From: Paraglaciecola marina
GTDB taxonomy: Bacteria > Pseudomonadota > Gammaproteobacteria > Enterobacterales > Alteromonadaceae
DNA: 56,291 nucleotides
Assembly: GCF_004360155.1 (NCBI RefSeq)
Contig: NZ_SAIS01000030.1
Coordinates: 1 to 56,291 of the forward strand
Direction: 5' to 3'
The notes under the pieces were generated by a model. That model was not told the origin of the DNA. It searched no databases and worked only from the letters and a program-made list of their open reading frames with translations. Positions 1-56,291 of this stretch are shown in pieces; positions within the stretch are counted from its first letter, which is position 1, and each line of letters starts with the position of its first letter. A program made the position numbers and the translations under genes.

Positions 1-452
1 ATCACTTCAGTATTTTCATTTACTGTTAGATTAGGTCCTGCTTCTACAGTGGGTAACTCATTTAATCGTAGTACATTTATTGTGACGATATCAGAACTAG
101 TACCGCCGTCATTATCTGTTACCGTTAAAGTAAATTGTAGAGTCTCATCAGATAATAAATCTGGTGTTACGAAAGAAGGATTACTCAGAGTCACATCAGA
201 TAAATTAACTGAAGTGCCCATGTTTTGAGTCCAACTAAAACTTACAATACTTCCATCAACATCAGATGCTGTGCCACTTAAAATAACCTCTGAGCTCTCA
301 TTAACTGTTTGCTCTAATCCTGCATCTACTTCAGGCAAACTATTAACATTTTTGTTATTTAAGCCTCCAGAATTGCTTCCTCCACCACATGAAGAAATCA
401 TTAGACTGAACAACAATAAACGGCCTATTTTAAGCCTATAAAAGCTATCCAT
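1..452 (-). CDS. Surface lipoprotein with PKD/REJ-like repeats (partial, C-terminus off window)
   Basis: The reading frame opens at an ATG (450-452) and stays open to the left edge, so only about the first 150 residues are present. The N-terminus is a short hydrophobic segment ending in the lipobox-like ISSC, followed by a Gly/Ser-rich linker, which indicates an exported lipoprotein. Two copies of an immunoglobulin-like repeat follow, starting PEVDAG (about residue 40) and PTVEAG (about residue 130), with the motifs SGTASDVDGSI and LTVTDNDGGTSSD typical of PKD/REJ beta-sandwich domains. Such domains usually act as spacers or in binding in large surface proteins; the function of this one cannot be told from the visible part. 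Not reported as secreted enzyme because no catalytic domain is in view. Confidence 0.75.
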   Translation of the reverse strand, partial: MDSFYRLKIGRLLLFSLMISSCGGGSNSGGLNNKNVNSLPEVDAGLEQTVNESSEVILSGTASDVDGSIVSFSWTQNMGTSVNLSDVTLSNPSFVTPDLLSDETLQFTLTVTDNDGGTSSDIVTINVLRLNELPTVEAGPNLTVNENTEV

Positions 453-662
453 TTCTTATACCCTAGTATGTTGGTTTGTCTAATTTTTATTCTGTGTTTT
501 GAAACTTATAATAAAGGTCAATTTTTAGCAATATCAACCTTTGCATAAACCTAAATAACTCACCCTTGTTATTAATACATATTAAACTCAAAAAATAAAA
601 TGGCTTTAACTTAGCAGTTAATGGAGCACCCAAACTCCCCTTTTCTATTAATAGCATAGCGC

Positions 663-720
663 TAACCATGGTAGAAAAGTTACATTTAAAAGGTTATTTG
701 GTACTACAGTTAACCATGGT
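663..720. repeat. Pair of direct 10-bp repeats TAACCATGGT
   Basis: TAACCATGGT occurs at 663-672 and again at 711-720. Each contains the palindrome ACCATGGT, and the second extends to the 10-bp palindrome AACCATGGTT. The second copy overlaps the stop codon of the DUF1275 gene. The rest of the intergenic stretch 453-709 shows no convincing gene. Confidence 0.35.
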
Positions 721-1369
721 TTCTACAATACACTCTATAAACCACTGCACAAATCAAACAAACAGTTACCGGAAAAAGTAGTGCATAAAAATGATATTCC
801 GCATAACTAATAGTACCCACAGTTCCACCTATAACAAACCCTAAAATAATTAGACTGAATAATTTAGCCTTACGAGTGTCAAGAGGTTCTCCCCTTAAAA
901 CGGCTCCAATCATAATACCTAAATCCGTAAAGATCCCCGTAACATGAGTTGTTCTAACTACCGCTCCACTGTATTTAGTTGCCAAAGCATTTTGTAAACC
1001 ACAGGCAGTAGAGGCCAAAAAGTGACCCAAAAAGGACTCATTAAGTAATGAAGTTAATGCACCTAACAACAAAATGGCTTCAATAAATAAAGCAGTATCG
1101 TAGTGCTTGCCCAATTTTAAAGTCGCGCCATGTAAAAGAAAACCAGCCAAGGCAGAGCCGATTAGGAATGACAATAGTATGCCAAGTAAGTGAAAAACTT
1201 GTTGCAAGGACCCATTAGCTAAACTTGTCCCCAAAAAGGTAGCAGTACCGGAAACATGTGAAACAGATTGATGCTCAAAACTCAAAAGCCCGATAGCATT
1301 TACAAACCCAGCAATTAGCGCCAAAACAAAGGCCCCAACTTCAACCCATTTAGGCAGTTTCGAAATCAA
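710..1369 (-). CDS. DUF1275 (YoaK-like) integral membrane protein
   Basis: The 219-residue protein has about six hydrophobic segments spread over its whole length and no extra domain. It shows the hallmark segments of the DUF1275/YoaK family: GFVNAIGLL in the first helix, SHVSGTAT near residue 38, and ACGLQNALATKYSGAVVRTTH followed by VTGIFTDLG in the middle. The length is normal for the family. The biochemical role of these inner-membrane proteins is not established. The gene is monocistronic as far as can be seen, with no close neighbour on the same strand. Confidence 0.85.
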   Translation of the reverse strand: MISKLPKWVEVGAFVLALIAGFVNAIGLLSFEHQSVSHVSGTATFLGTSLANGSLQQVFHLLGILLSFLIGSALAGFLLHGATLKLGKHYDTALFIEAILLLGALTSLLNESFLGHFLASTACGLQNALATKYSGAVVRTTHVTGIFTDLGIMIGAVLRGEPLDTRKAKLFSLIILGFVIGGTVGTISYAEYHFYALLFPVTVCLICAVVYRVYCRNHG

Positions 1370-1492
1370 TTTTGTAACTTCCTTAATAATCTCAATTTAA
1401 TAAAGTAATCGGAAGGGCACCTTAAATTTTTCCATTATTATTTTCCCCTTGGTAAATACACTCATAATTTACTATTTACACACTTCGCCATC

Positions 1493-1506
1493 TTGAGTTT
1501 GATCAA
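1493..1506. promoter_or_regulatory. Possible FNR/CRP-family binding site
   Basis: TTGAG-TTTG-ATCAA matches the FNR dyad TTGAT-N4-ATCAA at nine of ten positions. It lies in the 368-base gap 1370-1737, about 230 bases before the yiaA-like gene and 125 bases before the DUF1275 gene, which diverge. The rest of the gap is A+T-rich with no gene or strong hairpin. One such match in A+T-rich DNA can arise by chance. Confidence 0.25.
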
Positions 1507-1737
1507 AAAGCTCTTAAAATATTCTATCCAATTATTTTTAATTAAAAACTACTCTGCTATTAATCAATATCTGGATACAAGCCAAATTTTATATGCAGCG
1601 TGTAGCAAAGTATTTGATATTGATACTTTAAAGCCACCTTCATGATACTAATCGCATAATGGTTTATTTATTTATTACCATTAATTACTTTAGAGCCAGT
1701 TAAACAATACTACTGATTACAAATAAAGGAAATATTC

Positions 1738-2181
1738 ATGAAAATTCAAGCACCTACTAAGTCTTACACTCTAGCCTCTATCGTTGCTTTAATTATCGGT
1801 GGCGCCGCCTATGGAATAGGACTATTTAACGCAGAAATGGCCCTGAATGAAAAAGGCTATTACTTGGCTATAATTTTATACGGGTTGTTTTCTATGGTGT
1901 CATTGCAAAAAACAATTAGAGATAAAGCAGAAGGGATCAGTACCTCGAAAATCTATTATAGCCTTTCTTGGGGATCGGCTGGCATATCAGTTGGGTTACT
2001 AATAATCGGTTTAATTAATGCGGATTTATTACTCAGCGAAAAAGGTTTTTACGCCATGGCCTATGTATTGAGTTTATTCGCAGCTGTTACTGTTCAAAAG
2101 AATGTTCGCGATAAACAAGCCTTCGAACCTGAAATAAATAACACCCCCGATATATTGCAGGAAAAGCAAGTTTCACAATAG
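1738..2181 (+). CDS. YiaA/YiaB-family inner membrane protein
   Basis: 147 residues with four hydrophobic helices arranged as two tandem copies of the YiaA/B two-helix unit. The copies can be read against each other: GLFNAEMALNEKGYYLAI ... LQKTIRDK in the first half and GLINADLLLSEKGFYAMA ... VQKNVRDK in the second. The C-terminal 25 residues are polar. A good ribosome binding site (AAAGGAAA) lies just before the ATG. The function of the family is unknown beyond being an inner membrane protein. A strong terminator follows. Confidence 0.85.
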   Translation: MKIQAPTKSYTLASIVALIIGGAAYGIGLFNAEMALNEKGYYLAIILYGLFSMVSLQKTIRDKAEGISTSKIYYSLSWGSAGISVGLLIIGLINADLLLSEKGFYAMAYVLSLFAAVTVQKNVRDKQAFEPEINNTPDILQEKQVSQ

Positions 2182-2195
2182 CAAACTCCCATAAA

Positions 2196-2225
2196 AAGAG
2201 GACTTTAAAGTCCTCTTGAGCTTTT
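2196..2225 (+). terminator. Intrinsic terminator after yiaA-like gene
   Basis: AAGAGGACTTT (2196-2206) is followed directly by its exact reverse complement (2207-2217), then a short T-rich run at 2222-2226. It sits between convergent genes. Confidence 0.75.
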
Positions 2226-2248
2226 TCAGAAACCTTGCCTCAAACTGC

Positions 2249-2461
2249 TTAAATCAATTTCACTGTAAAACTTTCATTACCAAAGTGCACAATATCACCG
2301 CCCATAATTTTCTTACGTCGCCTAGTTTCTACAACGCCATTTACTAAAACTTTACCGTCATCAATTACCCCTTTAGCTTCGCCACCACTAGACACCAAAG
2401 CCTCAAACTTAAGTAATTGATATAAAGCTATAGGTTCATCGTTAATTTCAATAATTTTCAT
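2249..2461 (-). CDS. ybcJ: YbcJ-like S4-domain RNA-binding protein
   Basis: This 70-residue protein is a single S4-like RNA-binding domain: LYQLLKFEALVSSGGEAK, then VLVNGVVETRRRKKI and GDIVHFG. The order and length match the YbcJ family, small stand-alone S4 proteins that bind structured RNA. The basic patch ETRRRKK is the expected RNA-contacting surface. It is convergent with the yiaA-like gene and divergent from the glutaredoxin gene. Confidence 0.85.
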   Translation of the reverse strand: MKIIEINDEPIALYQLLKFEALVSSGGEAKGVIDDGKVLVNGVVETRRRKKIMGGDIVHFGNESFTVKLI

Positions 2462-2590
2462 TGGATAGTCATGTCTAATTGTTTTAAATAAATTTACTCT
2501 ATCGCCAATAACAATTACAGTATTTAGGTATTTTCTATAGAATATATATTCTTCCTAATACCATTATATTTGATCCACAGAGCAACATAA

Positions 2591-2959
2591 ATGAAACTGT
2601 TAATTAAGCTTATTCGTAACCTACTAGGTAGTATTATTGCTGTCATTGATTTAATCACCAGAGGCCCCAAAAAAACACGCACACCAGAAGCTCAACAAAA
2701 AGTAACGCATGAAATACAAGGCCTATCTCTTTACCAATTCTTTGCATGTCCATTTTGCATTAAAACCAGAAGAGTGATGCACAAACTTAATTTACCTATA
2801 ATTCGACGAAATGCTTCGAAATCACCCTATAGAGAGCAGCTTTTAGCAGAAGGTGGGAAAATCCAAACTCCTTGTTTGCGAATTGAAGATGGTGGAAAAG
2901 TTGAATGGTTATATGAATCATCTGAAATTATTAAATACTTGGAAAAACGTTTTTCTTAA
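2591..2959 (+). CDS. Membrane-anchored glutaredoxin-like protein
   Basis: 122 residues. A short N-terminal hydrophobic stretch (about residues 8-25) precedes a glutaredoxin/GST-N thioredoxin fold. The redox motif is CPFC within FFACPFCIKTRR (about residue 55). The cis-proline region is TPCLRI and the C-terminal helix is ESSEIIKYLEKRF. Family members reduce disulfides or glutathione mixed disulfides; the substrate of this one cannot be read from sequence. An intrinsic terminator follows. Confidence 0.85.
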   Translation: MKLLIKLIRNLLGSIIAVIDLITRGPKKTRTPEAQQKVTHEIQGLSLYQFFACPFCIKTRRVMHKLNLPIIRRNASKSPYREQLLAEGGKIQTPCLRIEDGGKVEWLYESSEIIKYLEKRFS

Positions 2960-2990
2960 AATACCAAGTAATTTAAATGAGACTCAAAAT

Positions 2991-3015
2991 CAGCGACTAA
3001 AGTCGCTGTTTTTTT
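2991..3015 (+). terminator. Intrinsic terminator after glutaredoxin gene
   Basis: CAGCGACT (2991-2998), loop AA, AGTCGCTG (3001-3008), then seven T residues (3009-3015). Confidence 0.9.
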
Positions 3016-3216
3016 ATATTATAAGTGCACTTCCCCACTTCTAAAAAACTCCAATTCCGTTATTGTATAAAACAAACAGATACCACTCAAAACTCTGAAA
3101 TTATTTATTTTATAATACTAAATCAAATACTTCTCATTAATTCAATTTATAAATAAAGCCAAATAAAACATAGAAGCATTAAGTGGCTTTAGTAAATAAC
3201 TATCAATTAGTAACAC

Positions 3217-6200
3217 CTAGTTTAAATTGGGCGCTCTACCTTGTTCATCGAGTTTTTGCCCTTTAACAAACAGAGATATCCGTCGACATAATATGTAAAA
3301 CACTGGGGTAAAGAGCAAACCAAATAAGGTTACCCCTAACATACCACTAAATACAGTTACCCCCAGCGCTCGACGCATTTCAGCCCCCGCGCCGGTTGCG
3401 ATAGCTAAAGGTACCACCCCTAAAATAAATGCAAATGATGTCATTAGTATTGGACGTAATCTTAACTTTCCAGCGTCAACCACAGCTTTGTACATAGGTA
3501 CACCCTGTTGTTCGAGGTGACGGGCAAATTCTACAATGAGAATAGCGTTTTTACTGGCTAAGCCTACCAAAACAATTAACCCAACTTGAGTCAAAATATT
3601 ATTATCCATATCTAACAACCATACCCCAGTAATAGCACTTAGCAAACACATCGGCACTATTAGGATGACAGATAAAGGTAACGTCCAGCTTTCATACAAT
3701 GCCACCAATAATAAAAACACAAACACGACAGCTAAAACGAAGGCAATGATTGCAGTATTACCCGCCTGTTGTTGCTGATAGGCAAGTTCTGTCCATTCAA
3801 AGTCAATACCCGGCGGTAATATCTCTGCAGCAAGCTTTTCCATAGTGGCAATCGCTTCACCCGAACTATAGCCCGGTGCGGTATTACCTAGTAAATCTGC
3901 AGCCGGATACAAATTATATCTTGGCACCCTTGAAGGCCCTGAGCGATATTCAAACGTCGCCACTGAACTTAAAGGCACCATCAACCCATCTTCATTACGA
4001 ACTCGAATACGCCCTATGTCTTCAGGTGTCATTCTATACTGAGAATCTGCCTGAGCCGTTACTCTGAAAGTTCTTCCTAGATAACTAAAATCATTAACAA
4101 AAGCACTACCAAGATAGACCTCTAAAGCAGAAAACACTTCAGACACAGGTACACCTAAACGCTCTACCCTTTCTCTATCGATGTCTACATATAGTTGTGG
4201 AGTATTGGTTTCAAATAGGCTGAACACTTGAGTAGTAGCGGCGGCTTGGTTAGCAGCCCCGGCAAGTTGCCACATAGATTGTTCTAGAAACGGTAAGCCA
4301 TGGCCTACTCTGTCTTCAATCATCATTTTAAAACCGCCGCCATTACCTATGCCTCGCACTGAAGGCGGCGGTATAACCACTATAAAGGCTTCTTTAATTT
4401 GTGCCATTTGAGCTTGAACATCAGCGTATATTTTTTCGAAGGTTAGTCCTTTCTCTGCCCTATCTTCAAAGTATAACATTTGAGTAAATATCGCCGCAGA
4501 ATTAGACGCACTGGTAAAAGTAGCACCTGAAAACCCAGCAAATGCGACTGACGTACGAATACCCTCAACACTAAGTAAACGGTCTATCGCCTCTTGAACC
4601 ACTTCATCGGTTCGCCCTAAAGACGCCCCCGCAGGTAACTGAATGCTAACAATCACATAACCTTGATCCTGTTGCGGAATAAAACCTCTGGGCACAGATG
4701 AGAACAAATACCCAGCCAAGACCATTAAACCTACGTAAACCAAAATCACTAACGGTATTAAACGAATAAGCTTACCTGTGATAAATCCGTAACCTTGAGA
4801 CAACTTATCCATAAAATGATTGAAACTATCTGCAAGGGTTGTCGTAATACCGCGCTTGCTTGTTTTTTCACTGTCTTTTTTATGGGCTTTCAGCAAAACC
4901 GCAGACATGGCAGGGCTGAGAATAAGAGATACTGAAACTGAAATCATGGTGGCTATGGCAATAGTAATACCGAACTGGCTATAAAACTGACCAGATATCC
5001 CACCAATAAATGCTGTTGGCAAAAATACCGCAACCAGAACCACACCAATAGCCACAACTGCGCCACCTACTTCTTTCATGGTTTCTCTCGCCGCTTCTAT
5101 GGGCCCTTTACCATCGGCAAGCAAACGTTCCATATTTTCAACCACAACAATCGCATCATCTACTACTATGCCTATGGCCAACACTAATCCGAAAAGCGTT
5201 AGATTATTGAGAGAAAAACCCAGGGCACTCATAATCGCAAACGTACCAATTAATGAAACCGGAATAGCAACAACGGGTATAATCGCAGCGCGCCAACTTT
5301 GTAAAAACACTATGACCACTAAAACCACTAAAGCGATGGCTTCGTATATGGTCATTTTAACCGCATCTATTGATTGGCTAATAAATTCAGTAGGGTTATA
5401 AGCAATTTGATAAGCTAAGTCTGGTGGAAAGTCCTGTTCAAGCTCTTCCATTATGCTTTTTATGGTGTCAGCTGTTTCCAATGCATTGGTGCCTGGTCGC
5501 TGGAATATGGGGATTGCTATGGCCTTTTTATCACCTAGATAACCACGGGTTGTATAACTCTCAGCACCTAACTCAACGCGACCTACATCTCTAAGTCTAA
5601 CAATTTTACCATCCGTATTTTTGATGATGACATTCTCAAACTCTTCAGGCTCCTGTAATCGCCCTTGGGTTTGAACTGCTAATTCAAATGCTGTCTGCCC
5701 CTGTAAAACAGGAGATTGATTCAAAGTACCACTAGAAACCTGTATATTTTGACTTTGTAATTGTGCAACAACTTCAGCAGCCGTCATACCTATTGAGGCG
5801 ATGCGATCGGGATCTAACCACACCCGCATAGAATATTGACTAGCTCCAAAAATCCGTAGGTTTCCTACTCCCTCTACCCTCGAAATCCTGTCTTGAATTT
5901 GTAGCGCAACATAGTTTGCTATATAGGTTTGGTCATAAGTACTATTGGGCGAGTACATGTTAACTACCAGCATTAAATCTGGAGAGTTTTTGGCTGTGGT
6001 TATCCCTATGCGTTTAACAGGCTCAGGCAATCTAGGCTCTGCAATCGCCACTCGGTTTTGTACCTGTACTTGCGCTTTATCAAGGTCTGTCCCTAATTTA
6101 AAGGTAACAGTAACTGTTACTGTGCCATCGGCGGTAGACTGTGACGATAAATAAAGCATATCTTCAACACCATTGATCTGTTGTTCAATGGGTGTAGCAA

Positions 6201-6387
6201 CAGTTTTTGCAGCGATTTCTGCGTTTGCACCTGGGTAAGATGCCGTAACTTGAATAGTTGGAGGAGCAACTTGTGGATACTGCTCTATGGGCAGTCCTAA
6301 ATATGCAATGCTGCCTATTATCATCACCATTATGGCAAGTACAGAGGCAAACTTGGGGCGGGAAATAAAATATTGAGTAAAATTCAT
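3217..6387 (-). CDS. RND efflux transporter permease (HAE1, AcrB/MexB-like)
   Basis: 1056 residues, the usual length for the hydrophobe/amphiphile RND family. The protein starts MNFTQYFISRPKFASVLAIM and has TM1, two large periplasmic porter loops and twelve predicted membrane helices. The proton-relay residues are present: the Asp pair in IGIVVDDAIVVVEN (about residue 405) and the Lys in GLASKNAILIVEFA (about residue 940). PRGFIPQQDQGY marks the start of the second porter half. It is an inner-membrane proton/drug antiporter working as a trimer. The membrane fusion partner is encoded 12 bases upstream and translated first. No TolC-type outer-membrane gene is nearby, so a TolC encoded elsewhere is presumably used. 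The substrate is unknown. Confidence 0.95.
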   Translation of the reverse strand: MNFTQYFISRPKFASVLAIMVMIIGSIAYLGLPIEQYPQVAPPTIQVTASYPGANAEIAAKTVATPIEQQINGVEDMLYLSSQSTADGTVTVTVTFKLGTDLDKAQVQVQNRVAIAEPRLPEPVKRIGITTAKNSPDLMLVVNMYSPNSTYDQTYIANYVALQIQDRISRVEGVGNLRIFGASQYSMRVWLDPDRIASIGMTAAEVVAQLQSQNIQVSSGTLNQSPVLQGQTAFELAVQTQGRLQEPEEFENVIIKNTDGKIVRLRDVGRVELGAESYTTRGYLGDKKAIAIPIFQRPGTNALETADTIKSIMEELEQDFPPDLAYQIAYNPTEFISQSIDAVKMTIYEAIALVVLVVIVFLQSWRAAIIPVVAIPVSLIGTFAIMSALGFSLNNLTLFGLVLAIGIVVDDAIVVVENMERLLADGKGPIEAARETMKEVGGAVVAIGVVLVAVFLPTAFIGGISGQFYSQFGITIAIATMISVSVSLILSPAMSAVLLKAHKKDSEKTSKRGITTTLADSFNHFMDKLSQGYGFITGKLIRLIPLVILVYVGLMVLAGYLFSSVPRGFIPQQDQGYVIVSIQLPAGASLGRTDEVVQEAIDRLLSVEGIRTSVAFAGFSGATFTSASNSAAIFTQMLYFEDRAEKGLTFEKIYADVQAQMAQIKEAFIVVIPPPSVRGIGNGGGFKMMIEDRVGHGLPFLEQSMWQLAGAANQAAATTQVFSLFETNTPQLYVDIDRERVERLGVPVSEVFSALEVYLGSAFVNDFSYLGRTFRVTAQADSQYRMTPEDIGRIRVRNEDGLMVPLSSVATFEYRSGPSRVPRYNLYPAADLLGNTAPGYSSGEAIATMEKLAAEILPPGIDFEWTELAYQQQQAGNTAIIAFVLAVVFVFLLLVALYESWTLPLSVILIVPMCLLSAITGVWLLDMDNNILTQVGLIVLVGLASKNAILIVEFARHLEQQGVPMYKAVVDAGKLRLRPILMTSFAFILGVVPLAIATGAGAEMRRALGVTVFSGMLGVTLFGLLFTPVFYILCRRISLFVKGQKLDEQGRAPNLN

Positions 6388-6399
6388 GGGTAACCCTAA

Positions 6400-7524
6400 T
6401 TACAAGTCAAACTGTTTACTGATATCGACAACATTAGGCGAAACAGAGGCTCCGGGGCGAGTACGTGCGAAACCGTTAACGATTAATTTATCTTCCGAAG
6501 TGATACCCGACTTGATGATCCTTAGCTCTTGAGTGTGTAATTTCCCTAGGGTTACATATTTTCGCCCTACCTTATTATCGCCATTAATTACCGTTACGTA
6601 CTTACGGGATTGATCTGTACCAATAATGGCGTCGGGCACTAAAATTACGTTGGCATTTTTTGTTTCAATTAAGCTAATACGAGCAAAAAGCCCAGGCAAA
6701 ATAAACCCGTCTTTATTATCAAAAATGGCTCGTCCTTGAATGGTTCCAGTACTGTCATCAACTTTATTATCGACAAAATCCATCACGCCAAAATGACTAA
6801 AACTATCTTCATCTTGTAAACGAACTTTGACCTCATTTGGATAGACTCGAGAGCTTTTTCTGTTGTCAGATTGAGCAAGGCGTAAGTATTTAAGTAGATC
6901 TCGCTCACCGGCCTCAAAATAGAAATGAATCGGGTCAACCGAAACTACAGTAGTAAGAAGTGTCGTACCAGAAGCACCACCAGTTACTAAGTTACCTTTA
7001 TTAACCAAATCTCTAGAAACCACCCCATCAATTGGTGATTTAACTTCTGTAAACTCTAAGTCTAATTTTGCGTTATCAAAAGCGGCTTTAGCTAATTGAT
7101 ACTCAGACACTCGGCGGTCTGACTCTTCTTGTGAAATAGAGTTATTACTTTGTAACTCTAAGCCTCGCTTGTATTCTTTTTCAGCAATATCTAAATTTGA
7201 TTGAGCGCTTTGTAAATTAATTTTAAATGGTCGCTGATCAATAATAAATAACACATCACCCGCTTTAACTTGCTGTCCGTCTTCAAATTTTATTTGATCT
7301 AGATAACCGCTCACGCGAGCTCGAATTTCAACATAATTAACAGCTTCAAAACGCCCCGTATAATCATCCCAAATATCAACGACCGCACTTATGGGCGTGC
7401 TAACATCAACCTCAGTTAAAGGGCGAGGTTGTTTTGGTGGTTCATCTTTATTACAAGCAACTAAAAACAAACTCGCGGTAATCGCCGCAAACGCATAAAA
7501 AGACCTAAAATTTCGAATAGGCAT
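6400..7524 (-). CDS. RND efflux membrane fusion protein (AcrA/MexA-like)
   Basis: 374 residues. The N-terminus is a lipoprotein signal ending FLVACNKD, so the mature protein is probably tethered to the inner membrane by a lipidated Cys. The lipoyl half-motifs are YVEIRARVSGYLDQIKFEDG and EVKSPIDGVVSRDLVNKG, flanking a short alpha-helical hairpin. Beta-barrel and membrane-proximal domains follow. Such proteins join the RND permease to an outer-membrane channel. It lies 12 bases upstream of the permease and is the first gene of this two-gene operon; no regulator gene is adjacent. Confidence 0.95.
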   Translation of the reverse strand: MPIRNFRSFYAFAAITASLFLVACNKDEPPKQPRPLTEVDVSTPISAVVDIWDDYTGRFEAVNYVEIRARVSGYLDQIKFEDGQQVKAGDVLFIIDQRPFKINLQSAQSNLDIAEKEYKRGLELQSNNSISQEESDRRVSEYQLAKAAFDNAKLDLEFTEVKSPIDGVVSRDLVNKGNLVTGGASGTTLLTTVVSVDPIHFYFEAGERDLLKYLRLAQSDNRKSSRVYPNEVKVRLQDEDSFSHFGVMDFVDNKVDDSTGTIQGRAIFDNKDGFILPGLFARISLIETKNANVILVPDAIIGTDQSRKYVTVINGDNKVGRKYVTLGKLHTQELRIIKSGITSEDKLIVNGFARTRPGASVSPNVVDISKQFDL

Positions 7525-7735
7525 AACTGACCCTGTATGTATGTGTGTTTAAAAAAATACTCTTTTTGTCTTACATATTAATGAAATAAAAAGTTCAATA
7601 ATATGTAAGGCACTAAAAGTTTTACCTTTGGAAATGCCTAATTGGGGTTGAAACTTAAAAGCCAAGAAACAAGTACAAAATTTGATAGATGCAGCACTTG
7701 TACTCGTTAATCTATCAACAAACTAGTTTTTGTAC

Positions 7736-8152
7736 CTATTGATCATTACGTTTTGCATCTACAGAGTAGGAATCATATTCCTTGAAGACAATTAATACTA
7801 ATGAAGCAAATAATAATGTTGTAGATGGGAAAAAAGTCAATTTGGCTGAGTCAGCGATGTACTTCCCAAACGGGTCGATTATATAGGGTAAAATTGGTAA
7901 TAACCCCATAACATACCACACAAGTTGACCATAATAAGAAATACGCCTAAACAAGCCAATAACAACTAAAGCTCCTATTATTACTTGCAAAGAACCCAAG
8001 CCAAGATTGATTAAATCACCACTTAATAAACCATTGTAATATTTGTCAGAGACAGCATTAGCCTTATCTGTTGCGGCTAGTTTAACTGTACCCCAAAAAA
8101 TTAAATATAAACCAGTGGAAACCCTAAGTAATAATAAACTGATCGCCTGCAT
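7736..8152 (-). CDS. DoxX-like small membrane protein
   Basis: 138 residues with four hydrophobic segments: residues about 4-25, 50-70, 72-92 and 105-122. The start (LLLRVSTGLYLIFWGTVKL) and GSLQVIIGALVVIGLFRR resemble the DoxX/DoxD-like superfamily. These are four-helix inner-membrane proteins of mostly unknown function, some linked to redox stress. Family assignment is from overall pattern, so it is only moderately certain. The next gene upstream (helicase) ends about 100 bases away. Confidence 0.6.
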   Translation of the reverse strand: MQAISLLLLRVSTGLYLIFWGTVKLAATDKANAVSDKYYNGLLSGDLINLGLGSLQVIIGALVVIGLFRRISYYGQLVWYVMGLLPILPYIIDPFGKYIADSAKLTFFPSTTLLFASLVLIVFKEYDSYSVDAKRNDQ

Positions 8153-8253
8153 GCTATTCCTTTCTAAAATTTAAATAAACAGTGAAAGCTTAAAGACCAG
8201 ATAGTATCTAATAACCTTTCGTCAAAATAAAAATTATTAACGATTAAGTTGAT

Positions 8254-9507
8254 TTACTTTCTGCGATTTCTATTAGAAGTTTTATTATTTCGCCCCTTAA
8301 AAGGTTTGCTATGTGCTTCAAAGTTACCATATAGATCATTATCACTTTCTTTTTGTGATATCTTCGGTTTTTTCTTAGATGGTGCAAACCCCGATACAAG
8401 TTCTCGTTGCAGTTTTTGCCCTATAAAATTTTCAATAGACAATAGCTGCTTAGATTCTTCTTCGCTAAATAATGTAATGGCCATACCAGACGCCCCCGCC
8501 CTGCCAGTCCGACCAATTCGGTGTACGTAATCTTCAGCCACAAATGGTAAATCGAAATTAATTACACAAGGTAACTGACTAATATCTATTCCCCTTGATG
8601 CTATATCTGTGGCAACCAAAACAGATAGCTTGCCATTTATAAAGTCACCTAACACTTGAACTCGGGCGTGCTGGCTTCTATTAGCATGAATTGAGGCAAC
8701 ATTAACCCCTGACGTTTCTAACTTTTGAACTAGTAAATCGGCACCATGCTTAGTGCTAATAAACACAATTACTTGGCGCCATTGGTGTTTATTTAACAGA
8801 TGACTTAACAATTTTGCCTTATTATTCTTATCAACTGGGTGTATTAGTTGTTTGATATTACTAACAGTGCTATTCACCTTATTGACTTCAATCACGTTAG
8901 GTTGATTAAGTAAACCTGTAGCTAGACTAGTAATTTCTTTAGAAAATGTCGCAGAAAACATTAAGGTTTGATACTTTTTAGGTAAATGCTTTTGAATTTT
9001 ACGGATATCGTCAATAAACCCTAACTCCAACATACGATCTGCTTCATCTAATACTAGGGTTTCTAGTTGCTGAAAATTCACAGCTTGCTGACGATAAAGA
9101 TCTAACAAACGCCCTGGAGTAGCAACTAGCACATCTACGCCATCCCGTAACTTCGCTATTTGAGGCTCAATTCGCATACCCCCATATACGCCAGTGATAT
9201 TGAGATTCAAATCACAGCCATAAACCTGAAAACTTTTAGTCACCTGTGCTGCTAACTCTCTTGTAGGCGTAATCACCAAAGAACGTATATTTTTAGGAAG
9301 TACCACTTGGCTAGCTGACATCAATTGCAAAATTGGCCATGCAAAAGCACCGGTTTTACCTGAGCCTGTTTCTGATATCACTACCAAATCTTCACCCTTG
9401 AGCACTACAGGTATTGACTTGCGCTGAACTTGAGTCGGGCTAGAATAACCTAAGTTTTCTGCGGTTTTTGATAACACATCACATAAGCCTAAATCGACAA
9501 ATGACAT
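8254..9507 (-). CDS. DEAD-box ATP-dependent RNA helicase (RhlE-like)
   Basis: 417 residues with the whole DEAD-box set in order: Q motif (GYSSPTQVQRKSIP, about residue 20), Walker A SETGSGKT, PTRELA, TPGR, DEAD, SAT, and in the second RecA domain ATDIASRGID and HRIGRTGRAG. A short basic tail (RNNKTSNRNRRK) follows. This fits an RhlE/SrmB-type helicase acting in ribosome assembly or mRNA decay; the subfamily is not certain from the core alone. It stands alone between the panE-like pseudogene and the DoxX-like gene on the same strand. Confidence 0.92.
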   Translation of the reverse strand: MSFVDLGLCDVLSKTAENLGYSSPTQVQRKSIPVVLKGEDLVVISETGSGKTGAFAWPILQLMSASQVVLPKNIRSLVITPTRELAAQVTKSFQVYGCDLNLNITGVYGGMRIEPQIAKLRDGVDVLVATPGRLLDLYRQQAVNFQQLETLVLDEADRMLELGFIDDIRKIQKHLPKKYQTLMFSATFSKEITSLATGLLNQPNVIEVNKVNSTVSNIKQLIHPVDKNNKAKLLSHLLNKHQWRQVIVFISTKHGADLLVQKLETSGVNVASIHANRSQHARVQVLGDFINGKLSVLVATDIASRGIDISQLPCVINFDLPFVAEDYVHRIGRTGRAGASGMAITLFSEEESKQLLSIENFIGQKLQRELVSGFAPSKKKPKISQKESDNDLYGNFEAHSKPFKGRNNKTSNRNRRK

Positions 9508-9576
9508 TAAATTTCCTTAGGAGATATTGCTAAAATTGGTTAACACCAATAACTTATTAAAACTTTAAATAATGAG

Positions 9577-10647
9577 TTAACTGATATGTTTTAAAAGCAT
9601 ACTAGCTGAAATAGGTGGAATCTGTTGCTCTGGTACTCTAGATCTATTTTGTAAATTAGTAATCAGAGCACACATTTTTTCATTAACAGGGCAACTAATA
9701 CCCAGTTTTTTAGCATGTCTTAGCACGGCACCATTTATATGCTCAATTTCAGTTATTTTACCTTGTGATACATCCCACCACATTGAAGACCTAACCTTAG
9801 GATCTATTTCTAACATTTTATTGGCTACACGGTTAAATATAAAGTTTGGTAACCCAAGTATGAAAGGTATTTTATGTACCGAAATTGCAGTGATTTTTGG
9901 AAGGTTCAGGCCTAAACCGTCAGTAACATTAAGGAGTTCTGTCATTAAAAGTCCAATAACTTTTCAATAACTCCTTTGCTGTAACATCGCTTTAACGGGA
10001 ATGTCAGCTAAAGCATTAACACTGTTACCTAAGTTCAATTGTAACTTAGCCCACAATAAAGCATTCATGTATTGGGTACTAGTTATAGGCAAGATAAAAG
10101 ATTGTAGCTCATTAACTAATTGAGTTACTTTGTGAGCAGTATCTTTAGTTTGTTCTATGGTTACAGAGCCCTCTGACCCACGATGAAATTGACCTGGCTG
10201 TGATTCTACAACATTAAAAGGCACCATAACTCTCAATACCTTGTTATTTGGATAGGCATTTTTGACAATAGCATCTGATCCTAACCCATTTTGACAACAC
10301 AGGATCAATGTATTTGGATGCACCCATGGCTTCATATCTAGCACTGCTTGGTCTATACCTGTGCACTTTACTGTTAACCATAAAATATCAATTTTAGACT
10401 GCGACTTTTGAACCTCTCTATTTAGTAAATTATCAATACAGCTTATAGATACTGTGGATTTATCATTTCCTTGATAATCTGTAAGGCGTATGCCTGAACT
10501 TAAACCTAGTTTGATTTTAGGCCGACAAACCAGTGAAACTCTCTTTCCAAGAATGTTCAAGGCTCCACCGATATAACATCCAATCAAACCTGCACCGAAT
10601 ATTAGGTGCTGCTGGGATACATTTGACATCAAGGAAACTAACTCCAC
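9577..10647 (-). pseudogene. panE: Ketopantoate reductase-like (PanE/ApbA) gene interrupted by an in-frame TGA
   Basis: The N-terminal part (10647-9964) has the NAD(P)-binding motif GAGLIGCYIGG and the catalytic-lysine segment LLWAKLQLNLGNSVNAL. It stops at TGA (9964-9966). The same frame then continues without another stop: six codons (KVIGLL), then MTELLNVTDGLGL, and the C-terminal domain with WWDVSQGKITEIEHINGA to 9577. The two pieces together make one ApbA-fold protein of about 350 residues with active-site regions on both sides of the stop. A single CGA-to-TGA change (Arg to stop) would explain it. Intact family members reduce 2-dehydropantoate to pantoate with NADPH, or are paralogues with other substrates. 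The start may be GTG 10647 or ATG 10629. A sequencing error or readthrough cannot be excluded. Confidence 0.85.
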
Positions 10648-10810
10648 GCTACTTTAGTAATTAGCTGCAGACTAACATACGGGTATATCTATGATTGTAA
10701 TATCCTTTACAATATCTCAATATTATTTACTCAGTCATTTAAAGCTAAGATAAAATCAGCTCTAGATACCTAGGCAGTAATCTTAGTAAACTTCAACAAA
10801 TAGTGAATAG

Positions 10811-12058
10811 ATGAACAAACAAAGTGTATTAGTTTTGGGTTATGTGTGGCCAGAGCCCAACTCATCCGCAGCAGGCAGCCACTTATTAAGCCAACTAAAA
10901 CTATTTTTAAAACAAGGGTGGCAGGTGACCTTTGCAAGCCCTGCACAAATGGGTGAACATAAAATTGACTTAAACCAATTTGGAATTGAACAAGTTCATA
11001 TCAAAATTAACTGCAGCAGTTTTGATGAATTTTTGCTGGAGCTTTCCCCAACTATCGTATTGTTCGACCGTTTTATGTTAGAGGAGCAATTTGGGTGGCG
11101 AGTGGCGAAGCATTGCCCCACTGCACTAAGAATTTTAGATACAGAAGACCTGCATTCCCTACGCAACGCTCGTCACCAAGCTCTTAAACATCAATCTAAA
11201 GTAGACCTTAATAGTGAGATGGCAAAACGTGAAATTGCGGCAATATTTAGATGTGACTTAAGCCTAATTATTTCTGATTACGAACTTGAATTACTCAAGA
11301 ATTATTATGGTGTGCCGCAACACCTATTAATACATTGCCCCTTTATGTTAGAAGCCACAACTTTAAGTAACCCAGGTGATACTTTTATTAGTCGCCAACA
11401 CTTTATCAGTATTGGCAACTTTCGCCATGAACCTAATTGGGATGCTGTATTATGGTTAAAACAAAAAATATGGCCATCTATTCGTAAACGGTTACCTAAA
11501 GCAGAGTTACATATTTATGGGGCCTACCCTCCTCCAAAGGCCACACAATTACATAACCCTAAACAAGGTTTTTTGGTTAACGGTTGGGCGAGCGACGCAA
11601 AACAAGTAATGCAGCAAGCGCGAGTCTGTTTAGCACCATTACGTTTTGGGGCAGGAATAAAAGGTAAGTTAGCAGAAGCTATGACTTGCGGCACACCAAA
11701 TGTCACCACACAAATTGGTACAGAGGGTATGCAGTTTGGGCAAGCTTGGCCAGGCTTAGTTACAGACCTAACTCAGTGTGTAGATTTAAATTATGCTGCT
11801 GAACAACTAGCAAACAACGCGGTTAAACTTTATCAAGACCAAGTCCTATGGAAAAAGAGTCAAGAATTAGGCTATTCATTATTAGCTCAAAATTTTGATA
11901 CTCAAACCATTGAAAATAGAGTTATGGCTAAAGTAGAAGAGGCACTAAATGATTTAGGAGAACATAGAAAGAAGAACTTTATTGGTCAAATGTTACAACA
12001 CCATCATTTGAAAAGTACTCAGTATATGTCTCAATGGATTGAAGAAAAAAACAAATAA
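10811..12058 (+). CDS. Glycosyltransferase, GT4-like (GT-B fold)
   Basis: 415 residues. The N-terminal half begins VLVLGYVWPEPNSSAAGSHLLSQL, typical of the acceptor-side Rossmann domain. The C-terminal half has SIGNFRHEPNWDAVLWL and APLRFGAGIKGKLAEAMTCG followed by PNVTTQIGTEGM, the nucleotide-sugar-binding region of retaining GT4-type enzymes. It probably transfers a sugar to a glycan or lipid acceptor in the cytoplasm. No other polysaccharide gene is adjacent, so neither donor nor acceptor can be suggested. The N-terminus lacks a signal peptide. Confidence 0.85.
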   Translation: MNKQSVLVLGYVWPEPNSSAAGSHLLSQLKLFLKQGWQVTFASPAQMGEHKIDLNQFGIEQVHIKINCSSFDEFLLELSPTIVLFDRFMLEEQFGWRVAKHCPTALRILDTEDLHSLRNARHQALKHQSKVDLNSEMAKREIAAIFRCDLSLIISDYELELLKNYYGVPQHLLIHCPFMLEATTLSNPGDTFISRQHFISIGNFRHEPNWDAVLWLKQKIWPSIRKRLPKAELHIYGAYPPPKATQLHNPKQGFLVNGWASDAKQVMQQARVCLAPLRFGAGIKGKLAEAMTCGTPNVTTQIGTEGMQFGQAWPGLVTDLTQCVDLNYAAEQLANNAVKLYQDQVLWKKSQELGYSLLAQNFDTQTIENRVMAKVEEALNDLGEHRKKNFIGQMLQHHHLKSTQYMSQWIEEKNK

Positions 12059-12080
12059 GCATTCGCTCTGAACGCTTATT
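12042..12080 (-). terminator. Probable terminator for the DUF3297 gene
   Basis: Read leftward, AATAAGCGTTC (12080-12070) pairs with GAATGCTTATT (12064-12054) with one mismatch, followed by a T-rich run (12053-12042). It overlaps the last codons of the convergent glycosyltransferase gene. Confidence 0.6.
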
Positions 12081-12109
12081 CACATGACTATGAGTTTAGT
12101 ACTAATAAC

Positions 12110-12355
12110 CTAGCGATAAAAAGCCTCTACCTCACCTTTTTGAGTCATAAGTAAAGGTTGGCCTCGTCGATCTAACGCTTTAGGAGAAGGTATTTTAATC
12201 CACCCTTCGCTAATACAATACTCTTCGACATTAGTACGTTCTTTGCTATTCAAACGAATACCAATTTCATATTCAAAAAAACCTTCATTATAGAAAGGGC
12301 TTCGGGAGTTGCTGGAAAGGCGATCAGGGAGATCAGGGCGAGTAGGAGTGTTCAT
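12110..12355 (-). CDS. DUF3297 family protein
   Basis: 81 residues. The sequence RPDLPDRLSSNSRSPFYNE, then IGIRLNSKERTNVEEYC and WIKIPSPKALDRRGQPLLM, matches the conserved DUF3297 pattern at full length. It is cytosolic, with no signal or membrane segment. The function of the family is unknown. It faces the glycosyltransferase gene and lies about 85 bases left of the hydrolase gene end, with its own probable terminator. Confidence 0.85.
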   Translation of the reverse strand: MNTPTRPDLPDRLSSNSRSPFYNEGFFEYEIGIRLNSKERTNVEEYCISEGWIKIPSPKALDRRGQPLLMTQKGEVEAFYR

Positions 12356-12440
12356 GTGTATTACCTAAAGTAGAAAATCACGCCATTGTAGACATAATAA
12401 CTACAGTGCTCAAGTAACTAAAACACACCTTTGTTATAAC

Positions 12441-13265
12441 TCAAGCATAGGAATGAAGTCTCTGTGTGACCAACCAATCAATTAAGTTTGGATCTAGAAA
12501 AAAGTTTTCGCCGACCTCATGCCCCACACCACCTAGCTCTTTATAAATCACATTACCCCCGGCATCTTGAATTGCTTTAACATTTTGCCGCGCTAAAGCA
12601 TTGGTACTAATATGGTCGTCTGACCCTTGATACATCCATATATTCATTTTAGCTAGTTTTGGCGCATCACTTGGGACTATCACTGCTGACCCTGCCGAGG
12701 CAGCTATCGCTGAAATTTTATTAGAGTGTTGTGCGCCATATCTCATAGCACCTTCACCTCCCATAGAATGTCCAGTGAGACTAACTCTTAATTTGTCAAT
12801 ATTGTAATTGCTTAACACATATTGAATAGACTCAGTTAAGTAATCTGACACATTAGGAGCTGATTCTGTGCCAAAGGTACTTAACCTCCAATTCGTTTGA
12901 ATTGGTTTGGCAGGTATATGAGCCCACACTTTATCCCCTAAACACAAAGGTAATAAAACGACAGCTGGAAACTCTTTCTCATACTCATTAATCGCTAAAC
13001 GAATCAATTGATGATTAGCGAATCGAATATCAGCATCACAAAATCTCTCGCCTCCACCATGTAAGTAGACAATTAAGGGCCACTCCTTAGATGGGGAATA
13101 GCCTTTTGGAATAAATAAACCGGCAGTTCGTTCTACACCTTTTAGGTTAAAAGTAATTTTCTCAAAGTTCACCCCTCTAGGTGGAACCCCTTTTGAAGGA
13201 ACCAAACTATAGATCAATGGCGTAATTAACCTTTTTATATTTCGAAAAATCCGTCCCATTACCAT
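12441..13265 (-). CDS. Alpha/beta hydrolase, esterase/prolyl-oligopeptidase-like
   Basis: 274 residues. The oxyanion-hole region is IVYLHGGGER (about residue 85). The nucleophile elbow is GHSMGGEG (Ser about residue 167). The acid is probably the Asp in YQGSDDHIS and the base the His in GGVGHEVGE near the end, so the catalytic triad appears complete. The N-terminus is basic and weakly hydrophobic (MGRIFRNIKRLITPLIYSLV), possibly a signal anchor. Such proteins (PHB depolymerase or phospholipase-like) hydrolyse esters; the substrate is unknown. Start may be ATG 13259 rather than 13265. It is separated from the nucleoside permease gene by 115 bases. Confidence 0.8.
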   Translation of the reverse strand: MVMGRIFRNIKRLITPLIYSLVPSKGVPPRGVNFEKITFNLKGVERTAGLFIPKGYSPSKEWPLIVYLHGGGERFCDADIRFANHQLIRLAINEYEKEFPAVVLLPLCLGDKVWAHIPAKPIQTNWRLSTFGTESAPNVSDYLTESIQYVLSNYNIDKLRVSLTGHSMGGEGAMRYGAQHSNKISAIAASAGSAVIVPSDAPKLAKMNIWMYQGSDDHISTNALARQNVKAIQDAGGNVIYKELGGVGHEVGENFFLDPNLIDWLVTQRLHSYA

Positions 13266-13380
13266 TCCGTATTAACCCTTATACAATCTCTCATCTGTTG
13301 TTTTGCCACCGCAGCTAGCAATATTTTATTACAATGTTGTATTACTTAGAGTCAGCCACTTAATTACTCATTTTTTACAT

Positions 13381-14385
13381 TTAAAAAATATGTGTTCCAT
13401 TTTGCCAAACATCCCAATTTTTAACTATTCGGTCGACTACTAGACTCCCTACTAAAACGATGTTTTCTAAGGTTTCTGTAAACCCTCCAGCGGTTTCACC
13501 GGGTGCAGGGTCAAGGTGCTCTAAGGTATTTTCGTTTTTATGCCCTTGATCAAAATTAACCGAACCTCGTAAACTTAAAATACGTTCAATGCCATGTAGC
13601 CGGCTAATCACCTGTGTTATCGCTGCAGCCTCCATTTCAGTGGAAGTATAATCATCTGCGCCATACAGCTCTGCTATATATTGAGCTTCTTTTGATAAAC
13701 CAGGTCCGTGAAAAAACGTGTCCCCTGTCATATGGGTACCAACCAAAACTTTTGGTGAACGCCTAGCTTGAGGTTGAGAATAACGCATACGATAAGCCTG
13801 TGCTGAAGCTGAATCTCTTAATTTTACCTTAGAAGTAAGATTATATGCCCACTGAACCAACTCATTGTTCAATTGATAAAGCCTAATATTTTCATATCCT
13901 TTGCGAGGCATAAACACTGGTGCGCCAGGCTCTCCTTCTTCAGGTGCCCAGCGATGGCCTAGATCGTAATCGATTAACCAACTCCCCCAAATTACATCAG
14001 CTATAGTGCCTTTATTCGGAGGAGTCCCCCCCACACCACTTAAAACAAAATAAGCTTTATCAAAATTAAAGTTGGAATTAAGCAATATAGCTTGCATTGA
14101 AGCAGATGACGCGACTTTTCCCATGCCTAAAACAGCGCCGCACACCCCTGACTTATTACAATAAACAGGCCGGTGGGAACCTCTAACTTCAATGACTTGA
14201 GACTCTGAAAAATACTTTTGATACCAAAATTGGAATTCGCCTGGTTTATCACCCGTATTTGCACCAATTTCGAACATGGCTGCTACAAACACTTTAACGT
14301 CTATCGGCTTTTCATCAGCTCGGCTGATACTGCAGCAAAATGCATAAACAAAAGTACAGCCAATAAACACTATATGCTTAATCAA
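13381..14385 (-). CDS. Purine nucleoside permease (NUP) family protein
   Basis: 334 residues with a cleavable signal peptide (HIVFIGCTFVYAFCCSISRA). The mature protein begins with DVKVFVAAMFEIGANTG and contains LSGVGGTPPNKGT, GTHMTGDTFFHG and STEMEAAA, which resemble nucleoside phosphorylase-type motifs and are conserved in NUP proteins. The name comes from fungal purine nucleoside permeases, but the fold resembles a nucleoside phosphorylase/hydrolase and there are no membrane helices here, so a periplasmic nucleoside-binding or -cleaving role is as likely as transport. It lies 31 bases downstream of the thioredoxin-like gene on the same strand, so it may be cotranscribed. Confidence 0.85.
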   Translation of the reverse strand: MIKHIVFIGCTFVYAFCCSISRADEKPIDVKVFVAAMFEIGANTGDKPGEFQFWYQKYFSESQVIEVRGSHRPVYCNKSGVCGAVLGMGKVASSASMQAILLNSNFNFDKAYFVLSGVGGTPPNKGTIADVIWGSWLIDYDLGHRWAPEEGEPGAPVFMPRKGYENIRLYQLNNELVQWAYNLTSKVKLRDSASAQAYRMRYSQPQARRSPKVLVGTHMTGDTFFHGPGLSKEAQYIAELYGADDYTSTEMEAAAITQVISRLHGIERILSLRGSVNFDQGHKNENTLEHLDPAPGETAGGFTETLENIVLVGSLVVDRIVKNWDVWQNGTHIF

Positions 14386-14416
14386 ACTTTCTACCTTTGT
14401 TGTTTTTGTATGTCAT

Positions 14417-14917
14417 TTAATAACTTACCGCTTTAGATACTTTTTGAAGATTATTAGTAAATTCCTGAGGCTCAAAAACTAGCGGTAACTGTACTAATTT
14501 GTTGGCATTGTCATCCAACACTAACAGTGTTGGAAAGCCTACTACATCATAGGTGTTGCGAAAATCTAGCCCTTCAGGTGTTTCGTATTCAATACGTGCA
14601 AATACATAATTCTGTTGTATCTGAGCCTTAACTATTTCACTGCTGAATATTTCTTTATCTAGTCGTCGACACGTTGGGCACCAAATAGCAGACATATCAG
14701 CCAGTACTAATTTTTGGCTACTTTTTGCAGCCTCTAAAGCATTATGCAATGACATAATATCAAGGCCTGTAGCGGCTATAGCAGATTGTCCAAGGTAGCT
14801 CTGCACCGTTTTATTAACCCAATAACCAGCAACAGATAACACAACAATAACGGCGCAACCTATGCCGAACTTTTGCAGTAAAGGCCGCTGTGTTTGTTTT
14901 GATGGATGAATTGACAT
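14417..14917 (-). CDS. Membrane-anchored thioredoxin-like protein
   Basis: 166 residues. One hydrophobic segment (about residues 16-34) anchors the protein, leaving a periplasmic thioredoxin fold. The redox motif is CPTC in AIWCPTCRRLDKEIF and the cis-Pro region is GFPTLLVLD. It resembles the C-terminal domain of DsbD and thioredoxin_7 proteins that move reducing power to periplasmic partners. It follows the desulfurase-SufE gene by 14 bases on the same strand and is probably in the same transcript. A link to sulfur handling is suggested only by position. Confidence 0.85.
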   Translation of the reverse strand: MSIHPSKQTQRPLLQKFGIGCAVIVVLSVAGYWVNKTVQSYLGQSAIAATGLDIMSLHNALEAAKSSQKLVLADMSAIWCPTCRRLDKEIFSSEIVKAQIQQNYVFARIEYETPEGLDFRNTYDVVGFPTLLVLDDNANKLVQLPLVFEPQEFTNNLQKVSKAVSY

Positions 14918-14931
14918 CTAGTACTCCGGAT

Positions 14932-16590
14932 TCATTTCTCGTTTTTTGAGTCGGCTTTACAAAAATCAAAAATATTATTTACCACAGCTTTAATACCATT
15001 GGCTCTAGAATCACTTAAATACCGAGCTAAACCAATTGAACGTAGATGCCCATCTAAATCAAATGCTAAAACTGTGGCAGGTTTTTTACCTTCAAGTGCT
15101 TCAAAAATGATAGCCAGTAACCCCCTTACTATTTTACTAGGGGAGTCACCTTGAATCTCTAATACTGTATCATTTAGCAGACACTTCACCCATACTTGGC
15201 TTTCACAGCCATACACTTCTAAATCTTTAGTATGTTGCCCTTGTGTTAAGCGAGGTAAGGTTTTTCCGGCTAACATTATTTGTCGGAATTTTTCATCCCA
15301 ACTTTTAGCGTCAGCAATGGCTTGAGCCAACTCGCCTTGAGTATCAATCTTGGTATCTACTGACTTAACAGCCTCACCTTTAGTAAACAAATGAACACCT
15401 GCTTCTAAAGCCTCGACAAATTTATCTAATTCTTGTTCAGTGTTATAACAATGAATTGATACACGTATCGTGCCATTAATACCAAGAGATGCCATTAATG
15501 GCATGGCACAGTGGTGACCGACTCTTACAGATATATTCTGTGTATTTAAATAGCTTCCTAAATCATAATGAGTCACCCCACTAACGGTAAAAGAAAAGGT
15601 CGCTATTTTATTATTAAGATCGCCCCAAATAGTTAAGCCTTCAATTTTAGATAAACGTTGTTGTAAATAACACTTTAAATAGTCTTCTTGTTTTACAATC
15701 CCGTCTCTATGCTCTTGAATAAAAGAAGAAGCGACAGCAAAACCTAGTACACCCGCTATATTAGGAGTGCCAGCTTCAAACTTAAGAGGCGAGCCAAGAA
15801 ACTCACTGCCTTCAAAGCTCACTGTTTTAATCATTTCTCCACCTGTTTGGTAAGGCGGCATTATTTCCAATAAAGCTAGCTTGCCATAAAGTACACCTAC
15901 TCCAGTAGGTCCAAACATTTTATGGCTACTGAACACGTAAAAATCACACCCTAACTCTTGTACATCGACTTGTATATGACTAACAGCTTGGGTGCCATCA
16001 ACAACGGTTAGTGCTCCTACAGCTTGAGCCTTAGCGATAATAAGTTTTACAGGATTTATGTTTCCAAGGGCATTCGATACATGGCCTATAGCAACCAAGG
16101 CAGTATTTTGATCAATAACCTCTAAGCCTTTCTTTATGTCTAGCACACCATAATTGGTTATTGGCATAACTTTAATCTGTAAGCCCATTTGTTCCGCCAG
16201 TATTTGCCAAGGCACTATGTTCGCATGGTGCTCTAGGGCAGATATAACGATATTTTGCCTTTTTCTAAATGACGCACGAGGGATACAAGCAGCCAATAAA
16301 TTAATACTTTCAGTGGCTCCTTTCGTCCAAACAATTTCTCTACTATCTGCGGCGTGTATAAAGTTTTGTATAACTGCCCTAGCGTCTTCAAATTTTTGAG
16401 TCGTGTCTGACGCCTGTTTATAACTCGATCGATGCACATTAACAGAAGATTGATAGTATTGATCTGTGATATCTATAACGGTTTGTAATTTTTGAGTAGT
16501 TGCAGCGCTGTCTAAATAAACCCAACTAGCATTCGCTGAATGTGTAAAAGCGGGAAAGTAAGGCCTGAATGGATTAGGTGACATATTCAA
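14932..16590 (-). CDS. Cysteine desulfurase fused to SufE/CsdE sulfur acceptor
   Basis: 552 residues, about 145 longer than CsdA or SufS alone. Residues 1-405 are a class V PLP-dependent desulfurase: Lys224 in SSHKMFGPTG binds PLP and Cys361 in RVGHHCAMPL is the persulfide cysteine. Residues about 420-545 are a complete SufE/CsdE domain, with acceptor Cys462 in YGCESQVWV and the late motif LARYLSDSRANGIK. Known enzymes of the two families transfer cysteine sulfur from the desulfurase Cys to the SufE Cys; here donor and acceptor are one chain. In E. coli csdA and csdE are separate adjacent genes. Upstream is a hypothetical gene (3-base gap) and downstream a thioredoxin-like gene (14 bases). 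No other suf gene is in the window. Confidence 0.93.
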   Translation of the reverse strand: MNMSPNPFRPYFPAFTHSANASWVYLDSAATTQKLQTVIDITDQYYQSSVNVHRSSYKQASDTTQKFEDARAVIQNFIHAADSREIVWTKGATESINLLAACIPRASFRKRQNIVISALEHHANIVPWQILAEQMGLQIKVMPITNYGVLDIKKGLEVIDQNTALVAIGHVSNALGNINPVKLIIAKAQAVGALTVVDGTQAVSHIQVDVQELGCDFYVFSSHKMFGPTGVGVLYGKLALLEIMPPYQTGGEMIKTVSFEGSEFLGSPLKFEAGTPNIAGVLGFAVASSFIQEHRDGIVKQEDYLKCYLQQRLSKIEGLTIWGDLNNKIATFSFTVSGVTHYDLGSYLNTQNISVRVGHHCAMPLMASLGINGTIRVSIHCYNTEQELDKFVEALEAGVHLFTKGEAVKSVDTKIDTQGELAQAIADAKSWDEKFRQIMLAGKTLPRLTQGQHTKDLEVYGCESQVWVKCLLNDTVLEIQGDSPSKIVRGLLAIIFEALEGKKPATVLAFDLDGHLRSIGLARYLSDSRANGIKAVVNNIFDFCKADSKNEK

Positions 16591-16593
16591 TTT

Positions 16594-17133
16594 CTATAGA
16601 TGTTTGGTTGTTTTATTATGATTGCCACTTTGCTGTCGAATTAATTCGACCAAAGTCACAATCTTAATATTAGATAATTGGCGATAATCAAAATATGGGC
16701 AAACTATCAGCTTTGCCTTAGGTGCAATTGCAAAGTCATCATTAATCCACTCTAGTGATAATCCAAGGCTTTTAGCGTAGGTTTTCCCCATAACTATGTG
16801 AATATCATCATTAGATAGTTCAGGGGGTGTAAATAACAAGCTTGTATTTGACGCCGCTTGCAGCAGATACTTATCTCTGAACTCTTGCCAAGTTGCAGCC
16901 TTATGAACAGACACTAGGCGCTCACAGTTAAGTGCGAACAACACCTTGGCGTAAACATTAAATACTTTTCGCCAACCATTTCCGCACGTTTTACCTATCG
17001 CATCTAACTCTCCGCCCCCCAAAGGAGTTACCTTTTGGGTATCCTGAAAATCTGCAAAATTGGGACGGTTGGCTATATACACCTTAAACTGAGTGTTTAT
17101 GTCACCAAGGCCTGTGTCCATCATGGAGCCCAA
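16594..17133 (-). CDS. Conserved hypothetical protein in desulfurase operon
   Basis: 179 residues, soluble, without signal peptide. I do not recognise the family with confidence. The most distinctive stretches are VYIANRPNFADFQ near the start, TPLGGGELDAIGKTCGNGW (about residues 36-54) and AKLIVCPYFDYRQLSN near the C-terminus, the last reading as a beta strand plus loop. It sits between the DUF2750 gene and the desulfurase-SufE gene with 3-base gaps on both sides, so translation is probably coupled. That makes a role connected with the fused desulfurase worth considering, but no motif shows it. Starts at 17124 or 17121 are also possible. Confidence 0.65.
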   Translation of the reverse strand: MGSMMDTGLGDINTQFKVYIANRPNFADFQDTQKVTPLGGGELDAIGKTCGNGWRKVFNVYAKVLFALNCERLVSVHKAATWQEFRDKYLLQAASNTSLLFTPPELSNDDIHIVMGKTYAKSLGLSLEWINDDFAIAPKAKLIVCPYFDYRQLSNIKIVTLVELIRQQSGNHNKTTKHL

Positions 17134-17136
17134 TAC

Positions 17137-17544
17137 TTATTCAATGTCGGGTTTTGGCAAGGTTCCTAAATCTTCCTCAATACAATCCAGCATTTCTTGG
17201 GCGTCTAGCATAATGCCTTCTTCTTCATCAGCAAGAGGAAAAACCAGCACTAAGGTATTGTTCTTTTTCATGCCTGGTAACCAGGTACCTAACCACTGTG
17301 GAAAACCGATTTGTTTCGGTTCACTGGCGGGGTCATCGGCTTTTTTCCAAGCTAAGGCAAACTCTTTGTGGGGCCAAACAGGAAAACACGCATCTTCATC
17401 AGCTCTTAGCATCACCCAGCCATTTTCGCCGTAAAGTCCCCATAAGATTTGCGTTTCATATATTTTCTCTAATGCATACTCGAACCTTTGTTCAGGGGAC
17501 ATTTTACTTAAGTCTTGAAATACGTCTTTTGGTAAATCACTCAT
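17137..17544 (-). CDS. DUF2750 family protein
   Basis: 135 residues, acidic and soluble. It shows the DUF2750 pattern: RFEYALEKIYETQILWGLY, GWVMLRADEDACFPVWPH, AWKKADDPASEP and a C-terminal LVFPLADEEEG. Function of the family is unknown. It is the first gene of a leftward run DUF2750, hypothetical, desulfurase-SufE, thioredoxin-like, with gaps of 3 to 14 bases. Confidence 0.85.
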   Translation of the reverse strand: MSDLPKDVFQDLSKMSPEQRFEYALEKIYETQILWGLYGENGWVMLRADEDACFPVWPHKEFALAWKKADDPASEPKQIGFPQWLGTWLPGMKKNNTLVLVFPLADEEEGIMLDAQEMLDCIEEDLGTLPKPDIE

Positions 17545-17613
17545 TATTAAGAGCCTTTCTCAATTACTTTATATTGGCGGTATTTTAACGTGGAAGCGGC
17601 ATAACTGTCTTGT

Positions 17614-18183
17614 TTAGTTTTGACTATTTGCAGCCACACTTGGGTTATTTTTGAATTCACTGTGCAAGATAGAATAAACAGCATGATCGACAAATTTGTC
17701 ATACAACCATTCGCATTCTCGCAAGGTCGCCTCAAAGGTTAACCCTAAACGCTCTATTACGGCCTTACTTTTATGGTTTTGTGTTGCACAGCGAATTTCA
17801 ATTTTGTGTAACTGCTGTTCGTTAAATCCGTAATCTAATAACTGGTTCACAACCTTAGTGATAATCCCTTTTCCCATGTAAGATTGACATAGCCAATACC
17901 CTATTGTGCCCCAACGATTTACATGGTCGAACTGATTAAACCCTGCCACCCCAACCAATTCTTGGTTATATAAAATAACGAATGTTGAGGCCTGGTTATG
18001 ATTATGTTGATGTATAGCGGTTTCAATAAAGGTTTCCGTATCTTCATAGGTTTTTACCAAGTCAATCCAACCGAGCCACTGTTTTAAGTGCTCTCGATTT
18101 TTATCAGTTAGTTTAAATAGTCCTTGAGCATGCTCAGGGCTAATGTGCGTGATTTGGATACTTGAGTTCACCTGAAATTTCAT
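17614..18183 (-). CDS. GNAT acetyltransferase, RimJ/RimL-like
   Basis: 189 residues. The pattern is that of RimL-type N-acetyltransferases: QGLFKLTDKNREHLKQWLGW at the start, GTIGYWLCQSYMGKGIITKV as the acetyl-CoA pyrophosphate loop (about residues 90-110), and KIEIRCATQNHKSKAVIERLG. Such enzymes acetylate ribosomal-protein N-termini or small amines; the target here cannot be told. The next gene on the strand (DUF2750) starts about 70 bases downstream, and a divergent gene lies upstream. Confidence 0.88.
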   Translation of the reverse strand: MKFQVNSSIQITHISPEHAQGLFKLTDKNREHLKQWLGWIDLVKTYEDTETFIETAIHQHNHNQASTFVILYNQELVGVAGFNQFDHVNRWGTIGYWLCQSYMGKGIITKVVNQLLDYGFNEQQLHKIEIRCATQNHKSKAVIERLGLTFEATLRECEWLYDKFVDHAVYSILHSEFKNNPSVAANSQN

Positions 18184-18254
18184 GTTTTAACTGTTTTATA
18201 TCACCAAAAAAGGCGATGATATTACATTAGCTAATACTTTTTCACGGGATATTT

Positions 18255-18941
18255 TTGCCGCATATTAATTCTGTAGATGTTCTACGTAAACAACAACAAG
18301 CATTATCAACAAAAAATTTTAGAGCTAGAGGCTACAAAGTTACTCGTTGTGATAGATGTTTGATCCCTGTCGATAACTGCATCTGCTCACAAAGACCTAC
18401 TGTTAAAAGTGAAGCTGCGTTTTGTTTATTGATGTACAAAAGTGAATATTATAAGCCTAGTAATACTGGTAGATTGATTGCTGATGTCATAACTGATAAC
18501 TACGCGTTTAAATGGGATAGAGTCGCTCCAGACCCGCAGTTTTTAGCTCTGTTAGACAACCCCAATTATGCTCCCATTTTAGTATTTCCTCACCAACATG
18601 CTGCGCCAGAAAGATGCATTGATGCCCCCAAACAAGCATTGATTAATCAAACACAAAAAATCCCCTTGTTTATTTTGCTTGATGGCACATGGAGAGAAGC
18701 GAAAAAAATGTTTAAAAATCCTTCTTTATCTGGAATCCCAGTATTAGGAATTGAACCAGAAAAAGCCTCTTCTTACCAGTTGAGAGAAGCGGCCCATGAA
18801 CACCAATTATGTACAGCAGAAGTAGCTGTAGAGGTATTAAAGTTAACAGATGACAAAGCCACAGCTAAAGCATTACATGACTACTTTCAGATATTCAGAC
18901 GGGCGTATATTAAAGGTAAACCCCATTTAACGTTTGTATAA
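18255..18941 (+). CDS. tapT: DTW-domain tRNA-uridine aminocarboxypropyltransferase (TapT/YfiP-like)
   Basis: 228 residues. Near the N-terminus a cysteine cluster RCDRCLIPVDNCIC (about residues 33-46) probably binds metal. The DTW-type motif occurs as DGTWREAKKMFKN (about residues 147-159), with ILVFPHQHA before it. Family members transfer the 3-amino-3-carboxypropyl group of S-adenosylmethionine to uridine in tRNA. The start is a TTG at 18255 preceded by GGGA; no ATG gives a better start that keeps the Cys cluster. It converges with the sulfotransferase gene, one base apart. Confidence 0.85.
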   Translation: MPHINSVDVLRKQQQALSTKNFRARGYKVTRCDRCLIPVDNCICSQRPTVKSEAAFCLLMYKSEYYKPSNTGRLIADVITDNYAFKWDRVAPDPQFLALLDNPNYAPILVFPHQHAAPERCIDAPKQALINQTQKIPLFILLDGTWREAKKMFKNPSLSGIPVLGIEPEKASSYQLREAAHEHQLCTAEVAVEVLKLTDDKATAKALHDYFQIFRRAYIKGKPHLTFV

Positions 18942-18942
18942 A

Positions 18943-19575
18943 TCATGCTCCTACAAAAGCAAAATACTTACGGCCTTCGCTACCTGATATGTTGGAATGA
19001 ACCTTATTCATATGTTTAATTTCTTTCCAGTGATCCAATCGCTTCCCGATATTTAAATGTGGGAACACTTGGTTGTTAGTATGAGGCAAATTTAGAAAGC
19101 CAAAAAGTTGCGACATGCTATTGCTGTCAGCTATATCGATGCTAAGCAGATTATCTCGGCCATTGAAATAATCTTGCACGGCATTTTCATGTTGCTGATA
19201 ACAAGCTTTCAAATCCGTGTAATTTGGCGCAGCAACTGCGTCTATCAGCTTAAATGTCTGCTCAAAACAGCGTTTTAAAATAGGGCTAACATATGTTTGA
19301 TTGTGGAACGTAGGTATCATTTTATTTAAGAGCATAACAATAGACGGCAACCAAGCATCCAAATTACGCCTTAAATATATAAACTTCGAATTTGGAAACT
19401 GCACATCAAGCTGTTTATAATCACAAAAGCAAGGGCAATCAGAAATCACATCAGCCAATTCAAAGGTACGTTTAGTGTAACCAATATGCGCCACCGTAAA
19501 GTAATCCAACAAAGCGACACTAATACTCGTTGTGCCAGTTCGAGGTAGGCCTATGATAAAAATTTTACTCACCAA
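18943..19575 (-). CDS. Sulfotransferase family protein
   Basis: 210 residues. The N-terminal P-loop-like motif is IIGLPRTGTTSISVAL, the 5'-phosphosulfate loop of PAPS-dependent sulfotransferases. The second motif region is FPNSKFIYLRRNLDAWLPS (about residues 59-77), equivalent to the 3'-phosphate-binding RxxxxxxxS element. The length is short but complete, as in bacterial proteins of this type. The acceptor is unknown. It diverges from metY, which lies on the other side of a 190-base gap holding no clear regulatory motif. Confidence 0.8.
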   Translation of the reverse strand: MVSKIFIIGLPRTGTTSISVALLDYFTVAHIGYTKRTFELADVISDCPCFCDYKQLDVQFPNSKFIYLRRNLDAWLPSIVMLLNKMIPTFHNQTYVSPILKRCFEQTFKLIDAVAAPNYTDLKACYQQHENAVQDYFNGRDNLLSIDIADSNSMSQLFGFLNLPHTNNQVFPHLNIGKRLDHWKEIKHMNKVHSNISGSEGRKYFAFVGA

Positions 19576-19767
19576 ACTTCATTCAAAACACCTTTTATAT
19601 TGATAGCGCGAAAGTGTAATACACAGACAATTAATTAATATCAAAAATCACACATACCTTATTCCAATAAATCACATCAACTTACCTGCCTTTAATTTGA
19701 ATCAATGACCAATTACAGGCTATGGTTGATTAACAAATTAATTACAAAACGTATAAGGCTATCTTTT

Positions 19768-21057
19768 ATGAAACTAGAATCTTTAGCATTACATCATGGC
19801 TATACCGCAGAAGAAACAACTAAAGCTGCAGCCGTTCCCATTTACCAAACCACATCTTATACTTTTGACAACACCCAACACGGTGCAGATCTATTTGACT
19901 TGAAAGTACCTGGAAACATCTACACACGAATAATGAACCCAACAACAGCAGTGCTTGAAGAGCGTGTAGCTGCAATGGAAGGAGGTATTGCAGGGTTAGC
20001 CGTGGCCTCTGGAATGTCTGCTATTACCTATGCGATTCAATGTATTTGCACTCTAGGAGATAACATCGTAAGTACTAGCCAATTATATGGTGGTACTTAC
20101 AACTTGTTTGCCCATGCCCTTCCTAATCAAGGCATTGAAACTCGCATGGTAGCCTATGATGATTTTGCTGGCTTTGAAGCGGCAATTGATGAAAAAACAA
20201 AAGCCATTTTTTGTGAGTCAATTGGTAACCCAGCTGGAAATGTAGTTGATCTACAAAAGCTAGCAGAAATTGGGGCAAAACATGGTGTACCACTCATAGT
20301 TGATAATACAGTTGCCACACCATTTTTATGTCGACCCATTGAACACGGAGCCGCGATTGTAGTGCACTCTTTAACCAAATATATTGGCGGCCATGGAACA
20401 TCTATTGGCGGTATAATTGTCGATTCAGGTAAATTTGATTGGGTTGCAAATAAAGAGCGTTTCCCGGTACTGAACCAACCAGACCCGTCTTATCACGGTG
20501 TGGTTTATACCGACGCCTTAGGCCCAGCCGCTTATATTGGTCGCTGCAGAGTTGCGCCACTTAGGAACACTGGTGCCGCTATTTCCCCTGCCAATTCATT
20601 TAATATTCTTACGGGCTTAGAAACCTTAGGTTTACGAATGGAAAGACATTGTGAAAATGCAGAAAAACTCGCTAAATACTTAAACCATCACCCTAAAGTT
20701 AGTTGGGTAAATTACGCAGCATTAGCAGATAGTCGATACAATGCCACATGTGAAAAAATCACTTCAGGCAAAGCCTCAGGAATACTAAGCTTTGGTATCA
20801 AAGCGAGTGATAAGGTTGATAGTAAAGTCGCTGGAGGACAATTTATCGATGCTTTACAAATGATTTTAAGATTAGTGAACATAGGCGATGCAAAATCGTT
20901 AGCCTGCCACCCTGCATCGACTACTCACAGACAACTTAACCCAGAAGAGTTAGCGGCGGCAGGTGTTAGTGAAGATTTAGTGAGAATATCTGTGGGTATT
21001 GAAAACATTGACGATATCATTGCAGACGTCAGCCAAGCCTTAGATGCGGTCCAATAA
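19768..21057 (+). CDS. metY: O-acetylhomoserine (O-acetylserine) sulfhydrylase, MetY-type
   Basis: Cys/Met-metabolism PLP enzyme of about 429 residues. It has the fold-type I hallmarks: IYQTTSYTF, YTRIMNPTTAVLEERVAAMEGG, GGTYNLF, VDNTVATPFLCRP and the PLP lysine in VHSLTKYIGGHG. The insert GYHGV-like YHGVVYTDALG region and the length of about 430 favour MetY (direct sulfide incorporation into O-acetylhomoserine) over cystathionine gamma-synthase (about 385). The frame is open from 19705, but the ATG at 19768 has an AAGG ribosome binding site and gives the usual family N-terminus KLESLALHHG, so it is chosen. The enzyme makes homocysteine for methionine synthesis. A strong terminator follows. 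Confidence 0.92.
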   Translation: MKLESLALHHGYTAEETTKAAAVPIYQTTSYTFDNTQHGADLFDLKVPGNIYTRIMNPTTAVLEERVAAMEGGIAGLAVASGMSAITYAIQCICTLGDNIVSTSQLYGGTYNLFAHALPNQGIETRMVAYDDFAGFEAAIDEKTKAIFCESIGNPAGNVVDLQKLAEIGAKHGVPLIVDNTVATPFLCRPIEHGAAIVVHSLTKYIGGHGTSIGGIIVDSGKFDWVANKERFPVLNQPDPSYHGVVYTDALGPAAYIGRCRVAPLRNTGAAISPANSFNILTGLETLGLRMERHCENAEKLAKYLNHHPKVSWVNYAALADSRYNATCEKITSGKASGILSFGIKASDKVDSKVAGGQFIDALQMILRLVNIGDAKSLACHPASTTHRQLNPEELAAAGVSEDLVRISVGIENIDDIIADVSQALDAVQ

Positions 21058-21075
21058 ATTAAACTAAGCCAAATA

Positions 21076-21112
21076 AAAACCACTTATCGTATTCTTACGA
21101 TAAGTGGTTTTT
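21076..21112 (+). terminator. Intrinsic terminator after metY
   Basis: Fifteen-base stem: AAAACCACTTATCGT (21076-21090), loop ATTCTT, exact complement from 21097 to 21111, ending in a T run. The A/T ends suit it to both strands, and the convergent GNAT gene ends 14 bases on. Confidence 0.9.
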
Positions 21113-21125
21113 ATATTAGAGATAA

Positions 21126-21680
21126 TTAAGACGTTTTGCAGGCCAGCTTGTAATAATTATTATTGTTGTAGTCAAACTCCTTGATAACTTTCAATGGGGT
21201 TTTTCTAGTGTGAGCTTCGTAAGAACGGGGGTTTATCTTGTTAATAAAGGTTACCAAAATAGGGTAACGCTTAGCCATTTCTGCACGGGCAAACTCAAAA
21301 ATAAGCTCAAACACGCCTTGCCCTCTTACGGCTTTATCTACACAAACAGGACCATATTGATAAGAGTTATCCTGGGTAACTTCTGTATCTGAACACTTTG
21401 AGTCATCTAAGTGCTCAATCATATAAGCAAACATGGGCCACTGGCTCCAAAATTGCCAGGACGCGGCCATTGCATAAGCTACAATTTTGTTATCTACACT
21501 GGCAATAAACAGCCCACACTCATCTTTAATTAAACTTGTCAGGTGCGCAACAGTGAATGCAGTGGTAATAAAACCGTCACTTTTATCTTCAGCACTAATA
21601 GAAGCTACTTGATACCGAAAATGTAACGCTAATATCTCATCTATATGCTCTAAGGTAGCAACCTTTAATTCTATATTCAT
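21126..21680 (-). CDS. GNAT family N-acetyltransferase
   Basis: 184 residues with the GNAT layout: an N-terminal strand-helix (IELKVATLEHIDEILALHFRYQ), IASVDNKIVAYAMA in the central sheet, and the acetyl-CoA loop in YGPVCVDKAVRGQGVFELIFEF (about residues 108-130). The substrate is unknown. It is a single gene. The 295-base gap to its right (21681-21975) has no gene and no motif I can name. Confidence 0.8.
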   Translation of the reverse strand: MNIELKVATLEHIDEILALHFRYQVASISAEDKSDGFITTAFTVAHLTSLIKDECGLFIASVDNKIVAYAMAASWQFWSQWPMFAYMIEHLDDSKCSDTEVTQDNSYQYGPVCVDKAVRGQGVFELIFEFARAEMAKRYPILVTFINKINPRSYEAHTRKTPLKVIKEFDYNNNNYYKLACKTS

Positions 21681-21975
21681 GGTACATCCATTATCTAAGA
21701 TCTATAGTGACTTTATTATTACGTACCGGTGCGATATTTTGAACCTCACTTGCATGTTTTGGCTTAGTTATATAACGTCTTTTATATATCGTAAATTCAA
21801 GCTTTTACCTGAATAACCTAATCTCAATTTAACAACTAAAATGACAGACAGAAGTCCTCATTTATAGTGGCAAAAAATACTTACTAACAACTAAAATAGT
21901 GATTGTGATAGCTCTGAAGTATTGCAAATCATCTTTATTATTACATCACTATTCTAACCAGAACGGAACACAGCA

Positions 21976-22962
21976 ATGCAGCAGGAAAACATAGCCAGTG
22001 ATCTGGTAGACATCTACCAATTTGTCCTAGAAAAACTACCAGCTATAAGTGTGGGTTTACTACTGTTTTTTGTTCTATTTTGGTTATCACGGCCCCTCGC
22101 GATTTTTCTGACTAAACCTATGCAAAAAGCCAATACCAGCAAATTAGTACAGCTGGTTGTTAGACGGATAATAAGCTTATTCATTATTTTAATCGGGCTT
22201 TATATATTTCTTAGGCTCGCTGGTTTAACTCAGTTTGCCGTTGCCTTATTAAGTGGTACGGGAGTAATAGGTTTAATAGTTGGCTTTGCATTTAAAGACA
22301 TAGCAGAAAACTTCCTTTCAAGTTTACTATTGAGTATCCAACGCCCCTTCAAACTAGGTGACATAATCGAAGTAGTCGGTTTTGTAGGCGTAGTAAATAA
22401 GATGACTATACGTGCCACCACACTCGTAGATTTTAATGGCGACCATATTCAATTACCCAATGCCACAATTTATAAGAACGCCATACGCAACCTAACGGCC
22501 AACCCTAATATTCGCTCAAGTGTAGATATTGGTGTAGGTTATGATGTGGATTTAAATCACGTTCAAAGCATTGCCATGGAAATCATGCAGTCACATATGG
22601 CCATATTAAACGAGCCAGAACCTCAAGCACTACTTGACTCTTTAGGCCCATCAACTTGTAATTTAAAGCTGTACTTTTGGGTGAATAGTGAAATTGATAG
22701 TCCTTTAAAAGTAGCTTCTATCATTAGGAAACAGTTAGTCCAATCATTCCTAGAAAACAATATATCTATGCCAGACGACGCTAGAGAAAGAATCATTCTT
22801 AATTCAGGTGATTCAAATCAAACACAATCTACTACCCTACCCGCAGAGGTTACTCACCGAAAGGCTGAGTACATAAATGAAGACACCAGTAGTGATCATG
22901 ATGAGATAAGAGAACAGGCCATCAAAGCAAGGGATCCAGAGGAAGGCAACAACATACTCTAA
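21976..22962 (+). CDS. MscS-family mechanosensitive channel
   Basis: 328 residues with three N-terminal helices. The pore helix TM3 is VALLSGTGVIGLIVGFAFKDIAENFLSS (about residues 88-115, written here as VIGLIVGFAFKDIAENF), followed by the beta-domain start IQRPFKLGDIIEV and the conserved FNGDHIQLPN. A hydrophilic acidic tail of about 50 residues after the MscS core is extra compared with MscS itself. Such channels open on membrane tension and release solutes in hypo-osmotic shock. It is monocistronic. A second MscS is encoded at 45703. Confidence 0.92.
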   Translation: MQQENIASDLVDIYQFVLEKLPAISVGLLLFFVLFWLSRPLAIFLTKPMQKANTSKLVQLVVRRIISLFIILIGLYIFLRLAGLTQFAVALLSGTGVIGLIVGFAFKDIAENFLSSLLLSIQRPFKLGDIIEVVGFVGVVNKMTIRATTLVDFNGDHIQLPNATIYKNAIRNLTANPNIRSSVDIGVGYDVDLNHVQSIAMEIMQSHMAILNEPEPQALLDSLGPSTCNLKLYFWVNSEIDSPLKVASIIRKQLVQSFLENNISMPDDARERIILNSGDSNQTQSTTLPAEVTHRKAEYINEDTSSDHDEIREQAIKARDPEEGNNIL

Positions 22963-23100
22963 CCAAACTAAGCAAGATGCCCATAAACTGACAATCGCTT
23001 ATTAGTAGGCTAATTCACTTTCATAGTTTTTGCACAATCATGCTTAATAGTATTGATAATATTAAGTAACAAATTCTTACAAACCGTTGAGATAGACCTA

Positions 23101-24123
23101 ATGAATAAACTTTCGATTTACGCAGGATTTCTAGCATCAGCCATATCCCTAGCTTTAACTGGGTGCAGTGATGGCACAAATAATACTGTTGATGATGTTA
23201 TAGAAGATGTAATAGATGACTCAGATGACGATGCTGAAACCAGTGATGACAGTATTTTATCCGTAGACACGTCTTTATTTGCATCAGACTCTCTAGTTTC
23301 CGTTGAAACGGTTGATTGTACTTTATCAAACGGAACAGAAACCAGTTGTTACTCCATCACTATTTCGGGCTTTCCAGCTGATAGAACGGAATTAGGGGAC
23401 TTTTGTCCAGATACTATTGAAGCCACCGCTGATGAAGGGGGAAAATGGTTTGATGATGGTGTACTTTACGACCTTACTGGCAGTTTTATAGAAAACTTAG
23501 ATGTGTTTTATGGTGATAGCTATTGGCAGCTATATGACGAAGATACGGGCATCATAAACATAACCGACACCCAAGTAGCTTGCGAAGCCGCGGCGCAACC
23601 ACAGGTTGAAGCCCAGTACTATAACCATTGTGTTCAATGTGACCTAGACTACTTTGCAGATGAAGTTGGTGGTGGTGTGGCAAGTACATACCTTATTCCT
23701 ATCACACCCGTATTTCGTAGTAGTGCCGGTGATTTAAGTGGTAATACGGGTGTAGCATTAAACGGCGTCAATCTTGCGGCGGCAGCACCCACTGCAGCTA
23801 TTCTAAGTGCTTATACCATTGCCGCTTTTGATGACTGTGTTGGCCATGTTAACCCTGTAGCTGGCTATCATTACCATGGGGCAAATCATGGTGATGGAGA
23901 TTGCCCGGCCATTGAGTTCGAAGTGGATGGCCATGCAGGCATGATTGGTTATGCAATGGACGGTTTTGCCATCTACGGTATGCTTGATGAAAATGGCGAT
24001 GAGGCTACTGATTTAGACAGTTGTCGAGGACAAACTGATGATGTACGTGGCTACCATTACCACTCAGCAGGCCCAGGGGAGAATACGTTTATTGGTTGTT
24101 TCTCTGGTGAGACGGCAAACTAG
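23101..24123 (+). CDS. YHYH-domain lipoprotein
   Basis: The ATG at 23101 gives a lipoprotein signal ending SLALTGCSDG, so it is preferred over the frame opening at 23053. The mature protein has an Asp-rich linker (DDVIEDVIDDSDDD), a cysteine-containing middle region and, at the C-terminus, the YHYH domain: the name motif occurs twice, in AGYHYHGANHGDGDC (about residue 258) and RGYHYHSAGPGE (near residue 320), with GHAGMIGYAMDGFAIYG between. The two His-rich motifs look like metal ligands, but the function of the domain is not established. The small secreted protein 11 bases downstream is probably cotranscribed. Confidence 0.85.
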   Translation: MNKLSIYAGFLASAISLALTGCSDGTNNTVDDVIEDVIDDSDDDAETSDDSILSVDTSLFASDSLVSVETVDCTLSNGTETSCYSITISGFPADRTELGDFCPDTIEATADEGGKWFDDGVLYDLTGSFIENLDVFYGDSYWQLYDEDTGIINITDTQVACEAAAQPQVEAQYYNHCVQCDLDYFADEVGGGVASTYLIPITPVFRSSAGDLSGNTGVALNGVNLAAAAPTAAILSAYTIAAFDDCVGHVNPVAGYHYHGANHGDGDCPAIEFEVDGHAGMIGYAMDGFAIYGMLDENGDEATDLDSCRGQTDDVRGYHYHSAGPGENTFIGCFSGETAN

Positions 24124-24134
24124 TAGGTAACAAA

Positions 24135-24443
24135 ATGAAGATAGTCAAAAGCGTGACAATAGCTCTAAGCTTAGGTTTACTTTCTTTATCGGTTAGCGCC
24201 CACAATGGTCATGGTGATGAATTACCTTGGCAAGCATGTGCCGATGCCCAAAAAGATGAGGCCTGTCAATACACTAATAGCCATAACGACCGTTATATCG
24301 GTAATTGTAAAGTATTTAGTGGCGCATTAATGTGTGTTCGAAATAAACCTATTGTTCATTTAGAAAAACTTACTTTGTTTACAACAGTAGAATTGCAATC
24401 AGGGGAACTTCAGACTAGGGCTCCTAGCAAGTTAGATAAATGA
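24135..24443 (+). CDS. Small secreted Cys/His protein downstream of the YHYH gene
   Basis: 102 residues with a signal peptide cleaved after VSA; the mature protein then begins HNGHGDELPWQAC. Four cysteines (CADAQKDEAC, GNC and LMC) suggest two periplasmic disulfides. The N-terminal His-Asn-Gly-His-Gly could bind a metal such as copper, which is inference only. I do not recognise the family. It starts 11 bases after the YHYH gene and precedes a terminator, so the two form a bicistronic unit. Confidence 0.75.
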   Translation: MKIVKSVTIALSLGLLSLSVSAHNGHGDELPWQACADAQKDEACQYTNSHNDRYIGNCKVFSGALMCVRNKPIVHLEKLTLFTTVELQSGELQTRAPSKLDK

Positions 24444-24447
24444 GTAG

Positions 24448-24483
24448 ACAGAGTCAGTATTTTATTTACTGGCTCTGTTTTTA
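24448..24483 (+). terminator. Intrinsic terminator after the YHYH pair
   Basis: ACAGAGTCAGTA (24448-24459) pairs with TACTGGCTCTGT (24467-24478) with one G-T wobble, followed by five Ts. Confidence 0.9.
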
Positions 24484-24515
24484 TAAGGTAAATACTCACA
24501 TATTAAGGGATACAT

Positions 24516-25571
24516 CTAATGGGCGTAATGTTTGCCACTGGTGTCAAATGTTACTACATTATTTTTAATATTAGGTAAAGTCACAGGCCAAACCTTAACA
24601 CGTGTTTCCCACATACGACTAGCCTTAGCATAGGCTGCTACCGAATCAAGTTTATCCACTAATATTAGCATACTCGCTAAGGTACCTAATAGTGCATGCT
24701 CGGCATAGTCATCTTTAGTTTGCCCAGTCCATACACTTACTAAATAAAGAGGGTCTAACTCTTTTGGTTTTGTCACATAGGTGTCTAAAGTATTAGGTAT
24801 TTCGACTGTGAATTTAGCTGTGCCTCTGTTAATGAACAAAGTCACGTCACGCAAGGGGTTAAACTCTAACTCGCCCCCCTCTCCTCTAAAACATAAGGTA
24901 TTTTTATCCTCTAATAAGGCTGCGGTCTCTTGGTGTTTTTCATCTACTTTACGGTGAAAAATGCCCTGTAGGCTATTAGTCGCATTGGATGGATTGAGTA
25001 GTCTTGCTAGGGTATTTGCACAAGAACGTAAACCAAATAAATCTCTGAGTTGAATGATCCTATCAAGCTGTGGGTTGATTGACCTTAAATCCATATAAGC
25101 AAAACCAAAGGCGTTTAACCCAGCTCGTGCCTGCTCTGAATTTTCAGAAATATCAAAACCTAATTGAGGCAATACTTCTTTTAAATATAGACGCTTAGAG
25201 TCTGGTTCGTGAGTACCGTGTAAAAATACCCGTTTACCGTTTTGCCCTAACAACATAGCGGCAAGTAAAAACCATGGTAAATGACGGCGTTTACCGGCAT
25301 AACAACCCATGTCTAAATCAATAGATAACAATTGTAAAGACTCAGAATTATACCCACGAAATGCTTCTGTAAAGCCCGCTAATTCTTCAGCCGTTTCTTC
25401 TCGCACTCTAAGCAACATCAAAAATGCACCTTGCTGCTCTGGTGTTGCCTCACCATTAATCAGCATACTCATGGCTTGTTTGGCTTCTGATTGGGTTAAA
25501 GTGCGCCCAGCCCTTTGGCCTCGACCAATAATACGAATAAAATCTTTAAACTTTACTTCTGTGTTGGTCAT
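24516..25571 (-). CDS. ybiB: YbiB/TrpD2-like protein (phosphoribosyltransferase fold)
   Basis: 351 residues. The N-terminal helical domain reads LTQSEAKQAMSMLINGEATPEQQGAFLMLLRVREETAEELAGF (split: GRTLTQSEAKQAM, then ATPEQQGAFLMLLRVREET), like anthranilate phosphoribosyltransferase. The glycine-rich PRPP loop of TrpD is altered to GCYAGKRRHLPWF, as in YbiB/TrpD2 proteins, which lack TrpD activity and bind nucleic acid. It lies 92 bases downstream of cobA on the same strand with no clear terminator between, so it may be the distal gene of the nitrate assimilation operon. Its role there is unknown. Confidence 0.82.
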   Translation of the reverse strand: MTNTEVKFKDFIRIIGRGQRAGRTLTQSEAKQAMSMLINGEATPEQQGAFLMLLRVREETAEELAGFTEAFRGYNSESLQLLSIDLDMGCYAGKRRHLPWFLLAAMLLGQNGKRVFLHGTHEPDSKRLYLKEVLPQLGFDISENSEQARAGLNAFGFAYMDLRSINPQLDRIIQLRDLFGLRSCANTLARLLNPSNATNSLQGIFHRKVDEKHQETAALLEDKNTLCFRGEGGELEFNPLRDVTLFINRGTAKFTVEIPNTLDTYVTKPKELDPLYLVSVWTGQTKDDYAEHALLGTLASMLILVDKLDSVAAYAKASRMWETRVKVWPVTLPNIKNNVVTFDTSGKHYAH

Positions 25572-25663
25572 AAGACTCTATAGACTAAAAAAGTGGAGAG
25601 GAATTTTACTGAGTTTATAAGCATCAACAAAGTACAATTAACTCAAAATGTAAAAATAACTTC

Positions 25664-26605
25664 TTATGCAATTATCGGTTTAGTAACTTTTGACAGCAAT
25701 GATAAATCTACATTATGTCTTTTGTTTACCACTTCACCCACTATGGTTATCGCTGGCCCCTGAAAATCAGCACAAAACACTTTTTGAGTAATATTCTCTA
25801 GAGTGCCAACGCACAACCTTTGCTGACTTGTTGATGCTTGATCTATAACGGCCACAGGCATACTTGCCTGCAAGCCATTCTCAGCTAAACGTTTCATTAT
25901 AGTTTCAATACGCTTTAGGCCCATGTAAAAAACTAAAGTTTCACCTGTATTGTTTGTACCTTTAACACCGTTAGCTAATGCCGACCAGTTCGGTTCTGCG
26001 TTAGCAGATTTCAAATGAGCGGTAATAAACCGCACTGATTGAGCGCATTCGCGGTGTGTTAATGGAATACCGGCATAAGCTGACGCACCCGATGCCGCAG
26101 TGATACCAGGAACTATGGCAAAATCGATTTGGTGTTTTGCTAAAATGTCACACTCTTCACCTGCTCTGGCAAATATGGCTGGGTCACCGCCTTTTAAACG
26201 AACTATGTTTTTCCCTGTCCGCGCTACTTCAATCATTAGATCACAAATATCTGCTTGCTTCATACTATGATTACCGCATTTTTTTCCAACAAAAATTCGC
26301 TCTACTTTTGCAGGGATCATCTTGATAATATCTGGGTTAACTAGCCAATCGTACATCACAACATCAGCTTCTTGTATTAACCTATGTGCCTTTAACGTTA
26401 GTAGTTCTGCATCACCTGGCCCTGCTCCAATTAAGTATACAAGGCCTTTTTCTGAGCGTAGCGACTTATTAGAAGTAGTCTTGGTATCAAAAAATTTAAA
26501 CTTAGCCATACTTGTAAGCATGTCAATATTTCTAAAAATCAAATTTAATACTTTCTGCAACGAAATGATAACACCTTGATCAACGACTGATTTATTTGTA
26601 TTCAT
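25664..26605 (-). CDS. cobA: Uroporphyrinogen-III C-methyltransferase
   Basis: 313 residues. After an N-terminal extension of about 50 residues, the SUMT core has VYLIGAGPGDAELLTLKA, VMYDWLV, GKKCGNHSMKQ, VRLKGGDPAIFARAGEE, PGITAASGASAYAGIPLTHR and the SAM-binding end TIVGEVV. The enzyme methylates uroporphyrinogen III at C2 and C7 to precorrin-2, the precursor of siroheme, the cofactor of the NirB encoded upstream. The start codon overlaps the nasA stop as TAATG, which implies translational coupling and favours this upstream start despite the long N-terminus; ATG 26509 would give a more ordinary length. No CysG dehydrogenase/chelatase domain is attached. Confidence 0.92.
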   Translation of the reverse strand: MNTNKSVVDQGVIISLQKVLNLIFRNIDMLTSMAKFKFFDTKTTSNKSLRSEKGLVYLIGAGPGDAELLTLKAHRLIQEADVVMYDWLVNPDIIKMIPAKVERIFVGKKCGNHSMKQADICDLMIEVARTGKNIVRLKGGDPAIFARAGEECDILAKHQIDFAIVPGITAASGASAYAGIPLTHRECAQSVRFITAHLKSANAEPNWSALANGVKGTNNTGETLVFYMGLKRIETIMKRLAENGLQASMPVAVIDQASTSQQRLCVGTLENITQKVFCADFQGPAITIVGEVVNKRHNVDLSLLSKVTKPIIA

Positions 26606-29370
26606 TATACGGCCTCTAGTGTAATCAGTTGCTCTTGACCTACAGGCAATTTACTTGGCTTATGTTGAGTGATGAGTTGGCTTAGTTCAGATTTACATGA
26701 ACCGCAATTGGTACCACACTTTAAAGTGGCTCCTAAACCGTCCACACTACAATTACCTTGTTTAACTGCATCAATAATGGTGTTTTCACCCACTTTAAAG
26801 CAGCTACAAATTAACTTGCCCTGCTTAAAGCTTTCGTCAGGCTGTAAATTCAACAAGCCATGCAATTGCTCAAGATTAACATTCTGCTCACCAATTAAAC
26901 TGCTGATCCAGTTTTGGTCTAGCTCTAAAGAAGTATTAGTTGTGCCCATTGAAAGCACTAACTCCCCTTCACGTAACCCACAGGTACTGCTAAATACCTG
27001 ACTATTAGCCCCAATCCACTCCTCAAATAATGGGAAGTTATTGACTAGCCAAGTCCTTAGTGCAGTTAAATCTTTATTGGTAGCAAAACAAACTAGCGTC
27101 CCTTTCTCAAATGGAGTGGTAACAAAATATTCAAACGCTTGCTTAAGAAGTGTAATAGACAAGTTTTGCTGCACAAACAACTGTCCTTGATGAGCAAATT
27201 CTACTTTTTCAAGAGATACAGCAGCATGCTTTAGTTCTGGCTGCCCTGATATATCGTCATTAGCATCAGTATACAAAGCTGCAATATTTGAGCTAGAGCT
27301 ATTGCTTGCACTCCAATGGATTGGTGCAAACAACTCCCCCTGTCTTTGGTTATTGTCTATCTTAACTGGGAGGCAGACGGTTAAGTCTCCACTAGTTAAA
27401 TGAGCGGCATTAAGCTTTACAAGGTCATTGGCTTTTAAATTAAGCTTATCAGCATCTTTAGGATGTATAGCCAAATAAGGTCTGCCGATATGTGAAGTTA
27501 ACTCTGCGGTTTTTCCAGTACGAGTCATAGTATGCCATTGATCTCGAACACGACCACTGTTTAAAACAAACGGGAAATCGTCACAGGTTAATTGCTCAGG
27601 TGGCGTATAACTAGTACTTATAAATTGCGCTTTACCACTGTCAGTATAAAACTGACCATCTGTGAATAAACGCTTTGTACCCTTAGGTTGTTCAGCATTA
27701 CCACCTAGTGTTACAGGCCACTGGATGGGTTTTAAACGATTATAATCTTTGTCAGATAAGTTACATAACCCAGACAAATCTAAGTCCCGGGTACCATTAT
27801 TATTGAAAGAGGTTAATCCTGTATATTCAGCAAATATTTCGCTAGGTTTACTGAAATTAAAACCTGAATCAAAGCCCATTGCTTTGGCTACTTCACAGAT
27901 AATCTGCCAATCATGCTTGGCTTCACCCGTCGCAGGCATCAGGCCTCTCTGCCTTGATATACGCCTTTCAGTATTAGTTACTGTACCGTCTTTTTCAGAC
28001 CAGCCAGTAGCAGGCAATGCAATATGAGCATAATCTAAGGTATCATTTTTCTGCACACAATCTGAGACCACCACCAACTCACATTTAGCTAACGCATCAG
28101 CAACTTTTTGGCGGTTAGGCATGCTCACCATAGGGTTAGTAGCCATGATCCACACAGCCTTTACCTTGCCTTGATTAATGTCTTCAAACATATCTACGGC
28201 TTTCAAGCCTACTTTAGTTGGGATAGACGGCGAGTCCCAATAGGTCTGTACTGTGTGGCGGTGATCTGGATTATCAATATCCATATGACAAGCCAACATA
28301 TTTGCTAGTCCACCGACTTCACGACCACCCATAGCATTTGGCTGACCGGTTAATGAAAACGGTCCAGAGCCTTCCTTACCCATTTTGCCAGAGGCTAAAT
28401 GACAATTAATAATACTGTTAGCCTTATCAGTACCTGACGTGGACTGATTGACCCCCATACAATAAGCGGTAACCACCTTATCTGTGTGCAAAAAGAGTTG
28501 ATAGAAGTTGCTTAAATCAGACTCGGAGACATCACAGGTCTTAGCAGTTTCAATAAGGGTTGAAGTTTCACAAGACTCTAAAACACCATCAAAACCTTGA
28601 GTATAAGTATTGATGTAATCGCGATCTAAACCACCTTCACTCCACAAGTAATGGATTAAACCATTAAACAAAGCGACATCTGTTCCTGGTTTAATGGCCA
28701 AGTGCAGGTCAGCGAGTTCTGCACTGGCGGTGCGTCGAGGATCAACAATGACTACTTTCATATCAGGGCTGATTTTTTTAGCACGCTCTATACGTTGAAA
28801 CAGCACAGGGTGAGTCCAAGCTGCATTCGAGCCCACTAGCACCAATAACTCAGTTTGCTCTAAGTCTTCGTAACAACAGGGTACAGCATCAGCACCAAAC
28901 GCGCGCTTATAGGCAGCTACGGCTGATGACATGCATAAACGTGAATTAGTATCGATATTGGCGCTACCGATATACCCTTTCATTAATTTGTTAGCGACAT
29001 AATAATCTTCAGTTAATAACTGTCCTGAAACATAAAATGCAACAGAATCAGCGCCATGCTCAGCTATAACCTCATTAAATTTTTTGGCAACGTGCTCTAT
29101 AGCTTCTTCCCAACAGGCCTGCTCTCCCATTATGGTAGGAGTAAGCAAACGCCCTTCCGGTGAATTGGTCTCTAACAATTTACTGCCTTTAACACACAAT
29201 CGACCAAAGTTTGCTGGATGATCTGAGCTACCTGTAACTGAAGAAAAATTACCTTTTGTGTCAAGAGTCACATCCACACCACACCCCACCCCACAATAAG
29301 GGCAAGTTGTAGTCGCTAAAGATGCATTACAGACCTTTGCTTGTTCAACTTTAGACGGGCTAGTTGACAT
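26605..29370 (-). CDS. nasA: Assimilatory nitrate reductase catalytic subunit with C-terminal BFD-like domain
   Basis: 921 residues, molybdopterin oxidoreductase family. The N-terminal [4Fe-4S] site is Cys23, Cys26, Cys30 and Cys59 (TCPYCGVGCGVDV and GRLCVKG). The Mo-ligand Cys is probably Cys146 in NSRLCMSSAVAAYKRAFG, as in NapA/NasA enzymes. The molydopterin dinucleotide-binding domain runs from about residue 600 (FVLNSGRVRDQWHTMTRTG). The last 60 residues are a BFD-like [2Fe-2S] domain with four Cys (ICSCFKVGE and KCGTNCGSCKSEL). No twin-arginine signal is present, so the enzyme is cytoplasmic and assimilatory: nitrate to nitrite. It follows nirD by 2 bases and overlaps cobA. Confidence 0.93.
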   Translation of the reverse strand: MSTSPSKVEQAKVCNASLATTTCPYCGVGCGVDVTLDTKGNFSSVTGSSDHPANFGRLCVKGSKLLETNSPEGRLLTPTIMGEQACWEEAIEHVAKKFNEVIAEHGADSVAFYVSGQLLTEDYYVANKLMKGYIGSANIDTNSRLCMSSAVAAYKRAFGADAVPCCYEDLEQTELLVLVGSNAAWTHPVLFQRIERAKKISPDMKVVIVDPRRTASAELADLHLAIKPGTDVALFNGLIHYLWSEGGLDRDYINTYTQGFDGVLESCETSTLIETAKTCDVSESDLSNFYQLFLHTDKVVTAYCMGVNQSTSGTDKANSIINCHLASGKMGKEGSGPFSLTGQPNAMGGREVGGLANMLACHMDIDNPDHRHTVQTYWDSPSIPTKVGLKAVDMFEDINQGKVKAVWIMATNPMVSMPNRQKVADALAKCELVVVSDCVQKNDTLDYAHIALPATGWSEKDGTVTNTERRISRQRGLMPATGEAKHDWQIICEVAKAMGFDSGFNFSKPSEIFAEYTGLTSFNNNGTRDLDLSGLCNLSDKDYNRLKPIQWPVTLGGNAEQPKGTKRLFTDGQFYTDSGKAQFISTSYTPPEQLTCDDFPFVLNSGRVRDQWHTMTRTGKTAELTSHIGRPYLAIHPKDADKLNLKANDLVKLNAAHLTSGDLTVCLPVKIDNNQRQGELFAPIHWSASNSSSSNIAALYTDANDDISGQPELKHAAVSLEKVEFAHQGQLFVQQNLSITLLKQAFEYFVTTPFEKGTLVCFATNKDLTALRTWLVNNFPLFEEWIGANSQVFSSTCGLREGELVLSMGTTNTSLELDQNWISSLIGEQNVNLEQLHGLLNLQPDESFKQGKLICSCFKVGENTIIDAVKQGNCSVDGLGATLKCGTNCGSCKSELSQLITQHKPSKLPVGQEQLITLEAV

Positions 29371-29373
29371 AAA

Positions 29374-29721
29374 TTATTCTACCAACTGTAACTGCACTTG
29401 ATTTTGTTCAATACGAACAGGATAAACCTTTAACTTAACCTCTTGATCATCTAAACAAACACCCGTTTCTAAAGAGTATCTTTGTTTATATAACGGAGAA
29501 ACAATTACTGTACAGTCAGCAACTGAGCCGAGTAAACCACGATATAGCACATTAGCTTTACCAATAGGATCCCAGTTACTTACTGCAAAAACTTGTTCAT
29601 AATTTGCACTTTTTATTTTAAATAGGGCTATTTGTTGATCTTCAACTAAGGCACAAACTCCTGAATTAGCAACTAAATCAGCATCGCTACAAACGGTTAC
29701 CCAATTATTTAGTGTTGTCAT
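29374..29721 (-). CDS. nirD: Nitrite reductase [NAD(P)H] small subunit
   Basis: 115 residues, Rieske-like fold of the NirD family: LNNWVTVCSDADLVANSGVCALV at the start, QIALFKI, FAVSNWDPIGKANVLYRGLLG and SPLYKQRYSLETGVCLDD. As in other NirD proteins the Rieske iron ligands are not conserved, so it is probably a structural subunit of the siroheme nitrite reductase. It is 11 bases after nirB and 2 bases before nasA in the same operon. Confidence 0.92.
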   Translation of the reverse strand: MTTLNNWVTVCSDADLVANSGVCALVEDQQIALFKIKSANYEQVFAVSNWDPIGKANVLYRGLLGSVADCTVIVSPLYKQRYSLETGVCLDDQEVKLKVYPVRIEQNQVQLQLVE

Positions 29722-29732
29722 TGTTAAGCTCC

Positions 29733-32327
29733 TTAAACCAATTCTGTGGCAAGTTTTTCAACTTGTTCATCGCTAAGTTCCAGCTTTTCTTGTTCGGTAG
29801 CTGGGCGAATTTGCTCACGCTCTTCAACAAAAACGATGTTCATGTCTTTGTCATCACTATTTACAAATTGACGGAAACGTTTAAGGGATTGTTCACTTTC
29901 AATAGTTGTTTTCCACTCACACTGGTAGGTATCTTCAATGTGTTGCATTTGCGCTTCTAACTCATCACATATTCCTAGAGAGTCTTCAATAACCACTTGC
30001 TTAAGATAATCTAAACCACCTTCAAGATTTTCCATCCAAACTGAAGTACGTTGTAATCTGTCTGCTGTTTTCACGTAAAACATCAATACTCTGTCAATGT
30101 ATTTAACTAAGGTTTCTGAATCTAAGTCTGTGGCAAACAAATCAGCATGACGAGGTTTCATACCACCATTACCACAGACGTATAAGTTCCAACCGTTTTC
30201 AACTGCGATAACACCAATATCCTTACCCTGTGCTTCCGCACATTCACGGGTACAACCAGATACACCAAATTTAATTTTATGGGGAGCACGTAGACCTTTA
30301 TAACGGTTTTCTAAATCAACTGCTTTACCTACTGAATCTTGCACGCCGAAACGACACCAAGTGCTACCCACACAAGATTTAACGGTACGTAATGCTTTGG
30401 CGTAAGCGTGGCCAGTTTCAAGTCCAGCTGCGACTAATTTCGTCCAAATCCCTGGTAATTGGTCAACTCGGGCACCGAACAAATCGATCCGTGTGCCACC
30501 TGTTATTTTGGTATATAAGTTGTATTCTTTTGCAACCTGCCCAATAGCAATCAACTTATCGGGGGTGATTTCACCACCAGGAATACGGGGCACAACTGAA
30601 TAAGTCCCGTCTTTTTGCATATTTCCTAAATAAGTATCATTGGTATCCTGTAACGCAACGTGGCCTTTATCTTGTTCCAAAATAAAGTCATTCCATACAG
30701 AGGCGAATATTGAACCCGCAGCTGGTTTACAGATTTCACACCCTAATCCCGTACCATGTTTATCTAATAACTCATCAAAAGTCTTGATACCGCCTACCTT
30801 TATTAAGTGAAACAATTCTTGGCGCGAATAAGCGAAATGTTCACATATGTCCTTTTTTACTTCTACTCCTCGCTTTTCAAGTTCGCAATCAACCACAGAC
30901 TTAAGTAGAGCTGCACAACCGCCGCAACCTGTGCCAGCTTTGGTACAAGATTTTACAGAGCTCACATCACATGCACCTTGGTCAACAGACTCAATAATGT
31001 CGCCTTTTGAAACGTTATGGCATGAACAAATAGTAGCAGTGTCTGGAAGGGCATCCGGTCCTAACCCGGCTGGCGTATCACCAGTTGAAGGTAAAATTAA
31101 ACTTTCTGGGTTAGCAGGTAAATCGATGTCATTTAGAGCATATTGCAATAAGGTATCGTAATCACTGGTATCGCCAATCAATACAGAGCCAAGTAGTTTC
31201 TTCTGTTCGGCATCAACAACTATCTTTTTATACACTTCTTCAGGTTGGTTTTCGTAGGTGTAACATAGCGCACCTTCAGTTTTAGCGTGGGCATCACCAA
31301 TTGAGCCTACTTCTACGCCCATTAGCTTGAGCTTGGTACTCATATCGGCACCTTGGAAAGTCAAATCTCCGCCTATGATATGGCTCGCTGCAGCTCTTGC
31401 CATGGTGTAACCAGGCGCAACTAATCCGAAGATAAAGTTATTCCATAGGGCACACTCACCTATTGCATAAATATCGGCATCGCTAGTTAAACATTGATCA
31501 TTAACCACTATGCCACCACGAGGACCAATCTCAATATCAAACTCTCTGGCTAAGGCATCAGATGGACGAATACCCGCGGAGAATAAAATCATATCGGTTT
31601 CTAAATCAGTTCCATCTACAAACACCATTTTATAACGGCATACGTCACCTTTCTCAATAACCTGGGTAGCTTTTTGGGTATGTACTTGCACCCCTAAATT
31701 TTCAATCTTGCTACGTAATAAACGACCACCACCGGCATCAACTTGTACCGCCATCAACTGAGGTGCAAATTCTACAACGTGCGTCTGTAAACCAGCTTCT
31801 TTAAGGGCATTGGCTGCTTCTAAACCTAACAAGCCACCACCTACTACCACACCTACTTTGCTAACAGCAGATGACGCACTAATGTTTTCTAAATCTTCAA
31901 TGGTTCTGTAAACTAAACAATGGGGTTGGTCGTTCCCAGGGATAGGCGGTACAAATGGGTAAGAACCAGTAGATAATACTAATTTTTCATATTCAAAAAC
32001 ATCACCTGATTCAGTGGTAACGGTTTTAGCAAGTTTATTAATGTTGATAACCTTGGCGTTCAACTTAAACTTTATATTACTTAGCTCATAGTATTCTGGC
32101 GTTGTTAGGGCAAGTTCGTCAGCGGTTTTACCGCTAAAGTACTCTGATAAATGCACACGGTCGTATGCCAACCTTGGCTCGGCTGATAAAACCGTTACGT
32201 CTATCTGAGTATCATCAGCTTTATTCGCCTTGATTAACTCATCAACAAAGTAATGACCTACCATGCCATTACCTACCACCACTACTCGCATTTTTTGTGC
32301 GTCATTTGCATTTATCAAACTTGACAT
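29733..32327 (-). CDS. nirB: Nitrite reductase [NAD(P)H] large subunit
   Basis: About 864 residues from the ATG at 32327, which has the ribosome binding site AGAGGTGA seven bases before it; the frame is open further upstream, but that part is the untranslated leader. Domains in order: FAD/NAD(P)H oxidoreductase (VVVVGNGMVGHYFVDEL; VGVVVGGGLLGLEAANAL), BFD-type [2Fe-2S] regions (ICSCHNVSKGD; CTKAGTGCGGCAALL), sulfite/nitrite reductase ferredoxin-like half domain, and the siroheme/[4Fe-4S] domain (SCVGSTWCRFG and GVSGCTRECAEAQGKDIG). It reduces nitrite to ammonium in the cytoplasm. First gene of nirB-nirD-nasA-cobA, with a sigma-54-type promoter and a leader terminator upstream. NAD(P)H and siroheme links fit cobA in the operon. 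Confidence 0.95.
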   Translation of the reverse strand: MSSLINANDAQKMRVVVVGNGMVGHYFVDELIKANKADDTQIDVTVLSAEPRLAYDRVHLSEYFSGKTADELALTTPEYYELSNIKFKLNAKVININKLAKTVTTESGDVFEYEKLVLSTGSYPFVPPIPGNDQPHCLVYRTIEDLENISASSAVSKVGVVVGGGLLGLEAANALKEAGLQTHVVEFAPQLMAVQVDAGGGRLLRSKIENLGVQVHTQKATQVIEKGDVCRYKMVFVDGTDLETDMILFSAGIRPSDALAREFDIEIGPRGGIVVNDQCLTSDADIYAIGECALWNNFIFGLVAPGYTMARAAASHIIGGDLTFQGADMSTKLKLMGVEVGSIGDAHAKTEGALCYTYENQPEEVYKKIVVDAEQKKLLGSVLIGDTSDYDTLLQYALNDIDLPANPESLILPSTGDTPAGLGPDALPDTATICSCHNVSKGDIIESVDQGACDVSSVKSCTKAGTGCGGCAALLKSVVDCELEKRGVEVKKDICEHFAYSRQELFHLIKVGGIKTFDELLDKHGTGLGCEICKPAAGSIFASVWNDFILEQDKGHVALQDTNDTYLGNMQKDGTYSVVPRIPGGEITPDKLIAIGQVAKEYNLYTKITGGTRIDLFGARVDQLPGIWTKLVAAGLETGHAYAKALRTVKSCVGSTWCRFGVQDSVGKAVDLENRYKGLRAPHKIKFGVSGCTRECAEAQGKDIGVIAVENGWNLYVCGNGGMKPRHADLFATDLDSETLVKYIDRVLMFYVKTADRLQRTSVWMENLEGGLDYLKQVVIEDSLGICDELEAQMQHIEDTYQCEWKTTIESEQSLKRFRQFVNSDDKDMNIVFVEEREQIRPATEQEKLELSDEQVEKLATELV

Positions 32328-32355
32328 TGGGTCACCTCTGGCCTTTTTTTGAAGC

Positions 32356-32399
32356 AAAAAAAAACCCACTAAATTCATCAAATTTGACGAATTTGTGGG
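32356..32399 (-). terminator. Leader terminator (attenuator) before nirB
   Basis: Read leftward, a hairpin starting CCCAC (32399-32395) and ending GTGGG (32369-32365) has a stem of about 17 pairs with one bulge and one G-U pair, followed directly by nine Ts (32364-32356). It lies between the -24/-12 promoter and the nirB start, 28 bases before the ATG, so it must be passed for the operon to be expressed. Two small hairpins precede it: GCTTT/AAAGC (32438-32424) and TTGC/GCAA with a six-base loop (32417-32404). Confidence 0.85.
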
Positions 32400-32473
32400 C
32401 TTCTTTGCCGATTTGCAATTACACGCTTTTATGTAAAGCAAACGAATTTAAATTAATTTTATAATTTTTACTA

Positions 32474-32490
32474 AGCATTAAGAATGCCAA
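32474..32490 (-). promoter_or_regulatory. Sigma-54 (-24/-12) promoter of the nir-nas operon
   Basis: Read leftward, TTGGCATTCTTAATGCT has the invariant GG and GC ten bases apart and matches the RpoN consensus TTGGCAC-N5-TTGCW at most other positions. Transcription would begin near 32463, giving a leader of about 136 bases that contains the attenuator. The position fits nitrogen-limited expression of nitrate assimilation. Confidence 0.8.
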
Positions 32491-32571
32491 CTTTTATAAC
32501 TATAAAAAACAACAGCTTATAAAAATCCGCTCCATTAAATGAAGCAATATTTCTGACAACATAGTGCAATA

Positions 32572-32586
32572 GCACCATATTGGCGC
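32572..32586. promoter_or_regulatory. NtrC-like enhancer site
   Basis: GCACCATATTGGCGC is a near-perfect dyad. It differs from the NtrC pattern GCAC-N7-GTGC at one base. Its centre is about 116 bases before the predicted sigma-54 start, a normal enhancer distance. A matching half-site TTGGCGCA is repeated at 32657-32664. The 401-base gap 32328-32728 thus holds the nir-nas control region and, to its right, the start region of the TraB/GumN gene. Confidence 0.65.
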
Positions 32587-32728
32587 ACAAAAAGTGCGGG
32601 TATTAATAAACAGCATTTACTAAGAATATAGTTATTCAAGAAGTTGCTCATTTGAGTTGGCGCATGGGCAATAAAAACAGTATTCTCTTGCAACAACAAA
32701 ATACATGAGCCATCGGGCATAACTTTAC

Positions 32729-33589
32729 ATGACGTTTATTAGAACCTTATTTAGCATCTCTTTACTCCTATTCACATTCAATACTCACGCTGCATCGGTT
32801 TGGAAAGTTTCATCAAAAACTCACAGTTTATATATTGGGGGGACTATTCATATATTAACCCCTGATGACTACCCATTACCCAAAGAATATGACATTGCTT
32901 ACCAAAACAGTAATAAGTTGGTATTTGAAACAGATATGGTGGCCGTTAGCCAAGCTGAATTTGCACAGAAAATGATGAGCTTAATGACATACAGTGATGG
33001 TACAACCATAGATAAAGTATTAGATGCAGATACCTATCAAGCACTAGTGGTATTTTTATCATCAAAAGGCGTACCTATTCAAGCATTGGCTGCTTATAAA
33101 CCTGGCATGATAGCTATTACACTGAGCTTGATGGAACTCAATGCCATGGGTTACACCAGTGAAGGGGTCGATGTATTTTATTCAAAAATGGCAACTACGA
33201 ACAATAAACCACAAGCCTGGCTTGAAACACCAGATGAACAATTGCAATTCTTAGCTAATATGGGAAATGAAGATCCAAGTGCAATGATTGATTACACCCT
33301 TAAAGATATTGCAACTATGGAAGAAACCTTTGGTAAGCTTCACAAAGCTTGGTTTAAAGGCGATATGTCAGCTATGGCAGATGTGGGGATCACGCCATTT
33401 AAAGCTGATTACCCTGGCATTTACGATGACCTAATTGCCACCCGCAATAATAACTGGCTACCCCAAATAGTCAGTATGCTAGATGACGAGCCTAAAGAAT
33501 TAATTTTGGTTGGTGCACTTCATTTATCTGGTCCTGATGGCGTCTTAGCTAAATTAAAAGCTAAAGGCTATTCGGTTGAACAACTGTAA
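32729..33589 (+). CDS. TraB/GumN family protein
   Basis: 286 residues with a signal peptide ending after THAA. The mature protein starts SVWKVSSKTHSLYIGGTIHIL, the first conserved GumN/TraB motif, and ends with LILVGALHLSGPDGVLAKLKAKGY, the second; both contain a Gly-x-x-His (GGTIH; GALH). The family resembles the Tiki/TraB metal-dependent protease-like fold with these His residues as ligands; the role of the bacterial proteins is mostly unknown. It diverges from nirB and converges with the PepSY gene, 1 base apart. Confidence 0.85.
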   Translation: MTFIRTLFSISLLLFTFNTHAASVWKVSSKTHSLYIGGTIHILTPDDYPLPKEYDIAYQNSNKLVFETDMVAVSQAEFAQKMMSLMTYSDGTTIDKVLDADTYQALVVFLSSKGVPIQALAAYKPGMIAITLSLMELNAMGYTSEGVDVFYSKMATTNNKPQAWLETPDEQLQFLANMGNEDPSAMIDYTLKDIATMEETFGKLHKAWFKGDMSAMADVGITPFKADYPGIYDDLIATRNNNWLPQIVSMLDDEPKELILVGALHLSGPDGVLAKLKAKGYSVEQL

Positions 33590-33590
33590 T

Positions 33591-34853
33591 TCAGTGAATT
33601 GGCAGTTCTGGAATTACTAAACCGAAGCACACTAATATTAATAAGATACTTGGCCATTTCAGCCAGAGGTAATGATGCCATAACACCTTCATGATGTTAT
33701 GGCTTTGGTTTCCTGGTAACTTGATCATCTGCTTTAAACGAAGTCCATACATGTACACGCCTGATATACCTAATCCTGTTAATATACTTCCAAATACAAA
33801 CCATATATAACGACTTTTCCAGCCCCAAACGCGCCCCATATGTAACGGGTCTGCCGCTTCAGACACCCTAAAATGCCAATTTAACTGCTGCGCTTGTCTA
33901 CCTGCTATAAAATCACCATTAACGGCGTCAAACTCTTGCTTGTTAGCTCGACCTCTCACTAGCCATGCTTTATTTTGCCCTTCAATACCTAACAGGTAAG
34001 GAGGCGTTTTAGACCATGTTAGTTCTTCTATAAGATAGTCTGGGTGGCTTTCATGAATTGTCTCTATCGCTTTGTTTACCGCTACTGGGGAGTACTTATT
34101 TAAAATTACTTGAGTATTGCTTTCTAAAGTATGTACTTTTGAATTGTAAAGTTTTGGGTATTTAATGCCCCCTCCCCACTGTTCAACAACATACCAAGTG
34201 CCTGTTACTGCAATTAGCAAAACAAACCATAGACACCAAAGCCCAGAAAATTTATGCAGGTCACTCCAAAATTTACGCTTTTTGGCAGCCACAACTCTTG
34301 GGTTGTTTGACATTTCAACAGTATAAAAAGGCTGATATTTAGGGAGTGTAAAAAAGCGCTTCCACCAATTTTTATAACTATACAACCCTGAAATCAATAG
34401 CGTCAGTAATGCAAACGCACACATCCCAACTATGCTAACGCCAACTTTAACAGGCAACATCATATGTCGATGCACTTGCCGAAAAAAGCGCTGCCAATTA
34501 AACCTAGCGCCTGTCCCTTGTACTTCGGCTGTTTTAGCATCTAAATAGATATAGAACCGTTCACCTTTCGTATTTAGCGCCATGGCTTTTACATTATGCC
34601 AAGCGGGATTAGGGCGTTCGATGCTTTGAAATGTAGCATATGGAAAAGCACGAGTGGCCGAAACCATTAAATCTGCCCATGGTAATTTTTGCTCTTCTGA
34701 AAGCATAGAATTACCCCTAATGGCGCTATTCGTTAACCAGTCTAATTCTTTAGAAATAGTCGCCAATGTTCCTGTAAACATCACAAAAACTAATAAAATG
34801 CTCAGTTGAAAGCCCACCCAATGATGTAAGTTAAACCATTGCCTTTGCTTCAT
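33591..34853 (-). CDS. PepSY-associated transmembrane protein
   Basis: 420 residues with four membrane helices: one near residue 15-32 (HHWVGFQLSILLVFVMFTG), a pair near 145-165 and 205-225 (GLWCLWFVLLIAVTGTWYV), and one near the C-terminus, with periplasmic PepSY-type stretches between. The conserved His residues before the first helix (LHHW) and in the later helices (LHKFSG; LHMGRVWG) are typical of PepSY_TM/PiuB-like proteins, often linked to siderophore or haem reduction. No clear Fur box is visible before it, so iron control cannot be claimed. A structured element lies 45-110 bases upstream. Confidence 0.82.
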   Translation of the reverse strand: MKQRQWFNLHHWVGFQLSILLVFVMFTGTLATISKELDWLTNSAIRGNSMLSEEQKLPWADLMVSATRAFPYATFQSIERPNPAWHNVKAMALNTKGERFYIYLDAKTAEVQGTGARFNWQRFFRQVHRHMMLPVKVGVSIVGMCAFALLTLLISGLYSYKNWWKRFFTLPKYQPFYTVEMSNNPRVVAAKKRKFWSDLHKFSGLWCLWFVLLIAVTGTWYVVEQWGGGIKYPKLYNSKVHTLESNTQVILNKYSPVAVNKAIETIHESHPDYLIEELTWSKTPPYLLGIEGQNKAWLVRGRANKQEFDAVNGDFIAGRQAQQLNWHFRVSEAADPLHMGRVWGWKSRYIWFVFGSILTGLGISGVYMYGLRLKQMIKLPGNQSHNIMKVLWHHYLWLKWPSILLILVCFGLVIPELPIH

Positions 34854-34897
34854 CTTGATATACCTAGGGACATGACTACCTTTAAAAATTGAAAACG

Positions 34898-34966
34898 AAG
34901 CTTAACAACGAGCTTTTAGGGAGATATCTTGAAAGTATCCATCACTTTCACTAAAGCTCCTCGGAG
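34898..34966. other. Structured intergenic element upstream of the PepSY gene
   Basis: In the 348-base gap 34854-35201, GAGCTTTTAG (34910-34919) pairs with CTAAAGCTC (34951-34959) with one bulge. Inside it GAAAGT (34931-34936) pairs exactly with ACTTTC (34944-34949). Competing pairings use AAGCT at 34898 and GGAG at 34963. No T run follows on either strand, so it is not an ordinary terminator. The rest of the gap shows nothing I can name. Confidence 0.4.
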
Positions 34967-35201
34967 TAAAACAAAGTAACTACAATAGGTTCAATTTTCC
35001 AAGTATTTTTACTTTAAACATACACTTACTGGCTAGCATTAAAATCGAGGGAATAGTAATTACGAAGATTTATAATTACAAGTTATTGATTAAAGCCGCC
35101 CTAAAAAATGCATAATAAACACTTTGAAAATAGCTATCTCTCCCAGCTGATTTTTGCGATAGTAATGCCATGTTACACCTTAGATAAATTAAGATTTAAA
35201 A

Positions 35202-36422
35202 ATGCTCCACTCCTGTGAAACTCCTGGCCTGTTACCCATTCAAGCTGCTATTTCAAATATGCTTAAAAATGTTCACCCCGTATCTGAAAGTGAATGGGTG
35301 GATATTGAAGAAGCCTTAGAAAGAGTCTTGGCAGAGGACATAATCTCAACAATTAACGTTCCCCCGGCTGATAATTCAGCTATGGATGGTTACGCGTTAC
35401 GCCATAAAGATTTGATCGAAAACAATCAGCTTACCTTGGTAGGCACTGCTCTAGCTGGCGCTCCTTATAATGCTCAAGTATCTGCTGGCCAATGTGTGCG
35501 GATTATGACAGGTGCGATTATTCCGGAAGGTGCAGACGTTGTTGTGATGCAAGAAAATACTAACATTCACGATAAACAAGTTACTTTTCAACAAATACCA
35601 AAGTTAGGAAACAGTATTCGTAGGGCCGGAGAAGACATAAAGAAAGGCCAAGTGGTAATTGAGAAAGGCACCCAACTTACCCCAGCTTACCTAGCTTTAA
35701 TTGCATCAATTGGAATATCTGAGGTGGCAGTTATTCGCCGAGTCAAGGTTGGCTTGATTGCCACTGGCGATGAACTGACTCCACCAGGGGAAGCACTCGT
35801 CGAAGGGGCTATTTATGAAAGTAACCGCTATGCACTTACCGCTTTGCTAAGTACCTTTGCCGTTGAAATTTTTGACTTCGGTATTATCAAAGATAATAAA
35901 GAACAACTGAAAACCACCTTTGAACAGGCAGGTTCCCATTGTGATTTGGTCATATCTTGCGGCGGAGTTTCAGTTGGTGAGGCCGATTATGTAAAAGAAA
36001 TACTAGACCAACTCGGACAAATCAATTTCTGGAAAGTCGCGATTAAACCAGGCAAGCCCTTTGCTTTTGGACAATTGAACAACGCACTGTTTTGCGGTTT
36101 ACCTGGGAACCCAGTATCCTCTTATGTCACCTTTGAAACCTTAGTCACGCCATTATTAAATCAATTATGTGGCGCAAAAATTAAAGAACGCCCTTACTTC
36201 ATCGCTAGAGCGGCTTGTACTATTTACAAACGCCCGGGACGAGCTGATTATCAAAGGGGCATATTTTATCGTGATGACAATGGTGAGTTAGTCGTTAAAC
36301 CAAACGGCAAGCAAGGTTCAGGTATTATGAGTTCAATTGCCAATGCAAACTGTTATATACTATTAGGTCAGGATTCAGGTAATCTGGAACAAGGCAATAC
36401 AGTCAAAATTCAACCGTTTTAA
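35202..36422 (+). CDS. moeA: Molybdopterin molybdenumtransferase MoeA
   Basis: 406 residues. MoeA domains in order: an N-terminal region with the conserved PPADNSAMDGYAL (about residues 50-62), GAIIPEGADVVVMQEN, the domain III block VGLIATGDELTPPGEAL, SCGGVSVGEADYVKE and PGKPFAFG ... FCGLPGNPVSSYVTFE. The C-terminal domain IV is present. The enzyme inserts molybdate into adenylated molybdopterin to give molybdenum cofactor, which NasA encoded 6 kb away needs. No moaA-E or mog gene is adjacent. An intrinsic terminator follows. Confidence 0.95.
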   Translation: MLHSCETPGLLPIQAAISNMLKNVHPVSESEWVDIEEALERVLAEDIISTINVPPADNSAMDGYALRHKDLIENNQLTLVGTALAGAPYNAQVSAGQCVRIMTGAIIPEGADVVVMQENTNIHDKQVTFQQIPKLGNSIRRAGEDIKKGQVVIEKGTQLTPAYLALIASIGISEVAVIRRVKVGLIATGDELTPPGEALVEGAIYESNRYALTALLSTFAVEIFDFGIIKDNKEQLKTTFEQAGSHCDLVISCGGVSVGEADYVKEILDQLGQINFWKVAIKPGKPFAFGQLNNALFCGLPGNPVSSYVTFETLVTPLLNQLCGAKIKERPYFIARAACTIYKRPGRADYQRGIFYRDDNGELVVKPNGKQGSGIMSSIANANCYILLGQDSGNLEQGNTVKIQPF

Positions 36423-36456
36423 CTAGCAAACATTAGCCTAATCATATTCACAGAAA

Positions 36457-36500
36457 CTCAGCATAAAAAATAATGTAGAAGATATTTTATGCTGAGGTTT
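36457..36500 (+). terminator. Intrinsic terminator after moeA
   Basis: CTCAGCATAAAA (36457-36468) pairs exactly with TTTTATGCTGAG (36485-36496), followed by GTTTT. The loop is 16 bases and A+T-rich. Confidence 0.75.
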
Positions 36501-36526
36501 TAATTGCACTTATTAAAGAGACATCA

Positions 36527-37879
36527 GTGGTATTTAAACAAGAACTTAAAACTATTATCCAACTTGCTTGGCCACTATTAATTGCGCAAATTACCCAAAC
36601 CTTAATGGGTGTGTCAGATACCATTATGGCTGGGCGCTATTCTGCTACAGATATGGCTGCTGTCGCCATTGGCTTTGGTTTTACTTTTCCTATTTTAGTT
36701 TTTTTACAAGGAATAACCTTAGCTTTACCGCCAATAATTTCTCGTTTTAATGGCTCTAAACAACTAGATAAAGTAGCTAATGTTACACAACAAATGGTGT
36801 GGTTAGCCTTAGGTATTTCTGCCTTTGCCCTGCTGTTTTCTTTTGGGTTTACACCTTTATTACAGTTTATTGACATGGACGCCGAATTACGCAGTATTAC
36901 TATCGATTACATTCAATACGTATTATATTCAATGCCGGCATTTGCTGTATATCAAGTGCTTAGAAATTACTGTGAAGGTCTTTCTGTTACTAAACCCAGC
37001 ATGCTTATTATGGTAATTGGGTTATTGGTTAATATTCCCGCAAACTATGTACTAATTTATGGAAAGCTTGGACTACCCGAAATGGGTGGCGCAGGCTGCG
37101 GTATTGCTACTGGATTAGTGTTTGTAGCCATGTTATTCGCCACTTGGTTTTATACTTTAAAGTCGAGTAAATTAGCTAAATTTGCTCTATATCAAAAAGT
37201 CTATCGCCCTCACCTACTTGATATGTGGAGTAACCTAAAGTTAGGTCTTCCTATTGCCTTGACTATTTTGTGCGAGGTGACTTTATTTGCTGCAGTACCC
37301 ATTTTATTAGCCCCTTTTGGCGCTACTATTGTGGCATCCCACCAAGTGGCATTAAACTTTTCAGCTTTAATGTTTATGATCCCACTTAGTATAGGTATCA
37401 CCGCTAGTATCCGCATAGGGTTTCTATTAGGAGAGCAAAAACCAGCACAAGCCAAGCTAGCTATAAAATGTGCCTTTACCTTAGGTTTTTGCACATCAGT
37501 ATTCGCCGCTTTAATTACCATTATATTACGAGGCCCAATATCAAGGCTTTATAGTATTGATCAAGAAGTAATCGACCTCGCATCAAGCTTGTTATTGTTT
37601 GCCGCAATGTTTCAGTTTTCTGATGCGATACAAGTTATATCTGGCCACGCATTGCGTGGTTATAAAGATACTGCCGCCATGTTTTACCTCAGCTTTATTT
37701 CGTATTGGGGTGTGGGTATGACTACAGGCTGTATTTTAGGATTAACCGACTGGATAGTCCCTAAAATGGCTGCAGCTGGCTTTTGGATTGGTTTTATTTG
37801 TGGCTTAACAACTGCAGCCGTTTTATTAGGATTAAGGTTGCGGTATATTCAAAAATATCAATTAAATGATTTTGCATAA
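36527..37879 (+). CDS. MATE family efflux transporter (NorM-like)
   Basis: 450 residues, twelve predicted membrane helices in two related halves. The N-terminus has IIQLAWPLLIAQITQTLMGVSDTIMAG, with the first Asp and Gln in their usual places in NorM. The second half begins with the equivalent LGLPIALTILCEVTLFA. MATE proteins exchange Na+ or H+ for cationic drugs or organic compounds. The start is a GTG at 36527 with AAAGAG upstream. It lies between a terminator and the gene for a periplasmic binding protein-like protein 28 bases on, probably a small operon with the next two genes. Confidence 0.92.
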   Translation: MVFKQELKTIIQLAWPLLIAQITQTLMGVSDTIMAGRYSATDMAAVAIGFGFTFPILVFLQGITLALPPIISRFNGSKQLDKVANVTQQMVWLALGISAFALLFSFGFTPLLQFIDMDAELRSITIDYIQYVLYSMPAFAVYQVLRNYCEGLSVTKPSMLIMVIGLLVNIPANYVLIYGKLGLPEMGGAGCGIATGLVFVAMLFATWFYTLKSSKLAKFALYQKVYRPHLLDMWSNLKLGLPIALTILCEVTLFAAVPILLAPFGATIVASHQVALNFSALMFMIPLSIGITASIRIGFLLGEQKPAQAKLAIKCAFTLGFCTSVFAALITIILRGPISRLYSIDQEVIDLASSLLLFAAMFQFSDAIQVISGHALRGYKDTAAMFYLSFISYWGVGMTTGCILGLTDWIVPKMAAAGFWIGFICGLTTAAVLLGLRLRYIQKYQLNDFA

Positions 37880-37907
37880 AAACTAAATGCAAGGTAGTAA
37901 ATCACTT

Positions 37908-38783
37908 ATGAACTTCTCAAGTTTGCTGCGAGTCTTAATTGTCACTTTTATATTATGTGTAACTGGGTTTGTAAATTCAGCACCTATACACTTCATCATT
38001 GATTCTGATTCATTTAAAACATTTTTTGAAAATGATAGTGAGCCTACAAATATGCATGAGGCTACTTATCAATTAATTTTTAATGAAATCAAAATGATAC
38101 CTCAAATTTCTTTAATCCCACATCTACGAATGAAACACTTTCTTGATTCTACACAGGCAACCTGTACTTTCTATCACCTAAAAACGCCAGAAAGAACGAA
38201 TCGATATATTTTTAGTTATCCAACAGACATTTTCCTTGGGGTTAAACTGTATCAACATAAATCCAGTAAACCTATTGATGAAAGGTTTTTAGATAACGAA
38301 GGCAGATTATTATCAGTTAGCAACTTTTTTAATGATAAAACCAACGATGCTAATTTACTGTTAATGTCAGGTAAGTCTTACGGCTTCGAATTGGACCAGC
38401 AAATTAAAGAGATTAATCCTATTTCAAAAATAATGATCTCAGGAGAAAGCCCTAATAAAGCCTTTCTTGGTATGTTTTTAAAAAAGCGAGTGGATTATAT
38501 TATATATTACCCTACTGTATTTCTTCATTTTCCTGAAGAGGCAAAAACCTTAAGGTCTTATCCTATCAAAGGCTCGCGCCCATATATGTTTGGCAGAATA
38601 ATGTGTAACAACACTGCTACTAGCCAAGATTTTATAACCCGTGTAAATCAAGTTTTAAAAAAACTCTATAGTTCAGACGAATTTTTAAATGCCATTTTAG
38701 ACTTCACTCCAAGGGCTGAACATGAGCATGTTAAGGAGATTATTCGAACTAGATTTATTACTGAAACACTACAACAAGGTTAA
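37908..38783 (+). CDS. Periplasmic solute-binding protein-like protein (SBP family 3-like)
   Basis: About 291 residues from ATG 37908; the frame is open from 37887. It has a signal peptide ending VNSA and then a domain with IHFIIDSDSFKTFFENDSEPTN. A typical two-lobe pattern is suggested by YQLIFNEIKMIPQISLIPHLRMKHFL, the middle region FSYPTDIFLGVKLYQHK and the late SYGFELDQQIKEINP. This resembles amino-acid/ligand-binding proteins of family 3, but there is no ABC permease or ATPase gene nearby, so it is an orphan sensor or binding protein. Ligand unknown; the lack of a strong family signature keeps the call modest. Confidence 0.6.
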   Translation: MNFSSLLRVLIVTFILCVTGFVNSAPIHFIIDSDSFKTFFENDSEPTNMHEATYQLIFNEIKMIPQISLIPHLRMKHFLDSTQATCTFYHLKTPERTNRYIFSYPTDIFLGVKLYQHKSSKPIDERFLDNEGRLLSVSNFFNDKTNDANLLLMSGKSYGFELDQQIKEINPISKIMISGESPNKAFLGMFLKKRVDYIIYYPTVFLHFPEEAKTLRSYPIKGSRPYMFGRIMCNNTATSQDFITRVNQVLKKLYSSDEFLNAILDFTPRAEHEHVKEIIRTRFITETLQQG

Positions 38784-38797
38784 ATGATTTTAATACT

Positions 38798-39235
38798 ATG
38801 CAGTTAACCGATATTGCCATTAGAAAGGTATCTAAAGGGCCAATGAAAACGTTGAGTGAAGTGATGGTCACTAGAGTTGCGGGACTAAATGGCGATTTTC
38901 GAGGCAAACCTGGTAAACGTCAGGTAACTATTTTAAGTCAAGAGCAGTGGGACATAACTTGCACTGAAATAGAGGCTGACCTTCCATGGACAACCCGGCG
39001 GGCAAATCTATTAGTTTCTGGCGTTAGTTTTAATAAAGATATGGTCGGAAAACTAATTAAGATAGGCCCTTTGATATTAATCATTACCCGAGAAACCGAC
39101 CCTTGCCCAAGAATGGATCAACAATACCTAGGCTTGACTCAGGCTCTTATACCAAACTGGCGAGGTGGAATTTGTTGCCAAGTAATCGCTGATGGTAGGG
39201 TCAAAATAGGTGATGAAATACAAATTGTAGGTTAA
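38798..39235 (+). CDS. MOSC domain-containing protein
   Basis: 145 residues, a single MOSC domain. The conserved elements are GLNGDFRGKPGKRQVTILS, RRANLLVSGV, and the Cys-containing ETDPCPRMD (about residue 105), the cysteine expected to carry sulfur or molybdenum in MOSC proteins. The family is thought to transfer sulfur to, or bind, molybdenum cofactor. It lies 14 bases after the binding-protein-like gene and converges with the rhodanese gene. Being close to moeA and nasA fits a role in molybdenum enzymes, by position only. Confidence 0.85.
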   Translation: MQLTDIAIRKVSKGPMKTLSEVMVTRVAGLNGDFRGKPGKRQVTILSQEQWDITCTEIEADLPWTTRRANLLVSGVSFNKDMVGKLIKIGPLILIITRETDPCPRMDQQYLGLTQALIPNWRGGICCQVIADGRVKIGDEIQIVG

Positions 39236-39261
39236 ATACTACTATTTCCTACTGGTTTTTC

Positions 39262-39606
39262 CTAAAAACATCGTTGGATTTCATCCATCTTACAAGTAAT
39301 AACAGTCACATTTTCATAACCAACTCTTTGTAATTGTTCCGCAGCCAGAGCGGCACGAGCAGAGGTTGCACAGTGTAAATAGATTGCTCTTGTTGGATCT
39401 TTCTCAAGCTCCATCATTTTCATTTCAAGCAATCCCCTTGGAATATTAATCGCTCCTTCAGCTGGAAAAGCTTGGTGCTCAGCAGGTTCACGAACATCAA
39501 TCAATAATCCACTATTTTCTGCTCGTTCCTCAGCAGCAGTTTTTGCATCAATACAGCGAATATTTTGTTTTACTTCAAAAATTAAATCTGCAATGCCTTT
39601 AAGCAT
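39262..39606 (-). CDS. Rhodanese-domain protein (soluble half of a split YgaP)
   Basis: 114 residues, one rhodanese domain. The entry motif is LLIDVREPAEHQ and the active loop is LHCATSARA with Cys79 as the persulfide cysteine. There is no signal peptide or membrane segment. The gene lies 3 bases after the DUF2892-like gene, and together the two match the domains of E. coli YgaP (rhodanese plus two-helix membrane domain), but as separate chains and in the reverse order. It probably takes or passes sulfane sulfur in the cytoplasm. It is divergent from the ArsR-family regulator that probably controls it. Confidence 0.85.
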   Translation of the reverse strand: MLKGIADLIFEVKQNIRCIDAKTAAEERAENSGLLIDVREPAEHQAFPAEGAINIPRGLLEMKMMELEKDPTRAIYLHCATSARAALAAEQLQRVGYENVTVITCKMDEIQRCF

Positions 39607-39609
39607 GTT

Positions 39610-39804
39610 TTACTCCTGAACACCTAATTTTTTTAAAATGGTAATCATAGGACACCATAATGTGAATGCTGATTGAATTAAATTAGCGGCAATAAAAATA
39701 CTGAAAAATATCCAATTTGGATGGACCCAATGGGTTAACGCTAACGATATTAAGAGCATTGCCCCTGCAATTAATCGTAAAGCAGCATGTAATTTCATTT
39801 TCAC
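39610..39804 (-). CDS. Two-helix DUF2892/YgaP-like membrane protein
   Basis: 64 residues with two hydrophobic helices (about residues 6-24 and 28-46) and a short polar C-terminus. LRLIAGAMLLISLAL and NLIQSAFTLWCPM followed by ILKKLG are the characteristic DUF2892 pattern, the last resembling the membrane domain of YgaP. It starts 36 bases left of a perfect inverted repeat and is the first gene of the leftward pair. It would anchor or assist the separate rhodanese encoded next. Confidence 0.82.
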   Translation of the reverse strand: MKMKLHAALRLIAGAMLLISLALTHWVHPNWIFFSIFIAANLIQSAFTLWCPMITILKKLGVQE

Positions 39805-39839
39805 TCTCCAACTTCAAATTTGATAATACATTAGACCCT

Positions 39840-39867
39840 GCTAATATTAGTGTCAACTAATATTAGC
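39840..39867. promoter_or_regulatory. Probable ArsR-family operator between the divergent genes
   Basis: GCTAATATTAG (39840-39850), spacer TGTCAA, CTAATATTAGC (39857-39867): a perfect 11-bp inverted repeat. The spacer on the minus strand is TTGACA, an ideal -35 hexamer for the leftward genes, with TAATGT 17 bases on as -10. On the plus strand TATAAT (39877-39882) lies just to the right. A repressor here would block both directions. Confidence 0.85.
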
Positions 39868-39894
39868 ATTTTCTTATATAATATTTATAATGGC

Positions 39895-40221
39895 ATGATT
39901 AAAACTAAAGATAAGGTTATAAAATTGGATCTGAATCAACTGTCTAGTAACGCTGGTAATGCCGAAGCCTTCTTAAAAATAATGGCAAATAAAAATAGAC
40001 TCATGATCTTATGTACTTTAATGAATGAGGAGCGCAGCGTTTCTGAGTTAAACCAAAACATTCCTTTAGGACAGTCAGCACTATCACAACACTTGGCTGT
40101 ATTACGTAAACATAACTTAGTAGAAACACGAAGAGACGCTCAAAGTATCTACTATTCAGTCACTGATACTCGTGTTAAGCAAATTATTGAAAAACTGTAC
40201 GAATTCTTCTGTGACGTATAA
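39895..40221 (+). CDS. ArsR-family repressor, SqrR/BigR/YgaV-like persulfide sensor
   Basis: About 108 residues from ATG 39895. The winged helix reads FLKIMANKNRLMILCTLM, SVSELNQNIPLGQSALSQHLAVLRKHNLVETRR, then IYYSV (written in parts: PLGQSALSQHLAVLRKHNLV). It has no metal-binding CxC motif of ArsR/SmtB. It has Cys40 (RLMILCTL) and Cys106 (FFCDV), 66 residues apart, the spacing of the sulfane-sulfur-sensing pair of SqrR and BigR. An upstream GTG at 39850 lies inside the operator and is rejected; a TTG at 39925 with an AAGG site is a possible alternative. The RND permease starts 24 bases downstream on the same strand. Confidence 0.85.
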   Translation: MIKTKDKVIKLDLNQLSSNAGNAEAFLKIMANKNRLMILCTLMNEERSVSELNQNIPLGQSALSQHLAVLRKHNLVETRRDAQSIYYSVTDTRVKQIIEKLYEFFCDV

Positions 40222-40244
40222 GCCCTTCATGATGGAGCTGTAAA

Positions 40245-43200
40245 ATGCATAATTCATTAAAGTCTCACCCTTTTGATAATGCTGTACGTTACGCATTATT
40301 AAATCGGGGTTTACCACTGTTTTTATTTTTATTTGCCCTTATCGCCGGTGTTATAGCATTGCAAGCAACGCCCAGAGAAGAAGAGCCGCAAATTGTAGTA
40401 CCTATGATTGAAGTATTGGTGGATGTCCCAAACTTATCGGCTCGTCAGGTTGAGCGGCAAGTAACCACTCCTCTAGAGCAGCTATTGACTCAAATAGCTG
40501 GTGTTGAACACGTTTATTCCACCTCTTTGGATGGGCAGCTATCGGTAGTACTGCGATTTTTTGTAGGAGAAAATCGTGAAAATGCCCTTATCAATACATA
40601 CAACAAACTGTATGCAAATCAAGATTTAATACCGTCAGTGGTAAGCAACTGGATATTAAAACCCGTTGAAGTGGACGATATTCCGATTGTGATGATTGGT
40701 TTAGTAAGTAGTGATGAGCAAAAATATAATGATGTTGCTTTACGTAGAATAAGTCAGGAAATATCGACTTTATTACAGGGCTTAGAAAATACCAGCGAAG
40801 TGAATATCATTGGTGGCAGGCTTCGTAAAATTGAAGTTGAGTTAGATATTACCGCGCTAGCAGCTTATCAAACCAGTGCGCTAGATGTTTATAGTGCAAT
40901 AACACGTTCTAATCAGCTCAATCAATCTTCAACTGTAGTCATGGGTGCAAAAGCTGTAGTGATTGAATCAGGCGATGTGATCCGTAGTATAGATGAGCTA
41001 AATAACCTTGTGGTTAACATGATCAATGGTAAGTCTGTAATATTACAAGATGTTGCCAAAATCCAAGACTCACAACAAACAGTGAACTCTTATCAGTGGC
41101 TTGAGTATAGTCATCAAGCTATACAGAATAGTACCAGCCCCTCAGATAAAGTTCTTAGCACACAAGCAAACCCCATGGTTACTATTAGCATTGCCAAACA
41201 AAAAGGTACAAATGCTGTACGGGTAGCAGATGATGTATTAAGCAAAATGGCCGAGCTTAAAGCAAGCTTTCTTCCGCCAGAAATTGATTACAAAATTCTT
41301 AGAGACTATGGTCAAACAGCAAACGAAAAGGTTAATAATCTAAGTTCCAGTTTAGCCTTTGCGGTATTTACTGTAGTGGTGTTTATTGGCATATTTCTGG
41401 GCTGGCGAGCTGCAATTGTTGTGGGTATGGCAGTACCTGTTTGTTACGGGCTTACTTTGCTTTTAGATTTAATGCTTGGTTATAGTATTAACCGGGTGAC
41501 GCTATTTGCTTTAATACTGTCTTTAGGTTTATTAGTAGATGACCCTATTACGGGCATCGACAATATTACTCGCTTTCTAAATTTATCAAATAGTCAAAAA
41601 AACAAAACCCAACGCATTGTAGACGCTATGTCTGAGATACGCTCACCTCTTATTATGTCTACTGTAACTATCATATTGGCATTTGTGCCCTTAGCTTTTA
41701 TCACCGGTATGATGGGGCCATACATGGCCCCAATGGCGTTCAATGTTCCTATCAGTGTAATATTGTCTGGTGTTGTTGCCTTTTTTATTACTCCTTGGTT
41801 AGCGTCACATCTACTTAAGCCTCAGGAAGTAAAAAACACTGATACAGAATCTGTTTATAAACGTCTCTTAGGGCCACTGATAGCCAATAAATCTAGAGCT
41901 AAATTTGGTTTATATGTGGTGTTAGGTTTATTTATCGCTGCTAGTTTATTACCACTACTTCGTGCTGTGCCTTTAAAGTTATTACCCTTTGATAACAAAA
42001 ATGAAATACAGCTTTTAATAGATTTACCTGAATCAGCTACTTTAGAACAAAGTGCGGCTAAGACTCAGGAAGTCATAGAAATCGCTAAAACTCTACCTGA
42101 AGTGGCGCTCCTTGCTGCCTATGTAGGTGAAGCGTCACCTATGGATTTTAATGGCATGGTACGCCAATACTATCAGAGGAACTCACCCAACCAAGCCGAA
42201 GTTAGGCTAATTTTACTCGACAAAAATGAACGTGAGCAGCAATCCCACGGTGTGGTGCTAAGGTTAAGAGAGCTACTCACCCCTTTGCAAACTGAAGCCA
42301 CTAACATAAAAGTGGTAGAAGTCCCACCAGGACCACCTGTATTAAGTACCTTTGTAGCCGAAATATATGCTGAGCCTTTTGTTGAATTAGCTAGCCAACA
42401 ACAGGCGGCACAAACACTTATGCAACGTTTAGCGAAAGAGCCCTATGTAGTGGAAATAGATTCGAGTATCACCGCCCCCCAAGAAATAGCCCGTTTTATC
42501 GTAGATAAGCAAAAAGCAGCTTTGTCTGGTATTTCTACTGCTGATGTTAATCAAACCATAGACATTGCAGCTAGAGGGGTTAGCGCTGGCATATTACAAA
42601 CTGAAAATGAAGTCACTCCTCTAGAAATTGAGTTAAAACTGCCTTTTAATAAAGCCAACCAAACCAGTGATTTTGATGGCCTATCCCTAAGGGGAATAAC
42701 TGGCGTTGCTCAGCAAGATGCTGGTGTGGGATTAGAGCCAGCGCCCCAACCCATTGTAAACCTAGCGGAATTGGGTCAATGGCAAACATTTGAAGTTAGC
42801 CAACCAATATTACATAAAGATTTACGACCGGTAATCTATGTAACAGCGGAGCTATCTGGGCGCACACCAGCAGAAGTGATAGCCGACATTAGCGCTGATC
42901 GTATACAGGCCAATAACGCTAAATCTATAGATACATTAAACAATGATATACCGAATAAGCAGCCAAAAAACAGTTGGCAAACACGAACCTATTTAAACTC
43001 AGGTGCAGGTATTCAATGGGCGATCCCTGAGGGTATTAGTATTGAGTTTGGTGGCGAAGGAGAATGGTTGATTACAATTGATGTTTTCCGGGATATGGGT
43101 ATCGCTTTTGCGTTTGCATTAGTAGGAATTTTTATAGTGTTACGTTGGCAGATATCTAGTAGCGCTTTAGCACTAATTATTATGTCTGCCATACCGTTAA

Positions 43201-43670
43201 CCATAATCGGCATCATGCCAGGATTTTGGTTAATGAATCAATTTGGTGAACGCTGGATTGGCAATGCCCCTGACCCGGTATTATTTACCGCAACAGCTAT
43301 GATAGGAATGATTGCACTGGCTGGTATTGTAGTGCGTAACTCACTAATTTTAGTGGAATTTATAACCTTAGCTAGAGCCAATGGAAACACCATAAAAGAA
43401 GCATTATTTGCAGCGGGAACTGTGCGTATGAGACCTGTTTTATTAACCGCGGGTACTACTTTGCTAGGTAATATCGTCATCATTCTTGACCCAGTGTTTA
43501 GTGGCCTTGCCCTAGCTATTATTTTTGGCATTATCGCCTCCACTTTCTTCTCTTTATTAGTGGTTCCTATGGTGTACTTTTTAGTATTTGATAAAGAAAC
43601 CACAGCGTCTAATGAAGAAACTCCCCATATAAAACTAGCAAGTCATTCAACTCAGGAGAGCCAAGCATGA
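40245..43670 (+). CDS. RND efflux permease of the persulfide-regulator operon
   Basis: 1141 residues with the RND layout: TM1 (LFLFLFALIAGVIALQATPR), two large periplasmic loops and two six-helix bundles. The proton relay Asp pair is in LGLLVDDPITGIDN (helix 4) and the helix 10 basic residue is Arg in VVRNSLILVEF, where HAE1 pumps have Lys. The N-terminal EEEPQIVVPMIEVLVDVP is typical of a branch separate from AcrB. It is therefore not the same type as the permease at 3217. It probably exports a compound or exchanges with protons; being under a persulfide-type repressor suggests a sulfur-related substrate, which is inference. The partner gene overlaps by four bases. Confidence 0.9.
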   Translation: MHNSLKSHPFDNAVRYALLNRGLPLFLFLFALIAGVIALQATPREEEPQIVVPMIEVLVDVPNLSARQVERQVTTPLEQLLTQIAGVEHVYSTSLDGQLSVVLRFFVGENRENALINTYNKLYANQDLIPSVVSNWILKPVEVDDIPIVMIGLVSSDEQKYNDVALRRISQEISTLLQGLENTSEVNIIGGRLRKIEVELDITALAAYQTSALDVYSAITRSNQLNQSSTVVMGAKAVVIESGDVIRSIDELNNLVVNMINGKSVILQDVAKIQDSQQTVNSYQWLEYSHQAIQNSTSPSDKVLSTQANPMVTISIAKQKGTNAVRVADDVLSKMAELKASFLPPEIDYKILRDYGQTANEKVNNLSSSLAFAVFTVVVFIGIFLGWRAAIVVGMAVPVCYGLTLLLDLMLGYSINRVTLFALILSLGLLVDDPITGIDNITRFLNLSNSQKNKTQRIVDAMSEIRSPLIMSTVTIILAFVPLAFITGMMGPYMAPMAFNVPISVILSGVVAFFITPWLASHLLKPQEVKNTDTESVYKRLLGPLIANKSRAKFGLYVVLGLFIAASLLPLLRAVPLKLLPFDNKNEIQLLIDLPESATLEQSAAKTQEVIEIAKTLPEVALLAAYVGEASPMDFNGMVRQYYQRNSPNQAEVRLILLDKNEREQQSHGVVLRLRELLTPLQTEATNIKVVEVPPGPPVLSTFVAEIYAEPFVELASQQQAAQTLMQRLAKEPYVVEIDSSITAPQEIARFIVDKQKAALSGISTADVNQTIDIAARGVSAGILQTENEVTPLEIELKLPFNKANQTSDFDGLSLRGITGVAQQDAGVGLEPAPQPIVNLAELGQWQTFEVSQPILHKDLRPVIYVTAELSGRTPAEVIADISADRIQANNAKSIDTLNNDIPNKQPKNSWQTRTYLNSGAGIQWAIPEGISIEFGGEGEWLITIDVFRDMGIAFAFALVGIFIVLRWQISSSALALIIMSAIPLTIIGIMPGFWLMNQFGERWIGNAPDPVLFTATAMIGMIALAGIVVRNSLILVEFITLARANGNTIKEALFAAGTVRMRPVLLTAGTTLLGNIVIILDPVFSGLALAIIFGIIASTFFSLLVVPMVYFLVFDKETTASNEETPHIKLASHSTQESQA

Positions 43671-44725
43671 GTTCAAATATTCTTCGAAAAGCCATAGTGC
43701 CAGTCATAGCCATAATAGTGTTAACTCTGTCCATTGCATGGATGGCAGGTCTATTTACTGACAAAATCAAACCTCACGAAGTAACGGGCCCTACAAATAA
43801 CGGAAAAGCCTCATTTAAAGTTACAGCTACTTTAGTGCCTAAATATGAATCTGCGCCTGCAAGTTTAAAAGCCCGAGAAACCACTCTAATTTCAAGTCGA
43901 ATCTTAGCTCGAATTGAGAACATTCACGTTCGTGCTGGCGATATTGTCAATAAAGGCGATCTTTTAATATCACTTGAAAACAGTGAACTCACCAGCCAAT
44001 TAGCGCAAGCGAAGTCAAGAATAGATTCATTGCAAGGTGACATGAAAGAAGCACAAAACACCTTAAAACGAATTGAAAAACTAAAACAGCAAGGGTTAGC
44101 TTCAACTGCAGATTTAGACCAAGCACAAGCAACATTTACACGTTTGCAAGGTGAAATACATACAGCAGAACAAGGTCAAGAAGTGGCAGAAACATCATTG
44201 GGCTATAGTCGTATTTTAGCGCCATTTTCAGGACGAATAGTTGATAGAAGCGCGGAACCTGGAAATATAGCCACCCCAGGCCAACCTATCCTTGCTTTGT
44301 ATAATCCTAGTTCTTTAATAATTGAATCTAACGTCAGAGAATTAGTTGCGTTAAAATTAAAATTAGGTCAAAAATTGTCAGTTAATATCGATAGTTTAGG
44401 GCTACAGTCTATTGCTACGATTTCTGAGTTAGTTCCAGCAGCAGATCCAAATGCCCATAGTTTTGTTGTAAAAGCTGACATTCCATTTGATGAAAACCAG
44501 AGACCTGGTATGTTTGCTAGATTACTTATTCCTATTGGAGAGGAGCGTATAATTTTAATTCCATCCGAGTATGTCAGAAGTTATGGGCAATTACATAGAG
44601 TATGGGTGAATAACCAAGGTAATATAAGCCGACGATTTATTCGAGTTGGAGAGTCTTATGACGGCAAGGTTGAAGTTATCTCAGGGTTAGCCATGGGTGA
44701 CATAATTACAGAGTTTGCAGAATAA
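43667..44725 (+). CDS. RND membrane fusion protein of the persulfide-regulator operon
   Basis: 352 residues with an N-terminal membrane anchor (about residues 9-28). The lipoyl halves ARIENIHVRAGDIVNKGDLL and SRILAPFSGRIVDRSAEPGN flank a long helical hairpin (residues about 105-175) rich in Gln, Glu and Lys. The beta-barrel region follows. Its ATG overlaps the TGA of the permease (ATGA), so translation is coupled. There is no outer-membrane gene after it; a weak hairpin AAGG...CCTT with a T run lies at about 44740-44762, a possible terminator. Confidence 0.9.
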   Translation: MSSNILRKAIVPVIAIIVLTLSIAWMAGLFTDKIKPHEVTGPTNNGKASFKVTATLVPKYESAPASLKARETTLISSRILARIENIHVRAGDIVNKGDLLISLENSELTSQLAQAKSRIDSLQGDMKEAQNTLKRIEKLKQQGLASTADLDQAQATFTRLQGEIHTAEQGQEVAETSLGYSRILAPFSGRIVDRSAEPGNIATPGQPILALYNPSSLIIESNVRELVALKLKLGQKLSVNIDSLGLQSIATISELVPAADPNAHSFVVKADIPFDENQRPGMFARLLIPIGEERIILIPSEYVRSYGQLHRVWVNNQGNISRRFIRVGESYDGKVEVISGLAMGDIITEFAE

Positions 44726-44908
44726 AAGTTTTCCAAACAAGGCGTAAAATTCCTTATTTTTTGCACAATTGATTTGATTTCTCTAGCCAAAATAGATTTT
44801 TATATAACTTTAGTCTTAATAACGAGTATTTAAGAAAAAATAGCTTAACTAATGTGGATAGTTACGTTTATTATTCACGAAAAATTTTTAACACAATAGG
44901 ATTTTAAT

Positions 44909-45460
44909 ATGAAATTTTCTGCATTACTTGTTTTTGTTGGTGCCCTTTCCTTCTCATCTGCAAGTATGGGAAAAGATTTGCTAAGCTCTGCAAAAAGCTT
45001 ACTTACTGACAGTAAATCTGAAACCACATCTAGTTCACTTAGTGTTACCGATATGGTGAGCTCCGTTTCTGACTCTTTAGGTATTACTGAGTCTCAAGCC
45101 ACCGGCAGTTTGGGTTCAATTTTTGATTACGCCAAAGATAATGTATCCACTGAACAATTCTCAACTATTACTGATTCGCTACCTAGCCTAGACACGCTTT
45201 TATCTGCTGTTCCTGCCATTACTGGTGATAGCAGTGACAGTGAAGGCTCTAGTGGTCTTGGTGGAATGCTTAGCAAAGCGACTGAGTATAGTGACACCCT
45301 TAGTGGAATTGCTACGTTACAAAAGCAATTTGAATCACTCGGTCTTGACGCGGACATGGTTTCTAAAGTTATACAAAGTGCTTATGCTTACTTAGACACC
45401 GAGCAAGGACAACAAGTGAAAAGCCTTTTACAAGAAGGTCTTAGTTCACTGTCTATATAA
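44909..45460 (+). CDS. DUF2780 family secreted protein
   Basis: 183 residues with a signal peptide (KFSALLVFVGALSFSSASMG). The Ser- and Asp-rich mature part has the DUF2780 pattern: LGITESQATGSLGSIFDYAKD, FSTITDSLPSLDTLLSAVP and LGLDADMVSKVIQSAYAYLD. Related proteins (VcgC/VcgE) have no known function. A ribosome binding site (AGGAT) precedes the ATG and a terminator follows, so it is monocistronic. Confidence 0.85.
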   Translation: MKFSALLVFVGALSFSSASMGKDLLSSAKSLLTDSKSETTSSSLSVTDMVSSVSDSLGITESQATGSLGSIFDYAKDNVSTEQFSTITDSLPSLDTLLSAVPAITGDSSDSEGSSGLGGMLSKATEYSDTLSGIATLQKQFESLGLDADMVSKVIQSAYAYLDTEQGQQVKSLLQEGLSSLSI

Positions 45461-45470
45461 TGTTTACATT

Positions 45471-45504
45471 AACCTATCGCCATTAATCTAGGCGATAGGT
45501 TTTC
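45471..45504 (+). terminator. Intrinsic terminator after the DUF2780 gene
   Basis: AACCTATCGCC (45471-45481), nine-base loop, GGCGATAGGTT (45491-45501), then Ts. Confidence 0.9.
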
Positions 45505-45702
45505 TTGATTTATTTACTTCCTTCTCCTTACCTATCTTCATCTAAACTTGGTGTACTGTCTTTTACTCACAATTGAGACTAATTAACTATATAAACTAGC
45601 CGATAAAACCATTTAAAATAGCGTTTTTATCTTGGGACCAAATTATCACCTGATAAAGAATTACTTTATTAACCCAAAGACTTAACTCGAAAAGGAAACT
45701 TT

Positions 45703-46536
45703 ATGGAAAATTTAGATGAGAAGCTTCAAGTATTTTACGATAAGGCCATTGCATTAGGTACTGAATATGGAACCCAATTTATTTTAGCAATTTTAGTTTT
45801 AATAATTGGACTTTGGATCATCAGCAAGTTAAGTGATGTAGTTCGGAAATATTCAATAAAAGGCTTACCTGACGAAACTCTAGCAAAATTCTTAACTAAT
45901 ATTTTTGAGGTAATCTTAAAAGTATTATTAGTGATTAGTGTTGCTTCTATGGTCGGTATAGAAACAACTTCATTTGTCGCTATTTTAGGTGCTGCGGGTT
46001 TAGCTGTTGGCTTAGCATTGCAAGGCAGTTTATCTAACTTTGCTGGTGGCGTAATGATCCTTATATTCCGTCCGTTTCAGGTGGGTGATTATGTAGGGGC
46101 TCAAGGTTTAGAAGGCGCGGTTACCGATATAGGTATTTTTGTCACAACCTTTGAAACATTTGATAAACGTATCATTATTGTTCCAAACGGACCTCTAGCA
46201 AATGGCAACATTACAAACTACACAAAAAGCAGTATACGTGCAGTAGAGATCTCCATTGGTATTTCTTACTCCGATGATATTGCAAAAGGTAAAGCGGCTA
46301 TGGAAGCAGTATTAAAAGCTGATCCACGCGTATTACAAGAAGAAGGTAACATTGTAGAAGTAGTTGACTTAGGCTCTAGCTCAGTAGACTTTTTGGTAAG
46401 AGCATTTGCTAAAACAGAAGATTACTGGACACTAAATTTTGCTCTGCGCCCAGCTTTAAAGGCAGCAGTAGAGGCGGAAGGTTTGACTATTCCATTCCCT
46501 CAGCGCGATGTGCATATGTTTCAAGAAAGTGCATAA
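45703..46536 (+). CDS. mscS: Small-conductance mechanosensitive channel MscS
   Basis: 277 residues, close to E. coli MscS in length and layout: three helices, pore helix LGAAGLAVGLALQGSLSNFAGGV (positions about 103-125, read as GLAVGLALQGSLSNFAGG), then the beta domain IFRPFQVGDYV and the cytoplasmic cage with IIIVPNGPLANGNITNY and the end PFPQRDVHMF. It forms a homoheptameric channel opening at moderate membrane tension. It is monocistronic between two terminators. Confidence 0.95.
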   Translation: MENLDEKLQVFYDKAIALGTEYGTQFILAILVLIIGLWIISKLSDVVRKYSIKGLPDETLAKFLTNIFEVILKVLLVISVASMVGIETTSFVAILGAAGLAVGLALQGSLSNFAGGVMILIFRPFQVGDYVGAQGLEGAVTDIGIFVTTFETFDKRIIIVPNGPLANGNITNYTKSSIRAVEISIGISYSDDIAKGKAAMEAVLKADPRVLQEEGNIVEVVDLGSSSVDFLVRAFAKTEDYWTLNFALRPALKAAVEAEGLTIPFPQRDVHMFQESA

Positions 46537-46553
46537 GCAAATCTAATAATAAG

Positions 46554-46586
46554 AAAGGTGTGCAAGTTATTGCACACCTTTTTTTT
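46554..46586 (+). terminator. Intrinsic terminator after mscS
   Basis: AAAGGTGTGCAA (46554-46565), loop GTTA, exact complement (46570-46581), with eight Ts ending at 46586. Confidence 0.93.
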
Positions 46587-46593
46587 GCTTAAT

Positions 46594-47445
46594 TTAAAAC
46601 GAAGGTTGTTGTTGAAATAACCAGGTTATAGCATCAGAGAATTCTGCTTTCCAAAACTTCTCTCCAGGCTCTGCATCTGTCACCCGTCTAAATTTCATAT
46701 TGTCTCTTGGATGTCCTTGGGATTTTAACTGTCGATACATTTTATCTGTATCAGCTATCATTCCATCACCTTCAGCGTCGCCATATACAAGGTAGAATCG
46801 ACTATCTAACTTAGCTTTTTTAAACTGAGTATATGCAAATACATCCGGTGAATACCAATAAGCGGGAGAGAATATGCCGGCTTTACTAAACACTTCTGGG
46901 TAAGCAAGTAGCGCATAATGACTAATTAAGCCGCCCATCCCAGCCCCCATAGTTGCAGTATATAAACGTTCAGGCTTAGTACGAAAATTATTGTCAACAT
47001 AGACCTTAACCACTTCCACTACAAAATCCATATAAGCTTGACCCTGAGCAGGCCCAAAACGTTTATTTTCCCAAGGTGATAGTTCGTTCATGCGTTCTTC
47101 TGCGCCATGATCTATCGCCACCACGATCACTTCAAATTGTTTGCTCTTTGCCAATGCGTTTAACGACTCATCTACCTGCCACTCCTCTCTATCGGCCGTT
47201 AAATTATCAAATAAATTCTGGCCATCATGCATATACACCACTGGATAAGACTTTTCGGAAGAGCGATAACTGGGAGGTAAGTAAAGGCGCACAGTTCTTT
47301 GCTTATCTAAACCAGTTATTACAAATTGAAAGGGCAAACTTTGTACATTGTCAGCAGCAGATGAAGGCTTGATAGACTCTGAACATGCCATTAGACAATT
47401 ACATAAAATAAATAAGATAAATGGAATCAATCGCTTAATTAACAT
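46594..47445 (-). CDS. Esterase-fold lipoprotein lacking catalytic Ser and His
   Basis: 283 residues from ATG 47445, which has AGGTAG seven bases upstream; the frame is open to 47499. The lipoprotein signal ends LMACSES. The core resembles the alpha/beta hydrolase esterase family (PF00756): RTVRLYLPPSYRSSEKSYPVVYMHDGQNLFD and VVVAIDHGAEERMNELSPW (in parts: YPVVYMHDGQNLFDN). Where the family has the nucleophile elbow G-S-S-M-G-G, this has GAGMGGLISHYA, so the Ser is Gly. Where the family has a late GHxExxW with the catalytic His, this has DAEPGEKFWKAEF, so the His is lost. It is probably a non-catalytic binding or structural protein on the outer or inner membrane. Confidence 0.82.
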   Translation of the reverse strand: MLIKRLIPFILFILCNCLMACSESIKPSSAADNVQSLPFQFVITGLDKQRTVRLYLPPSYRSSEKSYPVVYMHDGQNLFDNLTADREEWQVDESLNALAKSKQFEVIVVAIDHGAEERMNELSPWENKRFGPAQGQAYMDFVVEVVKVYVDNNFRTKPERLYTATMGAGMGGLISHYALLAYPEVFSKAGIFSPAYWYSPDVFAYTQFKKAKLDSRFYLVYGDAEGDGMIADTDKMYRQLKSQGHPRDNMKFRRVTDAEPGEKFWKAEFSDAITWLFQQQPSF

Positions 47446-47658
47446 ATCAATACTACCTAGCCTTTTTATAACGTCGATAAAAGAAAAAACATTATCCACT
47501 ATTAATAGAAATTAATCGCCTTATGACAGCCCCCACTCTAAAATATTTAGCAATGACAATATAGGTAAATGTGTATTAATATCATCACTGAAGCTGTTCA
47601 ATAATCAATCTATTATCATATATTTAGTAGTACACGGCTTAGCCAAGGAACCTTAAAA

Positions 47659-49590
47659 ATGAATACCAAAAAAGTGCTTTTTACAATTTGCTTCTTCACT
47701 GTGCTTAGTGCATGTTCAAAACAAAAAATTACAGAAACAGAAGATACGCCGACCAAGCCCTCAGTAAGTTTTGAAACTTATTCGGCTCATGACTTTTTCC
47801 AGACAACAAGCTACGGCCTAGCAAACTCCAATGGTTATGCTTGGTCCCATGACAATAAACATATTCTTATTCAATCCGACAAATCTGGTGTCTTTAACGC
47901 CTACACTGTCGATGAAAATGGAGTTCAAACTTTATTAACAGATTCTGATTCAAATGCCTACTTCGTAAGTTCATTTTTCCCCGATGACAACAGAGTTATT
48001 GTCTCCGCAGACCAAGGCGGAAATGAGCTCAACCATATATTTGTTCGCCAGTTGGATGGTACCTTAATTGACGTCACGACAGGCGACAACCTTAAAGCGT
48101 TCTTTGGTGGCTGGGCAAAAAACAATCGGGCTTTTTATGTTTGGCACAATGGACGTAACCCTGCGAACTTTGACCTATACAGTATTGACGTTAAAAGCTA
48201 TGAAGCTTCGTTACTATTCGAGAATCCTGGTTTCGCGCCAGGATCTATAAGTAAATCAGGAAAATGGTTAACACTTGATAAACCCCGTACAAGTGCAGAT
48301 TCTGATATCTATTTAGTCGACTTACTAAGTGAAGAAAAGCAGCCGATTTTAATCACTGAACATCAAGGTAACATTGCTTATTCAACTTATGATTTTACAC
48401 CCGACGAAAAGCATGTAGTTATGAGTACAAACGAGCATGGTGAATTTAATCAAGCATGGACTTATAACATTGCGACTAAAAGCAAAGCTCCTTTAATTCA
48501 AGCTGATTGGGACGTTAGTTTCGTTTTCTACTCACCAAGTGGAAGATATCGAATTCATGGCATCAATGCAGACGGCTTAACAGATGTTATTATCTATGAT
48601 CAAACCACAGGCAAAGACTTATCGCTTAACGAGGTTCCAGAAGGTGAGTTAGGACAAATTAGGTTCTCAAGAGATGAGTCTAAGCTAGCCTTTGGATTAA
48701 ACACGGATACCTCCCCATACAATTTATATATGTCGAATATTGGTGGCGATAGCGTGAGGTTAACTAACGCGCTCAACCCTATAATAAATGAAAGCAATTT
48801 AGTTACCGCTACTGTGGAACGTTTTGAAGCTTCAGACGGCACAGTTATTCCTGGGATCATGTATAAACCCAAGCAAGCATCCGCACTGCAACCTGTACCT
48901 GCATTAGTTTTTGTTCATGGCGGGCCAGGAGGACAAAGTACAAGAGGATACCGAGCGCTAATTCAGCACTTAGTCAATAACGGGTACGGAGTTTATGCTG
49001 CTAATAATCGTGGCTCATCGGGTTATGGCAAAACGTTTTTTCATATGGATGATAAACGGCATGGTCAAGAAGACCTCCGCGATATTGTAGAAGCGGGTCA
49101 TTTTTTACGTAGTCTTGATTGGGTTGATGATGAAAAAGTAGGAGTTATGGGGGGGTCTTATGGCGGTTATATAACAGCGGCTGCTATGACCTTCCATCCA
49201 GACGAGTTTGAAGTAGGCATCAACATTTTTGGTGTAACAAATTGGCTTCGAACTTTGTCTAGCATACCCGAATGGTGGGCATCGTTTCGAGAGTCACTTT
49301 ATGATGAAATGGGTGATCCGGCAACTGACTCTGAAAGGCACAAAGCTATTTCTCCATTGTTTCATGCTGAAAAAGTCACCAGGCCAATGTTAGTAGTTCA
49401 AGGAGCGAATGATCCACGAGTACTTCAAGTTGAAAGCGATGAATTAGTACAAGCCATTAGGGATAACGGTGTTTATGTAGACTACATACTATTTCCAGAT
49501 GAAGGTCATGGTTTTTTACGGAAGGAAAACAGAATAAAGGCGTCGGAGGCGTATCTTAGCTTCCTCGATGATTACCTTAAAAAGCCATAG
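47659..49590 (+). CDS. S9 family prolyl oligopeptidase-like peptidase (lipoprotein)
   Basis: 643 residues. A lipoprotein signal (KVLFTICFFTVLSACSKQ) is followed by a seven-bladed-type beta-propeller (residues about 55-385: repeats such as YAWSHDNKHILIQSDKSG and YDFTPDEKHVVMSTNEHG). The C-terminal alpha/beta hydrolase domain has Ser in MGGSYGGYI (about residue 502), Asp in GANDPRV and His in PDEGHGFLR, so the triad is complete. Such enzymes cleave short peptides, often after proline. The protein is probably in the periplasm. The gene is monocistronic with a strong terminator. Confidence 0.92.
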   Translation: MNTKKVLFTICFFTVLSACSKQKITETEDTPTKPSVSFETYSAHDFFQTTSYGLANSNGYAWSHDNKHILIQSDKSGVFNAYTVDENGVQTLLTDSDSNAYFVSSFFPDDNRVIVSADQGGNELNHIFVRQLDGTLIDVTTGDNLKAFFGGWAKNNRAFYVWHNGRNPANFDLYSIDVKSYEASLLFENPGFAPGSISKSGKWLTLDKPRTSADSDIYLVDLLSEEKQPILITEHQGNIAYSTYDFTPDEKHVVMSTNEHGEFNQAWTYNIATKSKAPLIQADWDVSFVFYSPSGRYRIHGINADGLTDVIIYDQTTGKDLSLNEVPEGELGQIRFSRDESKLAFGLNTDTSPYNLYMSNIGGDSVRLTNALNPIINESNLVTATVERFEASDGTVIPGIMYKPKQASALQPVPALVFVHGGPGGQSTRGYRALIQHLVNNGYGVYAANNRGSSGYGKTFFHMDDKRHGQEDLRDIVEAGHFLRSLDWVDDEKVGVMGGSYGGYITAAAMTFHPDEFEVGINIFGVTNWLRTLSSIPEWWASFRESLYDEMGDPATDSERHKAISPLFHAEKVTRPMLVVQGANDPRVLQVESDELVQAIRDNGVYVDYILFPDEGHGFLRKENRIKASEAYLSFLDDYLKKP

Positions 49591-49602
49591 GTTTGACTAT
49601 TT

Positions 49603-49632
49603 AGCGCCTGTTCGTCTAACAGGCGCTTTTTT
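49603..49632 (+). terminator. Intrinsic terminator after the S9 peptidase gene
   Basis: AGCGCCTGTT (49603-49612), loop CGTCT, AACAGGCGCT (49618-49627), then Ts to 49632. The leftward operon ends at 49638, but its strand lacks a T run after the hairpin. Confidence 0.93.
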
Positions 49633-49637
49633 AAAAA

Positions 49638-50477
49638 CTAAGGCTCGATACTTTTAATGGCTTCTTCAATATCAAGATAATTCACAGACTCAACGAACCC
49701 AATACTGAAAGTTTGAGGGGTTGTGAGATACTTATCTTTGTTACTTCTGCCAAAACCTAACACTGTCATATGAGGTCTACTTACGTAATTATCTGGGTGG
49801 TCATCATCTTCGTGGTGAAACAAGTACAGCAATCTTGGGGATTTAACATCACCAAAAGCCATCCACTCGGGGCTGGGTAAGTCACCGATAAAAGGTTCAT
49901 TGATAGAATGAGATTTGTTATCTGCAGACCCATACCAAAAATCTGTTGGGTCCATTTCGCCACCAGGTACCCCTTCATATTGCACCCAATATTTATAACC
50001 AGAGCTTACTGTTTTCATGGTGAAATCTAACCGTTCTGGATAAAAATCCCATTGCCCTTGCCACATACCATTATCAGATGTGAATATAATACGTACATGA
50101 TCTGATGTGTTTATTTCAACTGCAGATGTCGCAGGATCGGTTCCAGCATTCATAGCATGAAAATAACTACCATCTTGCTTGTGAATCGCATTTGGAAAAC
50201 CTCTGTATTCACCTTTGTGACCAGAACCTTTTTCTGGATGAAAGCCTATCCAATCAAACCCATCTTTATCAATCATACTAGACAGACCACCGCCTGTTTT
50301 CTCTAGGTAATAAGTAGCATTGCTAGTATTAATAACATAGGAAGGTAGACCACTTGCTGATTCATCAGTGCCATGAGTTAATATAATACTCGCTGAATCT
50401 TTAGATGCAGTACACCCTAAAACAAATACCATTAATGCTAACAAGGTTGCCGACTTTTTATTTTTTATAAGCATCAC
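49638..50477 (-). CDS. Unrecognised lipoprotein in the sugar-acid operon
   Basis: 279 residues with a lipoprotein signal ending VFVLGCTAS. The mature protein is rich in beta structure: NATYYLEKTGGGLSSMIDKDG and FDWIGFHPEKGSGHKG, YRGFPNAIHKQDGSYFH, VRIIFTSDNGMWQGQWDFYPE, YWVQYEGVPGG. The overall pattern recalls the galactose-mutarotase-like or polysaccharide-active beta-sandwich proteins that occur with sugar loci, but I cannot name the family. It is the last gene of the ManD operon, 12 bases after the symporter gene, so a role in binding or modifying the imported sugar acid is likely, by context. Confidence 0.7.
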   Translation of the reverse strand: MMLIKNKKSATLLALMVFVLGCTASKDSASIILTHGTDESASGLPSYVINTSNATYYLEKTGGGLSSMIDKDGFDWIGFHPEKGSGHKGEYRGFPNAIHKQDGSYFHAMNAGTDPATSAVEINTSDHVRIIFTSDNGMWQGQWDFYPERLDFTMKTVSSGYKYWVQYEGVPGGEMDPTDFWYGSADNKSHSINEPFIGDLPSPEWMAFGDVKSPRLLYLFHHEDDDHPDNYVSRPHMTVLGFGRSNKDKYLTTPQTFSIGFVESVNYLDIEEAIKSIEP

Positions 50478-50489
50478 CTACTCGTACGT

Positions 50490-52253
50490 CTAGTGGCTAA
50501 TAAGAGGATTAGATTGAGGCTTTGCACTTTTCTTTAATAACAGCCCTACAACCAAAATAGTAAATGAGCATGCTATGAAGATCCCTCTTCCCCAAACAGG
50601 ATTGGGTATTAACGCCATAATACTGATGCCAATCCCCATATATATCACCATAGAGCCAAGCTTATGTCTTTGTTGCCTATCATAATTGTCTTGTTGATCA
50701 TCTGCGATGACAGGGGTTTCAAGGTCTTTAAAGAACTCATCAGTTTGTAGCTTATATTGATCTTTTTCTGCTTGGTAAAACAAACTCGTTAAACAGAAGA
50801 AACCAGCTGTAATTAGTAAGTGCGAGCCGATCGTCAGGATAAGGTTCATATCTGACGCTTCCCTTCGGGTAAATTCTTCAAGCCCTACTAAGGTTGCAAA
50901 TACATCTGCTGTAAATACGTTTCGTACAAACCAAGATACAAACAAACCAAGCATAACAGTTACCCATGGAGCCCATGATGGGGTTTTCTTGATAAATAAA
51001 CCAAAGATTAATGGCACTAAAATAGGTACCTGGATCATCACAGAGAAAGACATCATTAAGTCAAATAGACTCAGCTCTTTCAGTGATTTGAAAAACAGTG
51101 CCATCACGATCACCAACAAGCCACTAATAAAACTTAATAATTTTCCCATATGCAAAAGATGCTTATCATCCACAACCTTATTACGCTTAGCTAAAAATGG
51201 TTGATAGATACTTCGAATAAAAATCCCTGAATTCTTGTTTAATGCCGAATCCATCGATGACATAGAGGCCGCGAATAAAGCGGCAAGTAGTAGGCCTACC
51301 GTACCTAAAGGCATAGCGTTTCGAGCAAATACCAAATACACAGCATCAGCAGCTTTGCTTCCAAGTTCAGTGTAAGATGCTGCCGCATCTGGATATAATA
51401 TTGCAGAAGCCCAAGGAGGAATAAACCAGATAATACTGCCTACTCCCATTAAAACCATAGCTAATAAAGAAGCTTTTCTGGCATTATCTGAATCTTTGGC
51501 ATTTAAAAATCGAAAAGAATCATTCAAATTCATTATGGTGATCAATTGCTTCGCAAGGAAGAAAATAAAGGTCCCTACTAACAACAAGCCATAATTCATA
51601 TCAGGCCCCATGACGAAACCTGACGGGAATTGTGTAACGAGTTCAACTGGCCCACCAACCATGACTAAGGCCACAATTGCACAAGCTATGGATACAACGG
51701 CCACCACTAAGGTTTGCACAAAATCAGATGCTACCACTCCCCATGCACCTGAAAGCACAGAGATAAACAACACAGCTAAGCCAGTAGCGATAATAGTGGC
51801 ATTGATGTCTGCTTCAAATACGGCACTCGTGAATACCCCAAGAGCATTCAACCAAATACCCGCATTTAAGAAGCTAAATACAATCAAAGCACAAGAGAAA
51901 AACAGTTCATTCTGCTCTCCAAAACGACGCTTTATCCCCTCTGTTGGTGTATCGACTCGCATTTGGCGAAAACGATAAGAGAAATATGCCCAACCACAAA
52001 AGTAGGCAAAAGTATTCGCAAAAAACACCAAACTAACCGCAAAACCATCAGTAAAAGCTTTACCTGCGGCACCTGTGAAAGTCCAAGCAGAAAATTGTGA
52101 CATAAAGGCTGTTGAACCCACCATCCACCATAACATGCGGCCCCCCCCTCTAAAGTAATCACTGGTGGACTTTGCCGCCATTTTTTTGAAGGTAAAACCA
52201 ATCCCCACAACTAAAAGAAAATAACCAGCTATTACTGCGTAATCATAGACCAT
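50490..52253 (-). CDS. Sodium:solute symporter (SSS family)
   Basis: 587 residues with about 13-14 helices. The family signature at the first helices is YFRGGGRMLWWMVGSTAFMSQFSAWTF (in parts: GGGRMLWWMVGSTAFMSQFS), and later GLLLAALFAASMSSMDSALNKNSGIF, the SSS sodium-site region. A cytoplasmic segment of about 60 residues and a final helix follow. It imports a solute with Na+; in this operon a sugar acid or an oligosaccharide is likely. It lies between the oxidoreductase gene (15 bases upstream) and the lipoprotein gene. Confidence 0.9.
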   Translation of the reverse strand: MVYDYAVIAGYFLLVVGIGFTFKKMAAKSTSDYFRGGGRMLWWMVGSTAFMSQFSAWTFTGAAGKAFTDGFAVSLVFFANTFAYFCGWAYFSYRFRQMRVDTPTEGIKRRFGEQNELFFSCALIVFSFLNAGIWLNALGVFTSAVFEADINATIIATGLAVLFISVLSGAWGVVASDFVQTLVVAVVSIACAIVALVMVGGPVELVTQFPSGFVMGPDMNYGLLLVGTFIFFLAKQLITIMNLNDSFRFLNAKDSDNARKASLLAMVLMGVGSIIWFIPPWASAILYPDAAASYTELGSKAADAVYLVFARNAMPLGTVGLLLAALFAASMSSMDSALNKNSGIFIRSIYQPFLAKRNKVVDDKHLLHMGKLLSFISGLLVIVMALFFKSLKELSLFDLMMSFSVMIQVPILVPLIFGLFIKKTPSWAPWVTVMLGLFVSWFVRNVFTADVFATLVGLEEFTRREASDMNLILTIGSHLLITAGFFCLTSLFYQAEKDQYKLQTDEFFKDLETPVIADDQQDNYDRQQRHKLGSMVIYMGIGISIMALIPNPVWGRGIFIACSFTILVVGLLLKKSAKPQSNPLISH

Positions 52254-52268
52254 GTTATCAAGCCTTAA

Positions 52269-53405
52269 CTAAAGTTTACTTACATCAATCCAAGTGTCAC
52301 TAGTACGAATCACATCGATAAGCTGTTGATATAGAGCACCTTCTCTGAAGGTTTGATAAGGTGGTACTGACTCACCTTTAATATCTTTGACTAGCTCACG
52401 GATTAGATACTGCCAGTTTCTTTCAGTATCACCTTTTATGTCTGGAACATCTGCTGCAATCTCAAAGGGCAACTGAGTCTCTATCCACTCTTTGTTTTCG
52501 CCATACAAATACAATGGCCCAGCGCCATAATGTCCTTTGATATAAATAGCCCCTTTACTGCCATAAAATGCCAGGTGATCTTCGTTGAACCTAGGATGCA
52601 AGCCACCGTGCTTAAACATCACAGACACTGGTTGTTTAGCAAACTCACTTTCAAGTTTAGCCATCACGTTATATGACCATTCAACATTAGACTCGCCCCA
52701 TTTTAATGACGGATCGGTTATATCTTTTGGAATAAAATCACGACGAGTTTTAAAGTTATGCACCCCCTCAACTATCGGAGCCTTACCTAAATCATCTCGG
52801 ACTTCCCCCATAATAGATAAAATTTTCTCGCCTATGACAGAGGTAACAATCGACATCATATGGGTGAAGTTATTATTTAAGCGCCCCCCCCCATCTTCTT
52901 TACGGTGTGACCAACCAAAAGGAATATCTCGTTCTAGGTTAAAATGAGAAATACACTCAACTTCAAGTGGCTCACCAATAACCCCTTCAGCGACTAACTT
53001 TTTAGCATGCATGATTTCGGGCATGTAACGAAAGCTTGAAGCAAACGCTGTTTTAATACCTTTTGCTTTTGCCAATTCATATAACTCTTTAGCACTTTCC
53101 CCACATGCAGTTAATGGCTTATCACTAAAAATATGACAGCCAAACTCTATGGCCTGTTTTATTGGCTCAACATGGGCACCACCGGGCGTGGCAATTGACA
53201 CTACGTCAGGTTGACAGTCGATAAGTGCTTGTTGCCAATCTGTCCCCGCATAGGGAATGTCCATGTCTTTAGCCACTTCCTTCACTACACTCTCGGTTCG
53301 ACCGACTATTCCTACAAGCTCTGCACCCACATTTCTAAATGCTTCTCCGTGACCTTGCCCAGCAAACCCAGTACCGCATATTAAAACTTTTATTTGTTTA
53401 CTCAT
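52269..53405 (-). CDS. Gfo/Idh/MocA family oxidoreductase
   Basis: 378 residues. The N-terminal NAD(P)-binding fold has LICGTGFAGQGHGEAFRNVG, VVSIATPGGAHVEPI and the EKP-type motif as SDKPLTACG (about residue 98), where the Lys is catalytic. The C-terminal half has the open beta-sheet domain with GGGRLNNNFTHMM, where the His may be the second catalytic residue. Such enzymes oxidise or reduce sugars, inositols and their acids. It is 27 bases after the ManD gene, so it probably acts on a related sugar acid; the substrate cannot be read from the sequence. Confidence 0.9.
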   Translation of the reverse strand: MSKQIKVLICGTGFAGQGHGEAFRNVGAELVGIVGRTESVVKEVAKDMDIPYAGTDWQQALIDCQPDVVSIATPGGAHVEPIKQAIEFGCHIFSDKPLTACGESAKELYELAKAKGIKTAFASSFRYMPEIMHAKKLVAEGVIGEPLEVECISHFNLERDIPFGWSHRKEDGGGRLNNNFTHMMSIVTSVIGEKILSIMGEVRDDLGKAPIVEGVHNFKTRRDFIPKDITDPSLKWGESNVEWSYNVMAKLESEFAKQPVSVMFKHGGLHPRFNEDHLAFYGSKGAIYIKGHYGAGPLYLYGENKEWIETQLPFEIAADVPDIKGDTERNWQYLIRELVKDIKGESVPPYQTFREGALYQQLIDVIRTSDTWIDVSKL

Positions 53406-53432
53406 TTTTTCATCCTTTAATTCTAAAAGAAC

Positions 53433-54650
53433 TTACCAATTCCATAAGGTCCCATCTTCTAATCTACTAATGGGTAAATATGAACGCTTATAGGGATATT
53501 TACTCGCAGCTTCTTCGCAAAATTCAATACCTAAGCCAGGTTTGTCGCTCATTAACGCCATACCATTTTCAACTTTAAAATCGTGATGGAATATTTCTTG
53601 TAATTGCTCGTTTCCAAAACCTACAAATTCTTGAATACCAAAATTAGGAGCCCAAATATTCAAGTGCATGTGAGCTGCAAAACAAACTGGAGATAAATCG
53701 GGGGCACCATGGGGGGCGGTTTTAACATTATAAATACTTCCAAAATCAGCAATACGCCTTAAAGAGGTGATCCCACCTGCATGGGTAGCAGCTGTGCGTA
53801 TGTAATCGATTAGCTGGTTTTGAATTAAATCTTTACAGTCCCAAATGGTGTTATAGGTTTCACCTATGGCTAAAGGCACGGTAGTTTGTTGCCTGATCAA
53901 CTTATAATTATCTTGGTTTTCAGCCATGGCCGCATCTTCTAAAAACATTAGATTATACTTTTCTAGTATTTGCCCTAATTTTGCAGACTCAACAGGTAAA
54001 AGGCGACTGTGAACATCATGTACAAGATGGATCTCATTGCCAAAACGCTCTCTTGCTTTGCTAAATAACTCTTCAATCATGTTGAAATATTTAGGGGTAG
54101 ACCACTCCTCTTCAGGCGGTAAAGGTCTATTTCCCTGCAATTCAAAGTAATCCTTTTTATCCCCTAACACACCATAGGTTACCTTTAAGCCAGGAACGGC
54201 TGATTGTAAGCGTATTGCTTTGAATCCTTGGTCTATAAGTGCTTGGGCTTTATCTAGGGTGTCATCAATATTTTCACCATTGGCGTGGGCATATAAGGTG
54301 ACCCCAGTGCGACTTCTTCCCCCTAATAGCTGGTAAACCGGTAAATTGGCCACTTTTCCTTTGATGTCCCAAAGAGCCATATCAATACCAGCAATAGCAG
54401 CCATAGTAATAGGCCCTTTACGCCAATAAGCACCACGATATAAATACTGCCAAATATCTTCAATATCCTGTGGATCACGACCAATTAAACATCGCGCTAC
54501 GTGCTCTTCTAAATAAGCCACCACAGACATCTCTCGGCCATTTACGGTAGCGTCACCTAAGCCGTAAACACCTTGGTCAGTTGTGACCCTGACGGTGACA
54601 AAGTTTCTGCCTGGGCAAGAAACAAATACTTTGACTTCTGTAATCTTCAA
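53433..54650 (-). CDS. manD: D-mannonate dehydratase-like enolase superfamily enzyme (ManD/RspA)
   Basis: 405 residues, mandelate racemase/muconate lactonising superfamily, ManD subgroup. The N-terminal lid has GVYGLGDATVNGREMSVVAY and IEDIWQYLYRGAYWRKGP. The metal-binding Asp and Glu are in VHDVHSRLLPVE, FLEDA and LAIGETYN, and the catalytic region TAPHGAPDLSPVCFAAHMHL follows. ManD enzymes dehydrate D-mannonate to 2-keto-3-deoxy-D-gluconate; some homologues act poorly on mannonate or on D-gluconate and have other roles, so the substrate is not certain. It is the first gene of the leftward operon ManD, oxidoreductase, symporter, lipoprotein, facing a LacI-type regulator. Confidence 0.88.
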   Translation of the reverse strand: MKITEVKVFVSCPGRNFVTVRVTTDQGVYGLGDATVNGREMSVVAYLEEHVARCLIGRDPQDIEDIWQYLYRGAYWRKGPITMAAIAGIDMALWDIKGKVANLPVYQLLGGRSRTGVTLYAHANGENIDDTLDKAQALIDQGFKAIRLQSAVPGLKVTYGVLGDKKDYFELQGNRPLPPEEEWSTPKYFNMIEELFSKARERFGNEIHLVHDVHSRLLPVESAKLGQILEKYNLMFLEDAAMAENQDNYKLIRQQTTVPLAIGETYNTIWDCKDLIQNQLIDYIRTAATHAGGITSLRRIADFGSIYNVKTAPHGAPDLSPVCFAAHMHLNIWAPNFGIQEFVGFGNEQLQEIFHHDFKVENGMALMSDKPGLGIEFCEEAASKYPYKRSYLPISRLEDGTLWNW

Positions 54651-54688
54651 TTAGTGGCCTCTTAACTAAATAATGGTATAAACCGGCA

Positions 54689-54706
54689 AACTAAACCGGT
54701 TTAGTT
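54689..54706. promoter_or_regulatory. LacI-type operator between the ManD operon and its regulator
   Basis: AACTAAACCGGTTTAGTT is a perfect 18-bp palindrome with the central CG usual for LacI/GalR operators. It lies 38 bases before the ManD gene start and 68 bases before the LacI-family gene. A further half-site AAACCGG is at 54680-54686. The position suits repression of one or both. Confidence 0.85.
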
Positions 54707-54773
54707 GAATAATCTAGCATAATACTTCAAGATGTCAACATTATGTTAATTACCCTTATCAACGAAATTTTAC

Positions 54774-55784
54774 ATGGCAAAAATAAAACTTATCGATGTG
54801 GCTAACCTTGCAGGTGTTTCAAAAAGTACGGCATCACAGTATTTAAACGGGCGCTTTGAGTACATGTCTCAAAAAACAAAAGACCGCATTACCGACGCGA
54901 TAAAAACACTAGATTATGTGCCTAATCCAATTGCGAGAAGTCTTAAATCAGACAAAACAAAAACAATTGGTGTGATAGTTCGAGACTTAACAGGCTTTGA
55001 TACAAGCCATGTACTGAGGGGCATAGATGACTTTTGTAAAAACGGGGAATATAACGTCATTATTTACAATACTGACTTTGATCCAGAGGTAGAGGCTCGT
55101 TCAATACGAGCATTATATCAACTGAGAGTTGATGGCATCATTGTCTCTTCTTCTGGTAATAACTTGCATTTATTGCAAGAATACTCTGAGAATGGACTTC
55201 CCATTGTAGAGTTTCAGCTTGAACATGACGATACTGACAAGAACATTATCATCTCAGATTATAAACAAGCAGCCTTCGATGCCACTGAATATCTGATTCA
55301 GCTTGGCCACAAGCATATTTGTTTTTTAACGCAAAACTTTGAAAATGTAAAATCTAGAAATGAGAGATATCAAGGTTTTGTATCAGCTTTAGATAAACAT
55401 AATATCCCGCTAGACAAAAACCTAATCCAGTATTGGCATAGAGAGACAGGCTTTCAAAACTCTGTAAAAGATATGCTCCACTCAACTCCTGCCCCAACCG
55501 CTATTTTTACCCAACATTTAGCGATCACCACGGAATTATTAACGCAATTTAACCAAGAAGACATTAGCGTACCTGAAGATATTTCTTTAATAGGGTTTGA
55601 TGAAATCCCTATGGCGGAATTTTTTAAAGTTCCCATTACAGTGGTGAAACAAGAACCTTACAAAATTGGCTCAGAAGCAGCTAAACTTTTACTAGAGCAT
55701 ATTCACAACAAAACACTAGCTCACAAGAAAATATTAGTGCCCTGCTCTGTTGTAAAAAGACAATCATGTAAATTGAATGCATAA
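54774..55784 (+). CDS. LacI-family transcriptional regulator
   Basis: 336 residues. The N-terminal helix-turn-helix is IDVANLAGVSKSTASQYLNG (residues about 6-25), with the hinge YVPNPIARSLKSDKT. The periplasmic-binding-like ligand domain starts at IGVIVRDLTGFDTS and includes DGIIVSSSGNN and IGFDEIPMAEFFKVP. It is divergent from the ManD operon across a palindrome that it probably binds. The ligand is likely a sugar acid handled by the operon. Confidence 0.92.
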   Translation: MAKIKLIDVANLAGVSKSTASQYLNGRFEYMSQKTKDRITDAIKTLDYVPNPIARSLKSDKTKTIGVIVRDLTGFDTSHVLRGIDDFCKNGEYNVIIYNTDFDPEVEARSIRALYQLRVDGIIVSSSGNNLHLLQEYSENGLPIVEFQLEHDDTDKNIIISDYKQAAFDATEYLIQLGHKHICFLTQNFENVKSRNERYQGFVSALDKHNIPLDKNLIQYWHRETGFQNSVKDMLHSTPAPTAIFTQHLAITTELLTQFNQEDISVPEDISLIGFDEIPMAEFFKVPITVVKQEPYKIGSEAAKLLLEHIHNKTLAHKKILVPCSVVKRQSCKLNA

Positions 55785-55787
55785 AGA

Positions 55788-55816
55788 AACCTATAGCCAA
55801 AGGCTATAGGTTTTTA
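55788..55816 (+). terminator. Bidirectional terminator after the LacI-family gene
   Basis: AAACCTATAGCC (55788-55799), loop AAA, GGCTATAGGTTT (55803-55814), then Ts. Read leftward it also ends in a T-rich run, so it can serve the convergent gene at 55833. Confidence 0.9.
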
Positions 55817-55832
55817 ATTTTTCATTTACCTA

Positions 55833-56291
55833 TTATAAAGACCTAACGCACAGCGCACGGGCAAAACTATCTTTTGAGTCATTACTCCAAAAAGCGGTTC
55901 CATTACCATAAACCATATAAGCATTTAATGGATTATCAGGTGGCTCAGTAATTGACCATAGTAGAGTTGCGGAAACATTTTCTTCTACAGTGAGCACAAA
56001 CAACGGTTCTTCTGCTAACTGTAACGCCGCTCTAAGCTCTTCTATTCGAGGTAAACGCCAGTCTTCATTAGCATTTAATGTCAATTCCTCGCAATATGCC
56101 ACAGCGCTATACCAATTAATCTCAGGTCCTTCAGGTAACTTGTTGTCTTCCCACTCTATTAAAGCGTCTGGGTCATATGGTTCAACCACGGCAACATTAA
56201 GGCCAGACAAATCAATAACTTGTTTCTCGAAATTAGTTTCAACAATTATAGAAGCATAAACCCCAGTCAACCCGACACGCTCGATTGATAT
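55833..56291 (-). CDS. DUF1566 (Lcl C-terminal) domain protein, partial
   Basis: The frame runs to the right edge with no stop, so the N-terminus lies outside the window. A TTG at 56270 in it is not a convincing start because the preceding residues (ISIERVG) read smoothly on. The C-terminal 100 residues are a DUF1566 domain: NWYSAVAYCEELTLNANEDWRLPR with IEELRAALQ, then TLLWSITEPPDN and FARALCVRS. Such domains occur in exported proteins of marine bacteria; the function is unknown. A terminator lies between it and the LacI-family gene. Confidence 0.8.
   Translation of the reverse strand: MSIERVGLTGVYASIIVETNFEKQVIDLSGLNVAVVEPYDPDALIEWEDNKLPEGPEINWYSAVAYCEELTLNANEDWRLPRIEELRAALQLAEEPLFVLTVEENVSATLLWSITEPPDNPLNAYMVYGNGTAFWSNDSKDSFARALCVRSL

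Follow-up and report, generated by a model that had tools for sequence, protein, structure and literature searches.

Bacteria sense and oxidize reactive sulfur, but the route by which any excess leaves a Gram-negative cell is, to our knowledge, poorly known. A locus of Paraglaciecola marina (contig NZ_SAIS01000030.1, where the window is the whole stretch of 56,291 nucleotides analyzed) raises the possibility that reactive sulfur, or a compound derived from it, is pumped out of the cell.

An RND pump follows an ArsR-family repressor

All genes named in the original prediction are present at the locus, which encodes the following proteins.

39262..39606, minus strand: single-domain rhodanese, 114 aa (PF00581, 46 bits; active-site loop C-x4-R, CATSAR)
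39610..39798, minus strand: DUF2892/YgaP-like transmembrane protein, 62 aa, a chain of its own (PF11127, 41.8 bits)
39895..40221, plus strand: ArsR-family repressor, HlyU/SqrR/BigR type by sequence and predicted fold, 108 aa, with C40 and C106
40245..43670, plus strand: RND permease, 1141 aa, of a branch without an NCBIfam name (PF00873, D432/D433 and R1031, tree, predicted fold)
43667..44725, plus strand: RND periplasmic adaptor (membrane fusion protein), 352 aa (TIGR01730, 188 bits, above cut-off)

The arsR-RND-adaptor operon diverges from the DUF2892-rhodanese pair. The repressor very probably starts at the ATG at 39895, giving 108 aa, rather than at the GTG at 39850 where the listed open reading frame begins. 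Only 23 bases separate the arsR stop from the permease start, and the adaptor start overlaps the permease stop by 4 bases, so any promoter of the pump's own must sit inside or before arsR. On the minus strand, just beyond the interval first singled out, the rhodanese and DUF2892 genes lie 3 bases apart and encode separate chains, in agreement with the predicted split YgaP. YgaP itself carries its rhodanese and membrane domain in one chain, and the two are likewise fused in one chain at a relative locus (L249). As in E. coli ygaVP, a rhodanese and a YgaP-like membrane domain accompany an ArsR with two cysteines; in E. coli, ygaV and ygaP are co-transcribed, according to a passage in PMC9774250, whereas here the two separate chains are divergent from the repressor and the pump follows it.

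We found this arrangement to be conserved in the host family. All 16 pump orthologs in 147 family genomes (the window's included) have the repressor and a DUF2892 gene nearby, and the other 15 do so at 50-70% pump identity and in two gene arrangements. By this check of neighborhood conservation, which had been proposed with the prediction, the association of repressor and DUF2892 with the pump exceeds chance. The C-x4-R loop is present in 23/23 distinct neighboring rhodaneses. In other families of the class, none of five close orthologs has a repressor, DUF2892 or rhodanese gene within 1.5 kb. One of these five (L035) carries the same pump as a named relative (L095).

The repressor resembles persulfide sensors

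The repressor had been likened to SqrR/BigR for two cysteines 66 residues apart and no metal motif. C40 and C106 are indeed its only cysteines (spacing 66), and in an alignment they fall in register with C42 and C108 of HlyU; a pair spaced 65-68 is found in all 34 distinct related repressors. The nearest solved relatives by phmmer are HlyU, SqrR, BigR, NolR and YgaV, and 45/98 aligned residues are identical to Vibrio cholerae HlyU. The suggested structural comparison with SqrR pointed the same way: the predicted fold best matches HlyU and next SqrR in its tetrasulfide state, and Foldseek ranks 1-29 are HlyU, SqrR, BigR, NolR and YgaV, with CzrA at rank 30 (27% identity). Sequence, predicted fold, the invariant cysteine pair and the neighborhood therefore support a repressor of the HlyU/SqrR/BigR type. 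It shares with SqrR, BigR, HlyU and YgaV a motif in its own promoter, but unlike them it stands first in an operon that also encodes an RND pump, and it scores under the cut-off of the NCBIfam BigR model (NF040642, 98.8 bits vs 155), the top of the 14 models listed.

We also considered that the repressor senses metals. Neither the ArsR-type Cys motif nor an alpha5 Asp/His metal site is visible in its sequence. This reading was dropped because CzrA and SmtB, both metal sensors, rank under the persulfide group (~23-31% identity) and the sequence shows no metal motif.

A conserved motif between the divergent genes is a probable operator

The intergenic region holds three candidate regulatory features.

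39830..39845, no strand assigned: proposed operator copy 1, ATTAG-N6-CTAAT (motif conservation upstream of arsR)
39846..39861, no strand assigned: proposed operator copy 2, ATTAG-N6-CTAAT, abutting copy 1 (spanned by a perfect inverted repeat, 39839-39868)
39863..39891, plus strand: sigma-70-like promoter, TTAGCA-17-TATAAT, of the arsR-RND-adaptor operon (consensus match only, 10/12)

Upstream of 34 distinct related repressors, the motif is exact in 20 and has at most one mismatch in 30 (about 1 expected); exact copies occur only at a spacer of 6, and neither repressor of one locus (L090) has the motif, nor does a third (L128). Motif, cysteine, rhodanese and DUF2892 counts refer to distinct sequences, with duplicates collapsed (L013 = L087 and others). 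No motif was found upstream of the pump in 9/9 close named orthologs that lack the repressor or in 40/40 control pumps. The two abutting copies between the divergent genes are thus a probable operator; compared with the published hlyA operator, the motif deviates at 2/10 defined positions. The -35 element of the putative promoter falls within the inverted repeat, in a region where promoter-like sites are in no excess (16 vs 20.8 in shuffles). Gene spacing and motif together support placing the pump in the repressor's operon behind a conserved motif.

Scanning the host's own genome for the exact motif gave 18 sites vs 10 for the reversed pattern, and a second genome (G004) gave 4 vs 5. Outside the module, 12 of the 16 own-genome sites lie inside open reading frames, 2 straddle the end of one and 2 are intergenic; none is tandem, and no sulfur gene was recognized by eye at the intergenic two. 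One 16-mer is common to genomes G000 and G004, inside unrelated open reading frames. We claim no further targets of the repressor.

The pump belongs to an RND branch distinct from AcrB

The permease matches PF00873 (ACR_tran) at 446 bits, and D432/D433, which we take to be the counterpart of the AcrB proton-relay aspartate pair, are invariant together with R1031 in 29/29 aligned sequences. No RND permease model among those listed reaches its own cut-off: the AcrB-type model scores 240 of 940 bits (TIGR00915), RND_permease_2 365 of 1250 (NF033617) and the CusA/CzcA-type model 216 of 701 (TIGR00914). Among solved relatives the top score is 186 bits, and in a tree the pump and 80 named relatives are separated from the controls, 20 of AcrB type and 20 of CusA type. 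Domain, predicted fold and paired aspartates confirm a member of the RND superfamily, and its sequence places it outside the AcrB branch, as originally proposed. The predicted fold is AcrB/AcrD/MdtF-like; CusA-type pumps are not among the fold matches listed, which excludes nothing. Unlike the AcrB/AcrD/MdtF-type (HAE1) pumps, with which it shares ~17-22% identity, its gene precedes that of the adaptor and no outer-membrane channel gene adjoins the two. A channel gene does occur near 23/56 distant named relatives.

Sulfur genes recur beside related pumps

The 80 named relatives were kept from 593 pump loci in the scan, and a sulfur marker (SQR-like, persulfide dioxygenase (PDO), PmpAB, CoA-disulfide-reductase/rhodanese or TauE) lies near 39 of them vs 0/40 AcrB/CusA-type control pumps. 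Fisher values on these counts are descriptive, because the marker families were picked after viewing some of the same loci, the class sample supplied all controls, and related loci do not count as independent. In Vibrio atypicus, CoA-disulfide-reductase/rhodanese and DUF2892 genes diverge from ArsR-PmpA-PmpB-RND-adaptor; in Methylobacter/Methylococcales the order is SQR-like, DUF2892, channel, adaptor, RND; and in Nitrosomonas a PDO gene adjoins DUF2892-channel-adaptor-RND-ArsR-TauE. Among the repressor loci read in the host family that lack a pump, 13/16 adjoin PDO, PmpA/PmpB, rhodanese, DUF2892 or DUF442. Eight of 24 close named orthologs have no marker; among these eight, L083 comes from a contig of 4.8 kb. 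The host's own genome gave no match for SQR and one weak match for PDO, with one seed each; this is a weak test and we claim no absence.

These neighborhoods bear on what the pump expels. One alternative, which we consider unlikely but worth weighing, is that the sensor reads sulfane sulfur while the pump is a general exporter of hydrophobic compounds in a stress or low-oxygen response, with non-sulfur substrates. Its ordinary predicted fold, like that of AcrB/AcrD/MdtF, would suit such a role, close orthologs occur without repressor or marker, and among 40 more distant loci of this branch within the class, 7 have a marker and 33 have none. Persulfide sensors also control non-sulfur genes: as passages of PMC10509353 and PMC9774250 describe, HlyU and YgaV respond to persulfide or sulfide, yet their targets are haemolysin and respiratory/oxidative-stress genes, which counts against a dedicated sulfur exporter. 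Against the general pump, SQR-like, PDO, PmpAB and CoA-disulfide-reductase/rhodanese genes repeatedly accompany related pumps in distant phyla and none of the controls.

RND pumps that expel biocides are known, and a thiol-binding toxicant such as an organometal might free the repressor and be expelled in turn. Although tributyltin derepressed ygaVP (cited in PMC9774250), we regard this as improbable: the recognized neighbors in relatives are sulfur genes (from a marker set of sulfur families), the repressor has no visible metal-binding motif, and the clade holds sulfate reducers, methanotrophs and nitrifiers. More improbable still is a pump on its own promoter merely beside a small sulfur regulon, since a promoter inside arsR is compatible with the motif scan but the tight gene spacing and the retention in 16/16 family orthologs argue against it.

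A persulfide-responsive efflux module is the probable explanation

There is good support for a persulfide-type sensor controlling the pump, and we favor a persulfide-responsive efflux module as the best, and a probable, explanation. By homology, a repressor dimer on the tandem operator would hold off both promoters, that of arsR-RND-adaptor and that of DUF2892-rhodanese. As persulfide or polysulfide builds up, a polysulfur bridge between Cys40 and Cys106, as in SqrR and HlyU, would weaken DNA binding and switch the module on. The rhodanese and its membrane partner may then strip small thiols near the membrane of sulfane sulfur, and the pump, driven by protons and working with a TolC-type channel whose gene lies elsewhere, would expel a product of that sulfur. 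The recurrent SQR-like, PDO, PmpAB and CoA-disulfide-reductase/rhodanese neighborhood suggests that this product could be reactive sulfur itself, with polysulfide, hydrophobic zero-valent sulfur or an organic persulfide/polysulfane as the likeliest forms. Of the original reading, the sensor-type repressor with a pump in its operon thus stands, while export of reactive sulfur or a thiol conjugate goes no further than what the neighborhood suggests.

More tentatively, this RND branch might include exporters dedicated to sulfane sulfur (as polysulfide, zero-valent sulfur or organic persulfide) that form an efflux arm of sulfide detoxification. If so, in Alteromonadales, Vibrio, methanotrophs, nitrifiers, sulfate reducers and planctomycetes the arm would complement or replace SQR, persulfide dioxygenase and PmpAB. 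A pump branch behind persulfide-sensor-type operators and near sulfide genes in several phyla supplies genes, a motif and strains for export tests, and would also make pump expression, and possibly the tolerance of further compounds, depend on sulfide stress.

Placing an RND exporter under control of such a sensor is not wholly new. Among the literature matches listed for an RND exporter of persulfide or polysulfide, the only close items are PMC12423496 and PMC5358917. Section 2.1 of PMC12423496 states, in a single sentence, that RND efflux pump genes also seem to be among the targets of two-cysteine ArsRs; that section gives no operator, pump clade or control counts, and our analysis adds an operator, a pump branch and controlled counts. 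The Azospira suillum operon Dsui_3440-3443 resembles our locus in that an RND pump and adaptor share an operon with a sulfide enzyme, in its case SQR. According to passages of PMC5358917, it is the single operon to which transposon fitness data pointed, it is highly expressed under H2S-oxidizing conditions, and its deletion left the H2S oxidation rate unchanged; the authors propose metal sulfide export.

Module organization and identity of the repressor

The RND pump of this module is very probably controlled by a persulfide-type sensor encoded directly upstream of it. The module comprises five genes:

39262-39606, - strand: rhodanese, 114 aa (PF00581), 3 bases after the YgaP-like gene
39610-39798, - strand: YgaP-like transmembrane protein, 62 aa (PF11127)
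39895 (ATG) to 40221, + strand: ArsR-family repressor, 108 aa
40245-43670, + strand: RND permease, 1141 aa, 23 bases 3' of the ArsR gene
43667-44725, + strand: periplasmic adaptor, its start overlapping the permease stop by 4 bases

The YgaP-like and rhodanese genes fit the split YgaP originally described beside the repressor; the interval proposed for the module (39840-44725) omits both. For the repressor we prefer the ATG at 39895 as start, rather than the GTG at 39850, whose codon falls within the putative operator.

The top NCBIfam model for the repressor is BigR, at 98.8 bits (cut-off 155), and its nearest solved relatives are HlyU (E 4e-25), SqrR, BigR, NolR and YgaV, all above any metal sensor. 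Structural comparison bore out the proposed likeness to SqrR: the predicted fold (AlphaFold, mean pLDDT 87) matches HlyU best (rank 1, TM 0.82/0.93) and then the tetrasulfide state of SqrR (rank 4, TM 0.81/0.91). The repressor shares 45 of 98 aligned residues with V. cholerae HlyU, with both cysteines in register, and the cysteine pair lies 65-68 residues apart in all 34 distinct related repressors (E < 1e-20).

A putative operator precedes related repressors

A perfect inverted repeat (39839-39868) separates the two gene pairs. Seen against relatives, this repeat resolves into a contiguous pair of ATTAG-N6-CTAAT copies, at 39830-39845 and 39846-39861; no other exact copy occurs in the window. 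We surveyed 35 regions upstream of related repressors, from 34 loci; these are not independent trials, because close relatives are included and the motif was derived from some of them. The exact motif occurred in 21/35 regions and the motif with at most one mismatch in 31/35 (0.025 and 0.95 expected, respectively, from shuffles of 2-base blocks). Two regions (L013 and L087) carry one identical repressor sequence; counted by distinct repressor (n = 34), the figures are 20 and 30. Exact copies were found only with a spacer of 6, and none at spacers of 0-5 or 7-12. The motif was missing from four regions: L023 (54 bases available), L090 (both repressors) and L128. With at most one mismatch, it was also not found upstream of the pump in any of nine close orthologs from named genomes that lack an adjacent repressor. 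The V. cholerae hlyA operator, as it appears in excerpts of PMC10509353, differs from the motif at 2 of 10 defined positions. The P. marina genome holds 18 exact sites versus 10 for the reversed pattern (4 versus 5 in another searched genome, G004), and a tandem pair at this module only.

The pump neighbourhood is conserved and rich in sulfur genes

Pump matches at E <= 1e-100 were found in 36 of 147 family genomes. Sixteen form a top tier that includes the window, the other 15 showing 50-70% identity, and here the neighbourhood originally described is conserved: the repressor and DUF2892 genes lie within 1.5 kb of the pump in 16/16 and the rhodanese in 13/16. DUF2892 and repressor are divergent at 13 top-tier loci, as in the window, and the order is ArsR-DUF2892-RND-adaptor at the remaining three (L016-L018). 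Among the 20 lower matches (37-40% identity), 16 were examined with wider flanks; the adaptor precedes the permease in all 16, the repressor is present at two (L063, L066) and a DUF2892 gene at two (L063, L070). Three distant relatives, L050 (= L262), L055 (= L267) and L272, have RND open frames of ~1370-1420 aa, some 300 aa beyond the family norm.

A scan of named genomes yielded at least 593 pump relatives; we kept the top 80, which comprise 24 close (tblastn identity 48% and up, assigned by hand) and 56 more distant. Sulfur markers were counted within ~5 kb of the pump, contig permitting. Close relatives had two-cysteine ArsR (15), rhodanese (10), DUF2892 (9), and CoA-disulfide-reductase/rhodanese, PmpAB and persulfide dioxygenase (PDO; 1 each), with any marker near 16/24. 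Distant relatives had DUF2892 (18), SQR-like (7), CoA-disulfide-reductase/rhodanese (3), TauE (3), and PDO, PmpAB, DUF442, rhodanese and two-cysteine ArsR (1 each), with any marker near 23/56, or 13/56 when DUF2892, TauE and PmpB are excluded. An outer-membrane channel gene lay near 23/56 and an ArsR gene without the cysteine pair near 9/56. Control pumps with similar flanks had markers near 0/20 AcrB-type and 0/20 CusA-type, and no motif (at most one mismatch) upstream of any of the 40; controls were top-scoring matches, omitting G000:C22 and G194 (AcrB-type) and G174 (CusA-type). The comparison of 39/80 with 0/40 gives a one-sided Fisher p of ~2e-9, which is descriptive only. Another 40 distant class loci, next in rank below the orthologs with six passed over, had a marker in 7.

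Marker identities rest on Pfam and NCBIfam typing of the seeds: PmpA by PF04143, TauE by PF01925 and PmpB by PF20398 (PF04143 slightly below cut-off). The PDO seed scored 380 bits to the Blh model (cut-off 625) and the CoA-disulfide reductase seed 502 (cut-off 579); the SQR seed reached 104 of 525 bits to the type III model, and "SQR-like" is therefore the safe wording. Telling loci come from Vibrio atypicus (L096), Methylobacter (L103, L109), Methylococcales (L115) and Nitrosomonas (L128); L151, L156 and L157, where CoA-disulfide-reductase/rhodanese adjoins the permease, belong with them. The Nitrosomonas locus, from a MAG, was the most complete sulfide-detoxification/pump cluster observed, with PDO, DUF2892, channel, adaptor, RND, two-cysteine ArsR, TauE and BLH phosphatase-like (DUF442) genes in a row.

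Repressor loci without the pump

Repressor profile matches occurred in 124/147 family genomes. In the best 30 of the matched loci, the pump adjoins the repressor at 14, and 13 of the 16 pump-less loci adjoin PDO, PmpA/PmpB, rhodanese, DUF2892 protein or DUF442; the pump thus takes a place held elsewhere in the family by established sulfur genes. Two same-genus genomes (L243, L250) have PmpAB beside the repressor, and L249 encodes DUF2892 and rhodanese domains within one chain. No marker was seen at L231 and L242, both near a contig end, or at L239. At L239, from the same family, the same repressor type diverges from an MMPL-family protein, itself a transporter of the RND superfamily, across two exact motif copies (1414 and 1441, between positions 1381 and 1492); here the sensor type may govern another sort of RND-superfamily exporter.

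What the pump may export

Given control by a persulfide-type sensor, we lean slightly towards a pump that exports reactive sulfur or something derived from it; the module as described, with its substrate specified no further than "a product of sulfane sulfur", is somewhat better favoured. The main rival is a general pump within a sulfide-stress regulon. Five orthologs in a 369-genome class sample (L033-L037, 51-58% identity) lack repressor, DUF2892 and rhodanese genes alike within 1.5 kb, which is evidence against an obligatory sulfur link. The pump-sensor neighbourhood has been noticed earlier by others. Excerpts of PMC12423496 state that two-cysteine ArsR regulators appear to target RND efflux pumps, TauE and YeeE-type transporters too, and in those of PMC11582611 PmpA and PmpB align with two halves of YeeE proteins. 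In Azospira suillum, transposon fitness data suggested an operon of an unknown protein, efflux pump, SQR and adaptor, strongly expressed while H2S was being oxidized; without the operon, cells oxidized H2S at an unaltered rate, and the authors suggested metal-sulfide export (PMC5358917, in part). The A. baumannii BigR operon comprises PDO2 and two putative sulfur transporters; in the available text of PMC7315123 "RND" is absent and both "efflux" passages concern TauE. Tributyltin derepresses ygaVP, and YgaV is sulfide-responsive according to the title of the same paper (PMC9774250, in part). The motif, the branch of the pump and the sulfur genes around it bring an open question of transport within reach of experiment.

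Other genes in the window

Directly upstream of the rhodanese lie genes for a MATE transporter, a 298-aa protein without Pfam match and a MOSC-domain protein (36527-39235, + strand). A second RND permease (3217-7524, - strand) differs from the module pump and is an ordinary AcrB-type, scoring 1169.5 bits against TIGR00915, above cut-off. A sulfur-transfer gene (14932-16590, - strand) encodes cysteine desulfurase (Aminotran_5) and SufE domains in one 552-aa chain. A molybdopterin oxidoreductase and a NirB-like nitrite/sulfite reductase, each with a BFD-like [2Fe-2S] domain (26605-32441, - strand), look like assimilatory nitrate reduction.
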